A stretch of DNA of 46,804 bases. Source: an endosymbiont of Escarpia spicata (GTDB lineage Bacteria > Pseudomonadota > Gammaproteobacteria > Chromatiales > Chromatiaceae). Of this stretch, positions 1 to 46,804 are shown piece by piece. Where the stretch lies: assembly GCA_003349915.1 (NCBI GenBank), contig QFXE01000023.1, positions 1 to 46,804 of the forward strand. Reading direction: 5' to 3'. The translations under genes and the position numbers were made by a program. Positions within the stretch are counted from its first letter, which is position 1. Every line of letters begins with the position of its first letter. Under the pieces are notes generated by a model. The model was given only the letters and a program-made list of their open reading frames with translations. It had not been told where the DNA came from and searched no databases.

Positions 1-9
1 AAACCGGAA

Positions 10-453
10 TCAATGATCGGAATGAGCCAGAATATGCACGCTGGGCTGCGGCTGCACCCAACCGGACGACCAGGCGCGCTCTGCAATTGCCAGCTCAATA
101 TTTTTTATTGTGACAGGAAATTGGGCGAGGCTGAGAGTACAGGCGTTTTCACAGGGGGCGGGGCAGAGACGCCCGGTGATCTCAGGAAAGCTGTTGGTCG
201 CATCCAACTGATCGTAGGCACGGCGCCAGTCCCGACTCTCCACCAACGTATTCCACTCGGGGATGATGTTATGCACCGGACAGTAGTGGTGGCAGTAAGG
301 CGTGCCGCAATCCATGCAGCGGCTCGCCTGTCTTGCCGCCTGATTTTCAGGCATGACATCGACATATTCACCCCAGTGGCGAATGCGAACCTTGGGATGT
401 TCTTTGGCTGCCTCCTCCCGCGGGCGCCGCAGAAAACCATGGAGATCTTGCAT
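10..453 (-). pseudogene. gltD: glutamate synthase small subunit, N-terminal fragment
   Basis: This is the first ~137 residues of the NADPH-dependent glutamate synthase beta subunit, which feeds electrons from NADPH to the large subunit for glutamate formation. The N-terminal iron-sulfur domain is clear: CMDCGTPYCHHYCP near residue 47, then CPAPCENAC near residue 97, and the family's GWVQPQP signature near residue 132. Directly after that signature the usual GSGPAGL FAD-binding segment should follow. Instead the frame runs through about ten unrelated residues to a stop at 10-12. The family is about 470-490 aa long, so this copy lacks over two thirds. The break may be an inserted element or a rearrangement at the window edge; I cannot see further left. 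A second partial copy lies at 5756-5989. Confidence 0.85.
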
Positions 454-526
454 GAATCTCTAACCGATGATGATCTAAGTAGAGTTTAGGTCATCTGGTT
501 AGAGTCAGTTGGAAGGCCTGGTTTAT
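295..526. repeat. direct repeat, copy 1 (gltD 5' end and leader)
   Basis: About 232 bp covering the first ~50 codons of gltD and about 70 bp of its upstream region recur at 5756-5989 in the same orientation with roughly 90% identity. The similarity starts at a shared gtaaggcgtgccgc and ends at ctggtttat. The upstream part is as well conserved as the coding part, so this is a segmental duplication rather than gene-family similarity. Confidence 0.85.
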
Positions 527-744
527 TGCTCCATTGTCATCTCGACCGTAAGGCGAGGTCTCTAGCCACTGTGTAGTCAACGAGTTACCAGCATGGTTTT
601 TCTCGCGCAGCTCAAACAGCACTGCCCGGATGTAGCGATTACGAACATAAGGATGAAAATAACAACGGCCTGAAGTGAGAGCGTTCAAAATTCCGTGTCA
701 GCTTATGCCACTAGATACCCAATCCGGTTCCAAACCTTGATTCT

Positions 745-1026
745 TTACGGCTTTTTTTCAGGGTCTTGCCTATTGTCAAAAATTGAATGCACCACAATTT
801 CTGTATCTTCAACTGCATAGAATACCGAGAACGGAAATCGTCTGATCACGCATCCCCTAAAGATGGAGTAATAGATTTTATACATTTCTGGATTTTCCAG
901 GATCGACTTCACTGCGATCTCTAAACAATCCAAAAACTCAAACCCTAGCCCCCTTCTCTTTTTTTCATACCACACAAAGGCTATTTCTACATCATCCTTT
1001 GCTCTATCCGTGTAACGTAGCTTCAT
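745..1026 (-). CDS. ParE/RelE-family toxin
   Basis: This 93-aa protein has the length and pattern of the RelE/ParE superfamily toxins, which either cleave ribosome-bound mRNA (RelE) or poison DNA gyrase (ParE). Visible family marks are an N-terminal strand followed by DDVEIAFVWYE, a central helix ending in a short loop, and the C-terminal RRFPFSVFYAVEDTEIVV strand pair. It follows the antitoxin at 1023-1250 with a 4-bp ATGA-type overlap, the normal translational coupling of such pairs. The biochemical target cannot be told from the sequence; ParE-like is the closer match because of the RRFPF/VFY pattern. Confidence 0.85.
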   Translation of the reverse strand: MKLRYTDRAKDDVEIAFVWYEKKRRGLGFEFLDCLEIAVKSILENPEMYKIYYSIFRGCVIRRFPFSVFYAVEDTEIVVHSIFDNRQDPEKKP

Positions 1027-1250
1027 TTGTGCTTTTCACGCAAACCTTCGTGAACATCTTCCCAATCATGCAGTTCTAACTTTCCTTCTTTATATTCTTT
1101 ATATCTTCTATCAAGCTCTTGTTTTTGCCACATTGGCATAGGTATTTCTGAATTGCTTGCAGCAATAGAATCCCATATATCTTCAACAAGCAGCAATTTT
1201 TCAGATAATCCCAATCTGCTAACCTCGTCTTTTATTTGATCCGGCCTCAT
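1023..1250 (-). CDS. addiction-module antitoxin
   Basis: A 75-aa protein of the 'putative addiction module component' family, the usual partner of ParE-type toxins. Family marks are the LGLSEKLLLVEDIWDSIA segment near residues 13-30 and the C-terminal EGLREKHK tail. It is expected to bind and neutralise the downstream toxin and to repress the operon. A ribosome-binding site (gaggtg on the minus strand, at 1254-1260) supports the start. The gene is first in a two-gene operon and overlaps the toxin start by 4 bp. The AT-rich composition differs from the metabolic core of the window, as is usual for mobile TA pairs. Confidence 0.85.
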   Translation of the reverse strand: MRPDQIKDEVSRLGLSEKLLLVEDIWDSIAASNSEIPMPMWQKQELDRRYKEYKEGKLELHDWEDVHEGLREKHK

Positions 1251-1362
1251 TTGATCACCTCATTGGCGTAAATATGCGAGTCTACGCGGAAACGTGTGGG
1301 TTGATATTAGCATTTCTGGGCAGAAACAATTTCAGTAGAGAGGGCAGGCTTGCAATCCGACA

Positions 1363-1587
1363 CTATCCGCTTTTACTTTTACGGCCCACTGCGCGACTTA
1401 CAGCGGAATAATGCACACCAAAATGGTCGGCTATCTCGCGCATGGAGTAGTCACCGGACAAGTAGGCCTTAGCCATAGCCTGATGACGATCCCGCTGTTA
1501 AAGATAGTCATCCCAAGGTTTTGCCGGAGGACATCTCTGTATTCGTGGCACCTCCCGCAAATCGACATCTTTCGGTAACGCTTTTTT
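1363..1587 (-). pseudogene. REP-associated transposase (RAYT), C-terminal remnant
   Basis: Translating the minus strand gives PKDVDLREVPRIQR, then KPWDDYL, a TAA stop, and then QRDRHQAMAKAYLSGDYS continuing into REIADHFGVHYSAVSRAVG before the true stop. This is the C-terminal tail of the Y1-type REP-associated tyrosine transposases, including the helix-turn-helix (REIADHFGVHYS). The catalytic N-terminal HUH domain is missing and the in-frame TAA looks like a CAA-to-TAA change. The fragment starts right beside an inverted repeat (1593-1652) of the kind these enzymes act on, so the 5' part was probably lost in a recombination between such repeats. Confidence 0.8.
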
Positions 1588-1592
1588 ACGAG

Positions 1593-1652
1593 TTTGGGGT
1601 CAGAGTAGAAACTCAAAACTCCGAAGAGCGCTGTTACTCTGACCCCAAACTT
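1593..1652. repeat. inverted repeat, TTTGGGGTCAGAG family
   Basis: The left arm tttggggtcagagtagaaac (from 1593) faces the right arm gttactctgaccccaaac (1633-1650). The same core, gagtttttactctgacccc, recurs at 7814-7836 and 12244-12323. The location beside a RAYT remnant suggests REP-type elements mobilised by that enzyme. Confidence 0.8.
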
Positions 1653-1701
1653 CAGGGACACGCCAATACTTCTCTGTGAACTCAATAGTTCGGTTTGTTT
1701 G

Positions 1702-3198
1702 TTACTTCGAGCGCCATTTATCCTTTTTTACACTCAGTTCACTCTCACCCAAACTGGCGCTACCAAAATAACGCTGTGCGCCCACATCAATGTCCAGATC
1801 AATTGTGCGGGGTAACGTGGCTGCGCCAGCCGGGAATGGTGACGCATCAAAATTAGCCTCCAGCTCAAAGCGCCCAATGGATCCTTTGAGGCCTTCAACC
1901 ACATAGAGAACTCGGGTTACAGTTCCGCTCAACGTTATGATTGACGTATCAACCAAGGTAAAAGGAAGGGTAAGGGCGATCTCCTTGCCTGCTTCTTCCA
2001 TCTCAATCAGGACACCGGCAGTAACCGTCGTAGCCCCACCTAACGCATCCACCTCAATCAAAGCCAAACCGTCGATGTCCATCTGGAAGGGACCACCAAT
2101 GTCCTTCATCTTGTACTTTAGCGTAAGCACAGTTTCCGTGGGCGTAATGATATGGCTTTTTATATTGATCGGGTAATCGGACTCCTTGAAACGATAACGA
2201 GCCCCCTTCCAGTCGATCTTGAACTTACTGATGCCATTGGTCGCTTCATTCCCTTCATACTCCCATTCATCCGCTCCAACTTCAGGCATAAAAACGACTG
2301 TGGCCGGTGGTAAAATCTCGACTCCCGCCACATAGATGTTTGCCACCGCTTCCGCTAACAGAGTCGTGTAGTCTTCACCAAATGGCAGTCCGATTTCGCC
2401 GTGAAATTTCACATAGGAATTTTCGGTGAACTTGACCTTGCTCTTGTCAATTTCAAGGACCGCAAGCTCGGCTGGGTTCAGGGTTACAGTTTTCGTGATC
2501 TCGTCGCTCGCGCCTTCCGGATCGGTGACTGTCAGGGTTACATCGTGGGCACCGAAGCCGAGCGGGATGTCGATAACACCGCATAGGGCCAGATTACCGA
2601 CGCAATCAGCCATGCCATCCACCGTCCACTGGAATGTCAGCACGTCGCCAGCATCGGGGTCGAAAGACCCGGTGCCGTCAAGCCGAACCAAGGCGGTGTT
2701 TCCGATGTTGGTGAGCTGCTGGAACGCGAACTCTGCGGTGGGCGGGGCGGCGGTGGATTCGCTCCATCGCGCATATCCATAGGGAATGTAATTACGAGCC
2801 GCGAAGTCACTGACGAAATTTCCCGCTGGGTCTGTGAAGTGGTAACTAGCCACCCTTCCGAAGACTACGTTGCCACCCAGAACATTGTAACCAGTCACAT
2901 ATGAAGGGTGACCGGCCGTATTAACAGGAAAGACTTGATCGAAAATAGCTTGTGCCGCAGCTGCAGCGTCTGATGCAGTGGAGAATGCAAAGTCATGATT
3001 CCCTTCTACGCAGTTAGTGAACACGTCTAAGCAAGTTCCTATAAAGAACTCAACATCGTACAAATTTCCAGAGACTAAAACCCCTGTGGCACCGGTAACC
3101 TCGCCAGAGCCGTTAACCTGAGTGACAGCCGCATGTGAGGGGGCGGTGAATAAGACCAGCCCCAACATGAGCCCGCAAAAGTTATTTTTTGTTTTCAT
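1702..3198 (-). CDS. secreted PKD-domain protein, function unknown
   Basis: This protein of about 498 aa starts with a lysine-rich n-region, a hydrophobic core (GLMLGLVLF) and an SHA-AV cleavage site, so it is exported by Sec. I chose the ATG at 3198 because AGGAG lies 8 nt upstream; the frame is open for 18 more codons without a good ribosome-binding site. Residues ~160-240 form a PKD-like Ig domain (GSFDPDAGD, then VTLTVTDPEGASDE). The first ~150 residues and the last ~250 are not recognised; the C-terminal part is rich in alternating beta strands and may be a second extracellular beta domain. It lies alone between an eroded transposase and a sigma-54 regulator. It could be a surface or exopolysaccharide-associated protein, but nothing specific supports that. 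Confidence 0.75.
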   Translation of the reverse strand: MKTKNNFCGLMLGLVLFTAPSHAAVTQVNGSGEVTGATGVLVSGNLYDVEFFIGTCLDVFTNCVEGNHDFAFSTASDAAAAAQAIFDQVFPVNTAGHPSYVTGYNVLGGNVVFGRVASYHFTDPAGNFVSDFAARNYIPYGYARWSESTAAPPTAEFAFQQLTNIGNTALVRLDGTGSFDPDAGDVLTFQWTVDGMADCVGNLALCGVIDIPLGFGAHDVTLTVTDPEGASDEITKTVTLNPAELAVLEIDKSKVKFTENSYVKFHGEIGLPFGEDYTTLLAEAVANIYVAGVEILPPATVVFMPEVGADEWEYEGNEATNGISKFKIDWKGARYRFKESDYPINIKSHIITPTETVLTLKYKMKDIGGPFQMDIDGLALIEVDALGGATTVTAGVLIEMEEAGKEIALTLPFTLVDTSIITLSGTVTRVLYVVEGLKGSIGRFELEANFDASPFPAGAATLPRTIDLDIDVGAQRYFGSASLGESELSVKKDKWRSK

Positions 3199-3431
3199 CG
3201 TTTTTCTCCTTATCGGTATCGTGACCGCTGTGCTTCTCATCGTGAGGCGCACTATGAATGCTAGGCGTTCCCCACAGGCACCTCGTACTCGTTTCTCCCG
3301 TTGACTCTCTCGGGTTACGTAAAGTCAAAGCAAGTTGCAGGCCAAAGATGACATGATGAGCAATAAACTGGATAAGGTTTTGATTTCGTTTGGTTTCTAT
3401 CGGGGGGTGAGGCTCATGGAGGCGGAGGTGC

Positions 3432-3475
3432 AACCCACCCCATGGGGCGGGTCCCACGCTATGGGGTGGTGGGTT
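3432..3475. terminator. hairpin downstream of the sigma-54 regulator
   Basis: The arms aacccaccccat (from 3432) and atggggtggtgggtt (to 3475) can pair with one small bulge. They lie about 20 bp past the stop of the minus-strand regulator gene. No clean T-run follows, so intrinsic termination is only likely. Confidence 0.4.
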
Positions 3476-3496
3476 TGCCGGAGTCTTACACGGAAC

Positions 3497-5335
3497 TCAG
3501 GGTTTTGGCGGGCGGTGAATGCCGTGTTTTTGCATGCGTTTTCGCAGGGTACTGGGAGGGACACCCAAGGCCTTGGCGGCCCCGCCTTCGCCTTCGATCT
3601 TCCAGTGGGTCGTTTCGAGCGCCCGGACGATGCAGCAGGCTTCGGACTCGGCGAGGGTCCGGGGGCAGGGGGACACCTCGGGTACGCCCAGCGTGTCCAT
3701 CAGGCGAAGACGGGGGCCTTGGGTGTTGATCACCGCACGCTCGATCACGTTCTGCAGCTCTCGGACGTTGCCGGGCCAGGGGTAGCGTTGCAGGGCCTCC
3801 ATCGCTCCGGTCGGCACGGTGTTAATGGCCTTGCCCGATTTGTAGGCAAGCTTCTCGACGAAGTCGCCCACCAGCAGGGGGATGTCTTCCCGACGGTCCC
3901 TGAGTGGCGGCACGGTGATCGGGAACACCTGCAACCGGTAGTAGAGATCTTTCCGAAACCGGCCACTGCGAACCTCTTCCTCCAGGTCTCGATTGGTCGC
4001 GGTGATGACCCGGACGTTCACCGGGATCGTCCGCGAGCTGCCCAACCGTTCGAACTCACCGTCCTGGAGCACCCGCAGCAGCTTGCTCTGGAGTTCCAGC
4101 GGCAGCTCGCCGATTTCATCCAGAAACAGGGTTCCGCCATCGGCCACTTCGAACCGCCCCGCCCGTTTGGCTTCGGCCCCGGTAAAAGCGCCTTTTTCGT
4201 GGCCAAAGAGTTCGCTTTCGATCAGGTTCGCCGGCAGGACAGCGCAATTTACTTTGACCAGGGGACGGGCGTTGCGGGGGCTCCACTGATGAATGGCCCG
4301 GGCGACAAGCTCCTTGCCCACCCCGGTCTCACCGAGCAGCAGGACGGTTGTGTCGGAGGAGGCGACTTGCTCCGCCCGGAAGAGGACGGACTTGAGGACG
4401 TCACTTTGGCCGATGATCCCATCGACGTTGTGCTCTCCCTTGACCTCTTCGCGCAGATAGACGTTTTCCGCCTGGAGTTGTTGCTGGAGTGTCTGGATCT
4501 CCGAGAGCGCTTTGTGGAGCGATTCGTCGGTCTGCTTGCGGCTCAATGCGTTGGAGAAGATCTCCCCGACCAGCAGCAATTGTTGAACCACCCCGTCGTC
4601 CCAGAGGTGCTCTGTGCGAAAGGAAGCAAAGGTGACCGCTCCGATGACGGAACCGGCCACCGCCAGCGGGATTGCCACCGCCGACTTGGGGCCATGCTTT
4701 CGTAGATACTCTTGGTCACGCGTTGCTTCGGCGGGCAGATCGTCACTTTTCGAAAACAGGATCATTTCGCCGAGGAGCATCTTCTCGGCAGCCCAGGGCA
4801 TTTGGTTAGACGCAACCCATGCCGGGGCTGGCTCGCACCCCGGGGCCGTCCACGAGTGGGTGGCGCGAAAGTGGGTTCTGTGCGAGAACTCGAACAGGGT
4901 GCTTTGATCCACCTGCAAAGAGTCTGCGATGCATTTCAGCCCCTGCTCGATCTGCCGGTCCATCTCGCCGGGCGGCAGGTTCAGGAACCGGGTCGAGAGC
5001 TGGGAGAGCAGGGTTTCGAACCGAAGCCGGTCTTCAACTGCCGCTTCGGCGAACTCGAGTTCTGTGATCTTCTGCCTCAGCCGCTCATTCAACATCCTCA
5101 GCTCGGCCGTACACTCCATCCCCCTGAATTTGAGCTCTTCGTTTTGCTGTCGCAGTTCCTCTTCGGTAGCGTGCAACTTCTGGTGGGAGGTCAGCAAGGC
5201 CTTGAGGGTCTTGGTGGGTATCACTTCCCCGTTCACCCGCCGCCCACTGGAACCTTCTTGTCGCAGGCTTTCTACCCACTTGTGAAGCACCTTGATGTTG
5301 AGGGTTGATGAATCCGTACCCATTGTTTTTCTCAC
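3497..5335 (-). CDS. sigma-54-dependent activator with GAF domain
   Basis: A 612-aa NtrC/NifA/FhlA-type enhancer-binding protein. After a helical N-terminal stretch (1-~100) comes a GAF-type sensor domain (~105-265), then the AAA+ domain: Walker A GETGVGKE near 335, the sigma-54-contacting GAFTGA loop near 380, Walker [12 protein letters not shown] near 400, and the [10 protein letters not shown] signature near 525. A Fis-type helix-turn-helix ends the protein ([16 protein letters not shown]). All motifs needed for ATP hydrolysis and sigma-54 remodelling are intact. There is no receiver domain, so the GAF domain probably senses a small molecule. The start is GTG at 5335 or ATG at 5323. The target genes are not evident from the neighbours. 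Confidence 0.9.
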
Positions 5336-5340
5336 AGTGC

Positions 5341-5755
5341 AAAAATTCTGATTATCACATCTTAGCCAGACCCGATGTCGACATGCTATCTACATCGACA
5401 ATGCAGGGGGGGGATTTTCTGCACTCCCTTGCTTTCACCCTCGGAGGAGATCCTCTCAACATCGATAGCCTGTGACCCCACTTAATTCAGGCTGAGTAGT
5501 TACTTAACCAATATATTAAAACGGCACAGACTAATCATTTTGTATTTATTGAGCCCTTTTTGCTTAATTTCAGCAGTATGCGCCTGCTTGAGATATAGGG
5601 TTAATACCCTAAATTATTTCACTTAGGGATGTATTTGCAATTAGTTTCGTAGATAGATCTAGAAGTTTTCACGGATAGATTTATTGGTAAGACACGAGAT
5701 TATTTATTTTTGTCGTCGCGGCTTGCTGAAACGGTCAACAAACCGCGCTTACATG
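5341..5755. other. AT-rich non-coding stretch
   Basis: No credible gene lies in these ~415 bp between the sigma-54 regulator and the second gltD fragment. A tgtcga/tcgaca inverted pair (5376-5400) lies close upstream of the regulator and could be an operator, but the arms are short. The rest is AT-rich with no recognised motif. Confidence 0.5.
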
Positions 5756-5989
5756 GTAAGGCGTGCCGCAGTCCATGCAGCGGTTAGCCTGTCTTGCCGC
5801 CTGATTTTCGGGCATGACATCGACATATTCACCCCAGTGGCGAATACGAACCTTGGGAAGTTCTTTGGCCGCCGCCTCCCGCGGGAGGCGGCAGAAAACC
5901 ATGGAGATCTTGCATGAACCTCTGACCGATGATGACCCAATGTAGAGTTTAGGTCACCTGGTCAGAGTCAGTTGGAAAGTCTGGTTTAT
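5756..5989 (-). pseudogene. gltD: second gltD 5' fragment (direct repeat, copy 2)
   Basis: The minus strand holds a second copy of the gltD start (same ATG context, codons for MQDLHGFL) and of its leader. Soon after codon 8 it differs from copy 1 by one extra base in the run around 5870-5891, which shifts the frame, and similarity stops at about codon 50. It therefore cannot make GltD. The two copies flank about 5.2 kb that contains a toxin/antitoxin pair, a transposase remnant, the PKD protein and the sigma-54 regulator. Confidence 0.8.
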
Positions 5990-6041
5990 CGAAAAAACTG
6001 TGGTGCGTCCTATTTATACATTCAGCCCACGCTGAAGAGCA

Positions 6042-6587
6042 TCATCCGTGTTTCTGTAAATAGCTGTGCAGAGCCGGGTAACGCTCCTGTAACCCTGGTG
6101 CCAGCAATGGATCCTGGTCAGCTGGCAATGCCCCGCTGGCATAGTCGAAATCTTCCGGGTCCAGCTGTTCGACCAGCAACGGGAAGGCCTTCTCCTCTTC
6201 AAACGTCATGTGGCTGCGCTGGTGATCCAGGTAGTCTCGACCCAGCTTCTCCACTTCATCAATAGAGAGACCATTCGGCTTACCCAACTGTTCAATGGCC
6301 AGCCTGAATTCACGTGTCATGTTCATAATCGCCTGGTGATGAACCAGCAGTTGTTCCAGCGCCTCGCGCCCATCGTCTGTTCGCGCCAGGTTAATCTGGT
6401 AGAGGTGATCTTCAATCGGGTGATGAATGGTGTCGGAGTAGTCCCGCATGTAGTTCACAACCTCCGTGATCAAGTCGTTCGAGGTCTTGCCATCCTGTTT
6501 CAGACGATCCAGTTCGACTTCGAAAATATCCATCAATTTGAAAAAATGGACGTGGTCGCGGTAGAGCTTAAGTAGGGATTCATGCAT
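6042..6587 (-). CDS. hemerythrin-like (HHE) cation-binding protein
   Basis: A protein of about 181 aa with the hemerythrin HHE four-helix fold, which binds a di-iron centre. Candidate metal ligands are seen in order: YRDHVHFF near residue 10, the HHPIEDH motif near 60, LLVHHQAIMN near 82, and DYLDHQRSHMTFEEEKAF near 117. I place the start at the MHESLLKLY methionine (6587), which has an AGGTG-like site upstream and begins at the conserved first helix. Relatives of this type in bacteria are linked to oxygen sensing, nitric-oxide or iron handling; the sequence does not decide which. It has no membrane segment and no fused domain. Confidence 0.85.
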   Translation of the reverse strand: MHESLLKLYRDHVHFFKLMDIFEVELDRLKQDGKTSNDLITEVVNYMRDYSDTIHHPIEDHLYQINLARTDDGREALEQLLVHHQAIMNMTREFRLAIEQLGKPNGLSIDEVEKLGRDYLDHQRSHMTFEEEKAFPLLVEQLDPEDFDYASGALPADQDPLLAPGLQERYPALHSYLQKHG

Positions 6588-6701
6588 GACTACACCTGGT
6601 CGCAGCTTCTGTTCACCCGCAGTTTGCCTAATCACGCCCCAAAGTTCCAGAGGCTAATTTACCTAGACTTTTCATGGTAATTGTCCAGCCGGTTTCTGTA
6701 G

Positions 6702-6721
6702 GACGAAATATGCCTGATCCT
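6702..6721. repeat. 20-bp copy of an internal piece of the GNAT toxin gene
   Basis: The 20-mer gacgaaatatgcctgatcct is identical to 7412-7431, where it encodes part of the GNAT toxin. It lies about 200 bp upstream of the toxin/antitoxin operon and may be the scar of a lost second copy. Confidence 0.6.
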
Positions 6722-6730
6722 GTAATAGGA

Positions 6731-6779
6731 GACAGACCACGATTTACTAAAAACTGATCATAAGAAATCGTGGTCTGTC
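6731..6779. repeat. 15-bp perfect inverted repeat
   Basis: The arms gacagaccacgattt (6731-6745) and aaatcgtggtctgtc (6765-6779) are perfectly complementary across a 19-nt loop, and an outer ggagac/gtctcc pair is added further out. It resembles a REP/BIME-type element of a different family from the TTTGGGGTCAGAG repeats. It could also act as a terminator hairpin. Confidence 0.75.
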
Positions 6780-6863
6780 CCTAAATTATTCCCGTCTCCT
6801 AATTATTTCGCAGTCGAAAAGACATCTTTATAGGTCGCCAAATTTGAACCCAAAACCTATATT

Positions 6864-6882
6864 GTATATCTGACAGATATAC
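6864..6882 (+). promoter_or_regulatory. operator palindrome of the GNAT toxin/antitoxin pair
   Basis: GTATATCTG-A-CAGATATAC is a perfect 9+1+9 palindrome 38 bp before the antitoxin start. A related half, gatatac, follows at 6900-6906. DUF1778/TacA antitoxins are ribbon-helix-helix proteins that autoregulate at such sites, so this is the probable operator. Confidence 0.65.
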
Positions 6883-6919
6883 GCTAGTGTGTATGCATTC
6901 GATATACGGGAGATAAATC

Positions 6920-7198
6920 ATGGCACATTCCACCATTCGAGATGCGCCTATTAACCTCAGAGCCTTGCCAATACAGCGATCCCTGATCGATAAAGCGGCT
7001 GCTGTGCTCGGAAAAAGCCGTTCCGACTTCATGCTGGAAGTGGTCTGTCGTGAAGCGGAAAATGTACTAATGAACCAGCAGTTTTTCCATCTTGATGCAA
7101 CCGAATTTGAAGCCTTCGAAAAAATCCTGAACGCCCCGGTTGAGGACAATCCAGCACTGCAAAAGTTGATGAAGTCGAAAGCACCGTGGGAAGCCTGA
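6920..7198 (+). CDS. TacA/DUF1778-type antitoxin
   Basis: This 92-aa protein matches the DUF1778 ribbon-helix-helix antitoxins that pair with GNAT toxins. The N-terminal RHH is seen in INLRALPIQRSLIDKAAAVLGKSRSDFMLE (residues ~11-40, with the typical strand followed by KAA..LGKSRSDF). The C-terminal neutralising tail is AFEKILNAPVEDNPALQKLM. It overlaps the toxin gene by 13 bp, giving translational coupling, and a perfect palindrome lies upstream. A gggagataa stretch supplies a ribosome-binding site. Confidence 0.9.
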   Translation: MAHSTIRDAPINLRALPIQRSLIDKAAAVLGKSRSDFMLEVVCREAENVLMNQQFFHLDATEFEAFEKILNAPVEDNPALQKLMKSKAPWEA

Positions 7199-7695
7199 AA
7201 CCGCCGGAGCCGCTCACTCAGGAGCATGGGTTGGATGGCTTCAAATGTGGGCAGGCCACGCTGGATGAATGGTTGAAACGCCGTGCGTTCAAAAATGAAC
7301 TCGCCGGCGCTTCGCGAACCTTTGTGGTCTGTGATGATAATCAGCAGGTTATCGGATATTACACCCTGGCAACCGGAGCGGTCGCCAGAAGTGATACGCC
7401 GGGAAGTGTGCGACGAAATATGCCTGATCCTATCCCAGTTATGGTGCTTGGGCGGTTAGCGGTAGACAGTCAACACCAGAGCAAAAATATCGGGCGCGGC
7501 CTGCTAATTGATGCCATACGCCGAACATTGATCGTATCACGCCATGCGGGGGTGCGGGCTCTGCTTGTCCATGCCCTGTCTGAAGAAGCCAAGGCATGGT
7601 ACCTGAAATGCGGGTTCAGAGATTCCCCACTGAGGCCGATGACGCTGATGCTCCCATTGTCAGAAGTCGAAATGACTGAGCACTCTGAGGTTTGA
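7186..7695 (+). CDS. GNAT-family acetyltransferase toxin (TacT/AtaT type)
   Basis: A 169-aa Gcn5-related N-acetyltransferase of the kind that acetylates the amino group of aminoacyl-tRNA and blocks translation. Family signs are the opening GLDGFKCGQATLDEWLKRRA, the VIGYYTLATGAV strand, the acetyl-CoA pyrophosphate loop in SKNIGRGLL near residue 104, and the AKAWYLKCGF motif near residue 143 with the usual tyrosine. It follows and overlaps the DUF1778 antitoxin. The gene is intact, so the pair may be active. Confidence 0.9.
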   Translation: MGSLKPPEPLTQEHGLDGFKCGQATLDEWLKRRAFKNELAGASRTFVVCDDNQQVIGYYTLATGAVARSDTPGSVRRNMPDPIPVMVLGRLAVDSQHQSKNIGRGLLIDAIRRTLIVSRHAGVRALLVHALSEEAKAWYLKCGFRDSPLRPMTLMLPLSEVEMTEHSEV

Positions 7696-7728
7696 TGGCC
7701 AAGGATCACTGGATTCCATGGCCAATAG

Positions 7729-8355
<627 letters not shown>

Positions 8356-8385
8356 GTTGTTAAAGAGCTGTATTGACACCACAGT

Positions 8386-8402
8386 CGCTTGTTATGTGAA
8401 TA
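8386..8402 (-). repeat. attC half site next to the IS110 remnant
   Basis: Read on the minus strand this is CACATAACAAGCGA, the same R''/L'' start (RYYYAAC-like plus AAGCG) seen at the other cassette ends. It follows directly on the stop codon of the 8403-8678 gene, as expected for a cassette 3' end. The other half of the site is missing, at the IS110 side. Confidence 0.5.
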
Positions 8403-8678
8403 TTACTTGCTTCGATAATATGACCGTTGCCCGATTTTATGAAACTCTAAAAGATTTCTATCTTCTAGGTGCCTTGCGATAGTTGCAAATAACCAACCTG
8501 TTTTATTGTCTATTTTGTTTCCTTGCGGATAAGCAGACATATTTAAATCCAGCTGATCCTTTATGTATACAGATGGTACCCATTTTTCAGAAAACGACGA
8601 CTCAGATTCTCTTATAAACTCTAAGACCTCATCAGCTAACAAGCCGAATAATCTATGCACCTTTTCCTTTTTGCTCAT
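8403..8678 (-). CDS. hypothetical cassette protein
   Basis: A 91-aa basic protein of unknown function. The N-terminal part is helical (KVHRLFGLLADEVLEFIRE), and the C-terminal part (TIARHLEDRNLLEFHKIGQRSYYR) has the look of a winged-helix recognition helix and wing, so a DNA-binding role is possible but unproven. An AGGAAA ribosome-binding site lies upstream. It is the second gene of what looks like a two-gene integron cassette and ends at a half attC site. Codon use is AT-rich like the other cassette genes and unlike the rest of the window. Confidence 0.6.
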   Translation of the reverse strand: MSKKEKVHRLFGLLADEVLEFIRESESSFSEKWVPSVYIKDQLDLNMSAYPQGNKIDNKTGWLFATIARHLEDRNLLEFHKIGQRSYYRSK

Positions 8679-8696
8679 ATTTATTTTCCTGAGATG

Positions 8697-9023
8697 CTAA
8701 GTGCTTAGGAGCTTATTCTTTCTTAAGTCAAATTCTTTCTCCGTTATCACGCCTTTCTGCTTTAGTTCATAAAGCTTTTCAATTTCTGCCGCATTGTTTG
8801 AAGAGGATCTGTTACCCGATGGAATAATAAAGCACCATACTAGTGCGATAAACCAACCAAGCCCATATAGCAAACCTCCAAGAATGTTAACCAAAATAAT
8901 CGCAACTTTATGCGGGTGCTTTTTTCTTACTGCGAGAATTGCAGGAAGCAAGGCAAGCGGAATAGCTAAGATTATTAGTACAAGAGAAAGTAATGCTCCT
9001 GATTGAACGGCATCTGGATTCAT
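8697..9023 (-). CDS. superinfection-immunity-like membrane protein with SHOCT tail
   Basis: A 108-aa protein with two membrane segments (SLVLIILAIPLALLPAILAV, residues ~13-32, and a second at ~42-68) in the arrangement of the superinfection immunity (T4 Imm-like) family. These are inner-membrane proteins that block entry of phage DNA. The tail KLYELKQKGVITEKEFDLRKNKLL (~83-107) is a SHOCT domain, a short helical oligomerisation module. AGGAG stands 8 nt before the ATG. Many genomes carry relatives with no shown immunity role, so phage defence is an inference. It is the first gene of its cassette, just after an attC site. Confidence 0.75.
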   Translation of the reverse strand: MNPDAVQSGALLSLVLIILAIPLALLPAILAVRKKHPHKVAIILVNILGGLLYGLGWFIALVWCFIIPSGNRSSSNNAAEIEKLYELKQKGVITEKEFDLRKNKLLST

Positions 9024-9059
9024 GGGTAACTCCTTTCGTAAAACGGTGTCCTTATTTAC

Positions 9060-9131
9060 ACATAACGACCTAGCTCACGGGATTTTGCGAAGCGCAGCGT
9101 AGCAAAATTCCGGTGCAGCGCCTTGTTATGC
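9060..9131 (-). repeat. attC recombination site (reverse-transcriptase cassette)
   Basis: Read on the minus strand, GCATAAC (9131-9125) opens the site and GTTATGT (9066-9060) closes it. Between them GGAATTTTGC and GCAAAATCCC pair as the imperfect hairpin. Length 72 bp. It begins directly at the stop codon of the reverse transcriptase gene, as attC sites do. Confidence 0.8.
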
Positions 9132-10706
9132 TTAAATAATTTTTTCAACTGAACCCTTGATTTGTACGGATAATTTCCAGTGTTTTCTTTCGTCTGTTCC
9201 AAGTTTTTTTGAAGCTTGTAATATTGCCAGCCTCATAACATCTGATGATGCGTCATATTCATCCTTTATTATTAAAGCTTCTGTCCTGCTGCCGCCCTTG
9301 GCAATCGCTAGGGCTGCATATCTTTTAATGACCTCAGATGATGTGTTTTGATATAAATGAATGATCTCATTGATTTGATTCCAATCCTCTGAGGTGGTGA
9401 AGATGTAAAGCACCCACATAGCATAATATGTTGGCGGTGGGTTCTTTTTGCTTTTTAAGGGCTTAAGTAATTTTTTCGCTATTTTTTTCTTTTCTGTTTT
9501 TGGTAGATTTGTAAATGATGCTATGTATTTCGCTACCTGTTCAGATGATGGGTACAATAATTCAGCATTGTCTATAACAAGGTTTAGGACATCTTGTTTT
9601 AAATGATCAATTGTGCCTGGCATTCTAGGTAGCCTAGTGAGAACATAATTAACAACTTCATAATCAAATAGCTCTGTATCGGAGATTGAATCAGTGAGCA
9701 TCCCAAGAAGGTCAAAACCCTGTAATTGTTCTAGAGTTTCTTGGATTTCATCTTCATCCAATTCTTCTTCATCTTCTGCATCATCGTAGTCTGTGGTATG
9801 AACTGCTTTTAGAAAGTCTATGGCGTGATCTCTATCCCTTAAGCTTTCCTCTGGTTTAATAAGAACTTCATCTAAATAATGCTGCGATGGCAATATTTTG
9901 GTCTTTGCAGATTGTAGTGTTAAGCCATGTTGCACATAAAGCCACTCACCCAATTTGAATAATGTCGATTGTGCCTCATACTCAGATTTACAAAAAATAT
10001 TATAGTCATCAACCCATCGAACAAAGTTAATTTTATTTGAATGTAAATAAGCATCTACATCTATAAGTAAGGCTTCTCCCAATATTCTAGAGGCATATGG
10101 ACCAACAGGAATACCATAACTGTTTTTACCCATTAGATTTGATATTAGCTTCCTAACTAGAACTCTTGCGACATCTACGCCTCTTTGGTTTGTCGCAATA
10201 GCCTGAACAGCATTCTCTAGTCGATGTTGGTAAATTCTTGGGTAAAAATCTGCAATATCAGCAATGCCAACAAATTTAGTAGATGGATTTATAGTTTTTT
10301 CTTTTAGTTGAGCCAAATATTTATCATGATAACCCCTAGCGTCATATAGAATATTATTCTTGGTTTTATCTACTCTATATGAAAATACTCTTTTTGAGTT
10401 TTTGCTAATCCTGTTACTTTCAATATCATTCTTCACAATCAAAACCAACGCGGTATATATGATTAGGTCTTGAGGATGTAGCAGGTGTACGATGCGAATA
10501 TTTGCCCTGTTTTTTGGGGCAAATACTTTCATTGGTTTATATGGTGAATAAGTATCTAGATCTATAGATTTAATATGATCCCTTACATCAGTCCAATGAG
10601 ACTTAACTGACTCCCATTCCGTTGGTTCAGGCAGCATTGCACTATAGCCATGATGATTAATGGCTTCATAGGAATTTTCCAATTCATGTTCTTCTAGATT
10701 AAACAA
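9132..10706 (-). CDS. reverse transcriptase, Abi/unknown-group (defence-type)
   Basis: A 524-aa RNA-directed DNA polymerase. The palm is in residues ~60-290: FVGIADIADFYPRI (motif A, D150), GIPVGPYASRILGEALL (motif B, ~198-214) and FVRWVDDYNIFCK (motif C, D233 and D234). The three catalytic aspartates are intact. The GIPVGP..SRI..E form of motif B is typical of Abi-type and other 'unknown group' RTs linked to phage defence, not of group II introns or retroelements. An acidic stretch (~310-335) leads into a helical C-terminal half of ~190 residues that resembles the HEAT-like C-termini of such RTs. The start is TTG at 10706 with an AGGAT site upstream. It is alone in an integron cassette bounded by attC sites. 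No retron RNA or intron structure is apparent, but I cannot fold the flanks. Confidence 0.8.
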   Translation of the reverse strand: MFNLEEHELENSYEAINHHGYSAMLPEPTEWESVKSHWTDVRDHIKSIDLDTYSPYKPMKVFAPKNRANIRIVHLLHPQDLIIYTALVLIVKNDIESNRISKNSKRVFSYRVDKTKNNILYDARGYHDKYLAQLKEKTINPSTKFVGIADIADFYPRIYQHRLENAVQAIATNQRGVDVARVLVRKLISNLMGKNSYGIPVGPYASRILGEALLIDVDAYLHSNKINFVRWVDDYNIFCKSEYEAQSTLFKLGEWLYVQHGLTLQSAKTKILPSQHYLDEVLIKPEESLRDRDHAIDFLKAVHTTDYDDAEDEEELDEDEIQETLEQLQGFDLLGMLTDSISDTELFDYEVVNYVLTRLPRMPGTIDHLKQDVLNLVIDNAELLYPSSEQVAKYIASFTNLPKTEKKKIAKKLLKPLKSKKNPPPTYYAMWVLYIFTTSEDWNQINEIIHLYQNTSSEVIKRYAALAIAKGGSRTEALIIKDEYDASSDVMRLAILQASKKLGTDERKHWKLSVQIKGSVEKII

Positions 10707-10722
10707 TATTCATCCTGTAAGA

Positions 10723-10858
10723 GCATAACGCCCATGGTAACGGGCGTTCAACATGGAGCGACAGACCGCGCAATAATGCCGAAGGCATGCGCGAGCTGCC
10801 GCGGAGTGTTGAACGTCCCAGTGAGCCGAAGGCGAACGTGTTGACCTACTTGTTATGC
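10723..10858 (-). repeat. attC recombination site (SEC-C cassette)
   Basis: On the minus strand GCATAAC (10858-10852) and GTTATGC (10729-10723) are perfectly complementary outer boxes. An inner GTCAACA/TGTTGAAC pair and a long internal hairpin around the gccgaaggc/gcatgcc segments complete a 136-bp attC-like fold. Confidence 0.8.
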
Positions 10859-10875
10859 CTATTGTTTATCTTCAA

Positions 10876-11175
10876 TCAATCAACTTGCACTTTAAGTTCT
10901 TTAAGCATTTCTTCTGCTTTTTCTGCACCATATTCGTTGACCATTATTTCCCACATAGGCCCATTTTTAATATTTTTTTGATAGTCTTTTGTCATTCTTT
11001 CTTGTTCTTCTGGTGATGGTGGTACACCTTTATTTATAACATGCATTCCATCTTTGTCCATCCATTGGTTGTTGTTGGCATATTGCTCTTCCATATGTTT
11101 CTGCATGCAGCATTTTTTGTATTTTTTTCCACTACCGCAAGGGCATGGATTGTTTCTTCCGATTTTATGACTCAT
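10876..11175 (-). CDS. SEC-C motif protein
   Basis: This 99-aa protein begins with a zinc-binding SEC-C motif, [15 protein letters not shown] (residues ~9-23), as found at the end of SecA and in many small stand-alone proteins. The rest is an acidic, helical tail ([15 protein letters not shown], then [12 protein letters not shown]) with no known domain. It may bind a protein or nucleic-acid partner. It shares a cassette with the 84-aa protein at 11224-11478, 48 bp upstream, and no attC site separates the two. AT-rich codon use marks it as foreign to the surrounding chromosome. Confidence 0.75.
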
Positions 11176-11223
11176 TTATATTTTGCCAAAACTATTTTCG
11201 ATACCATAATAATATTGCGTTAT

Positions 11224-11478
11224 TCAGTGTCCTATCTTGCCAACAATTTCCATATGTTTCATTAAATAATCATAATGTGCGTCTATATCACCTATGTTTT
11301 CTTCATTGTATTTTAAGGCTTCGTCAGGGTACATTTTATTTGCCTTGTTGATTGCTTTGCGTATTTTCCCGTATTTCTTTAGGTTCTTTATTAGTTCATT
11401 GTCATACTTTTCTTCTTCTGGAGTACGTTCCCCAATAATATCCTGACTTCGTTGCATGTATTGATCAATTAAACTCAT
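11224..11478 (-). CDS. hypothetical cassette protein
   Basis: An 84-aa, charged, mostly helical protein of unknown function: residues 1-20 and ~30-50 form amphipathic helices rich in lysine and glutamate (NELIKNLKKYGKIRKAINKA). There is no membrane segment or metal motif. An AGAAAG-like site precedes the ATG at 11478. It is the first gene of a cassette that also carries the SEC-C gene; the two-gene layout recalls paired toxin/antitoxin or immunity genes, but neither sequence shows such a family. Confidence that it is a gene rests on composition and on its place right after an attC site. Confidence 0.55.
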   Translation of the reverse strand: MSLIDQYMQRSQDIIGERTPEEEKYDNELIKNLKKYGKIRKAINKANKMYPDEALKYNEENIGDIDAHYDYLMKHMEIVGKIGH

Positions 11479-11500
11479 GCTATTCTCTTTCTATTTAAGG

Positions 11501-11612
11501 GCATAACGCCGCCAATAACCGGAATTTTGTAGCGATGAGAGGCTTGTGCTAGGTTCTTTTAGCACAAACGAACACCGCGGAAAAATGTCCGTGTTAATTG
11601 GCTTTGTTATAC
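11501..11612 (-). repeat. attC recombination site
   Basis: On the minus strand GTATAAC (11612-11606) opens and GTTATGC (11507-11501) closes the site. Inner boxes AGCCAATTAA and TTATTGGCGG pair, and TTGTGCTA and TAGCACAA form the central hairpin. Length 112 bp. Confidence 0.8.
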
Positions 11613-11625
11613 GGCAATTTATCCA

Positions 11626-12063
11626 TCACATTATTTCACTAAATATTTTGCTAGCAGCGTGCCCATGCTCATTTTCGATTATGAATGATTTACCATTTTC
11701 TATATCGTAGAACTTGAATGGGACACCTGCCTCATCAAGCCTTTTAGAAAACTCACTAATCATAGATTCTTGAAAAAGGCTAAATTGTTTTGGATAGTTT
11801 GAATTGATAGCGTTCTTCAATTCATCCATGTCTTTTTGATACTTGACCGGGAAATAAATTGAATTTTCCCCATCCACCCTATAAGGGATACTACTTTTAT
11901 CCAGCCCCTCTAAAACACTCTTCTTGTACGACTCATCATAAAATATGATGTGTGACTCAACCTCGCCTTCGATATGTCCATCACCAGAAAAAAGAAAAAT
12001 ACCCGAAACAAATAGTACGATACCTGACAGGGCTGACAATATTATTATTGATATAGTTCTCAT
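11626..12063 (-). CDS. hypothetical membrane-anchored cassette protein
   Basis: A 145-aa protein with one N-terminal membrane helix (ISIIILSALSGIVLFVSGIF, residues 4-23) and an extracytoplasmic domain. That domain has a repeat-like pattern: two stretches of the form 'residue-poor helix, then gv/sipyRvd or gvPFKFYD, then sIyF/sFIIe' (around residues 50-73 and 110-130). This looks like a duplicated alpha/beta unit, perhaps comparable to SPOR- or FtsX-ECD-like small domains, but I do not recognise the family. It is a single-gene cassette between attC sites at 12096-12203 and 11501-11612. Confidence 0.6.
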   Translation of the reverse strand: MRTISIIILSALSGIVLFVSGIFLFSGDGHIEGEVESHIIFYDESYKKSVLEGLDKSSIPYRVDGENSIYFPVKYQKDMDELKNAINSNYPKQFSLFQESMISEFSKRLDEAGVPFKFYDIENGKSFIIENEHGHAASKIFSEIM

Positions 12064-12095
12064 TTCTTCAAAACCTACTCATAACCCCATTTGCC

Positions 12096-12203
12096 GTATA
12101 ACAGTTAAATAGGCGGCACAGCCTATCTCGATGAACACTGCGGCAGCGTTCGGAGTGATAGGCCGTGGCGTCATATTGTATTTTACATGACGATAGGTTA
12201 GCG
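12096..12203 (-). repeat. probable attC (or attI-like) site at the array's upstream edge
   Basis: GTTATAC on the minus strand (12102-12096) matches the closing box of the other sites, and CGCTAAC (12203-12197) is the likely opening box. Inner GGCCTATCA and GATAGGC segments can pair. It is less clean than the other three sites. No gene for the cassette that would precede it is seen, because repeats of the TTTGGGGTCAGAG family start at 12244. Confidence 0.55.
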
Positions 12204-12243
12204 TTATTTCAACGAGAAATAACGACATTTAGAGCGACATTTA

Positions 12244-12323
12244 GGGTCAGAGTAAAAACTCTTAATTCTTTCCTGGAGTTTTTACTCTGACCCCAAACGC
12301 TGCTAACGCTGTACTCTGACCCC
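12244..12323. repeat. TTTGGGGTCAGAG-family repeats, inverted pair plus third copy
   Basis: gggtcagagtaaaaactc (12244-12261) faces gagtttttactctgacccc (12276-12294), and a third partial copy, tactctgacccc, follows at 12312-12323. This is the same family as at 1593-1652 and 7814-7836. The array of cassettes thus lies between two members, at 7.8 and 12.2 kb. Confidence 0.8.
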
Positions 12324-13185
12324 AAACGCTGAACAGTGCGGGCAAGTTACCCGCCAGATGAGAGAGTGAGTGCTTCATTGTTTGTTCCTTGTTATCAGCA
12401 GAATCCATGTATTCAGGCAGGACGCTTTCGAGATGGAGATTTCTCGCTGTGTTCAAAATAACATTGTTTTCTTTGCGCGGTTCCCGATGGAATTTAACAT
12501 CGGTAATAGTGGCTGCAAAAAGTGTCTTGTCCCTTGTCCTGCGAATCCTGTGCGTTGGTTTTGCTTGGCATTGTTTACAATTCGACAGGAATTAAAAGCA
12601 ACAATCAGACCAAGATTACAAACCCTTACGGTAACAACGGGTTATATACCCCAGCTTAATGTTCGGGTATTTTCTTATGGGAAAAGTGTAAATATTGCCG
12701 ACATCACAGGCTGCCGCATAGGGAATAAAATTCTCCGTATGTCATACTGCCATTCGGATTAATTTTGGAAATCACTGAGAAAACAGCGGCCTAAGTCTAC
12801 TCCACAGCTTTTTTAACTTTTTTGTGGTGCTGTAAAGTTTTTCGACAACATGAACTCCAGGTATCTGAATTGACTACACTGCTACAAGCAGACGGGATAT
12901 TTGTCTGCGGGATTGGCGCTCCGTCGAGATTACTTCGTAGATAGATAAATCGCGGCGGTGGCGCCGCTCCTACCAGCGCTTCGCTGCAAGCCGCCAGACA
13001 TTTAATCCAACGCGCAGGTGAGGGATCAGGTCTCGCAATCCCACCATCAATAATCTCTGAAGAGAAACCACAATGTCTTATTGGGCACCTCAATATATTG
13101 ATTGGGGTCAACCAATAAGCATCCAGATGCGCCAAGAAGAAATCCCTGTTGCTAAAATGAAAGGTGTCAGCAACGGCCTTGTGCG
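12324..13185. other. long gap without a recognisable gene
   Basis: These ~860 bp between the cassette array and the EIIA/CBS gene hold several short open frames on both strands, none with a ribosome-binding site plus a recognisable protein. The stretch at 12951-12974 (gcggcggtggcgccgctcctac) is one arm of the GGCGCCGCTCCTAC repeat family. The rest may be a decayed gene or cassette. Confidence 0.5.
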
Positions 13186-14130
13186 ATGAAACAGCAAACG
13201 CCTACAAACAACATCCCTCTCTCCTCTCTCTTTAGTCCTGATGAGATCATTTGTGGTTCGACGGACCTTGATGAAGAGGAGATGCTTCATACGCTAATCG
13301 AGCGGATAGGAAACAGCGGCAAATTGAGCGATATCGAGCAGGCATTTTCTATTATCATCCAACGAAAATGCTGCTCGCTTACTTTCCTGCTTCCGAAGGT
13401 TGCCGTATTTCATGCACGCATACCCAGCATGAAGAGCCTGGGCATCGCACTGGCTGTTATTCCCAGTGGCATTGAATGTTGCTGGACTACGGGAGAGACT
13501 AAAACCATCAAGCTTGTTGTCCTGATATTAACCTCCCATGAGGAACCTGGCGGTTACATGCGAACCATCACCGCAATCTCCAGGATCTGCCAGAGAAAGG
13601 GTTTTCTGACAAATTTATATAAGACGGCTGAGCCGGAAAAGATCTGGGACTATTTCGATCAAGCCGATGTGCAGTTGCCGGAATTTGTTACGGCCGGCGA
13701 TATCATGCGAACGACATTTCACTCCCTGCGTGACACGGATTCCCTCAGCGAGGCGATCGATGCCTTCTGCCGCTACGGTATCAGTGAACTACCTATTCTG
13801 GATATTGACGGCGATCTGGTTGGTGTCGTCAGCGAAGATGAGTTGATCCGTATCTGCCTGCCCGAATACATCACCTGGATGGAGGACCTTTCCGCCATAC
13901 TCGACTTCCAGCCTTTTGCCGAAATTCTTCTGCGTGAGAAGGATATGCCGGTAGTTGAAATCAGCATACTCGCCGACCGTTACGCCACTGTCGAGGAGAC
14001 GACCCCTGCCATTCAGGTCGCAAAGGTAATGATGCGGCGGGATGTACAACGAGTACTGGTGGTTCGCGAAAACCGGCTGCTAGGCATTATTACGATTCAG
14101 GATTTCATCAATAAAGTCATGAGGGCCTGA
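13186..14130 (+). CDS. PTS EIIA-like domain fused to two CBS domains
   Basis: A 314-aa cytosolic protein. Residues ~10-150 resemble the EIIA domain of the fructose/mannitol or PtsN type (TLIERIGNSGKLSDIEQAFSIIIQR, FHARIPSMKSLGIALAVIPSG; the position of the usual active-site histidine is probably the H of VFHARIP). Residues ~165-230 and ~255-312 are CBS domains (TAGDIMRTTFHSLRDTDSL, and VQRVLVVRENRLLGIITIQDF), which bind adenosine nucleotides. The transporter gene starts 3 bp downstream, so the protein may regulate that transporter in response to energy state or nitrogen-PTS phosphorylation. This pairing is often seen for SLC13-like and Na+/H+ exchangers. The ribosome-binding site is weak. Confidence 0.8.
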   Translation: MKQQTPTNNIPLSSLFSPDEIICGSTDLDEEEMLHTLIERIGNSGKLSDIEQAFSIIIQRKCCSLTFLLPKVAVFHARIPSMKSLGIALAVIPSGIECCWTTGETKTIKLVVLILTSHEEPGGYMRTITAISRICQRKGFLTNLYKTAEPEKIWDYFDQADVQLPEFVTAGDIMRTTFHSLRDTDSLSEAIDAFCRYGISELPILDIDGDLVGVVSEDELIRICLPEYITWMEDLSAILDFQPFAEILLREKDMPVVEISILADRYATVEETTPAIQVAKVMMRRDVQRVLVVRENRLLGIITIQDFINKVMRA

Positions 14131-14133
14131 GAC

Positions 14134-15607
14134 TTGACCGGGGCACACACAGATTCTGCAATGTCGAGCAAGGCCCTGCTTAGCCGGTTCGCCCTGCTTA
14201 TGCTCATTAGCCTGGTGGTCGGGGCACTCACTCATTTCTCCTGGGGACTCAACGGACAACAGACACTTTCGGTCACTATCTTTCTGATCATTATCCTCGC
14301 TACGCTCTTTTTCTGGAATTTTCGTCTTGCCATCGCCTTCATTGGCCTGCCGGTACTGATTCTGACCGATGCCCTGAAACTCGAAGGCTTTAAAACACAC
14401 TGTTCGCTGGAGGTGATACTTTTCCTGGTTGGCATGATGGTCGTCGTGGGCGGGCTGAGGGATCTGGGATTTTTTACCTGGATCATTCAGAACATACTGA
14501 AAATGAAGGGAATGACGGGCCGCCGCTTCGTTCTTATTACCGCGGTTGTCTCTGCGTTGAGTGCCTCCGCTGTGGATGAAGTCACCAGCATCCTTTTTAT
14601 GGCGGCCCTGGTCTTCCAGGTTTGTGATGTGCTCAAGGTGCGGCCCATCCCTTTTCTGATTATCTGTGTGATGGCCACCAATGTGGGCAGCGCCGGCACC
14701 ATGCTGGGCAACCCAGTTGGGATCCTGATCGGCAGTAAGGCGGGATTGACCTTTGAGGATTTCATGCTGTGGTCATTCCCAGTCATGCTGCTCGCGCTGG
14801 CAGCAACCATCGCACTATTGATGACCTGGTACCGGGATGAAATCACCCAACTCGATCAACGTCTGGCCCAACGACGTGGTCACGATTTCCCTCTTGGGCC
14901 GACAGTGAAAGTACCCTACATGCGCGGCTTGATGCTTATCGTCGGCACCATCGGTCTGGTTTCACTACACCACCGGATCGAGTTACTACTGGAGCTGGAG
15001 ACCAATACCGTGCTCTACATGGCGCCGTTGATTTCAGCCGGGATCGTCATGATCTGGCGCCGGGAGCGGACCCGTTATTACATTGAGCATGATGTCGAGT
15101 GGTGGACACTGATATTCTTTCTTATGCTCTTTGGCGTGGCCAGTACACTGCAATATACCGGGGTAACAACGGAGATCGCCACTAACTTCAGCTCTCTGTT
15201 CGAGGGGCAGAGTGAACTGCTGATGCCCGCCGTGATTGTGCTCTCTGTTCGAGGGGCAGAGTGAACTGCTGATGCCCGCCGTGATTGTGCTCTCTGCCCT
15301 GGGTTCCGCCTTTGTCGATAACGTAATCTTCGTCTCGGCGTTTATTCCCGTGGTACAGGAGCTGACCGGTGGTGTCAGTGTGCATCCACTCTGGTGGGCC
15401 CTGCTGTTTGGCGCCTGCTTTGGCGGCAACATCACCATGATCGGCAGCACAGCCAATATCGTCGCCCTGGGAATGCTGGAGAAACGCTATCGTACCCGTA
15501 TTGTCTTCATGGAGTGGTTTCGGGTGGGTCTCGCCGCCGGCTTTACCGCCAGCCTGGTCGCCTGGCTCTCCCTGCTTGTCACCAGCTCGATGATGATCGG
15601 CAGCTGA
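14134..15607 (+). pseudogene. ArsB/NhaD/SLC13-type transporter, frameshifted
   Basis: Two frames together encode a ~475-aa membrane protein of the ion transporter superfamily with about 11 membrane helices. Signs are the internally repeated motifs AVDEVTSILFMAALVFQV with NVGSAGTMLGNPVGI, and SAFVDNVIFVSAFIPVV with GNITMIGSTANIV, which form the two inverted substrate-binding hairpins. The first frame (TTG at 14134 or ATG at 14161) stops at 15264; the second continues to 15607. The shift is caused by an exact 49-bp tandem duplication at 15191-15288. Removing one copy restores one continuous frame. Substrate could be Na+/H+, a dicarboxylate or an oxyanion. It lies directly after the EIIA/CBS gene, its probable regulator. 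Confidence 0.85.
15191..15297. repeat. 49-bp perfect tandem duplication inside the transporter gene
   Basis: The unit at 15191-15239 (starting gctctctgttcgaggggcag) is repeated exactly at 15240-15288, and the first eight bases of a third unit (gctctctg) follow. Since 49 is not a multiple of 3, the reading frame is broken. The gctctctg at each junction suggests slippage or an assembly error at an 8-bp microhomology. Confidence 0.95.
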
Positions 15608-15613
15608 GATTCA

Positions 15614-15659
15614 GGAAAGGGGACACCCATTATTTGGGAATAATCTTTCCCTTTTCTCC
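15614..15659. terminator. hairpin repeat between convergent genes
   Basis: ggaaaggggacacccattatt and aataatctttccctttt-like arms flank a tggg loop (attatt-tggg-aataat core). It lies between the converging transporter and coiled-coil genes and can serve both as a terminator. The ggggacaccc core is a repeat type I have seen near RAYT genes; no second copy exists in this window. Confidence 0.5.
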
Positions 15660-15666
15660 GCAAGCA

Positions 15667-16563
15667 TCAAACCAGACGAATAAAATAGGCGCGCCGAAGC
15701 TCCACTAGTTTCGCTTCGAATTCGCTGATATCGTCTTCCACGAGCTCCAGGATCATCTGCTTCGATTGCAGTTCCTCCATCAGCCGTGTCTTCTGCGTCA
15801 ACATGGCTTTGAGCACTCTCTTTTTGCGCAGGCTGTCGAAAGCGATGACAGCACTGTTTTTCTGCACCGCCATCTCATCTTTCTGTACAGCAATCCGCCG
15901 CTCAAGCCCTGCCAGATCATGCTCTGTCTGACCGACCATCTCTTTGTAATCCCGATAGATCTGAAAAAGATTGTCGACACCCTGCTCCGTCCACTCCTGG
16001 ATCTCCATAAATGTCTTTCGGTTCGACAAGGCGAGCACATCGACGGATTCCGGCAGTAACAACAGGTGTTCATAGACCATCTTCCAACTGCCCTTTCTGT
16101 TTCTGAAAAGCTGACTCATGTAGTAGAGCAACTGCCCCACCACTTCTCTGTAGTCGAAGGCCGGATACTCCTGGCTAATCGCTTCGATTACGTCCGCATA
16201 GTCGACAGAGGTGATAATGAAGGGGCACTTCATCTCTTCCGCCAGTCCCTTAGCGTAGATGCCGGTCAAGTGGCTGATGATATTCCGGTAGTCTTTGGCA
16301 GAGACGCCAGCCCTTCCAGAGCGGATAATCTGTGAAACTTCCAGCAGCATCTCCTGGATCTGACTGACATCGATACTCCTTCCCTGCCCCGACAGCGCCG
16401 TATCGAGATAGTCGACGTAGTCATCCAGCAGTTCGCGGAGGCGATGAGGATCAGCGCCTCTCCCGTCCCGGGAACAGAGACTCATCAGCTCGACACGCAG
16501 ATCCCGGATATCCGGACGCGTTTTCGCTATCGGGTGTCTATTGAGGTTGTGCAACTTAGCCAT
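15667..16563 (-). CDS. coiled-coil protein of unknown function
   Basis: A 298-aa cytosolic, mostly helical protein. The first ~190 residues contain well-spaced hydrophobic helices (RELLDDYVDYLDTAL, ISHLTGIYAKGLAEEM, VVGQLLYYMSQLF). Residues ~200-290 form a long coiled coil (EHDLAGLERRIAVQKDEMAV; TRLMEELQSKQMILELV). There are no membrane segments, signal peptide or metal motifs. I do not recognise the family. It stands alone, converging with the transporter gene and followed upstream by HipBA in the same direction. Codon use and G+C content fit the chromosome, so it is a real gene. Confidence 0.7.
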   Translation of the reverse strand: MAKLHNLNRHPIAKTRPDIRDLRVELMSLCSRDGRGADPHRLRELLDDYVDYLDTALSGQGRSIDVSQIQEMLLEVSQIIRSGRAGVSAKDYRNIISHLTGIYAKGLAEEMKCPFIITSVDYADVIEAISQEYPAFDYREVVGQLLYYMSQLFRNRKGSWKMVYEHLLLLPESVDVLALSNRKTFMEIQEWTEQGVDNLFQIYRDYKEMVGQTEHDLAGLERRIAVQKDEMAVQKNSAVIAFDSLRKKRVLKAMLTQKTRLMEELQSKQMILELVEDDISEFEAKLVELRRAYFIRLV

Positions 16564-16722
16564 GACCGTTCCAGTGCCAATAATCTACTTTTCTTGATTA
16601 GGGTGGCGACCACCCAGCCCAATTCTGGAGGGCTGAAAAGGAAAAAACATGAACTGGGTTCGTAAGTTACATCGGATGAGGGTTTGCTTCTGCCGATTTC
16701 CGCCCACACACCTTGCCGGAGC

Positions 16723-18036
16723 CTACAAAAAGCTCAGACGATGCTGTTTGGCGATTGCTGTAATGGTTGCCTTTTCCACCCCGGCAGCGCTGGCAAATTC
16801 CGGCCACCGACTCACGGCCTCAACAACCTCATCGACCCTCTCCGGAATGTTCGGCAGGCTGATCGACTCGCCCACAGCGAGCAGATCGGCCATGGAGAAA
16901 CCATCCCGCTTGCCGTTGATCGTCATCTGGTGCTGCTGGGTCCATCTGCCCGCTGGATTGTGGACGTAGGTTACATCGAAGGCCGGGGAGAGGCGCCAGA
17001 CTCCCTCTTCCTCCATGAGAAAGGCGATGTTTTTGGTGTGGTCGTCCTGATTCCGCGCCACCACGTTAAACAGCATGCGGCGAAACTGCTGCGCAGCCTC
17101 GGCTTTAGACAGCCTGAGCCGACGCATCACCGCGAAGGCCTGCTCGTAGCCATACTCCCCCGGCAGATTGAAATCGTAGTGACCCACACCGCACAGCGAC
17201 TGCATATGCAGTTTTTTGCCCTGCGACCGATCGAAGCGGCGAGTAAGGAAGTGCGCCCTGCCCCCCTCTTCCAGGAGCCGACACTCGGTCATCCTGACGC
17301 CTGCAGCTTTCGCCATCAGATAGTAGGCATATTCGATACGCCCGTAACCCTTTGGTTTGCCGAGTTCCAAATCATCGACTCCATCGAACTTCAACAGCCA
17401 GTAGTCGTAACCCGCTGGCGCCTCGACCTGCCCGGAGCGCACCTTTCCCGCCCCATTCATGGCGATTACCGCCTTCGGCCGGGCGCCGCCCGCAGAGGTA
17501 CCGACCCGCAAAATGTCGAGAATTCCCTCCTCCCCTTCACGGCCAAAACCATCCAGCTCCACATCCAACCGCCCCCGCTCTGTGGTGATCTGCTGCGCCA
17601 AGGTGACCAGCTCGGCAATCTCAACCGGCACCGATGTTTCAGTCTGCCGGGTGACCGGCGGCAGAAACTCCAGCGCCCCCATACCACGCCGACCTGTGTA
17701 ACAGAGGCGCTCCACCGGCGAGAAACGCTTTTCATCCCGTCCATTGCGCGCCAACCAGGCGTCGATAATCCGGTTACCGAACTTATCCGGCAATGCATCT
17801 GCCAGCAGGCCGGGCAGACCCCTGAAGGTCTCACGATTCAGGGCGGGGAATGTGTAGATGCCATCCCCCTCTCGCGCCTCCTGCAGCCCCATGTGGACCG
17901 GCGAAAGGTCAAGTCCGAGATTGAGAAAATCCCGATCGAATTCAAATACCGCATGTTCCTGCGCTTCTCGCCAGGAGACGGCCCCCACCCGGTGGCCCCA
18001 GAGCATCACCAGCGCAGTATCGACCTTCGCTACCAT
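16723..18036 (-). CDS. hipA: HipA-family serine/threonine kinase toxin
   Basis: A 437-aa HipA-type kinase; the E. coli homologue phosphorylates glutamyl-tRNA synthetase and induces persistence. The N-terminal HipA_N part has the usual FEFDRDFL strand near residue 31 and LPGLLADALPDKFGNRII near residue 73. The kinase core shows AGGARPKAVIAM, YDYWLLKFDG (ATP-binding lysine), the LTRRFDR turn, the catalytic loop FNVVARNQDDHTKNIAF, and SPAFDVTY with the metal-binding aspartate. All catalytic positions are present, so an active kinase is expected. The gene overlaps hipB by 7 bp. Some relatives (YjjJ-like) act without a partner, but here the antitoxin is in place. Confidence 0.9.
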   Translation of the reverse strand: MVAKVDTALVMLWGHRVGAVSWREAQEHAVFEFDRDFLNLGLDLSPVHMGLQEAREGDGIYTFPALNRETFRGLPGLLADALPDKFGNRIIDAWLARNGRDEKRFSPVERLCYTGRRGMGALEFLPPVTRQTETSVPVEIAELVTLAQQITTERGRLDVELDGFGREGEEGILDILRVGTSAGGARPKAVIAMNGAGKVRSGQVEAPAGYDYWLLKFDGVDDLELGKPKGYGRIEYAYYLMAKAAGVRMTECRLLEEGGRAHFLTRRFDRSQGKKLHMQSLCGVGHYDFNLPGEYGYEQAFAVMRRLRLSKAEAAQQFRRMLFNVVARNQDDHTKNIAFLMEEEGVWRLSPAFDVTYVHNPAGRWTQQHQMTINGKRDGFSMADLLAVGESISLPNIPERVDEVVEAVSRWPEFASAAGVEKATITAIAKQHRLSFL

Positions 18037-18359
18037 TCGACTTCCTTATCATCCGGCCTACCGCGACTGCCGGTGGCGCGCCGGCGTTTATGCCCACCCA
18101 TTTCAAGCAGTTGCAGCGGGCTGATACCCGGGTCGGGAATAAAGTCACCGATACTCTCCAGCGCCCCCAACTCCCGCAGCACGGCAACAAGGGTGCTGAG
18201 CTTCGCCTTGCCAGCCTCCAGGGCCTTGATGGTGGAGAGGGAGAGCAGGGTCCGGTCTGCAAGCTGTTGTTGAGTGAGATTTTTTCTCAGCCGCAACTCG
18301 CGAAAACGTTTTCCAAGCTCGGCCAGAACGGCCTTGTCGGCCAGCGAATAATAATCCAT
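18030..18359 (-). CDS. hipB: HipB-like helix-turn-helix antitoxin
   Basis: A 109-aa XRE-family DNA-binding protein. The helix-turn-helix is at residues ~15-65 (LGKRFRELRLRKNLTQQQLADRT, then SLSTIKALEAGKAKLSTLVAVL). The charged C-terminal tail (GGHKRRRATGSRGRPDDKE) is probably the flexible part that meets HipA. It is the first gene of the hipBA operon, as usual, and two perfect palindromes lie 20-60 bp upstream. The start codon at 18359 has no strong ribosome-binding site, so low translation or a leaderless transcript is possible. Confidence 0.9.
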   Translation of the reverse strand: MDYYSLADKAVLAELGKRFRELRLRKNLTQQQLADRTLLSLSTIKALEAGKAKLSTLVAVLRELGALESIGDFIPDPGISPLQLLEMGGHKRRRATGSRGRPDDKEVEW

Positions 18360-18380
18360 AACAGTCTTGATATAAACCTT

Positions 18381-18418
18381 TATTTATAAATAATGCCGTT
18401 AATAGTCTGTTTATAAAC
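18381..18418 (-). promoter_or_regulatory. hipBA operator region
   Basis: Two perfect palindromes, TATTTATAAATA (18381-18392) and GTTTATAAAC (18409-18418), lie just upstream of hipB in an AT-rich promoter region. They share the TTTATAAA core and a centre-to-centre spacing of about 27 bp. HipB-type antitoxins repress through such paired sites. Confidence 0.6.
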
Positions 18419-18536
18419 TATAAATAGGAAATAATACGCGGAAAGTCAACCTCTTAATATAAAGGCTGTTTAATAATCCATTAACAACATTTAATCTCAT
18501 TAAAAGCTTATTTCTAAACTGTTATATAATTATTTG

Positions 18537-18601
18537 CAGGAGCGGCGCCTCGCCGCGAGTGCTTGGTTTCACGTCTATTCGCGGCGAGGCGCCGCTCCTA
18601 C
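18537..18601. repeat. REP-like inverted repeat, GGCGCCGCTCCTAC family
   Basis: caggagcggcgcctcgccgcga (left arm, split here over 18537-18558) and its complement at 18579-18600 form a 22-bp near-perfect stem. Further copies lie at 12951-12974, 19537-19558 and 39565-39637. Confidence 0.85.
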
Positions 18602-18697
18602 ACAATGCCCAGGGTTTTCATGTAGAGCCAAAGTTAGACAATCTGACAAAGTAGAACCAAGCTATTCCCTGAACCAGCCAAACCACCGGTAAGGACC

Positions 18698-19370
18698 ATG
18701 CCAGCAACAATTCCCCCTATAAAAACAACCTTCGGCCTGCTACTTCTCCTTTTAGTCAGCGGCAATGCCGCCGCACTGGAAGTCAGCATCACCAACACAG
18801 TCGACCAGTTTCAAGTGCGCCACGGCGAACATGACATCTCCATCCTGCGCAACCAGGACACCGACGCGGTGATTGAATTCAACTTCGCCCGCACCTCCCG
18901 GCCCTGCCCCCCCCTTCTGCGCCCAACCCATGCAGCTGGACAAGAATGTGGAGACCATCGGCGAGGTCGAGCTGGTGGCATTTATGCAGGGGCCGTTGGC
19001 CGATGGCTCTGGCCTGCTGATCGATGCAAGGACGGAAGAGTGGCATGAACGCGGCACCATTCCCGGCTCCATTAATATCCCTTTCAACCAACTGAATCCA
19101 GAACAGGGCGCCGACGAGCTGACCCTGGAAGACGCCCTCGCCCGCCTGGGTGTGCGTGAAACAGAAAAAGGGCGGGGTTTCTCAGCGGCAAAACAGCTCG
19201 TACTCTGGTGCAACGGCCCCTGGTGCGGTCAGTCGCCGACCGCCATCAAGGGACTACTGAGCGTTGGTTATCCCCCAGGCAAGATTAAATACTACCGGGG
19301 CGGCATGCAGCTTTGGCGAATCTTCGGCCTGCCCGTTGTTTCACCCGACGGCAGGCTGCTAGACAATTGA
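18698..19370 (+). pseudogene. secreted rhodanese-like protein, frameshifted
   Basis: Two frames combine to an exported ~220-aa single-domain rhodanese. The first frame (ATG at 18698) begins with a signal peptide (TTFGLLLLLLVSGNAAA-LEV). The second carries the rhodanese domain: LLIDARTEEWHERGTIPGSINIP and the active-site loop VLWCNGPWCGQSPTA with the catalytic cysteine. The frames join at a run of eight C (18907-18914), where PCPP leads into FCAQPMQL in the intact form. One base less or two more would restore the frame. Rhodaneses transfer sulfane sulfur and are common in sulfur oxidisers. The break may be true decay, a slippage-prone contingency tract, or a homopolymer sequencing error. Confidence 0.8.
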
Positions 19371-19445
19371 ATCTTAAAGAGCTCAAGTTTCTGAGTTCGT
19401 GATGATGGCCAGAGCATAGGGTGTAGCTTCTTAAAGGTGACGAAC

Positions 19446-19512
19446 GTAGGGTGCGCCGCGCGCACCAGAACAAGCAGTTACAGCAATCATGGTGCGCACA
19501 GCGCACCCTACC
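19446..19512. repeat. inverted repeat, GTAGGGTGCGC family
   Basis: gtagggtgcgccgcgcgcacc and ggtgcgcacagcgcaccctac pair across a 24-nt loop holding agcaatcat. The same element, inverted, lies at 41313-41369. Confidence 0.85.
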
Positions 19513-19536
19513 AGAGGCCCATCTACGGAGTCATCG

Positions 19537-19558
19537 CAGCGTGGGCGCCGCTCCTACA
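19537..19558. repeat. half REP, GGCGCCGCTCCTAC family
   Basis: Only one arm (cagcgtgggcgccgctcctac) of the element seen whole at 18537-18601. It abuts the 3' end of citrate synthase. Confidence 0.7.
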
Positions 19559-19561
19559 CAA

Positions 19562-20857
19562 TCAACGCTTATCCAGCGGCACATACTGCCGCCGCTGATA
19601 GCCGTTATAGAGCTGCCGGGGCCGGCCGATCCGCTGTTGCGGGTCGTCCATCATCTCCAACCAGTGAGCCACCCAACCCACGGTGCGGGCAATGGAGAAC
19701 ATCACGGTGAACATATTGTTGGGAATACCCAAAGCCCGGTAGATGATGCCGGAGTAGAAGTCGATGTTGGGGTAGAGCTTGCGTTCGATAAAATAGTCGT
19801 CACTGAGCGCAATCTCCTCAAGACGCATCGCCAGCTCGAACATTGGATTATTCTGATCCGCCAGGGCCGACAAGCACTCATGACTGACCTTGCGTGTAAG
19901 GGTCGCTCTTGGATCACGGTTTTTATAGACCCGATGACCAAAACCCATGAGGCGGAACTTGTCGTTCTTGTCCTTGGCGCGGGCGATATATTTGTCGATA
20001 TTCGAAACATCGCCGATCTCCGTGAGCATATCCAGCACCGCCTCATTGGCTCCACCGTGGGCCGGCCCCCAGAGCGACGCGATACCCGCCGCGATACAGG
20101 CAAAAGGATTGGCCTGGGAACTGCCGGCCAGACGCACCGTGGAGGTACTGGCATTCTGCTCATGATCTGCATGCAGGATAAAAAGAAGATTCAACGCCTT
20201 CACCGCCACCGGATCCGGTTCATAATCCTCACAGGGGGTGGCATACATCATGTGCAGCATGTTCGCGCAGTAGGAGAGGCTATTCCGCGGATACACGATC
20301 GGCTCACCGATACTGTGCTTGTAGCTGGCGGCAGCGATGGTTGGCATCTTGGAGATCAGCCGATGGGCGGAGATCTCCCGGTGACGCGGGTCGTTGATAT
20401 CGAGGGAATCGTGATAGAAGGCCGACAGCGACCCCACTACGCCGACCATGACCGCCATCGGATGGGCATTACTTTGAAATCCATTGAAAAAACCCTTCAG
20501 GCTCTCGTTGATCATCGTGTGGTGGGTGATGATTCCATCAAACTTTTCCAACTCATCCTTATTGGGCAGCTCGCCGTAGAGCAGCAGGTAGGCCACTTCG
20601 ATAAAATTGCCACTCTCCGCCAGCTGTTCGATGGGATAACCCCGGTATTCGAGTACCCCCTCTTCGCCGTCGATATAGGTGATGCCACTGGTACAGCTGG
20701 CTGTGGACATAAAACCCGGATCGTAGGTAAAGACCCCCATCTGCCGGTAGAGACTGGTGACATCGACCGTTGGAGGGCCCTGTACTGACTCACGCACCAT
20801 CAGCCTGACTGCATCACCTGTCTCATCGTTGGTAAGGGTAAAGGTCTTGTCTGCCAT
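19562..20857 (-). CDS. gltA: citrate synthase
   Basis: A hexameric, type II citrate synthase of 431 aa that condenses oxaloacetate and acetyl-CoA. Catalytic residues are in place: the histidines of [11 protein letters not shown] and [24 protein letters not shown], and the aspartate in [12 protein letters not shown] start at the ATG at 20857 (MADKTFTL) because AGGAG lies 9 nt upstream; a longer frame starts 18 bp earlier. It is transcribed away from the reductive-TCA-type cluster that begins at 21327. In organisms running the oxidative cycle backwards, citrate synthase can cleave citrate, so its placement here is suggestive, but the sequence itself does not set direction. Confidence 0.95.
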
Positions 20858-21326
20858 CTTTGAACTCCTCGGCACCAGCCTTTTCAGGCGGAACCATCGA
20901 CCATTGTTGTTAACTGGCTTTGCACAATAATCCCAAAGGGATCTCGCGGCGAATATTCAGAACCTTCGTGCAGCGCCATGTATTATTAATGGGTACTCAA
21001 CTGCCACAGAGCCGGATGCACACTGCAACAAACAGAAATTTTCCGCCCTTCAAAATTATAGACCAGATTTTTTACCACCACCCCCCGGTTACGTTATGAT
21101 TGGCCATTAGAAAATCGGGCGGACAGGCTAAATATTGCCTGGATGTGTGCAAACAGCACAAAAAACATATAATAACCGATTGATTTAATAAGGATTGGCG
21201 ACTTTAGTCTTATGGGGCCAAAGCCGGCTTCTGATTTCCTCACAAGCACCGCACGGACACAACGCCGCGAATATCTGCACGGCGTCCTGATAATCGATGC
21301 ATTGAACAACAACTTTTCCAGAATTT
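20858..21326. promoter_or_regulatory. divergent promoter region, gltA / FrdB-like
   Basis: About 470 bp with no gene separate the divergently read gltA and the FrdB-like gene, so both promoters must lie here. The part at 21120-21200 is AT-rich and a plausible site for the plus-strand promoter. I see no clear FNR-, CRP- or riboswitch-like element and no palindrome worth naming. Confidence 0.45.
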
Positions 21327-21953
21327 ATGAGTGAGACAAGCGAACAACCCGTCAACCTGACCATCAACAGCAAGCCGATCAACGCCCCGGGATCCCTTTC
21401 GGTAATCCAGGCGCTGTGGCATGCCGGTTATCCACGGGTAAAAAGTGTCGGCTGCCTTGAAGGCGTCTGCGGCTCCTGCCGGGTCATGGTGCGCCGCGCC
21501 GACAGCCACGAACTCAAAATGGAGCTGGGTTGTCAGCTGCTGGTGGAGGAGGGGATGGAGGTCATCTTTCTGGTCTTCCCCAACCCAACCCATCACACAT
21601 ACCAACTGGAGGACATCAAGAACTCCTGGGAAGTGCAGGACCAGTTCCATCAGATCTTCCCGGAGGCCGACCACTGCCGGCACTGTGGTGGTTGCGACAA
21701 GTCCTGCCCCAAAGGCATAGAGATCGAACGCGGTGTTGATCTTGCCAGCAAGGGGCGTTTCGGCGAAGCAGGGGAGCTGTTCATCGAGTGCGTGATGTGC
21801 AACTTCTGCATGACCGCCTGCCCGGAACTTATCGCCCCTAACCATGTGGGACTCTTCTCCCGCCGCGTCACCGCCTATTTCCACATCCGTCCGTCAAACC
21901 TGATCAACCGCCTTGAAATGCTCCGCAAAGGCGACCTGCAGATCACGCAGTAA
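21327..21953 (+). CDS. FrdB/HdrC-like iron-sulfur protein
   Basis: A 208-aa soluble electron carrier. The N-terminal half is a plant-type [2Fe-2S] domain as in succinate dehydrogenase/fumarate reductase SdhB/FrdB (CLEGVCGSC near residue 43, then LGCQ near 69). The C-terminal half has two motifs, CRHCGGCDKSCP (~114) and CVMCNFCMTACP (~153), both C-x2-C-x2-C-x3-CP. Two [4Fe-4S] clusters are therefore expected, and the [3Fe-4S] site of true SdhB is not preserved; in that respect it resembles HdrC or thiol:fumarate reductase. No membrane anchor genes (FrdC/D) are nearby, so the enzyme should be cytoplasmic. It heads an operon with the FrdA-like (38 bp gap) and NuoF-like genes. Confidence 0.85.
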   Translation: MSETSEQPVNLTINSKPINAPGSLSVIQALWHAGYPRVKSVGCLEGVCGSCRVMVRRADSHELKMELGCQLLVEEGMEVIFLVFPNPTHHTYQLEDIKNSWEVQDQFHQIFPEADHCRHCGGCDKSCPKGIEIERGVDLASKGRFGEAGELFIECVMCNFCMTACPELIAPNHVGLFSRRVTAYFHIRPSNLINRLEMLRKGDLQITQ

Positions 21954-21991
21954 CCCCGACTGCCCGACAATCTCAAAACAGACTGGTAACC

Positions 21992-23605
21992 ATGACCAAC
22001 GGAATCCCCTTCAGCGAGGCACTCGGCAACTACACGCCACAGCGCTTTCGCGAGCCCAGCAACGACCAAACAAAAACCCGGGATCTGCTTGAGCAGTTCC
22101 ACCCCGATTACATTCCGGACTCCATGACCACCCTCAAAGTCGGTCCCAACCAGGGCGATGCCTGTCATAAACAACTGGCCGACGTCCTGCAATCGGATGC
22201 CCGTATTGAAGAGGCCGATCTGGCCGGCGCCAACACCGTGGAGACAGATATTCTGGTGGTTGGCGGCGGCGGCGCCGGATGCACCGCTGCACTGACTGCC
22301 GCCCGCAATGGCGCGAAGGTGATCCTTGCCACCAAGCTGCGACTGGGTGACAGCAATACCGTGATGGCCGAAGGTGGCATCCAGACCTCAGTGGAGAAGG
22401 GGGACACCCCCCAGATGCACTATGACGACACCGTCAAGGGCGGCCACCACTATGTAGACAAACCACTGGCGGCACAGATGGTGATGGACGGCCCGGACGT
22501 CATCCGCTGGCTGATCCAACAGGGCATGCAGTTCGACGTGGACAAGTACGGCGACCTGCTGACACGCCGCGCAGGCGGCACCTCCGCCCCCCGCGTCGTC
22601 TACTATCGGGACTACACTGGCCTGGAGATGATGAGAGTACTGCGCGAGGCGCTGACCAACGCCGGTATCGAAGTATGGGACTACAATCCGACCGTGGAAC
22701 TGCTCTCCAACGATCAGGGCCACTGCGCTGGTGCCGTTGTCTCTTCACTGAAAAACTGCTCTTACACCCTGGTAAAAGCGAAGGCAGTGATACTCGCCAC
22801 CGGCGGCATCGGCCGCATGCACCTTAATGGTTTTCCCACATCGAACCACTTCGGCGCCACCGGCGACGGCCTGGTGATGGCCTACCGGATGGGGGCAAAA
22901 CTACGTGATCTCGACTCCTTTCAGTATCACCCCTCGGGCCTGGCCTATCCGCAGCACCTTGCCGGTACCCTGATCACCGAGGGGGTACGCTCCGCCGGGG
23001 CCTACCTGCTGAATGGCCACGGCGACCGCTTCGTCGACGAACTCGGGCCGCGGGACCACGTCGCCGCCGCAATCCTGCGGGAGTGCGAAGAGGGCAGAGG
23101 CGTCCAGGTCAATGAAACGACCCGCGGCATCTGGCTCGACACCCCTGGCGTGGAGTTGCGAAATCCCGGTATCCTGAAGAGCCGCTTCCCCAAGCTGCTG
23201 CAACTCGGCCGCAAATGCGGCATCGATCCGGCCCAGGCGCCACTGTTGATCTATCCGACGCTGCACTATCAGAACGGCGGCGTGGTGATCGACGGCAACG
23301 GCTGTTCAACCGTGCGCGGACTCTACTGCATTGGAGAGGTCTGTGGCGGCATCCACGGCAAAAACCGGCTGATGGGCAACTCCCTGCTCGACATCATCAG
23401 CTTCGGCCGCAGGGCCGGGGAGCATGCCGCCACGGCGGTTCACGGGCGCCCACACAGCAACGTCTCCACCGAGCACCTGAGCGAACTGCGCCGCCAGCTG
23501 ACCCTGGCCGATATGCCGATGGAAAATCAGGGGCCGACGCTGTTTCCCGACTATGCCAAGTTCGAGACCGACTCGGACTACGACGGCCTGCACAAAGCCA
23601 AATAG
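21992..23605 (+). CDS. FrdA-like flavoprotein (soluble fumarate reductase/succinate dehydrogenase type)
   Basis: A 537-aa FAD-dependent protein of the FrdA/SdhA/L-aspartate oxidase family, with ~85 extra N-terminal residues. The FAD dinucleotide fold is DILVVGGGGAGCTAAL (~86-101). The position of the covalently bound FAD histidine is asparagine (GDSNTVMAEGG), so FAD is probably non-covalent. Substrate-site residues of fumarate reductase are kept: QYHPSGL, TLITEGVRSAG, LGPRDHVAAAI (catalytic arginine) and LHYQNGG. The C-terminus carries the ENRLMGNSLLD-like KNRLMGNSLLDI. It stands between the FrdB-like and NuoF-like genes; the trio could couple NADH oxidation to fumarate reduction. L-aspartate oxidase is less likely because of context. 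Confidence 0.85.
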   Translation: MTNGIPFSEALGNYTPQRFREPSNDQTKTRDLLEQFHPDYIPDSMTTLKVGPNQGDACHKQLADVLQSDARIEEADLAGANTVETDILVVGGGGAGCTAALTAARNGAKVILATKLRLGDSNTVMAEGGIQTSVEKGDTPQMHYDDTVKGGHHYVDKPLAAQMVMDGPDVIRWLIQQGMQFDVDKYGDLLTRRAGGTSAPRVVYYRDYTGLEMMRVLREALTNAGIEVWDYNPTVELLSNDQGHCAGAVVSSLKNCSYTLVKAKAVILATGGIGRMHLNGFPTSNHFGATGDGLVMAYRMGAKLRDLDSFQYHPSGLAYPQHLAGTLITEGVRSAGAYLLNGHGDRFVDELGPRDHVAAAILRECEEGRGVQVNETTRGIWLDTPGVELRNPGILKSRFPKLLQLGRKCGIDPAQAPLLIYPTLHYQNGGVVIDGNGCSTVRGLYCIGEVCGGIHGKNRLMGNSLLDIISFGRRAGEHAATAVHGRPHSNVSTEHLSELRRQLTLADMPMENQGPTLFPDYAKFETDSDYDGLHKAK

Positions 23606-23611
23606 GATCTC

Positions 23612-24901
23612 ATGGATAATCTCAATCAAGTACTGCTCAACGAGAACCAAAGGGTCGGCGCTGATTTTAAGGCGTGGAAAGCCGTTGCCGGCAGCGAAGG
23701 ACTGCAGTTGGCCCTGCTCGAAGAGCCGGAAGACCTGATAGAGACCATCCGGCAAGCAGGCCTGCGGGGGCTGGGGGGCAGCGGCTTTCCAACCTATAAA
23801 AAGTGGCAGTACATGGCCGCCCAAGAAGACGCCACGGAAAAATATCTGATCGTCAACGGCAACGAAGATGAACCCGGCACCTTCAAGGATCGTATCCTGC
23901 TGGAGGAGACGCCGCATCAGGTGATTGAAGGGGCCTGCATCTGCGCCCTGGCCTGCGGCATCAACCGCATCATCTTCTACATCAACCCGGAACAGAAGGC
24001 ATCTCTGGAGAACATGCGGGCCGCCGTGGCCCAGTGGGAAGAGTCGGAACTCTATTTCTCGCTATCAAAAAAGACCGGCCAGCCGGTGGAGTTCGAGGTA
24101 ATGGCCACCTCCGGACACTACATCGGCGGCGAAGAGACCGCCGCCATCGAATCGGTGGAGGGCAACTTTCCCTTTCCCCGGGGCAAGCCGCCGTTTCCCG
24201 CAGAATCGGGAGTACACGGCCATCCCACACTCATCAACAACACCGAGACCATCGCCAATGTGGGCCACATCATCAAGCATGGCGCGGCCTGGTACCGGGA
24301 CCAGGGAGTAGGTGAAGCCAGCGGCACCAAGATCTACTGTCTCAGTGGCGACGTCCTCAAACCCGGCGCCTACGAACTGCCGATGGGCACACCACTGGCG
24401 GATCTGATCTTCGACCACGGCGGCGGTATGCTGGTGGATAAACTGTTGAAGGCAGTGTTTACCGGCGGCCCCTCGAACACCATCCTGACCCCGATGGACC
24501 TGGACGTGCCCCTCGACTTCGATTCAGTGGCTGTACGCCGCTCGGCGCTGGGCACCGGCGCCATGATCGTCGTCTCGGAGGGCACCGGCATCGTCAAGCG
24601 GGTCACCGAGTACGTCAACTTCTTTGCCGACTCATCCTGCGGCCAATGTCCTCCATGTAAGACCGGCACCTACTACATCTCCCGCCTGTTGAGCAAAATA
24701 GACACGGGGCAGGGCAGTCAGGCCGACCTGGATTCACTCTACAGTCTGTGCGAAATGTTGCCGGGTACCGGTCGCTGCCATCTGCTGGACGGCGCGGTGA
24801 AGGTACTGGAGAGTTCCCTCTACCACTTCAAGGAGGAGTATGAGGAGGCGATCATGCCCGCCACCCGTTTTGGAATGGGGAATTTTGGCGGCACTGATTG
24901 A
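23612..24901 (+). CDS. NuoF-like NADH-binding flavoprotein subunit
   Basis: A 429-aa protein homologous to the 51-kDa subunit of complex I and to HoxF/HydB/FdhB-type diaphorase subunits. It has the NADH/FMN region GLRGLGGSGFPTYKKW (~49-64), NGNEDEPGTFKDR (~82-94) and YIGGEETA (FMN), the SLBB-like part, and a C-terminal [4Fe-4S] site SSCGQCPPCKTG with a later cysteine in GTGRCHLLDG. No NuoE or NuoG gene accompanies it, so it is not part of complex I here. It begins 6 bp after the FrdA-like gene and is surely co-translated with it. The likely job is to feed electrons from NADH (or take them to NAD+) into the FrdAB-like pair and perhaps further to ferredoxin. Confidence 0.9.
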   Translation: MDNLNQVLLNENQRVGADFKAWKAVAGSEGLQLALLEEPEDLIETIRQAGLRGLGGSGFPTYKKWQYMAAQEDATEKYLIVNGNEDEPGTFKDRILLEETPHQVIEGACICALACGINRIIFYINPEQKASLENMRAAVAQWEESELYFSLSKKTGQPVEFEVMATSGHYIGGEETAAIESVEGNFPFPRGKPPFPAESGVHGHPTLINNTETIANVGHIIKHGAAWYRDQGVGEASGTKIYCLSGDVLKPGAYELPMGTPLADLIFDHGGGMLVDKLLKAVFTGGPSNTILTPMDLDVPLDFDSVAVRRSALGTGAMIVVSEGTGIVKRVTEYVNFFADSSCGQCPPCKTGTYYISRLLSKIDTGQGSQADLDSLYSLCEMLPGTGRCHLLDGAVKVLESSLYHFKEEYEEAIMPATRFGMGNFGGTD

Positions 24902-25004
24902 GCAGGCGCATGCTCGATCAAGCTCAGCGGATCGGCCATTTTCGAATTACCGGAACAGTTGGATTGCCGCTTCCGCTATGCTGGAATCGACCTACTCATA
25001 ACAG

Positions 25005-25358
25005 TCAGATCAAGAGAAAAAAGGCTACAGCCGCTGCCGTTACCAGGCTCACGGTGGTCAACGGCGTCACCAGCATCACCCCGGTAACGAGCATGAGGTA
25101 GGCGGTCTCGACCACCAGAATCATCATCGCCAGCCCAAGTCCCCGAGGCGCGCTCATCCACTGGGTGATGCTTGCCAGAGAGATCAGCGCCAGACCGAGC
25201 AAAGCCCCACCCATCATGCCGGCGAAGGCATGATTCACCGGCTCATTGCTGAACATGTGGGTGATCTCTTCAGGCGCAAAAATCAAGATCACGCCCCAGA
25301 CGCCCAGCATGATAATCGCCAATCCCAAGGCAAAATTTCTAAAAATATCCTTTGGCAT
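25005..25358 (-). CDS. small four-helix membrane protein, unknown
   Basis: A 117-aa integral membrane protein with four hydrophobic helices (around residues 8-30, 42-64, 72-94 and 97-117). The sequence is rich in Gly, Ala, Leu and Met and has no charged active-site motif. I do not recognise a family beyond generic small membrane proteins. It runs opposite to both flanking operons and divides the FrdB/FrdA/NuoF-like genes from the korAB genes. A functional tie to them is not shown. Confidence 0.7.
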   Translation of the reverse strand: MPKDIFRNFALGLAIIMLGVWGVILIFAPEEITHMFSNEPVNHAFAGMMGGALLGLALISLASITQWMSAPRGLGLAMMILVVETAYLMLVTGVMLVTPLTTVSLVTAAAVAFFLLI

Positions 25359-25577
25359 GCCAACTCAAACCTTCATTAAAATTATTGATGTCACGCCAAG
25401 CCTAGCAGATAAGCTGCTGCAGATAAAAATAACGGCCTCAAGGACTATTGATTCCTGCAGCCCAATCATTTGAATATCACCATATGCCCATCTTTTGGCA
25501 GAAGCGCCATACATGAAATAAACATATGAATATTAAAGCATTATCAAGAAAACCCACGTTTCAACAGGACAAAAACA

Positions 25578-25606
25578 TTGACCCAAACCGCTGGTTTTGA
25601 GATATT
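25578..25606 (+). promoter_or_regulatory. candidate sigma-70 promoter for the kor operon
   Basis: TTGACC (25578-25583) and GATATT (25601-25606) are spaced by 17 bp, a fair -35/-10 pair. Transcription from here would give a ~230-nt leader before korA, containing the palindrome at 25731-25748. No gene is seen in 25359-25846. Confidence 0.4.
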
Positions 25607-25730
25607 TTCCCCCTTTTGAAATTGGGCTTTCCTGTCCGCAGGACTTGTGGCTCCACATGTTTTCATGTTGCTGGCTCGTATTCCATGCCGAGCAGGCGAA
25701 TAGAAACACCGTGGGACGCTCTATCCTTAA

Positions 25731-25748
25731 GCAGATCCCTGGATCTGC
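25731..25748 (+). promoter_or_regulatory. 8+2+8 palindrome upstream of korA
   Basis: GCAGATCC-CT-GGATCTGC is a perfect inverted repeat about 100 bp before the korA start. It could be an operator for a dimeric regulator. The 2-nt centre makes a stable RNA hairpin unlikely. Confidence 0.5.
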
Positions 25749-25846
25749 CGGTGCACAAACCCCAGGGAAGTCGACAGACTTGAACCGCTCGCGCCTTTCA
25801 GCAGGGCCTCCGGCCCACGGCAACACGCAGCAAAAACAGGTGGTAT

Positions 25847-27757
25847 ATGACGCAACAGGCTGACAACGGCGATAGTGCCGTGCAGATTGGCGGGAACAAA
25901 ACCGCCGCCAAGGTAGATGAATATATTGTTGAGATCGTCTCCGATTCAGGCGAGGGCGCGCAGAAGTGCGGCCAGACCTTCGGCAATATCAGCGGCAAGA
26001 TGGGCAACGGCGTCTGGACCGTTGAGATCATTCCGGCGGAGATCCAACCCCCGGCCCGCTCTCCTGCAGGCGCATCCGGCATCCGTATTCGCATCGGCTC
26101 AAAGTACATTACGAATATGGGCAACGAGGCCGAACTGGTTGTTGCCTTCAATGAGCAGGTACTCTTCTCCCGCATAGCCAACGGCGCCTATAAAGAGGGC
26201 ACCATCGTTCTGCTGGAAAACAAGTGGGAGACCGATCCCGACGAGAAGATCCGCAATCAATACACCACAGCGGTAAAAGAGTTTGCTGAGCACGGACTGA
26301 TTGTGCACGAGCTGCCGATGGAAGAGGCGTGCCTGAAAATCGTCTCCAATGCCCGCAAGGGCAAGAACATGTTCGTGCTCGGCATGATCAGTTATATCTT
26401 CAGCCGCGAACCTGATCTGGGGCGTAAGGAGATCGCCAACACCTTCGCTCACAAGGGTGACAAGGTAATCCAGCCCAACATCGATCTGTTTGACTCCGGC
26501 TTCGCCTTCGCTGCTGAACGTCTCGACTATCTGTGGGAAATTCCACCCTACACCACTGACACGACCAAACCGACCATCATCACCAATGGCAACCAGGCGG
26601 TTGGCCTGGGGGTCATGGCGGCGGGCATGGAGCTGATCTCCATGTACCCGATTACACCAGCCACCTCCGCCACTCCCTATGTTGCGGATGTCTTCGACAA
26701 TGTCGGCGGCTTCGTCCATCAGGCAGAGGATGAGATCGCCGCGATGGGCTTTGCCCTCGGCGCCTCCTACGCCGGCAAGACCGCCTGCACCATCACTTCA
26801 GGTCCCGGCATGGCGCTGAAGACCGAACTGATCGGTCTCGCTGTGATGGCTGAAGTGCCCATGGTCATCGTCGACGTACAGCGTGGCGGTCCCTCCACCG
26901 GCCTGCCCACCAAGGTGGAGCAGGCTGATCTGCTCTCCTCCATATACGGCGAGCCGGGGGATGCCCCGAAGATGGTCATCGCTGCCGCCACCATTGAGGA
27001 GTGTTTTCACTTCGTGATCTTGGCGCGCAAACTGGCGGAGGCCTTCCGTACTCCTGTCATTCTGCTTACCGATGCCAATCTGGCTACCGGTGTACAACCT
27101 TACACCCGTCCTGAACTCCAGGAGGAGTGGCTCTCCGCGCCGATCGATCAGTCCCCTTGGGATGACTCCGTACCGGCCTTCGACTGGGACGAAGGCACTG
27201 GCCTCTCCCAGCGCCCGATCCCTGGGCAGCGCAATGGCGAATACGTCTTGACTGGTCTCTCCCACACTGATCGCAGCAAGGTGGCCTACGACTCAGACAC
27301 CAACCAGACCAGTATGGCCCACCGCAGCCGCAAACTGGCGGCCCTGCAGAAGACCCTCAAGCCACCGAAGATCCATGGCGATGAAGCCGGCGGCGATCTG
27401 CTCATCGTCGGCTGGGGTTCAACCGTGGGCGCCATCGAAGAGTCGGTCGACATCCTGCGCGGGCAGGGCAAGAGCATCTCCGCCCTCCACCTGCGATTCC
27501 TGTCGCCGCTGGAGCCGGGACTGAAAGAGATCTTCAGCAAATTCAAAAAGGTCATGACAGTGGAGATCAACTACAGCGATGATCCAAACGGCCCGCTGAT
27601 CACCGAAGAGAACCGCCGCTATGCGCAACTCGCCATGATGTTGCGGGCGCAGACGCTGGTCGACATAGACTGCTGGTCTGTGGTCTACGGCCATCCGCTG
27701 CAGCCAGGTATGCTGCAGGAAGAATTCAGCCAGCGGCTCGATGCCCTGAACAACTGA
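25847..27757 (+). CDS. korA: 2-oxoglutarate:ferredoxin oxidoreductase, fused gamma-alpha subunit
   Basis: A 636-aa 2-oxoacid:ferredoxin oxidoreductase subunit. Residues ~25-200 are the gamma domain (SDSGEGAQKCGQTFGN); residues ~225-450 form the pyrimidine-binding alpha domain, with NGNQAVGLGVMAAGME, the substrate-binding MYPITPATSATPYV, QAEDEIAAMGFALGAS, TSGPGMALKTELIG and QRGGPSTGLPTKVEQ. The C-terminal part is the domain II-like region (DLLIVGWGSTVGAIEESV). With KorB it interconverts 2-oxoglutarate and succinyl-CoA plus CO2 using ferredoxin; in the reductive TCA cycle it fixes CO2. The YPITP.. form and the linked SucCD favour 2-oxoglutarate over pyruvate. A gaggtggt-like site and an upstream promoter candidate are present; korB follows after 13 bp. 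Confidence 0.93.
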   Translation: MTQQADNGDSAVQIGGNKTAAKVDEYIVEIVSDSGEGAQKCGQTFGNISGKMGNGVWTVEIIPAEIQPPARSPAGASGIRIRIGSKYITNMGNEAELVVAFNEQVLFSRIANGAYKEGTIVLLENKWETDPDEKIRNQYTTAVKEFAEHGLIVHELPMEEACLKIVSNARKGKNMFVLGMISYIFSREPDLGRKEIANTFAHKGDKVIQPNIDLFDSGFAFAAERLDYLWEIPPYTTDTTKPTIITNGNQAVGLGVMAAGMELISMYPITPATSATPYVADVFDNVGGFVHQAEDEIAAMGFALGASYAGKTACTITSGPGMALKTELIGLAVMAEVPMVIVDVQRGGPSTGLPTKVEQADLLSSIYGEPGDAPKMVIAAATIEECFHFVILARKLAEAFRTPVILLTDANLATGVQPYTRPELQEEWLSAPIDQSPWDDSVPAFDWDEGTGLSQRPIPGQRNGEYVLTGLSHTDRSKVAYDSDTNQTSMAHRSRKLAALQKTLKPPKIHGDEAGGDLLIVGWGSTVGAIEESVDILRGQGKSISALHLRFLSPLEPGLKEIFSKFKKVMTVEINYSDDPNGPLITEENRRYAQLAMMLRAQTLVDIDCWSVVYGHPLQPGMLQEEFSQRLDALNN

Positions 27758-27770
27758 GGAGATTAGCCAA

Positions 27771-28724
27771 ATGTTTGGATTGAAAGCAGACTGGTCCGTC
27801 GACGTCTTTGAACGCTACTTCACCCTCGGTAATTACGCCGGCGGTGAAGCCCGCTGGTGTCCCGGCTGCGGCGACTTTGCCGTACTCAACACCGTCCACC
27901 GAGTCCTGCGCGACGCCCAGATGCCACCGGAGAAGAGTGTCGTGGTCTCAGGTATCGGCTGTTCCAGCCGCCTGCCCCACTATGTCGGGACCTACGGTCT
28001 GCACGGTCTGCACGGCCGCGCCCTGCCGCTTGCCAACGGCGTCAAGGCGCGCCGTCCCGACCTTGACATCTGGGTCGGCACCGGTGACGGCGACTGCTTC
28101 TCCATCGGCGGAGGTCACTGGCTCCACGCCATGCGTTACAACATGGACATGGTCATATTGATCTTTGATAACGGCATCTACGGCCTGACCAAAAAGCAGA
28201 CCTCGCCCACCACCCCCACTGGCGAACGTACCAATACTCATCCAGAAGGTTCGCTGCTGCCGGCAATGAACCCGCTCACGGTAACTCTGGGCATCACCAA
28301 CGTCTCCTTCGTGGCACAGGTGCCGGACTGGAATCCTCCGCTGCTCTACGAAACGATCAAGGCCGCCCATAAACACCGGGGCACCAGCTTCGTGCGCATC
28401 ATGCAACGCTGCCCGGTCTTCTCGGACGATTTCTGCAAGCCTTATCAGGACCACCCCGAGAATATGCTGCTGCTGTCCCACGAGAACGGCATCCCGGCTG
28501 CTGACAACGTGAAGAAGCTTTTCAAAGAGCAGATTGAGCATGATCCTTCAGATTGGGTGGAGGCGATGAAGATCGCCCGCGATGAGTCAATACTGCCGGT
28601 GGGACTGCTCTATCGAGATCCAGACGCCGTCGTGTATGAGGATTTCTCTGCGAAAGGCCTCAACAAAACCAACGAAGAGAAGCTGGCTGCGATCAACACA
28701 GCTCTCGACGCCTTCGCGATCTAA
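27771..28724 (+). CDS. korB: 2-oxoglutarate:ferredoxin oxidoreductase, beta subunit
   Basis: The 317-aa thiamine-diphosphate-binding subunit. WCPGCGDFAVL (~29-39) and SGIGCSSRLPHYV (~60) supply cluster-ligand cysteines; the TPP/Mg site is GTGDGDCFSIGGGH (~103-116) through NMDMVILIFDNGIYGLTKKQTSPT (shown in parts: NGIYGLTKKQ). A third cysteine region follows in RCPVFSD. All catalytic motifs are intact, so this pair is the true enzyme of the locus, in contrast to the two PFOR-like proteins downstream. A GAGGAG ribosome-binding site stands 9 nt before the ATG. It is the second gene of the operon. Confidence 0.93.
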   Translation: MFGLKADWSVDVFERYFTLGNYAGGEARWCPGCGDFAVLNTVHRVLRDAQMPPEKSVVVSGIGCSSRLPHYVGTYGLHGLHGRALPLANGVKARRPDLDIWVGTGDGDCFSIGGGHWLHAMRYNMDMVILIFDNGIYGLTKKQTSPTTPTGERTNTHPEGSLLPAMNPLTVTLGITNVSFVAQVPDWNPPLLYETIKAAHKHRGTSFVRIMQRCPVFSDDFCKPYQDHPENMLLLSHENGIPAADNVKKLFKEQIEHDPSDWVEAMKIARDESILPVGLLYRDPDAVVYEDFSAKGLNKTNEEKLAAINTALDAFAI

Positions 28725-28751
28725 GTCAGACAACGCCGGGAAAACCCTACG

Positions 28752-31223
28752 ATGACAGTAGTACAGACAGGCGAAGCCACGCCGGCCATGCCCTCCGCCA
28801 TCAAGGATGCGGAGGCCACCAAGACGATTTTGCACACCCTGCGCCACTTCCACCTTGGAAATCCCAGCGTCAGGGGTCAACTGGAGCCGCTTGGTGACGA
28901 TTTTCTGCCCGCACTGATGGCCCCCTATCGGGACGCTTCCCGGCTACGCTACGACTACCCGCTGTTTCTCTATCCCGCCGAGGGTGGCGACGAAGAGCGG
29001 CGGGGCGCCGAGCTGGCCAAACCTCTGGGTATCTTTCTGACGGAAGCCACCGAGGCGGTCGCGCCGGGGGAGGGCAGCGCCCGCATCCTGAAAGACAACC
29101 TTCCGCGTCTGGAGCAGGCTCTGCGACTCGCCCTGCAGGAGAGTCAGGCACCCGTACCGGCCAAGCCTCTGCTCAGTGAACTCTCCACCGTGATGGTAGA
29201 GCAGTTGGGTCTCGACAGCGACAGCACAGAAAAACTGCAAAGTGATCTGAACAACCTGCTGGAGTCGATCCCCGAGAGCGGCCAGTTCCTGGCCTATGGA
29301 CAGCACCCGGCACTGCATCTGATGATCCACGTCATCCGCAGTCAGATGATCCCCCGCCATGCCCATTTTCAGCAGGAGGTTGAGGCCCATATCCGCGGGC
29401 TCAAGCTGTTGCTGGCGGTTGAAAAGGAAAAATCTGCGGAGGCCAAGGCTCCGGCCGCACTGGAAGAGGCAGTGGGCCACGCCTCCCACATGTTCGATGC
29501 CAACGCGCTCGCGGATGTGATGGATCACTCCCACGGCTCCATCGGCATGACAACGGTTCGCCGTGAACGGGTGGAAGAGGCGCTGAAGACGCTGGAGTCC
29601 TATCAGCGGGAATCTATTCTGGTACGGTTTGTCCACACCGACGGCCTGGACGAGACACTACTGGGCGACATCCCCGGCTTCGAAAGCGTCGTCTCTGACA
29701 ATCCCTGCATTCGCGCCAAAGAGATTTTCGACGAACAGGCGACACGCCTGGCCAAAGTCTTTGCCGCAGCGCGCATTGCCAAGCTGGAGATCGACGATCT
29801 CTATGACGAATCGATCCATGACCCCTGGTTTGAGACCTTCAACTGGGAGGCCTTCTCCCATGATGAACTGCTGCTGGTACCGGCGGTCATTGCCCTGGAG
29901 ACCGCCCTGCGCGTAGCCGGTGAAGCGATGCCCGACTTCTCCCGTCTGCTCAATTCCGGTCGTCCCGTGCAGATCCTGGTACGGGTTTTGGGGCACGCCA
30001 ACCCCGGCCGTGACTCCGAAAAAGACCACTTTGCCCATTTCCGCACCGAACTGGGTTACCTCGGTATCAGTCACCGCCAGGCTTTCGTCTCCCAGACCTC
30101 GGCGGCAAGGCACGAGCACCTCCTGGATCAGTTCTCCACCGCACTCGACGCGACCCGCACCGGGCTGCATGTAATCAACGTCGGCCTGCGCCCCACCGGA
30201 CAGGATGTGGGACTCAATGGCTGGCTGGTAGCCGGTGCCGCACTCGAAGGGCGGGTTCATCCCTTCTTCCAGATCAATCCCTCCGCCGGCGACAGCTTTG
30301 CGGACCGGGTCGATTTCAGCGGCAACCCGCAACCTGAGAGGGATTGGGCGGTTCACGAATTCAGCTACCGGGATGAAAACGGCGAGGCCACGACCATCGA
30401 ACAGGCCTTCACCTTTGCCGACTATGCACTGCTGATCCCCCGCCTGCACGGGCACTTCACCCCAGTACCCCTGATCTGCGAGACTGATTCTCTGCTGCCC
30501 GTCGCCGACTATCTGGCCATGCCGGAAGAGGAGTCGGCCCAGCACATTCCCTACATCCTGGCCCTCAACAGCAAGGGCGAGCTGCGCCAATTGGCAGTGA
30601 GCCGCACCCTGATTCAGGCCTGCCGTGACCGCCTCAATTTCTGGCACGCCCTGCAGGAGATGGCAGGCGTACGCAGCCGTTACCTTGAGATAGGCATTGC
30701 CGAGGCCCGCGAAGAGATCAACAGCGCTGCCGAAGCGCGGATTGGGACTCTGACCGCAGAACAGGCGCAGAAACTGGACGAGGCCCGCAACGAAGCTGCC
30801 GGTGAGGTCATGTCCCGCCTCACCGAAGTGCTGTTGGGCATGGACTTCACCAGTGGCGCACCGCGAATGCCAGCCGCACCAACGGCTGACGCAACCACGA
30901 CACCGGCGAAAACCACGGCAGAACCCACAGCGGAAGAGTCTGCGGCGCCTGTCGAAGAAGAGGAAGATCTCACCAGCGAAGAGCCCTGGATCGACAGCGT
31001 TCTCTGCACCACCTGCAACGACTGCCTGGCGATCAATCCCCAGGTTTTTGTCTACAACGACGAGAACCAGGCCTACATCGCTGACGCCAGCGCCGGCACC
31101 TATGCCCAAATGGTGGAAGCGGCTGAGATCTGCCCATCCAACTGTATTCATCCGGGGAAACCCATCAACGACTCCGAAGCAGGGCTGGATGAATTGATTG
31201 AAAGGGCGGCGCAGTATAACTAG
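28752..31223 (+). CDS. PFOR-like protein lacking TPP motif, with ferredoxin tail
   Basis: An 823-aa protein directly after korB (27 bp). Residues ~375-690 are related to the C-terminal (TPP) domain of pyruvate:ferredoxin oxidoreductase: SHRQAFVSQTS, then HPFFQINPSAG, DRVDFSGNP and FWHALQEMAG line up one for one with the 1505-aa protein at 32700-37217. The GDG-type TPP/Mg motif is absent (the place reads VPAVIALETALR), so it should not bind TPP. A low-complexity Ala/Thr/Pro/Glu linker (~705-745) leads to a C-terminal [4Fe-4S] ferredoxin, CTTCNDCLAINPQVF with EICPSNCIHPG. The first ~370 residues are helical and unrecognised. I infer an electron-transfer or docking subunit for KorAB. Confidence 0.7.
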   Translation: MTVVQTGEATPAMPSAIKDAEATKTILHTLRHFHLGNPSVRGQLEPLGDDFLPALMAPYRDASRLRYDYPLFLYPAEGGDEERRGAELAKPLGIFLTEATEAVAPGEGSARILKDNLPRLEQALRLALQESQAPVPAKPLLSELSTVMVEQLGLDSDSTEKLQSDLNNLLESIPESGQFLAYGQHPALHLMIHVIRSQMIPRHAHFQQEVEAHIRGLKLLLAVEKEKSAEAKAPAALEEAVGHASHMFDANALADVMDHSHGSIGMTTVRRERVEEALKTLESYQRESILVRFVHTDGLDETLLGDIPGFESVVSDNPCIRAKEIFDEQATRLAKVFAAARIAKLEIDDLYDESIHDPWFETFNWEAFSHDELLLVPAVIALETALRVAGEAMPDFSRLLNSGRPVQILVRVLGHANPGRDSEKDHFAHFRTELGYLGISHRQAFVSQTSAARHEHLLDQFSTALDATRTGLHVINVGLRPTGQDVGLNGWLVAGAALEGRVHPFFQINPSAGDSFADRVDFSGNPQPERDWAVHEFSYRDENGEATTIEQAFTFADYALLIPRLHGHFTPVPLICETDSLLPVADYLAMPEEESAQHIPYILALNSKGELRQLAVSRTLIQACRDRLNFWHALQEMAGVRSRYLEIGIAEAREEINSAAEARIGTLTAEQAQKLDEARNEAAGEVMSRLTEVLLGMDFTSGAPRMPAAPTADATTTPAKTTAEPTAEESAAPVEEEEDLTSEEPWIDSVLCTTCNDCLAINPQVFVYNDENQAYIADASAGTYAQMVEAAEICPSNCIHPGKPINDSEAGLDELIERAAQYN

Positions 31224-31227
31224 GCGG

Positions 31228-31250
31228 AAGGAAAAAGGTTAAAGGATAAG
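31228..31250. repeat. purine-rich repeat (AAAGG units), left of the S23-type gene
   Basis: aaggaaaaaggttaaaggat is built of AAAGG-like units. Its complement, atcctttatcctttgtcctg, lies at 31771-31790, so the two bracket the four-helix-bundle gene. Longer relatives flank sucC (37219-37360 and 38541-38675). Confidence 0.6.
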
Positions 31251-31390
31251 AATTTGGGATTGGCGGGTCACGCCAGAATGGTACATTGGCCCAAGGTTAG
31301 GAGCCTCTGAATAAATCTGGACGAAACAGATTGGGATTCAGAATTCGTTTAGAGACTCCTAAGTCTCTTACTTAAAACTCGGAGTCATGG

Positions 31391-31771
31391 ATGACTACAC
31401 AGTTTGAAGAACTTGAAGTTTGGAAACGCTCCGCCCGCCTGAGTGTGGAGATATACAAAGTACTGCGTGATTGCCGGGATTACAGCTTCAAAGATCAGCT
31501 GAGCAGGAGCGGGCTTTCCGTTCCGAGCAATATTGCAGAAGGCTTTGAGAGAGAGTCGCTCAAAGAGAGTTTGAACTTCCTCTCATATGCTAAAGGCTCA
31601 TGCGGCGAACTGCGCACACAGACCTACATTGGCATCAAAATCGGCTATATCGATACAGTGACTGGAACAAGATGGATTGCAGAATCAAAACAGATTTCCG
31701 TCATGCTTGCCGGGTTGATCCGGACAAGGCGCAACTTTGTGCGCCAACAGTCACGTACAGCCCCCACATGA
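31391..31771 (+). CDS. four-helix-bundle protein of the 23S rRNA-IVS (S23) family
   Basis: A 126-aa protein of the S23/bAvd-like family, originally found inside 23S rRNA intervening sequences and related to the accessory protein of diversity-generating retroelements. Signs: FEELEVWKRSARLSVEIYK (residues 4-22), the FKDQLSRSGLSVPSNIAEGFER stretch (~38-59), FLSYAKGSCGELRTQ (~68-82) and the final helix SKQISVMLAGLIR. They form pentamers and bind nucleic acid. It is out of place here: it interrupts an operon of redox genes and is bracketed by purine-rich repeats, with no rRNA near. A GGAG site 6 nt upstream supports the start. Confidence 0.88.
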   Translation: MTTQFEELEVWKRSARLSVEIYKVLRDCRDYSFKDQLSRSGLSVPSNIAEGFERESLKESLNFLSYAKGSCGELRTQTYIGIKIGYIDTVTGTRWIAESKQISVMLAGLIRTRRNFVRQQSRTAPT

Positions 31772-31790
31772 TCCTTTATCCTTTGTCCTG
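31771..31790. repeat. pyrimidine-rich repeat right of the S23-type gene
   Basis: atcctttatcctttgtcctg is the near-complement of the purine-rich block at 31228-31250. It lies just past the stop of the four-helix-bundle gene and 26 bp before the RnfB-like start. Confidence 0.6.
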
Positions 31791-31815
31791 TTTCCACGAG
31801 TGCGAGAATCCCTCC

Positions 31816-32691
31816 GTGTCTGAAACCCTTTCCAACTTCCTCATCGCCCCAGCCATCATGACCGGCATCGCCCTGTTTTTCGGCGTGGTGCTGGCGGTCG
31901 CCTACAAGTTTCTCAAGGTGGAGGAGGATCCCCGTATCTCCACCACAGAAGACCTGCTGCCCGGCACCAACTGCGGTGCCTGCGGCGAGCCAGGCTGCCT
32001 GCCTTTTGCCGAAGCACTGGTGGATGGCAGTGTGCAGCCGAGCGGCTGCACCGTGGCCGATGAGAACACCATCGATGCCATTGCCGATTTTCTTGGGGTC
32101 GATGCCGGTCAGGCCGACAAGCAGGTCGCCCGGCTTAAATGCGCCGGCGGCAAGTCACAGGCCTTCCAGATCGCTGAATATGACGGCTTCGAAAGCTGCC
32201 GCGCCGCCGCCACGGTCTCGGGAGGCGGAAAAGGCTGCTCCTGGGGCTGTCTCGGATTGGCTGACTGCGAGGTCTCCTGCGATTTCGATGCCATCCACAT
32301 GAACGCCAACGGCCTGCCCACCGTCGATGTCGACAAGTGCACTGCCTGCGAAGATTGCGTCGAGGCCTGCCCCAAGGATCTCTTCGAGATCATGCCTTTG
32401 AGCCAGAAGCTCTACGTCCAGTGCAATAACCCGTTGGAGGGCGATGCGGTAACCGTGCTCTGTTCCGTGGGTTGTGATGCCTGCGGTAAATGTGCGGCTG
32501 ATGCATCCCCCGGCCTGATCGAGATGCGCAACAACCTGCCGGCCATCGATCTCGACTCCGGCGCCCCCATGACCGAGATCGCCATCAAACGCTGCCCCAC
32601 AAACGCTATCCAATGGCTGGAGGAGGGACAGTTTACCCGCCAGCCATCTGAGCAAGCTGAGAGTGAAAAACGCTATGCCCAGCTCCATTGA
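31816..32691 (+). CDS. RnfB-like polyferredoxin
   Basis: A protein of about 291 aa of the RnfB type, the iron-sulfur subunit through which the Rnf complex meets ferredoxin. One N-terminal membrane helix (IAPAIMTGIALFFGVVLAVAY split over residues ~10-32) is followed by the RnfB signature NCGACGEPGCLPFAEAL, a later KCAGG, then CSWGCLGLADCEVSC, CTACEDCVEACP, CSVGCDACGKC and a final RCPTNAI, i.e. several [4Fe-4S] sites. I take the GTG at 31816 as start since it keeps the membrane helix; ATG at 31858 is the alternative. The other Rnf genes (A, C, D, G, E) are absent, so this is a stand-alone RnfB working with the kor genes. Its stop lies 8 bp before the next start. Confidence 0.85.
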   Translation: MSETLSNFLIAPAIMTGIALFFGVVLAVAYKFLKVEEDPRISTTEDLLPGTNCGACGEPGCLPFAEALVDGSVQPSGCTVADENTIDAIADFLGVDAGQADKQVARLKCAGGKSQAFQIAEYDGFESCRAAATVSGGGKGCSWGCLGLADCEVSCDFDAIHMNANGLPTVDVDKCTACEDCVEACPKDLFEIMPLSQKLYVQCNNPLEGDAVTVLCSVGCDACGKCAADASPGLIEMRNNLPAIDLDSGAPMTEIAIKRCPTNAIQWLEEGQFTRQPSEQAESEKRYAQLH

Positions 32692-32699
32692 GGTTTCCT

Positions 32700-35600
32700 A
32701 TGTCCGCTAATATCGCAATCCGCCTCTATCGCCGACTCTTCGGCACACCGGCTGGACTTGGACCAAAGGATACGGGAATACATACCCTGCTTGACGGTAA
32801 CAGCGCCATTGCAGTCACCGAGGCCTGTATCGCCGGGAACGCGGCACTCGCCAGCGCCTTTCCGGCCAATGGTGCAGACCTTGCGTGGCAGTCTGAGCAG
32901 ACCCGTCAACAGCACAACGTCTTCGGCGAACTGCTTGGCACTCATCCGGCTGAGAGTCCCCGAGGCGCCATCGCTGCCGCCAGCGGCCTCGCAATGGCCG
33001 GACAGCGCGCCACCGCATTCCTCTCCACGCCGGATCTGACCGCCGCGCTGGACCTGCTCAACAGCGCCGCTGCCAAGCAACTGCCGCTGGTGCTGCATGC
33101 CAACAACCGGGCGCTGGGTGGCAGTGCCGGCACCTGTCACCAAGCCCTGCACCAGATCTGCGATGCCGGTTTTTTTGTGCTGTTCGCCAGTAACGTCCAG
33201 CAAGCGGTCGACTTCACCCTGATTGCCCGACGCGTCGCTGAAGAGACCCTGACCCCCGGACTGGTGATTATCGATCAGGATGAAACCGCTGATGCAATAC
33301 AAAACGTCCATCTGCTTTCACCTGGCCTGATCCAGCGCTACCTGGGCAGGGCCGATGAGCAGATTGAATGCGCCAGCGCCGCTGAAAAACTACTGTTTGG
33401 CGAGACCCGGCGCCGTCTGCCACAGCGGCACAATCTTGATCGACCGGTACTGCAGGACCCCCTGATGGACCGGCGCAGCCACGGTCTGGGCCGTGCCGCC
33501 CGCACGCCGTTCTTCGACGGCCACATCAGTGCCGCCCTGCAGAACGCCTGCGAGACCTTTGCAGAGCAGACCGGTCGCAGCCAGCAGCTCATCACCACAC
33601 TGAACACGGAAAAAGCCAAACAGCTGATCCTGGTTCAGGGCGCGGCCACTGAGACCCTGCTCGCACTCTCCAGCCACCTGAAGAAGCATGACAAGCAACG
33701 GATTGGCATCGTCGGCATCCACGCCTTGCGCCCATTCCCCTCCGCGGAGCTGCTGAATCTGTTGAAGGGTAAAACCTCCGTCACCGTTCTTGAGCGCGCA
33801 GAAACACCGTTGGCAGGAGACCCACCCCTGCTGCGGGAACTGCGCACGGCGTTAAGCCAGGCACTGGAAAACGGCCGCTTCGGGGAAGCGACACATCCCG
33901 GTCTGCCGACACTGCGGAAAAGTGAACAGCCACGTCTTCGCCCGGTCATCTATGGCCTGGGCGGACTGGCGCTGAACAGCGCCGACCTCGTCACTCTCAT
34001 CGGCCAGACTGAGGCAAAAGGGCGCTATCTGGGCATCGACTTCACCCGTGCCATTGAAAAGCATCCCAAACGTCAGGTACTGCTCGACGCACTGCGCCGC
34101 GACTACCCGGAGATCAACGATCTCGGCATCTGCGCCAAAACCCCCGCACGGGATCTGCGTCCCGACGCATCCCTGAGTTTCGCCATACAGCACCTCAGCG
34201 GAGAAGGGGATCGGGGACTTGCCGCCGAAACCGCAACCTTTATCTACCAGCTCGTGGAAGGTGAGGCGCGCATCCGCTGCGACGAAAGCTGGAACGCCTG
34301 GGGCGATTGGCTGACCGACCGGGTGGTAATGGCCCCCGAAGGGTTGCGAGACTGCGGTAGTGAAATGCCCCTGGATCTGATCCTGCTCGACGGCCCGTTG
34401 AACCATCCGCAACTGATCCCTGATACCCAACTCCCCCAAGGCGGCTGCCTGCTGATGGCAGCAGACGAAGCGGGCACTGAATCTCCACTTTCGCCCGCAC
34501 TGCGCCAGACCATCCAGAGCCGGGGGCTCAAATGCTATCGCATGCCCTCCACCAGCGGAATGGATGAAACAACCCGCCGTGAGACCTGCCTCGGCGCACT
34601 TTGCAGCGTCCTGATTGCGGAAGAGAAATTGCCGCTGCAGCCCCGCAAGCTCATCAGTACACGCGAACAGCAACTTCAGCCGGGGATTCTGACCGAGGCC
34701 TTCCAAACAGGCCTGGAAGAGACCACTGCCACCGACCTCAGCGCGGAAACCGGCACCCAAGATGAAGCGGTAGCTTCCAGGCCGACACCTATGGCCGTCC
34801 GCCATCTGGCAGGCGACAACGACAGTTACGACAGTCTGCCCCGTTTCTGGGACCAGACAGGCATACTCTATCGGGACGGCGACCTCGACAGCCTCACACC
34901 CGACCCCTATCTGGCGTCAGGTTTGGTGCCGCCGCTCTCCGCCACCTTCAAGGACCACAGCGGCAGCCGCACCCTGCTGCCAGTGTTCGACCCACAGACC
35001 TGCACCGCCTGCGGCGACTGCTGGAGCGCATGCCCTGACGGCGCCATCGGCGTCACCGCGCTCTCACCTGTCACGCTGATCAATGCCGGTATCGGCCTTG
35101 CCGGAGCCAGCGCCCTGCGCCCCCTGGCCTCCAAACTTGGTGGACGAATCAGCGCCCTCGGTCGACAGAACGCCATACAAGGCGGCAACGCGGCAGATCT
35201 GATCCGGGAGGCCTTCGACTGGCTGCAGGAGAAAGCGCCTCTGGCCGAAGATCGCAGGAGCGCCGCGGAGAGTGGCATCAAGGATCTGGAGAAACTCTAC
35301 GGCACACTGCCTCTGGCCGTCACCGAGCCACTCTTCCAGGCCGGTGAACAGGCGAAGAAAGATGGCGGAGAGCTGCTGGCCCTGGCCATCAATCCCGACG
35401 CCTGCAAGGCCTGCGGGCTCTGCATCGCTGCCTGCCAACCACAATCACTGAGCATCGCCCCACAGACACCGGAACTGTTGCAGCAGAGCCACCAGACCTG
35501 GGCCGCCTGGGAAATCACGCCTGACACGGCCTCCGAGACCATCGAGCGGGTTGCCGCCCACCCCGATGTGACGCCCATGGCGGCGCAACTGCTCTCCCGC

Positions 35601-37217
35601 TACAGCCTGCTCTCGCTGGCCAGCGGCGACAGCGCCGAGCCCGGCTCCGGCGAGAAGGTCGCGGTACGGCTGACACTGGCTACCATCGAATATCGTCAAC
35701 AACCTCTGCTGCACCGATTTGCCGGAGAAGTCGGACAACTCAATCAGCGGCTGAATGATGCCATCAAGGAGACCCTGGTGGACGCGCTGCCCACTGAGGA
35801 TCTCGAACGTCTCGCAGGCAGACTGGCAGAACTCGACGACCGTCAGATCGACATCAACGAATTGACCCGGCAGCCCGAAGGCAGCCTGGAGAACAGCGGT
35901 GTCGATGCCGATCATCTGCGCCGTCTCACCACCCTGGCACAGCAGCTGTCAGAACAGCACTGGCGACTGACAGAGGGTCAACAGGGTCTCGGACGCGCCC
36001 GCTACGGACTCGCTCTGGCCCCCGGTGTTATGGCCACCTGGGCGGCCTCGTTTCCGCATAACCCCTTCCAGGTTCCCGTCGCGCTGGACAGCAGCGGCGA
36101 AACCGCCCAGCTCGCTGCCGGCCTGCTGGAAGGTCAGATAGAAGAGGCTCTCACCTCGATTCGGCTCGTCCGCAAGGCAAAGATCGAACTGGGGGAGGGT
36201 GGCCGTAATGCCATCGACCCCGACCTGCTCAGCTGGCAGGATCTCACTAATGAAGAGAAGGCACTCTGCCCGCCGCTGCTTCTGGTGGGTAATGAAGAGA
36301 CCCTCGGTGGGCGCAACTTCAGCCAGATCGCCTGGCTGCTGAATTCCGATCTGCCGATCAAGGTACTCACACTCACAGAACTCGACTTCGGACTCGACAA
36401 CCGGGGTCTCGAAGACGCACCCCTGCAACGTCTCAGCGATCCCAAGGGCAACCTCGGACTGCTCGCCCTCTCCCAGCGCAATGCCTTTGTGGCACAGACC
36501 AGCATCGCCGACCCCACCCATCTGCAGGAGAGCGTCTCTGCCGCATTGGCCTGCCAGGGACCGGCACTGCTGCGCATCCACACACCCAGCCCGGCGCGTC
36601 ACGGCTTCGCCACCGACCGGACCCTGGAGCAGGCGAGATTGGCAGTACGCAGCCGGGCCTTTCCTCTATTCCAGTACGATCCCCGTGGGGAAGGCGTGTT
36701 CGGCTCCCGCCTCAATCTTGCAGGCAATCCGGCGCGGGGCACCCTGCTGCACAACAGCAACGATCAGCAGGTCATCACTCTTGCTCACTGGGCACTGACC
36801 GAAGACCGCTTCGCCAGCCGCTTCCGGCCCTTGGCGGACGAGGATTCAGCGCCCACAGCCCTGGAAGATTGGCTCGCCCTGGATGCGGGTACACGCGCTA
36901 AAAAGACTCCGATCATCTCTGTACATCGTAACGATGAGAGTGCAGAGGTTTATCGTGTCGATCCACAGCTGGGCCAAGTCGTGGTGGAACAACTCGACGC
37001 TTGGCGCACTCTGCAGGAACTTGCCGGGATAGTCACACCCTTCACCGCTCGTGTAGAGCAAGCGGCAGATGCGCGTGTCGCAGCAGAACATGAGACAGAG
37101 ATCAATGCCCTCCGGGCCGACTACGAGAAGCAGCTCAACGCCTCTCGCAAAGGCGCGGAGGAAGAGATGGCGGGACACATTCGCGAGCGGCTGATGGTGC
37201 TGGCGGGGTATAAATGA
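32700..37217 (+). CDS. giant PFOR-like protein with lost catalytic motifs
   Basis: A 1505-aa protein with the domain order of pyruvate:ferredoxin oxidoreductase (usually ~1170-1200 aa). Domain I-like: LLDGNSAIAVTEACIAGNA (~26-44) and FASNVQQAVDFTLIARRV (~158-175), but the substrate motif YPITP is missing. Domain II-like: KAKQLILVQGAATETLLAL to GIHALRPFPSAELL (~300-350). Two [4Fe-4S] motifs, CTACGDCWSACPDGAIG (~767) and CKACGLCIAACQ (~901). The TPP-domain region (~1180-1430) has GNEETLGG where GDGWA..G is expected, then SQRNAFVAQTS, LFQYDPRGEG and AWRTLQELAG, shared with the 823-aa protein. So it has kept the electron-transfer clusters but probably not catalysis. Start chosen at ATG 32700 (gagg 9 nt upstream); 12 nt earlier is another ATG. 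Confidence 0.75.
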   Translation: MSANIAIRLYRRLFGTPAGLGPKDTGIHTLLDGNSAIAVTEACIAGNAALASAFPANGADLAWQSEQTRQQHNVFGELLGTHPAESPRGAIAAASGLAMAGQRATAFLSTPDLTAALDLLNSAAAKQLPLVLHANNRALGGSAGTCHQALHQICDAGFFVLFASNVQQAVDFTLIARRVAEETLTPGLVIIDQDETADAIQNVHLLSPGLIQRYLGRADEQIECASAAEKLLFGETRRRLPQRHNLDRPVLQDPLMDRRSHGLGRAARTPFFDGHISAALQNACETFAEQTGRSQQLITTLNTEKAKQLILVQGAATETLLALSSHLKKHDKQRIGIVGIHALRPFPSAELLNLLKGKTSVTVLERAETPLAGDPPLLRELRTALSQALENGRFGEATHPGLPTLRKSEQPRLRPVIYGLGGLALNSADLVTLIGQTEAKGRYLGIDFTRAIEKHPKRQVLLDALRRDYPEINDLGICAKTPARDLRPDASLSFAIQHLSGEGDRGLAAETATFIYQLVEGEARIRCDESWNAWGDWLTDRVVMAPEGLRDCGSEMPLDLILLDGPLNHPQLIPDTQLPQGGCLLMAADEAGTESPLSPALRQTIQSRGLKCYRMPSTSGMDETTRRETCLGALCSVLIAEEKLPLQPRKLISTREQQLQPGILTEAFQTGLEETTATDLSAETGTQDEAVASRPTPMAVRHLAGDNDSYDSLPRFWDQTGILYRDGDLDSLTPDPYLASGLVPPLSATFKDHSGSRTLLPVFDPQTCTACGDCWSACPDGAIGVTALSPVTLINAGIGLAGASALRPLASKLGGRISALGRQNAIQGGNAADLIREAFDWLQEKAPLAEDRRSAAESGIKDLEKLYGTLPLAVTEPLFQAGEQAKKDGGELLALAINPDACKACGLCIAACQPQSLSIAPQTPELLQQSHQTWAAWEITPDTASETIERVAAHPDVTPMAAQLLSRYSLLSLASGDSAEPGSGEKVAVRLTLATIEYRQQPLLHRFAGEVGQLNQRLNDAIKETLVDALPTEDLERLAGRLAELDDRQIDINELTRQPEGSLENSGVDADHLRRLTTLAQQLSEQHWRLTEGQQGLGRARYGLALAPGVMATWAASFPHNPFQVPVALDSSGETAQLAAGLLEGQIEEALTSIRLVRKAKIELGEGGRNAIDPDLLSWQDLTNEEKALCPPLLLVGNEETLGGRNFSQIAWLLNSDLPIKVLTLTELDFGLDNRGLEDAPLQRLSDPKGNLGLLALSQRNAFVAQTSIADPTHLQESVSAALACQGPALLRIHTPSPARHGFATDRTLEQARLAVRSRAFPLFQYDPRGEGVFGSRLNLAGNPARGTLLHNSNDQQVITLAHWALTEDRFASRFRPLADEDSAPTALEDWLALDAGTRAKKTPIISVHRNDESAEVYRVDPQLGQVVVEQLDAWRTLQELAGIVTPFTARVEQAADARVAAEHETEINALRADYEKQLNASRKGAEEEMAGHIRERLMVLAGYK

Positions 37218-37218
37218 A

Positions 37219-37361
37219 GGTGAAAGGTGAAAGGTGAAACAAGTATGTGCCTGATGCTAGCCATTGCAAGCACTTTTATCCAACCGCAGCAGTCACGATA
37301 AAATCTGGCCTTTCCGATGGCACGACCTCCTTTAACCTTTGACCTTTAACCTTTAACCTCT
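37219..37361. repeat. AAAGGTG / CCTTTAA repeat block before sucC
   Basis: ggtgaaaggtgaaaggtgaaac (37219-37240) faces cctttaacctttgaccttta and following units (37329-37360), which could pair as a long imperfect stem. Similar units lie after sucC. Confidence 0.75.
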
Positions 37362-37379
37362 TCTTCCGGAGGAAGAAAT

Positions 37380-38540
37380 ATGAATCTACACGAATACCAA
37401 GCTAAGGCTCTCTTTTCCGAGTACGGTATCCCTGTCCCCGAGGGCAAGGCAGTCTCTACACCGAGTGATGCACGGGCGGCGGCCCAAGCGCTTGGCGGCG
37501 GGATCTGGGTGGTCAAGGCCCAAGCCCACACCGGTGGCCGGGGCAAGGCGGGCGGCGTGATACTGGCCAAGAGTCTGGATGAGGTTGAAGCCGCTGCGGA
37601 GGAGATCCTCGGCATGACCCTGGTCACCAAGCAGACCGGCCCGGAAGGTCTGCCGGTCAACCAGGTGTTGGTGGAGCAGGGCAGCAATATTGCCCGTGAA
37701 CTCTACCTCGGCGCACTGTTGGACCGCGCCTGCTCCCGTATTACCTTCATGGCCTCTACAGAAGGTGGCATGAACATCGAAGAGGTTGCCGAAGCGACGC
37801 CGGAGAAGATCCTCACTACGGTGATCGACCCCGCTGCGGGCCTCCAGCCTTATCAATGCCGCAAACTTGCCTTCGGCCTGGGACTTGAAGGCGACCAGAT
37901 CAAACAGTTCGGCAAGATCATGATGGGCCTCTACCGGTCCTACATGGAGAAAGATGTCAGCCTGATCGAAATCAATCCATTGATCGTCACCAGCGAAGGT
38001 GACCTGATGGCACTGGACGCCAAGATCAACATCGACAGCAACGCCCTCTATCGCCACCAGGATATCGTCGCCCTGCGCGATCCGAGTCAGGAGGATGAGA
38101 AGGAAGCGGCTGCCGCCAAGCACGATCTCAACTACATTACCCTGGACGGCAGCATCGGCTGCATGGTCAACGGCGCAGGTTTGGCGATGGCCACCATGGA
38201 CATGGTCAAACTGCATGGTGGCGACCCGGCCAACTTCCTCGACGTGGGCGGTGGCGCCACTGCCGAGCGGGTCACAGAGGCCTTCAAGCTGATCCTCTCC
38301 GACAGCAAGGTGAAGACCGTGCTGGTAAATATCTTCGGCGGCATCGTGCGTTGCGATCTGATTGCCGAGGGCGTCATCACCGCCGCTAAGAATGTCGGCG
38401 TGCAGGTGCCGGTTGTGGTGCGTTTGGAAGGTACCAATGCCGAGCAGGGGCTGAAGATGCTGGAGGAGAGCGGACTCGACTTCATCACCGCCGCCGACTT
38501 CACTGAAGCCGCCAAAAAGGCGGTCGCTGCAGCTGCTTGA
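37380..38540 (+). CDS. sucC: succinyl-CoA synthetase beta subunit (ADP-forming)
   Basis: A 386-aa ATP-grasp enzyme subunit, matching the family's ~388 aa. It starts with [20 protein letters not shown], has the nucleotide-binding [16 protein letters not shown] (~42-57), [24 protein letters not shown] (~195) and the C-terminal [17 protein letters not shown] and [11 protein letters not shown]. With SucD it makes succinyl-CoA from succinate, ATP and CoA, or the reverse. In this cluster it supplies the substrate for KorAB in the reductive direction. A strong ribosome-binding site (ggagg, 8 nt upstream) is present. The gene is cut off from the upstream operon by a repeat block, so it may have its own promoter. 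Confidence 0.97.
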
Positions 38541-38675
38541 GGCTAAAGGCCGATGGTTAAAGGTAAAAGGTTTTAATCTTTTACTATCTTCAAGATTACA
38601 GAGGTAGGCGGAAGAGAAGAGAAAAAGCACTGGGGTTTAATCCCCTTTAACCTTTGACCTTTAACCTTTCACCTA
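38541..38675. repeat. AAAGG / CCTTTAA repeat block between sucC and sucD
   Basis: ggctaaaggccgatggttaa and ggtaaaaggt units (38541-38570) face cctttaacctttgaccttta and following units (38645-38675). The right part is nearly identical to 37329-37360. An intercistronic repeat of this size is unusual for sucCD, which normally overlap or lie a few bases apart. Confidence 0.8.
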
Positions 38676-38685
38676 AAAATAATAT

Positions 38686-39555
38686 ATGAGCATACTCGTA
38701 GACAAGAACACCAAGGTCATCTGCCAGGGCTTCACCGGCAAACAGGGCACTTTTCACTCCGAACAGGCCATCGCCTATGGCACCAAACTGGTGGGCGGCG
38801 TGACCCCCGGTAAAGGTGGCCAGTCACATCTCGATCGTCCGGTCTTCAATACCGTTCACGATGCAGTGGCCGAGACCGGCGCTGACGCGACCATGATCTA
38901 TGTACCTCCACCATTTGCCGCCGATGCAATCCTTGAGGCCGCCGACGCGGGTATCAGGGTCATCGCCTGCATCACAGAGGGTATCCCGGTGCTGGATATG
39001 CTGAAGGTTAAGGAGGCATTGAAATCCACCGGCTCCCGCCTCATCGGCCCCAACTGCCCCGGCATCATCACTCCCGGCGAGTGCAAGATCGGCATCATGC
39101 CCGGCGTCATTCACAAGCCCGGCAAGGTGGGCGTTATGTCCCGCTCCGGCACCCTGACCTATGAGGCCGTGGGCCAGACCACCAATGCTGGCCTGGGCCA
39201 GAGCACCTGCGTCGGACTGGGAGGCGATCCCATCAACGGCACCAGTTTCATCGACTGCCTGGAGCTGTTCGAAAAAGACGAAAAGACCGAGGGCATTATC
39301 ATGGTGGGTGAAATCGGTGGTTCCGCCGAGGAGGAGGCCGCCGACTACATCAAGGCACACGTCTCCAAACCGGTGGTCGCCTACATTGCCGGCGTCACCG
39401 CTCCCGCCGGTAAGCGTATGGGCCATGCCGGTGCCATTATCAGTGGCGGCAAAGGTACTGCCGACGCCAAGTTTGAGGCACTGGAAGGAGCTGGTGCCCA
39501 TGTGGTCCGCTCTCCTGCTGAAATGGGCAAGCGTATGGCGGAATTGTTGGGTTAG
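38686..39555 (+). CDS. sucD: succinyl-CoA synthetase alpha subunit
   Basis: A 289-aa subunit with the CoA-binding Rossmann domain ([22 protein letters not shown] in parts, residues ~12-33; GGVTPGKGG) and the ligase domain. The phosphorylated histidine is in [13 protein letters not shown] (~242-254). [15 protein letters not shown] and [11 protein letters not shown] are standard family motifs. It follows sucC after a 145-bp repeat block and lacks a good ribosome-binding site. Length equals the E. coli protein. Confidence 0.97.
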
Positions 39556-39564
39556 ATTCACCAC

Positions 39565-39637
39565 CTGTAGGAGCAGTGCCTCGCCGCGAAGGAGAATCTT
39601 CCTGAAGCCCTATCGTGGTGAGGCGCCGCTCCTACAG
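39565..39637. repeat. REP-like inverted repeat, GGCGCCGCTCCTAC family
   Basis: ctgtaggagcagtgcctcgc (from 39565) pairs with gtgaggcgccgctcctacag (to 39637) with two mismatches. It stands between sucD and yfiC and may stop or stabilise the sucCD transcript. Confidence 0.85.
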
Positions 39638-39666
39638 GCCAGCTAATTCCCTATTGGTCCCTGACC

Positions 39667-40383
39667 ATGTCGACCTTTCGCTTTCAGCAGTTTTCCGTAC
39701 GCCAGGAAAAGTCGGCCATGAAAGTCTGCACCGACGCTACGCTTTTCGGTGCCATGGCGCCGGTCAAAGGGGACGAGCGGGTCTTGGATATCGGCACCGG
39801 CACGGGTTTATTGGCTTTGATGGCCGCTCAGCTTGACGCCTCCCACATCACTGGAGTTGAGCTGACTGAAGCGGCTTTTGATGAAGCCCGATTTAACTTC
39901 CATAACAGCCCCTGGAACAGCCGGTTGGAAGCCGTTCACTGCTCCATCCAGCACTTCTCGGTCAACACCCCGGGCCGCTACGATCTCATCATCAGCAATC
40001 CACCCTTCTTTCATAACCACAGCAAAACTTCAGATCAACTCAAAAGGCAGGCCCGCCACACAGATCTGCTGCCATTTCCTGATCTGCTAGCCAGCGTGGA
40101 TAGACTGCTCGCAGATAGCGGACACTTCTATCTGCTCCTGCCAGGCCATGCAGTAGCAGGGTTTGCCAAAAAAGCGTTGGAACACGGCCTGCACCTTATC
40201 AAACAGACCGATTTTCGCGGACACAGCCATAATCAGGCAAAGGTTTCCGCACTGACCTTCTGCCATCAACAACAACCCTGCAGGTCCAGACTATTGACCC
40301 TCTACCAGTCGGATCGGATCTATTCACAGGAGAGCAGGCACTATCTTTCCCCTTTTCTGCTAAGGTTCTCCCAACAGAACTGA
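39667..40383 (+). CDS. yfiC: tRNA1(Val) (adenine-37-N6)-methyltransferase
   Basis: A 238-aa class I SAM-dependent methyltransferase. It opens with the family's FRFQQFSVRQEKSAMKVCTDA, has the SAM-binding VLDIGTGTGLLALM (~39-52) and the amino-methylating NPPFF motif (~115) of N6-adenine enzymes. It modifies A37 next to the anticodon of tRNA1(Val). The closest E. coli homologue is YfiC/TrmN6 (245 aa). The three small genes downstream follow at short distances and may be co-transcribed. Confidence 0.9.
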   Translation: MSTFRFQQFSVRQEKSAMKVCTDATLFGAMAPVKGDERVLDIGTGTGLLALMAAQLDASHITGVELTEAAFDEARFNFHNSPWNSRLEAVHCSIQHFSVNTPGRYDLIISNPPFFHNHSKTSDQLKRQARHTDLLPFPDLLASVDRLLADSGHFYLLLPGHAVAGFAKKALEHGLHLIKQTDFRGHSHNQAKVSALTFCHQQQPCRSRLLTLYQSDRIYSQESRHYLSPFLLRFSQQN

Positions 40384-40391
40384 GTTTTTCC

Positions 40392-40619
40392 ATGTCAGAC
40401 CGCATCCGCTTCTTTTTGAACCTCACTGCCGACCGCTACCTGAGCCACTACCAGGGACATGTCAAAAATGTCTCGGTGATTGCAGAAGATGGCCGCCGCA
40501 TCGAGTTTCCCGCCAACACACTCCGGCCCTTTGTCACCAAGAGCGGTGTCCAGGGCCGTTTTGAACTGCTCATCGATGACAACAACCGCCTGCAACGGCT
40601 CCATCGACTCAGTCACTGA
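40392..40619 (+). CDS. DUF2835 family protein
   Basis: A 75-aa protein with the DUF2835 pattern: YLSHYQGHVKNVSVIAEDGR, then IEFPANTLRPFVTKSGVQG and FELLIDDNNRLQRLHRL. It looks like a small beta-barrel. Function is unknown; relatives are common in Gammaproteobacteria. It starts 8 bp after yfiC. Confidence 0.85.
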   Translation: MSDRIRFFLNLTADRYLSHYQGHVKNVSVIAEDGRRIEFPANTLRPFVTKSGVQGRFELLIDDNNRLQRLHRLSH

Positions 40620-40641
40620 TTTAATCACGGAGGTCACCTCA

Positions 40642-41055
40642 TTGGATAACCGCATCAGCGTCCGCATCACATTCTCCTTTAAAGGCAAAACTCATACTCC
40701 ATCGGCCAGTGTCGATCTTGATGCACTGATAAAGGGGGGTGACGCCCATGACACTCTCCACCCGCTGCTGGCCAGAACCAATGGCATTGACAGCTACTCC
40801 TATCTCTACGAGGTGATGGAATCCCACTCGATCGAATTCAGCAACCCCACAGGTTTTGCTGCGGACTATCTCTCCGGGACTGAGTTTGATTTCGTCGGCT
40901 TTGAAAAACGCTGGCATGAAGAGAAAAAACTCTCCGTCCTGGACTCAATCATCGAGCACCACTTCAAGGGAGAGGATTGCGCCCAACACCCGTCACTGAA
41001 AGCGGCCTTGCTCGAAGCCTTCCGTGCAGGAAAAGCCGCAGCCAGCCGAGAGTAG
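40642..41055 (+). CDS. hypothetical protein
   Basis: A ~137-aa soluble protein of unknown function. I choose the TTG at 40642 as start because CGGAGG lies 8 nt upstream; the frame is open further up but there it overlaps the DUF2835 gene. It begins with a beta-strand pattern (RISVRITFSFKGKTH) and SVDLDALI, then turns helical with an acidic surface (SLLDSIIEHHFKGED-like SVLDSIIEHHFKGED). There are no cysteines for metal binding beyond one. It lies in a tight group with the DUF2835 and CPXCG genes, which suggests co-expression. Confidence 0.7.
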   Translation: MDNRISVRITFSFKGKTHTPSASVDLDALIKGGDAHDTLHPLLARTNGIDSYSYLYEVMESHSIEFSNPTGFAADYLSGTEFDFVGFEKRWHEEKKLSVLDSIIEHHFKGEDCAQHPSLKAALLEAFRAGKAAASRE

Positions 41056-41064
41056 AAAGGTAAA

Positions 41065-41256
41065 ATGCTCACCCTTGAATACCGCCAGATCGGCTGCCCC
41101 TACTGCGGGGAAATGATTGAGGTACAAATCGATTGCAGCCTCGATCAGCAGCAATATATCGAGGATTGCAGTGTCTGCTGTCAGCCCATCACCCTGTTGG
41201 TGGCTATCGATGGAGAGGAGATAAGCCTAGCCGCTAGGAGAGACGATGATTGCTGA
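41065..41256 (+). CDS. CPXCG-motif cysteine-rich protein
   Basis: A 63-aa zinc-ribbon protein. The two metal knuckles are GCPYCGEMIEV (residues 10-20) and DCSVCCQPITL (~34-45), with SLDQQQYIEDC between, the standard form of the family. Function is unknown. It starts 9 bp after the preceding gene with an aaaggtaaa site. Confidence 0.9.
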   Translation: MLTLEYRQIGCPYCGEMIEVQIDCSLDQQQYIEDCSVCCQPITLLVAIDGEEISLAARRDDDC

Positions 41257-41312
41257 GCGACAACAACGCCCTCATCGCTCCTGCATAGCCAAATAGGCCT
41301 CTAACTTATCTG

Positions 41313-41369
41313 GTAGGGTGCGCTGTGCGCACCATGATTGCTTATTCTGGTGCGCACAGCGCACCCTAC
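41313..41369. repeat. inverted repeat, GTAGGGTGCGC family
   Basis: gtagggtgcgctgtgcgcac and gtgcgcacagcgcaccctac are perfectly complementary across a short loop with atgattgc. This is the inverted twin of 19446-19512. Confidence 0.9.
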
Positions 41370-41490
41370 TTTCGACCCTGAATCTCCAAATAGTCTCTAT
41401 TAATAAATCACCGGGTGAATCATTTGCCAAAGTTGTATTATCGATGGATCAGATCCACGCGGCGCAGCTAAAACAGTAAGGAGAGATCTT

Positions 41491-42714
41491 GTGAAGAATA
41501 CTTTCAAACATACACTTCCCAACGAATCGGGATTTTTTGGAGAGTATGGCGGCAGCTTTATTCCCGAGCAGCTGCAGCAGATCTTCGACGAGATCACCAG
41601 CGCCTATAAACGGATCACCCAGGACGATGAATTTCTGAACGAACTGGCAGACCTCTATGAACACTATGTCGGACGCCCCAGTCCGATCTTCCACGCAAAA
41701 AGCCTGTCGGCAAAATATGGGGCTGATATCTATATGAAGCGGGAGGATCTCAACCATACCGGCGCACACAAAATCAATCACTGTCTCGGAGAGGCGCTGC
41801 TCGCCAAACGGATGGGCAAAAAGAAGCTGATCGCCGAGACAGGTGCGGGACAACACGGGGTGGCGCTGGCCACCGCCGCCGCGCTGTTGGGACTTGAATG
41901 CGATATCTACATGGGCGAGGTCGATATCAAAAAAGAGCACCCGAACGTGGTGCGCATGGAGATCCTCGGCGCCAAGGTTATCCCGGCCACCCATGGCAGA
42001 AGAACGCTGAAAGAGGCGGTGGATGCTGCCTTTGATGGGTATGTCAAAGATCCGGTCACGCAATTTTACGCCATCGGCTCAGTGGTCGGCCCCCACCCTT
42101 TTCCGATGATGGTTCGGGACTTCCAGTCCATCGTGGGTAATGAGGCAAAGGCGCAGTTTCAGGAGATGACCGGCGGTAACCCCAACAACCTGGTTGCCTG
42201 CGTCGGCGGCGGCTCCAATGCGCTGGGACTGTTTGATGCCTTTCTCGATGACGCGTCGGTGCGTATGTTTGGCGTAGAGCCCGCCGGCCGCGACCTCAAT
42301 CAGGACGGCGAACATGCCGCGACCCTGACCAAGGGTGAACCCGGCATCATGCATGGTTTCAAATCCTACATGCTCCAGGACGCAGCTGGAGAACCCCAGG
42401 AGGTCTATTCAGTTGCCAGCGGACTGGATTATCCCTCCGTCGGCCCGCAACATAGCTATCTGAAAGATATCGAGCGGATGGAGTACAAAACCATCAACGA
42501 CAAAGAGGCGATCGACGCTTTTTTCGAACTCTCCCGGGTGGAGGGCATTATCCCTGCGGTGGAGTCCGCCCACGCAGTTGCCTACGCAATAAAAATGGCG
42601 CAGGAAGGAGAGAAAGGGACCATCCTGCTGAATCTCTCGGGCAGGGGAGACAAGGATATCGACTTCATCACCGAACTCTACGGCAGCGATTACGGCGTGA
42701 CCAATCTGCTGTAA
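41491..42714 (+). CDS. trpB: tryptophan synthase beta chain (unlinked copy)
   Basis: A 407-aa PLP enzyme that joins indole and serine. The PLP lysine is K94 in [11 protein letters not shown], the catalytic glutamate is E116 in AETGAGQHG, the phosphate loop is [10 protein letters not shown] (~232) and [10 protein letters not shown] (~385) closes the site. Start is GTG with an AAGGAG site 8 nt upstream. No trpA or other trp gene is near. HTGAHKIN instead of the more usual GGAHKTN hints at the diverged TrpB1-like set seen as second copies in some bacteria. It may serve indole salvage or replace the standard TrpB. Confidence 0.93.
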
Positions 42715-42736
42715 GCCACGCAGAGGACTGTAGCAG

Positions 42737-42812
42737 GCCGGTTCAAGTGTAGCGGAACCGGCAGGCATTCAGCCAATTCGGAAATTGCCCGATCCGCAAC
42801 GTTTGATCGGGC
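42737..42812. terminator. two hairpins between convergent trpB and HDOD genes
   Basis: gccggttc/gaaccggc (42737-42744 with 42755-42762) and gcccgatc/gatcgggc (42787-42794 with 42805-42812) are perfect 8-bp stems with 10-nt loops. Neither has a long T-run. They lie in the gap where both transcripts end, so a shared termination role is likely. Confidence 0.6.
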
Positions 42813-42828
42813 CTACTTTCCTGGCCGA

Positions 42829-43749
42829 CTAAAAGAAAACCGCCTCGACCCCATCGGCATGGGCCTCATTCTTTGCCTGCCCCTGTTCATCATAGCTAAA
42901 ACCCAGGCGGGCAAAAGCAGGGATGCGGCTCCGGTCCACCGTCGCCATCGGGTGCGCCGTACCTTCATAAGCCAGTACATTGGCCACCTGCACCAGATCC
43001 ACATAGTCCACCGGCGCATCCCCAGGATTGCGCAGCAGATTATCGTGCTCCGCCGCCACCGCGACCAGTTGCGGGTCGAATTTCCAGAATTTCAGGATTT
43101 TGCCACCCAGTCCAGGATGTACCTTGCGCAGAACTTTATCCAGATATGCCGGATTCTCCGCTAACTCCTCATGTTTCGTCGCCTTGATCAGCAACGGGAT
43201 CTTGCCCACATCGTGGGTCAATCCCGCCACCAGTGCCACCTCAGGTTCAAGACCCGGCTGCTCCTTCGCCAGAGTCGAAGCCAAGGCCCCGACCTTTACC
43301 GAGTGAGCCCAAAGCACTTCCATGCGCTTTTGAATTACGCTGATGTGGGTTGTGAAAAACTCCTTCATCGACACCGCATAGATGGCGTTTTTCACCTTCT
43401 GGAATCCGATCCGGGTCACTGCCAGTTTGATCGCCTTGATGGGATCCCGTCCCCGGTAGAGCGGGCAGTTGGCGTAGCGAATCAGACGAGCAGTGATGGC
43501 AGCATCCTTCTCAATCACTTTTGTCAGATCTTTCGCCGAACTGTCCACATCGTTGATCACCAACAAGGCCTCGATGGAGAGGGCAGGCAGTGTCGGCAAC
43601 GCCAGTCGGTTGGCGACCAAATCTTCACCCAACTCCTTAACGAAGTCATTGATGGAGAATTTCTCAGCCGCTTCCTGCTCCAGCTCTTCTTTCGAGGGCT
43701 CCGGAGCAAAAGCAGCACCGTCTGACAGTGTAAAAACAGATTTGGACAT
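42829..43749 (-). CDS. HDOD-domain signalling protein
   Basis: A 306-aa protein with an HDOD domain at residues ~45-245: LPTLPALSIEALLVINDVDSS in parts (~52-70), ITARLIRYANCPLYRG (~86-100), AVTRIGFQKVKNAIYA (~110-125) and GLTHDVGKIPLL (~174-185), which keeps an HD pair. The first ~40 residues are acidic and disordered. HDOD proteins act in regulation of motility, chemotaxis or stress, often without enzymatic activity. It is transcribed away from nrdD. No output domain is fused. Confidence 0.88.
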   Translation of the reverse strand: MSKSVFTLSDGAAFAPEPSKEELEQEAAEKFSINDFVKELGEDLVANRLALPTLPALSIEALLVINDVDSSAKDLTKVIEKDAAITARLIRYANCPLYRGRDPIKAIKLAVTRIGFQKVKNAIYAVSMKEFFTTHISVIQKRMEVLWAHSVKVGALASTLAKEQPGLEPEVALVAGLTHDVGKIPLLIKATKHEELAENPAYLDKVLRKVHPGLGGKILKFWKFDPQLVAVAAEHDNLLRNPGDAPVDYVDLVQVANVLAYEGTAHPMATVDRSRIPAFARLGFSYDEQGQAKNEAHADGVEAVFF

Positions 43750-43860
43750 TGGTGTTCAATTTCGGGGATTACAACAGTTCAAAGTCTATCGGCCAGCCTT
43801 ACCAAATGTTTAGTCTTGTTTTGCCCCGCACTGAGCAAAATCCATCTTTTCCAAAAACTA

Positions 43861-43904
43861 TTGACCTGGATCAAACAAAACGCCATAACCACAACATATT
43901 GTGT
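43861..43904 (+). promoter_or_regulatory. FNR-like box plus NrdR-like box upstream of nrdD
   Basis: TTGACCTGGATCAA (43861-43874) matches the FNR/Anr consensus TTGAT-N4-ATCAA with one change. A possible -10, TATTGT (43897-43902), would set transcription near 43909 and put the FNR box at -41.5, the class II position. A 16-mer, ccacaacatattgtgt (43889-43904), fits the NrdR consensus at 14 of 16 positions and covers that -10. Anaerobic activation with dATP-dependent repression would make sense for nrdD. Confidence 0.65.
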
Positions 43905-43964
43905 AAAAAAGACCGTCGCACCACAAGATGACGTATCTATAATGGAAATAACAGGAGGATCGAG

Positions 43965-46013
43965 ATGTCCGTCAAACTCGAAAAAACACCACTATTTCTA
44001 CCCATCAAGGTGGAAAAGCGGGATGGGTCACAAACAACATTCGATGCAGCCAAGATCAGGACCGCAGTCCTGCAGGCAGGCCAAGCCACGGGGGAACTCG
44101 ATGAGCCTGAGGCCCAGCTGCTCACCGCCCAGGTAGTGAAGGTGCTGGCCCACACGGGTTATCGACACCAGACCCCTGATATCGAGCGCATCCAGGATAT
44201 CGTGGAGCAGGTGCTGATCAGCGCCAACCACCTGCAAACCGCCCGCGCCTACATCGTCTATCGTGAACAGCATAAAAAGTTGCGGCAGGACCGCCGCACC
44301 CTGGTAGATGTCTCCACTTCGGTCAATGAATATCTTGAGCGGGCCGACTGGCGGGTGAGTGCCAATGCCAACCAGGGCTACTCCCTGGGCGGGCTGATTC
44401 TCAACACCTCCGGCAAGATGCTCGCCAACTACTGGCTGAGCCATGTCTATCCGCCCGAAGTGGGAGAGGCTCACCGGGTCGGCGACGTCCACATCCATGA
44501 TCTGGACATGCTGGCAGGCTACTGCGCCGGCTGGTCCCTGCGCACCCTGCTGCATGAAGGGCTCAACGGTGTGCCGGGAAAAGTGGAATCGGGTCCACCC
44601 AAACACATGTCCTCTGCCGTGGGGCAGATCGTCAACTTCCTCGGCACACTGCAGAATGAGTGGGCAGGGGCCCAGGCCTTCAGCTCTTTCGACACCTACA
44701 TGGCCCCCTATGTGCGCCAGGACGGCCTGAGTTACGAGCAGGTCCGGCAGTACATCCAGGAGTTGATCTACAATCTCAACGTCCCCTCCCGTTGGGGCAC
44801 CCAGACTCCCTTCACCAATCTGACCTTCGACTGGGTCTGCCCGGAAGACCTGCGCGAGCAGGTGCCGGTCATCGCTGGTGAAGAGATGACTTTCACCTAC
44901 GGCGATCTGCAGCAGGAGATGGATCTCATCAACCGCGCCTATATCGAGGTGATGACCAAGGGCGATGCCAAAGGCCGGGTCTTTACCTTTCCCATCCCCA
45001 CTTACAACATCACCCCCGACTTCCCCTGGGAGAGCGAAAATGCTGAGTTGTTATTCGCCATGACCGCCAAGTATGGTCTGCCCTACTTCCAGAATTTCCT
45101 CAACTCCGAACTCAAGCCGAATATGGTCCGCTCCATGTGCTGCCGTCTGCAGCTCGACCTGCGGGAACTGCTAAAACGTGGCAACGGTCTGTTCGGCTCG
45201 GCAGAACAGACCGGCTCGCTGGGGGTGGTGACCATCAACTGCGCCCGCCTGGGGCATCTCTACCAAGGAGATGAAGCCGGATTGATGCAGCGGCTCGATG
45301 AGCTGCTGCGCCTTGCCCGCGCCAGTCTGGAGATCAAACGAAAGGTGATACAGCGCCACATGGATGCGGGACTCTTCCCCTATACCAAGCGCTATCTCGG
45401 CACCCTGCGGAATCACTTCTCCACCATCGGCGTTAACGGCATCAATGAGATGGTCCGCAACTTCACTGCGGATGAGCAGGACATCACCAGTGAAACCGGT
45501 AGCGCCCTGGCGATCCGCTTCCTCGACCATATCCGTGAGCGCATAGTCGAGTTCCAGGAACAGACCGGCAACATGTACAACCTGGAGGCGACGCCTGCAG
45601 AGGGCACTACCTACCGCTTTGCCAAGGAGGATCGCAAACGTTGGCCCGAGATACTCCAGGCAGGCACGCTGGAAAAACCTTACTACACCAACTCCTCACA
45701 GCTACCGGTGGGTTTCACCGACGACCCCTTCGAGGCGCTGACACGCCAGGAGCCGCTACAACAAAAGTACACGGGCGGCACGGTGCTGCACCTCTATATG
45801 AACGAACGCATCAGCTCAACAGAGGCCTGCAGGCGGCTGGTGAAACGGTCACTGGAGCGATTCCGCCTGCCTTATATCACCATCACCCCGACCTTCTCAA
45901 TCTGTCCCAAACACGGTTATCTCAGCGGCGAGCACGAGTTCTGCCCAAGCTGTGACGACGAGTTGATCGCCAATAAACAACAGGAGTTACACGACCATGC
46001 AAACTGCCATTGA
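43965..46013 (+). CDS. nrdD: anaerobic ribonucleoside-triphosphate reductase, main chain without glycyl-radical tail
   Basis: A 682-aa class III ribonucleotide reductase. An ATP-cone allosteric domain (IKVEKRDGSQTTFDAAKI, residues ~14-31) precedes the barrel. GDVHIHDLDMLAGYCAGW (~170), NVPSRWGTQTPFTNLTFD (~275), RSMCCRLQL (~388, active-site cysteine region) and GVNGINEMV (~490) are typical. The zinc region is ICPKHGYL and FCPSCDDE (~645-665). The protein then stops after NKQQELHDHANCH, before the glycyl-radical RVMGY motif, which is encoded in the overlapping small gene at 45997-46170. AGGAGG stands 7 nt before the ATG. An FNR/NrdR-type promoter precedes it. Confidence 0.92.
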   Translation: MSVKLEKTPLFLPIKVEKRDGSQTTFDAAKIRTAVLQAGQATGELDEPEAQLLTAQVVKVLAHTGYRHQTPDIERIQDIVEQVLISANHLQTARAYIVYREQHKKLRQDRRTLVDVSTSVNEYLERADWRVSANANQGYSLGGLILNTSGKMLANYWLSHVYPPEVGEAHRVGDVHIHDLDMLAGYCAGWSLRTLLHEGLNGVPGKVESGPPKHMSSAVGQIVNFLGTLQNEWAGAQAFSSFDTYMAPYVRQDGLSYEQVRQYIQELIYNLNVPSRWGTQTPFTNLTFDWVCPEDLREQVPVIAGEEMTFTYGDLQQEMDLINRAYIEVMTKGDAKGRVFTFPIPTYNITPDFPWESENAELLFAMTAKYGLPYFQNFLNSELKPNMVRSMCCRLQLDLRELLKRGNGLFGSAEQTGSLGVVTINCARLGHLYQGDEAGLMQRLDELLRLARASLEIKRKVIQRHMDAGLFPYTKRYLGTLRNHFSTIGVNGINEMVRNFTADEQDITSETGSALAIRFLDHIRERIVEFQEQTGNMYNLEATPAEGTTYRFAKEDRKRWPEILQAGTLEKPYYTNSSQLPVGFTDDPFEALTRQEPLQQKYTGGTVLHLYMNERISSTEACRRLVKRSLERFRLPYITITPTFSICPKHGYLSGEHEFCPSCDDELIANKQQELHDHANCH

Positions 46014-46170
46014 ACTGAAAGAGGAAGAGCGTACCCGCTGCGAAGTCTGGACCCGGGTAATGGGTTACCACCGTCCCGTCTCGGCCTTCAACCCCGGTAA
46101 GCAGTCGGAACACACGGACCGGCGCTGTTTCGAAGAGAGCCAGGCACAGCTTCACTCGGGTCAGGGATAA
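45997..46170 (+). CDS. separate glycyl-radical domain of anaerobic ribonucleotide reductase
   Basis: A 57-aa protein carrying the C-terminal glycyl-radical segment of NrdD: RCEVWTRVMGYHRPVSAFN (residues 14-32, radical glycine in RVMGY) and GKQSEHTDRRCFEE. It starts inside nrdD, overlapping it by 17 bp in the +1 frame, with CAGGAGTTA 11 nt upstream as ribosome-binding site. NrdG would act on this glycine. The clean ATG, ribosome-binding site and the charged leader (MQTAIELKEEERT) argue for a true separate gene rather than a frameshift. Free-standing radical domains are known in another enzyme: YfiD/GrcA for pyruvate formate-lyase. Confidence 0.85.
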   Translation: MQTAIELKEEERTRCEVWTRVMGYHRPVSAFNPGKQSEHTDRRCFEESQAQLHSGQG

Positions 46171-46179
46171 CCTCACACC

Positions 46180-46804
46180 ATGCCAAACGTGCAGCTGCAA
46201 GTCGGTGGTCTCACGCCAATGACCACCATCGACTACCCCGGCGAACTGGCAGCGGTTATCTTCTGCCAGGGCTGCCCCTGGTCCTGCCGCTACTGCCACA
46301 ATAGCCATCTGTTACCGCGTTCGGGTGAGGACCTGATCGAATGGACAAGCGTTATCGACTTTCTCAAACAGCGTCAGGGACTGCTGGATGCCGTGGTTTT
46401 CAGCGGAGGCGAACCCACTTTGCAACGCAACCTCAAAGCTGCAATCCAGCAGGTCCGGGTGATGGGGTTCAAAATCAGGTCTGCACAGCGCCGGGGCCTA
46501 CCCGGAAAGGCTGGCCGAACTGCTGCCCCTACTCGACTGGGTGGGGCTGGACATCAAGGCGTTGCCAGAAGATTACGATACCCTGACCGGCGTCAGTGGC
46601 AGCGGGGAAAAGGCCTGGGAAAGCCTGCAACTGCTGGTTGCCAGTGGCGTGGCTTATGAGATCCGCACCACCGTTCATCCTGAGTTGCTAACACCGGCAC
46701 TCCTCAAGCAGCTCGATTCCCGGCTGCAGGAGACAGGTGTCGTCAATCACCAACTGCAAAAGTGCAATACCGGTCACTGCCTCGATACCACACTCACCGC
46801 TTGA
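46180..46804 (+). pseudogene. nrdG: anaerobic ribonucleotide reductase activase, frameshifted
   Basis: A radical-SAM activase of ~207 aa in two frames. The first frame has VGGLTPMTTIDYPGELAAV, the cluster motif CPWSCRYCHNSHLL (C-x3-C-x2-C) and VVFSGGEPTLQ, up to MGFKI. After an extra A near 46474-46477 the second frame gives the expected LHSAGAYPERL-like text, DWVGLDIKALPEDYD, TTVHPELL and the final stop at the window end. Deleting one base restores the gene. It lies 9 bp after the glycyl-radical gene, in the order nrdD-tail-nrdG. A sequencing error is quite possible since loss would disable the whole locus. Confidence 0.85.

Follow-up and report, generated by a model that had tools for sequence, protein, structure and literature searches.

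The window, that is, the whole analysed stretch of 46,804 nucleotides from an Escarpia tubeworm symbiont, carries a 2-oxoacid:acceptor oxidoreductase locus in which korA and korB are followed by genes for two large proteins, here called X and Y, with rnfB encoded between them (Table 1). Translations and domain matches bore out the gene content given in a first-pass annotation of this DNA, namely korA, korB, an 823-aa ferredoxin-tailed protein (X), an RnfB-like protein and a 1505-aa PFOR-like protein (Y). Y is 1509 aa long when read from TTG and 1505 aa from the ATG at 32700. The start of rnfB was put near 31816, within the open reading frame 31600-32691, because the RnfB proteins of relatives have about 290 aa. 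The 208-aa iron-sulfur protein encoded upstream of korA possibly belongs to the same functional module. Promoter- and terminator-like sites occurred in the window in numbers near or below the shuffled mean, and Rfam and tRNA scans of the window gave no matches.

Table 1. Features of the kor locus and its surroundings (positions in the window, except for the last line).
Feature	Position	Strand	Basis or remark
Citrate synthase	19562-20875	-	Beyond the upstream Fe-S, flavoprotein and NuoF-like genes of the kor locus
208-aa iron-sulfur protein (TfrB/SdhB-like and further Fe-S matches, all weak)	21327-21953	+	NCBIfam, all below cut-off
tfrA-like FAD flavoprotein, fumarate-reductase/aspartate-oxidase-like	21992-23605	+	Upstream neighbour; Pfam/NCBIfam
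NuoF-like NADH/FMN/4Fe-4S protein	23612-24901	+	Upstream neighbour; Pfam/NCBIfam
korA, 636 aa, gamma+alpha subunit of 2-oxoacid (2-oxoglutarate):acceptor oxidoreductase	25847-27757	+	YPITPA, TIGR03710
korB, 317 aa, TPP-binding beta subunit	27771-28724	+	GDG...N motif, six Cys including CPGC
X, 823 aa, homologue of the PFOR C-terminal half without TPP motifs, C-terminal [4Fe-4S] ferredoxin domain	28752-31223	+	
Four-helix S23/IVP-type ('23S rRNA intervening sequence' type) gene	31391-31771	+	Downstream of X, upstream of rnfB
rnfB, long-form product of about 291 aa	31816-32691	+	N-terminal hydrophobic helix, about 20 Cys
Y, near-full-length PFOR homologue without TPP motifs and C-terminal ferredoxin	32688-37217	+	Two domain-V [4Fe-4S] sites kept
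sucC, succinyl-CoA synthetase beta	37380-38540	+	Between Y and rnfC in some relatives
sucD, succinyl-CoA synthetase alpha	38686-39555	+	rnfC-D-G-E-A further on, beyond the window
rnfC-D-G-E-A	C17:48158-52729		Roughly 1.4 kb beyond the window and 11 kb downstream of Y

KorA matched TIGR03710 with 487 bits against a cut-off of 483 and contains the POR, POR_N and PFOR_II domains (Pfam/NCBIfam), so that both the gamma and the alpha domains of the KorAB type are present in addition to the YPITPA motif. KorB scored 227.9 bits against TIGR02177 (E 2e-67), which is below the curated subfamily cut-off of 261.9, and by its sequence it is a divergent member of the PorB/KorB group. It has the TPP motif GDGDCFSIGG...N and cysteines at positions 30, 33, 64, 109, 214 and 222; the cluster ligands are presumably among these six, as in the family. 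From the family name, the sucCD neighbours and the relatives named after 2-oxoglutarate, we infer that the substrate pair is 2-oxoglutarate/succinyl-CoA rather than pyruvate. The Magnetococcus enzyme 6n2n is homologous to residues 25-578 of KorA and 27-219 of KorB; its entry holds KorA- and KorB-type chains and gave no match to X or Y.

In Pfam searches X was matched by a C-terminal Fer4_13 domain only, and Y by POR_N, PFOR_II and Fer4, with a second four-Cys motif visible by alignment. The database searches that had been proposed for the two large proteins placed both with PFOR. In profile comparisons, residues 11-823 of X aligned to residues 718-1649 of PFOR (E 4e-94) and residues 16-1447 of Y to residues 5-1507 (E 8e-195; PFOR residues are numbered in the stop-to-stop frame). 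Single-chain AlphaFold models were made for X and for residues 718-1509 of Y (mean pLDDT 80 and 81, respectively). For both models PFOR and oxalate oxidoreductase entries ranked first in the PDB, with a best E of 9e-07 and a TM-score of only about 0.2 for X, and 2e-12 and about 0.4 for Y. As judged from the sequence profiles, which are clear, X and Y are relatives of an extra-long, Rnf-linked PFOR, which is described below. PFORs of the Desulfovibrio/Moorella type (1b0p, 6cin) matched Y 35-395 in sequence, and Y 718-1509 and the beta domain of X in structure; unlike these enzymes, X and Y have neither TPP motifs nor the proximal cluster, and carry an extra long helix after the beta domain.

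The fate of the catalytic and cluster sites was followed in 75 X and 45 Y sequences from 80 loci plus those of the window, after exclusion of X frames shorter than 800 aa and Y frames shorter than 1400 aa. The alignments comprised 30 X sequences (A4) and 25 Y-halves (A5), picked for spread, and one locus with korA and X broken across frames (L135, genome G461) was kept as such. The GDG, NTGG and YPITP motifs stand at their aligned sites in 9/9 long PFORs, in none of the 46 Y and in none of the 76 X, which rules out X or Y as an active PFOR; the lone Asp of GDG remains in 30/46 Y and in 0/76 X. A loose string search for GDG-x(20-34)-NxG returned 9/76 X and 0/46 Y, the nine being 'AGDG' strings several residues off the aligned GDG. 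Proximal-cluster cysteines are missing from all 76 X and from 45 of the 46 Y, one Cys being left in the remaining Y. Y, which has no C-terminal ferredoxin, retains the full eight cysteines of both domain-V [4Fe-4S] sites in 46/46. In X, the medial domain-V site has no Cys in 70/76 and one Cys in 6/76, and the distal site is gapped in the alignment in 76/76; the C-terminal ferredoxin retains its four cysteines in 75/76, the sole exception (L083) having an X that goes out of frame near its end. Conservation in X and Y thus tracks electron transfer, since the cluster cysteines were kept while the TPP motifs and the proximal cluster decayed. On this pattern, Y and X appear to retain complementary parts of the PFOR electron wire, and what is gone from both, the TPP site and the proximal cluster, is what KorB would supply. 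The clusters of X and Y are presumably assembled. Between the window and one congener (G005), dN/dS was 0.092 for X, 0.171 for Y and 0.084 for korA, which indicates purifying selection.

The long helix follows the beta domain in the models of both X and Y. Its segment is 56 residues long in X (measured in 44/76) and has a median of 56 and a range of 18-56 residues in Y (35/46); in the long PFORs it was measurable in 2/9, with 29 and 56 residues. Helical periodicity tested against shuffles gave 0.022 for X and 0.18 for Y. A coiled coil specific to X and Y was rejected, as a longer segment is also present there in L126-L128, three PFORs that belong to a different family and lack rnf genes nearby, and the long helix as a feature of X and Y is a hint only. 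X and Y may pair through these helices as the chains of the PFOR homodimer do.

The first-pass annotation had described RnfB as standing alone. This did not hold, because rnfC-D-G-E-A were found on the same contig shortly beyond the window, and RnfB as a lone recruited polyferredoxin was rejected. RnfB scored 93 bits against TIGR01944 (cut-off 69) and the RnfC at C17 525 bits (cut-off 246). No second rnfB was found in C17 40000-59000, the 19 kb around rnfC-D-G-E-A, and the window's rnfB together with the genes at C17 encodes a complete RnfB, C, D, G, E and A set. The genome has three rnfD copies. In an RnfD tree, the RnfD proteins from PFOR-type clusters grouped together (100/100), very far from the one housekeeping RnfD included. 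The RnfB of the window and that of the PFOR cluster L024 share a long Cys-rich form, unlike the 205-aa housekeeping frame. The kor-linked set therefore resembles canonical RnfABCDGE in that its RnfB, RnfC and RnfD exceed the curated cut-offs, and differs from it in forming a set apart, whose long RnfB is encoded between X and Y and whose RnfD is far from the housekeeping copy of the same genome (one sequence).

A possible parent of this arrangement is found in the same genome, where another cluster (C10, L024) encodes, between rnfB and rnfC, a 1644-aa PFOR whose motifs are intact. Such long PFORs lie between rnfB and rnfC in 6/9 PFOR loci (L024, L124, L125, L129, L130 and L131); no rnf genes were found in the 8.7-16.8 kb stretches around three 1680-aa PFORs of the other family (L126-L128). 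Among 24 PFOR-type matches read by hand, from a list without the 118-residue fragment G010:C364, 19 had an rnfD match within about 4 kb on the same contig, one of these being a weak rnfD fragment of 34 bits. The Rnf-linked PFOR (about 1650 aa, in the order rnfB-PFOR-rnfC-D-G-E-A in L024 and relatives) occupies the same position relative to rnfB and rnfC as Y, is homologous to Y and X over nearly the full length of both, has a C-terminal ferredoxin like that of X and is accompanied by a long RnfB like that of the window. It is a single chain with TPP motifs and all cluster sites intact, whereas in the window catalysis would reside in KorAB and the wire is divided between two proteins without TPP motifs. 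In a beta-domain tree (16/76 X, 14/46 Y and 9/9 PFOR), X, Y, Rnf-linked PFOR and other PFOR formed four strongly supported groups; the order of the groups was poorly supported (71/33), and the reading of X and Y as sister products of a single duplication was set aside. We infer that a duplicated Rnf-wired PFOR supplied the parts that were recruited to KorAB. No description of the rnfB-PFOR-rnfC-D-G-E-A arrangement was found in the accessible portion of the open literature.

A profile scan of genome contigs with the X alignment yielded 95 relatives, and gene-order counts were made on the best 80 of these 95 loci. Among the best 80, titles of X carriers include Sedimenticola, Thiodiazotropha, Thiosymbion, Thiomargarita and relatives, Achromatium and Woeseiaceae; none of the titles is from outside Gammaproteobacteria, one saying only Pseudomonadota and some symbiont titles naming no group. 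X occurs at 94-95% identity in the loci of Lamellibrachia and Escarpia tubeworm symbionts. The order korA-korB-X-rnfB-Y-(sucCD)-rnfC-D-G-E-A recurs across Gammaproteobacteria in these 80 loci: korB and korA lie upstream of X in 64 of the 71 loci with more than 1.2 kb there, rnfB lies within 0.6 kb downstream of X in 54/65, and Y follows in 53/53 loci with rnfB and enough downstream sequence. Also among the best 80, rnfC comes after Y in 26 of the 27 loci with at least 4.5 kb downstream (in three of them after sucCD), and in 41 of the 54 loci with Y when any downstream length is admitted. The 13 Y loci without rnfC comprise seven that end at most 80 bases past Y, four tubeworm-symbiont loci in which no rnfC was found within about 4 kb after Y, and L079 and L100, with none in 4.6 kb and 3.6 kb downstream, respectively. 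Y and rnfC are separated by 11 kb of other genes in the genome of the window; in G001 the Y locus and the rnfC part are far apart on one scaffold, and in G004 they are on different contigs. Among the best 80 loci, X lacks rnfB behind it in 11/65 and korAB in front of it in 7/71, and by title 10 of the former and six of the latter are Thiotrichaceae relatives or Thiosymbion. Three of these exceptions (L053, L063 and L065) have rnfD and rnfG near korAB on the opposite strand. Because the order recurs in many genera and X and Y are under purifying selection, the arrangement is not due to chance.

X also keeps company with one particular clade of korA. Among 360 genomes of the class, X (E<=1e-100) was found in 12 and the korA clade (E<=1e-150) in 12, with both in 11 (Fisher p 5e-19, kinship ignored). 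In all 11, X and korA were hit on the same contig and strand with 1.0 to 1.4 kb between them, enough to accommodate korB. Of the two exceptions, one (G756) has X-rnfB-Y on a contig of 6 kb whose end falls directly before X. The other (G631) has korA-korB and an X-like protein with three ferredoxin domains (552 bits with the X profile), preceded by NfnAB-like genes; no rnf gene was seen in the stretch examined. Judging by this gene content, an X-type protein accompanies KorAB even where the redox partner is different. Among 55 relatives, X was present in 14 and the korA clade (at least 69% identity) in 15, with both in 14; in the fifteenth genome with the clade (G014), the contig ends 0.9 kb away from korA. 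In 398 sampled genomes of the phylum, the window's own X was the only full-length X. The large proteins had been expected, if the first reading was wrong, mostly in genomes lacking korAB; this is not so for X (11 of 12 with the korA clade), and Y was tracked through its linkage to X.

The kor-rnf-X-Y gene neighbourhood in marine sulfur bacteria, deep-sea tubeworm symbionts among them, suggests a hard-wired electron path between an enzyme and a pump. We propose, and consider likely, that the locus encodes a dedicated Rnf-coupled 2-oxoglutarate:acceptor oxidoreductase in which X and Y are non-catalytic adaptors that wire KorAB to a dedicated Rnf. In this scheme KorAB would perform the chemistry, succinyl-CoA + CO2 <-> 2-oxoglutarate, with TPP and the proximal cluster in KorB. 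X and Y, as PFOR relatives that lost catalysis, would contribute one ferredoxin-type cluster and two [4Fe-4S] clusters, respectively, and electrons would pass between the KorB cluster, the clusters of Y and X, and the RnfB of the dedicated RnfBCDGEA; the order of the hops among KorB, Y, X and RnfB is a guess. Rnf would link these electrons to NADH with ion movement, and no free ferredoxin pool would be needed. Ion translocation with NADH:ferredoxin chemistry is established for other Rnf complexes. KorAB, X, Y and Rnf would form a physical complex. The first-pass annotation already took the large proteins for dedicated subunits of electron transfer or scaffolding in a large, possibly membrane-tethered complex with KorAB; the linkage to korAB, the lost catalytic motifs and the retained clusters speak for this. 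The points to revise are RnfB, which belongs to a whole Rnf set, and the placing of X and Y, which are relatives of the long PFOR of L024; the reductive direction given there is plausible.

The net direction is favoured to be reductive, with a reversible reaction, and succinyl-CoA is probably carboxylated with electrons from NADH and energy from the ion gradient. Carboxylation requires about -0.5 V and NADH provides -0.32 V, so an ion-driven push would be needed. The reductive sense is favoured because the tfrA-like, NuoF-like, sucCD and kor genes together would spell fumarate -> succinate -> succinyl-CoA -> 2-oxoglutarate. A tfrA-like gene is found upstream of korA in 13 and a NuoF-like gene in 19 of the 43 loci with at least 4.5 kb there, so this argument covers part of the carriers. 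In its most specific form, the proposal is a membrane-anchored 2-oxoglutarate synthase supercomplex, in which X and Y are a fixed wire from an NADH-driven, ion-powered Rnf to KorAB, and which would allow oxygen-exposed sulfur bacteria to carboxylate succinyl-CoA with no need for a free pool of low-potential ferredoxin; this we put forward tentatively, as somewhat short of an even chance.

The same assembly could run oxidatively as an energy-conserving alternative to 2-oxoglutarate dehydrogenase (OGDH), with electrons from 2-oxoglutarate passing through X/Y to Rnf and yielding NADH and an ion gradient. Direction is not readable from sequence, citrate synthase and sucCD adjoin the locus, and two carriers of X (G017 and G021, 95% and 100% complete) have no OGDH E1 match. 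In their accessible text, PMC9796809 presumes that the dimeric korAB copies run both ways, and PMC6315080 weighs whether the citrate synthase encoded next to dimeric korAB serves an oxidative TCA cycle or a reversed one. However, such a function would be redundant in the 11 of 14 X carriers that also have OGDH E1, and the tfrA-like and NuoF-like neighbours, where present, suit a reductive branch. OGDH E1 is as common in non-carriers among the 55 relatives (38/41 at E<=1e-3, 35 of them above cut-off) and is therefore weak evidence on direction. We regard the oxidative variant as rather unlikely.

X and Y might instead be structural scaffolds or assembly factors of KorAB, with free ferredoxin carrying electrons to any Rnf. 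Both proteins have lost their catalytic motifs, and a two-subunit KorAB working with a soluble ferredoxin is a known mode elsewhere. A scaffold would not account for the eight cluster cysteines of every Y and the four ferredoxin cysteines of nearly every X, kept despite decayed TPP motifs and proximal cluster, nor for rnfB being encoded between X and Y at every locus, among the best 80 of 95, with rnfB and enough downstream sequence; we consider this improbable. That X and Y catalyse another reaction with a new cofactor, unrelated to KorAB and merely co-encoded with it, seems very improbable to us. They are long and conserved, match only PFOR-type and ferredoxin models, and the Asp of GDG is left in many Y; against this stand the co-occurrence of X with one korA clade and the result that no other cofactor family matched in Pfam/NCBIfam at E<=1e-3. 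The Rnf-coupled reading, with X and Y as adaptors, remains the one we prefer.

The reading bears on how microaerobic sulfur oxidisers and animal symbionts obtain the electrons for low-potential carboxylation, which must lie well below NADH. Flavin-based bifurcation is discussed as a source in the accessible text of PMC6315080 and PMC11636981. The four-subunit KorABCD with Flx-Hdr that these papers treat in tubeworm symbionts belongs to the same kind of organism and was, as far as their accessible text goes, likewise proposed to feed electrons directly to OGOR; it differs in its genes and in relying on flavin-based bifurcation, whereas the window's locus would rely on Rnf and PFOR-derived adaptors. 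For the Escarpia symbiont, the same text of PMC6315080 further mentions a dimeric korAB close to gltA and additional genes of the TCA cycle; this korAB is probably the locus studied here. In the part of PMC11636981 consulted, korAB(3) and a 'PFOR-like' gene drop together under sulfide limitation; this fits the kor-X-Y locus, to which the genes are not assignable from that text. The accessible text of PMC9796809 gives two dimeric korAB copies in Endoriftia, and that of PMC4853749 and PMC4914600 reports korAB and rnf in Thiomargarita without connecting them. X, Y or a kor-rnf linkage are not described in the accessible text of PMC11636981, PMC6593406, PMC6315080, PMC4914600, PMC4853749, PMC9796809 or PMC10734462, supplements being outside this scope. 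The earlier statement that no biochemical description of such a complex is known agrees with our search of accessible open literature, which found no description of a KorAB-X-RnfB-Y complex; further detail may stand in supplements such as Text S1 of PMC6315080. The component families are all known ones; what is new, as far as the open literature was searched, is their combination and the proposed role of adaptor. If the proposal is true, such electrons would be supplied directly by the ion gradient through a hard-wired Rnf-OGOR. This might account for 'PFOR-like' genes seen in transcriptomes of symbionts, and would clearly exemplify the conversion of a metabolic enzyme into an electron-transfer adaptor.

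One further gene of the locus, the four-helix S23-type gene at 31391-31771, had been overlooked in the first-pass annotation. Among the best 80 of 95 loci, an S23/IVP-type interloper in the gap between X and rnfB is confined to the four from tubeworm symbionts.

The divergent cluster in genome G745 (locus L134) encodes an X and a Y that both lack the TPP motifs. Its Y keeps the eight cluster cysteines, its X has cysteine at three of the four aligned ferredoxin positions, and, in a single-sequence comparison, this Y matched PFOR better than did the Y of the window. The X-like protein encoded beside korAB in genome G631 (locus L132) carries three ferredoxin domains in tandem; neither rnf nor Y was found in the 19-kb stretch examined of this locus. 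The search with X also matched ORFs of about 550 aa in many proteobacterial genomes (G208, G212, G137 and others), the match being confined to X residues about 395–560 (E 1e-8 to 1e-13).

Locations of the redox clusters and neighbouring genes
Feature	Location	Remark
Iron-sulfur protein, fumarate-reductase-like flavoprotein and NuoF-like protein	window 21327–24901	consecutive
Four-helix gene of 23S-rRNA-intervening-sequence type	window 31391–31771	
Phosphofructokinase-like gene	G000:C17 about 46774–48228	between window end and rnfC
PFOR cluster L024	G000:C10:128000–147000, positions 4690–15895 within locus	rnfB-PFOR-rnfC-D-G-E-A
NfnAB-like pair, then korA-korB and X-like protein	L132 (G631) 6868–15070	
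Divergent korA-korB-X-rnfB-Y-rnfC-rnfD cluster	L134 (G745) 6287–18999	

The symbiont genome also encodes a PFOR of 1644 aa within an rnf cluster (locus L024); its motifs are intact, and its C-terminal ferredoxin is part of the same chain. The gene order of this cluster is repeated in loci L124, L125, L129, L130 and L131, and no description of a PFOR directly linked to Rnf in this manner was found in the literature searched.

Upstream of korA, the three consecutive redox genes possibly encode an NADH-linked soluble fumarate reductase. In the tubeworm-symbiont loci, the four-helix gene sits as an insertion between X and rnfB; it is split in locus L032 and shortened in L039. The phosphofructokinase-like gene contains undetermined bases within its sequence.
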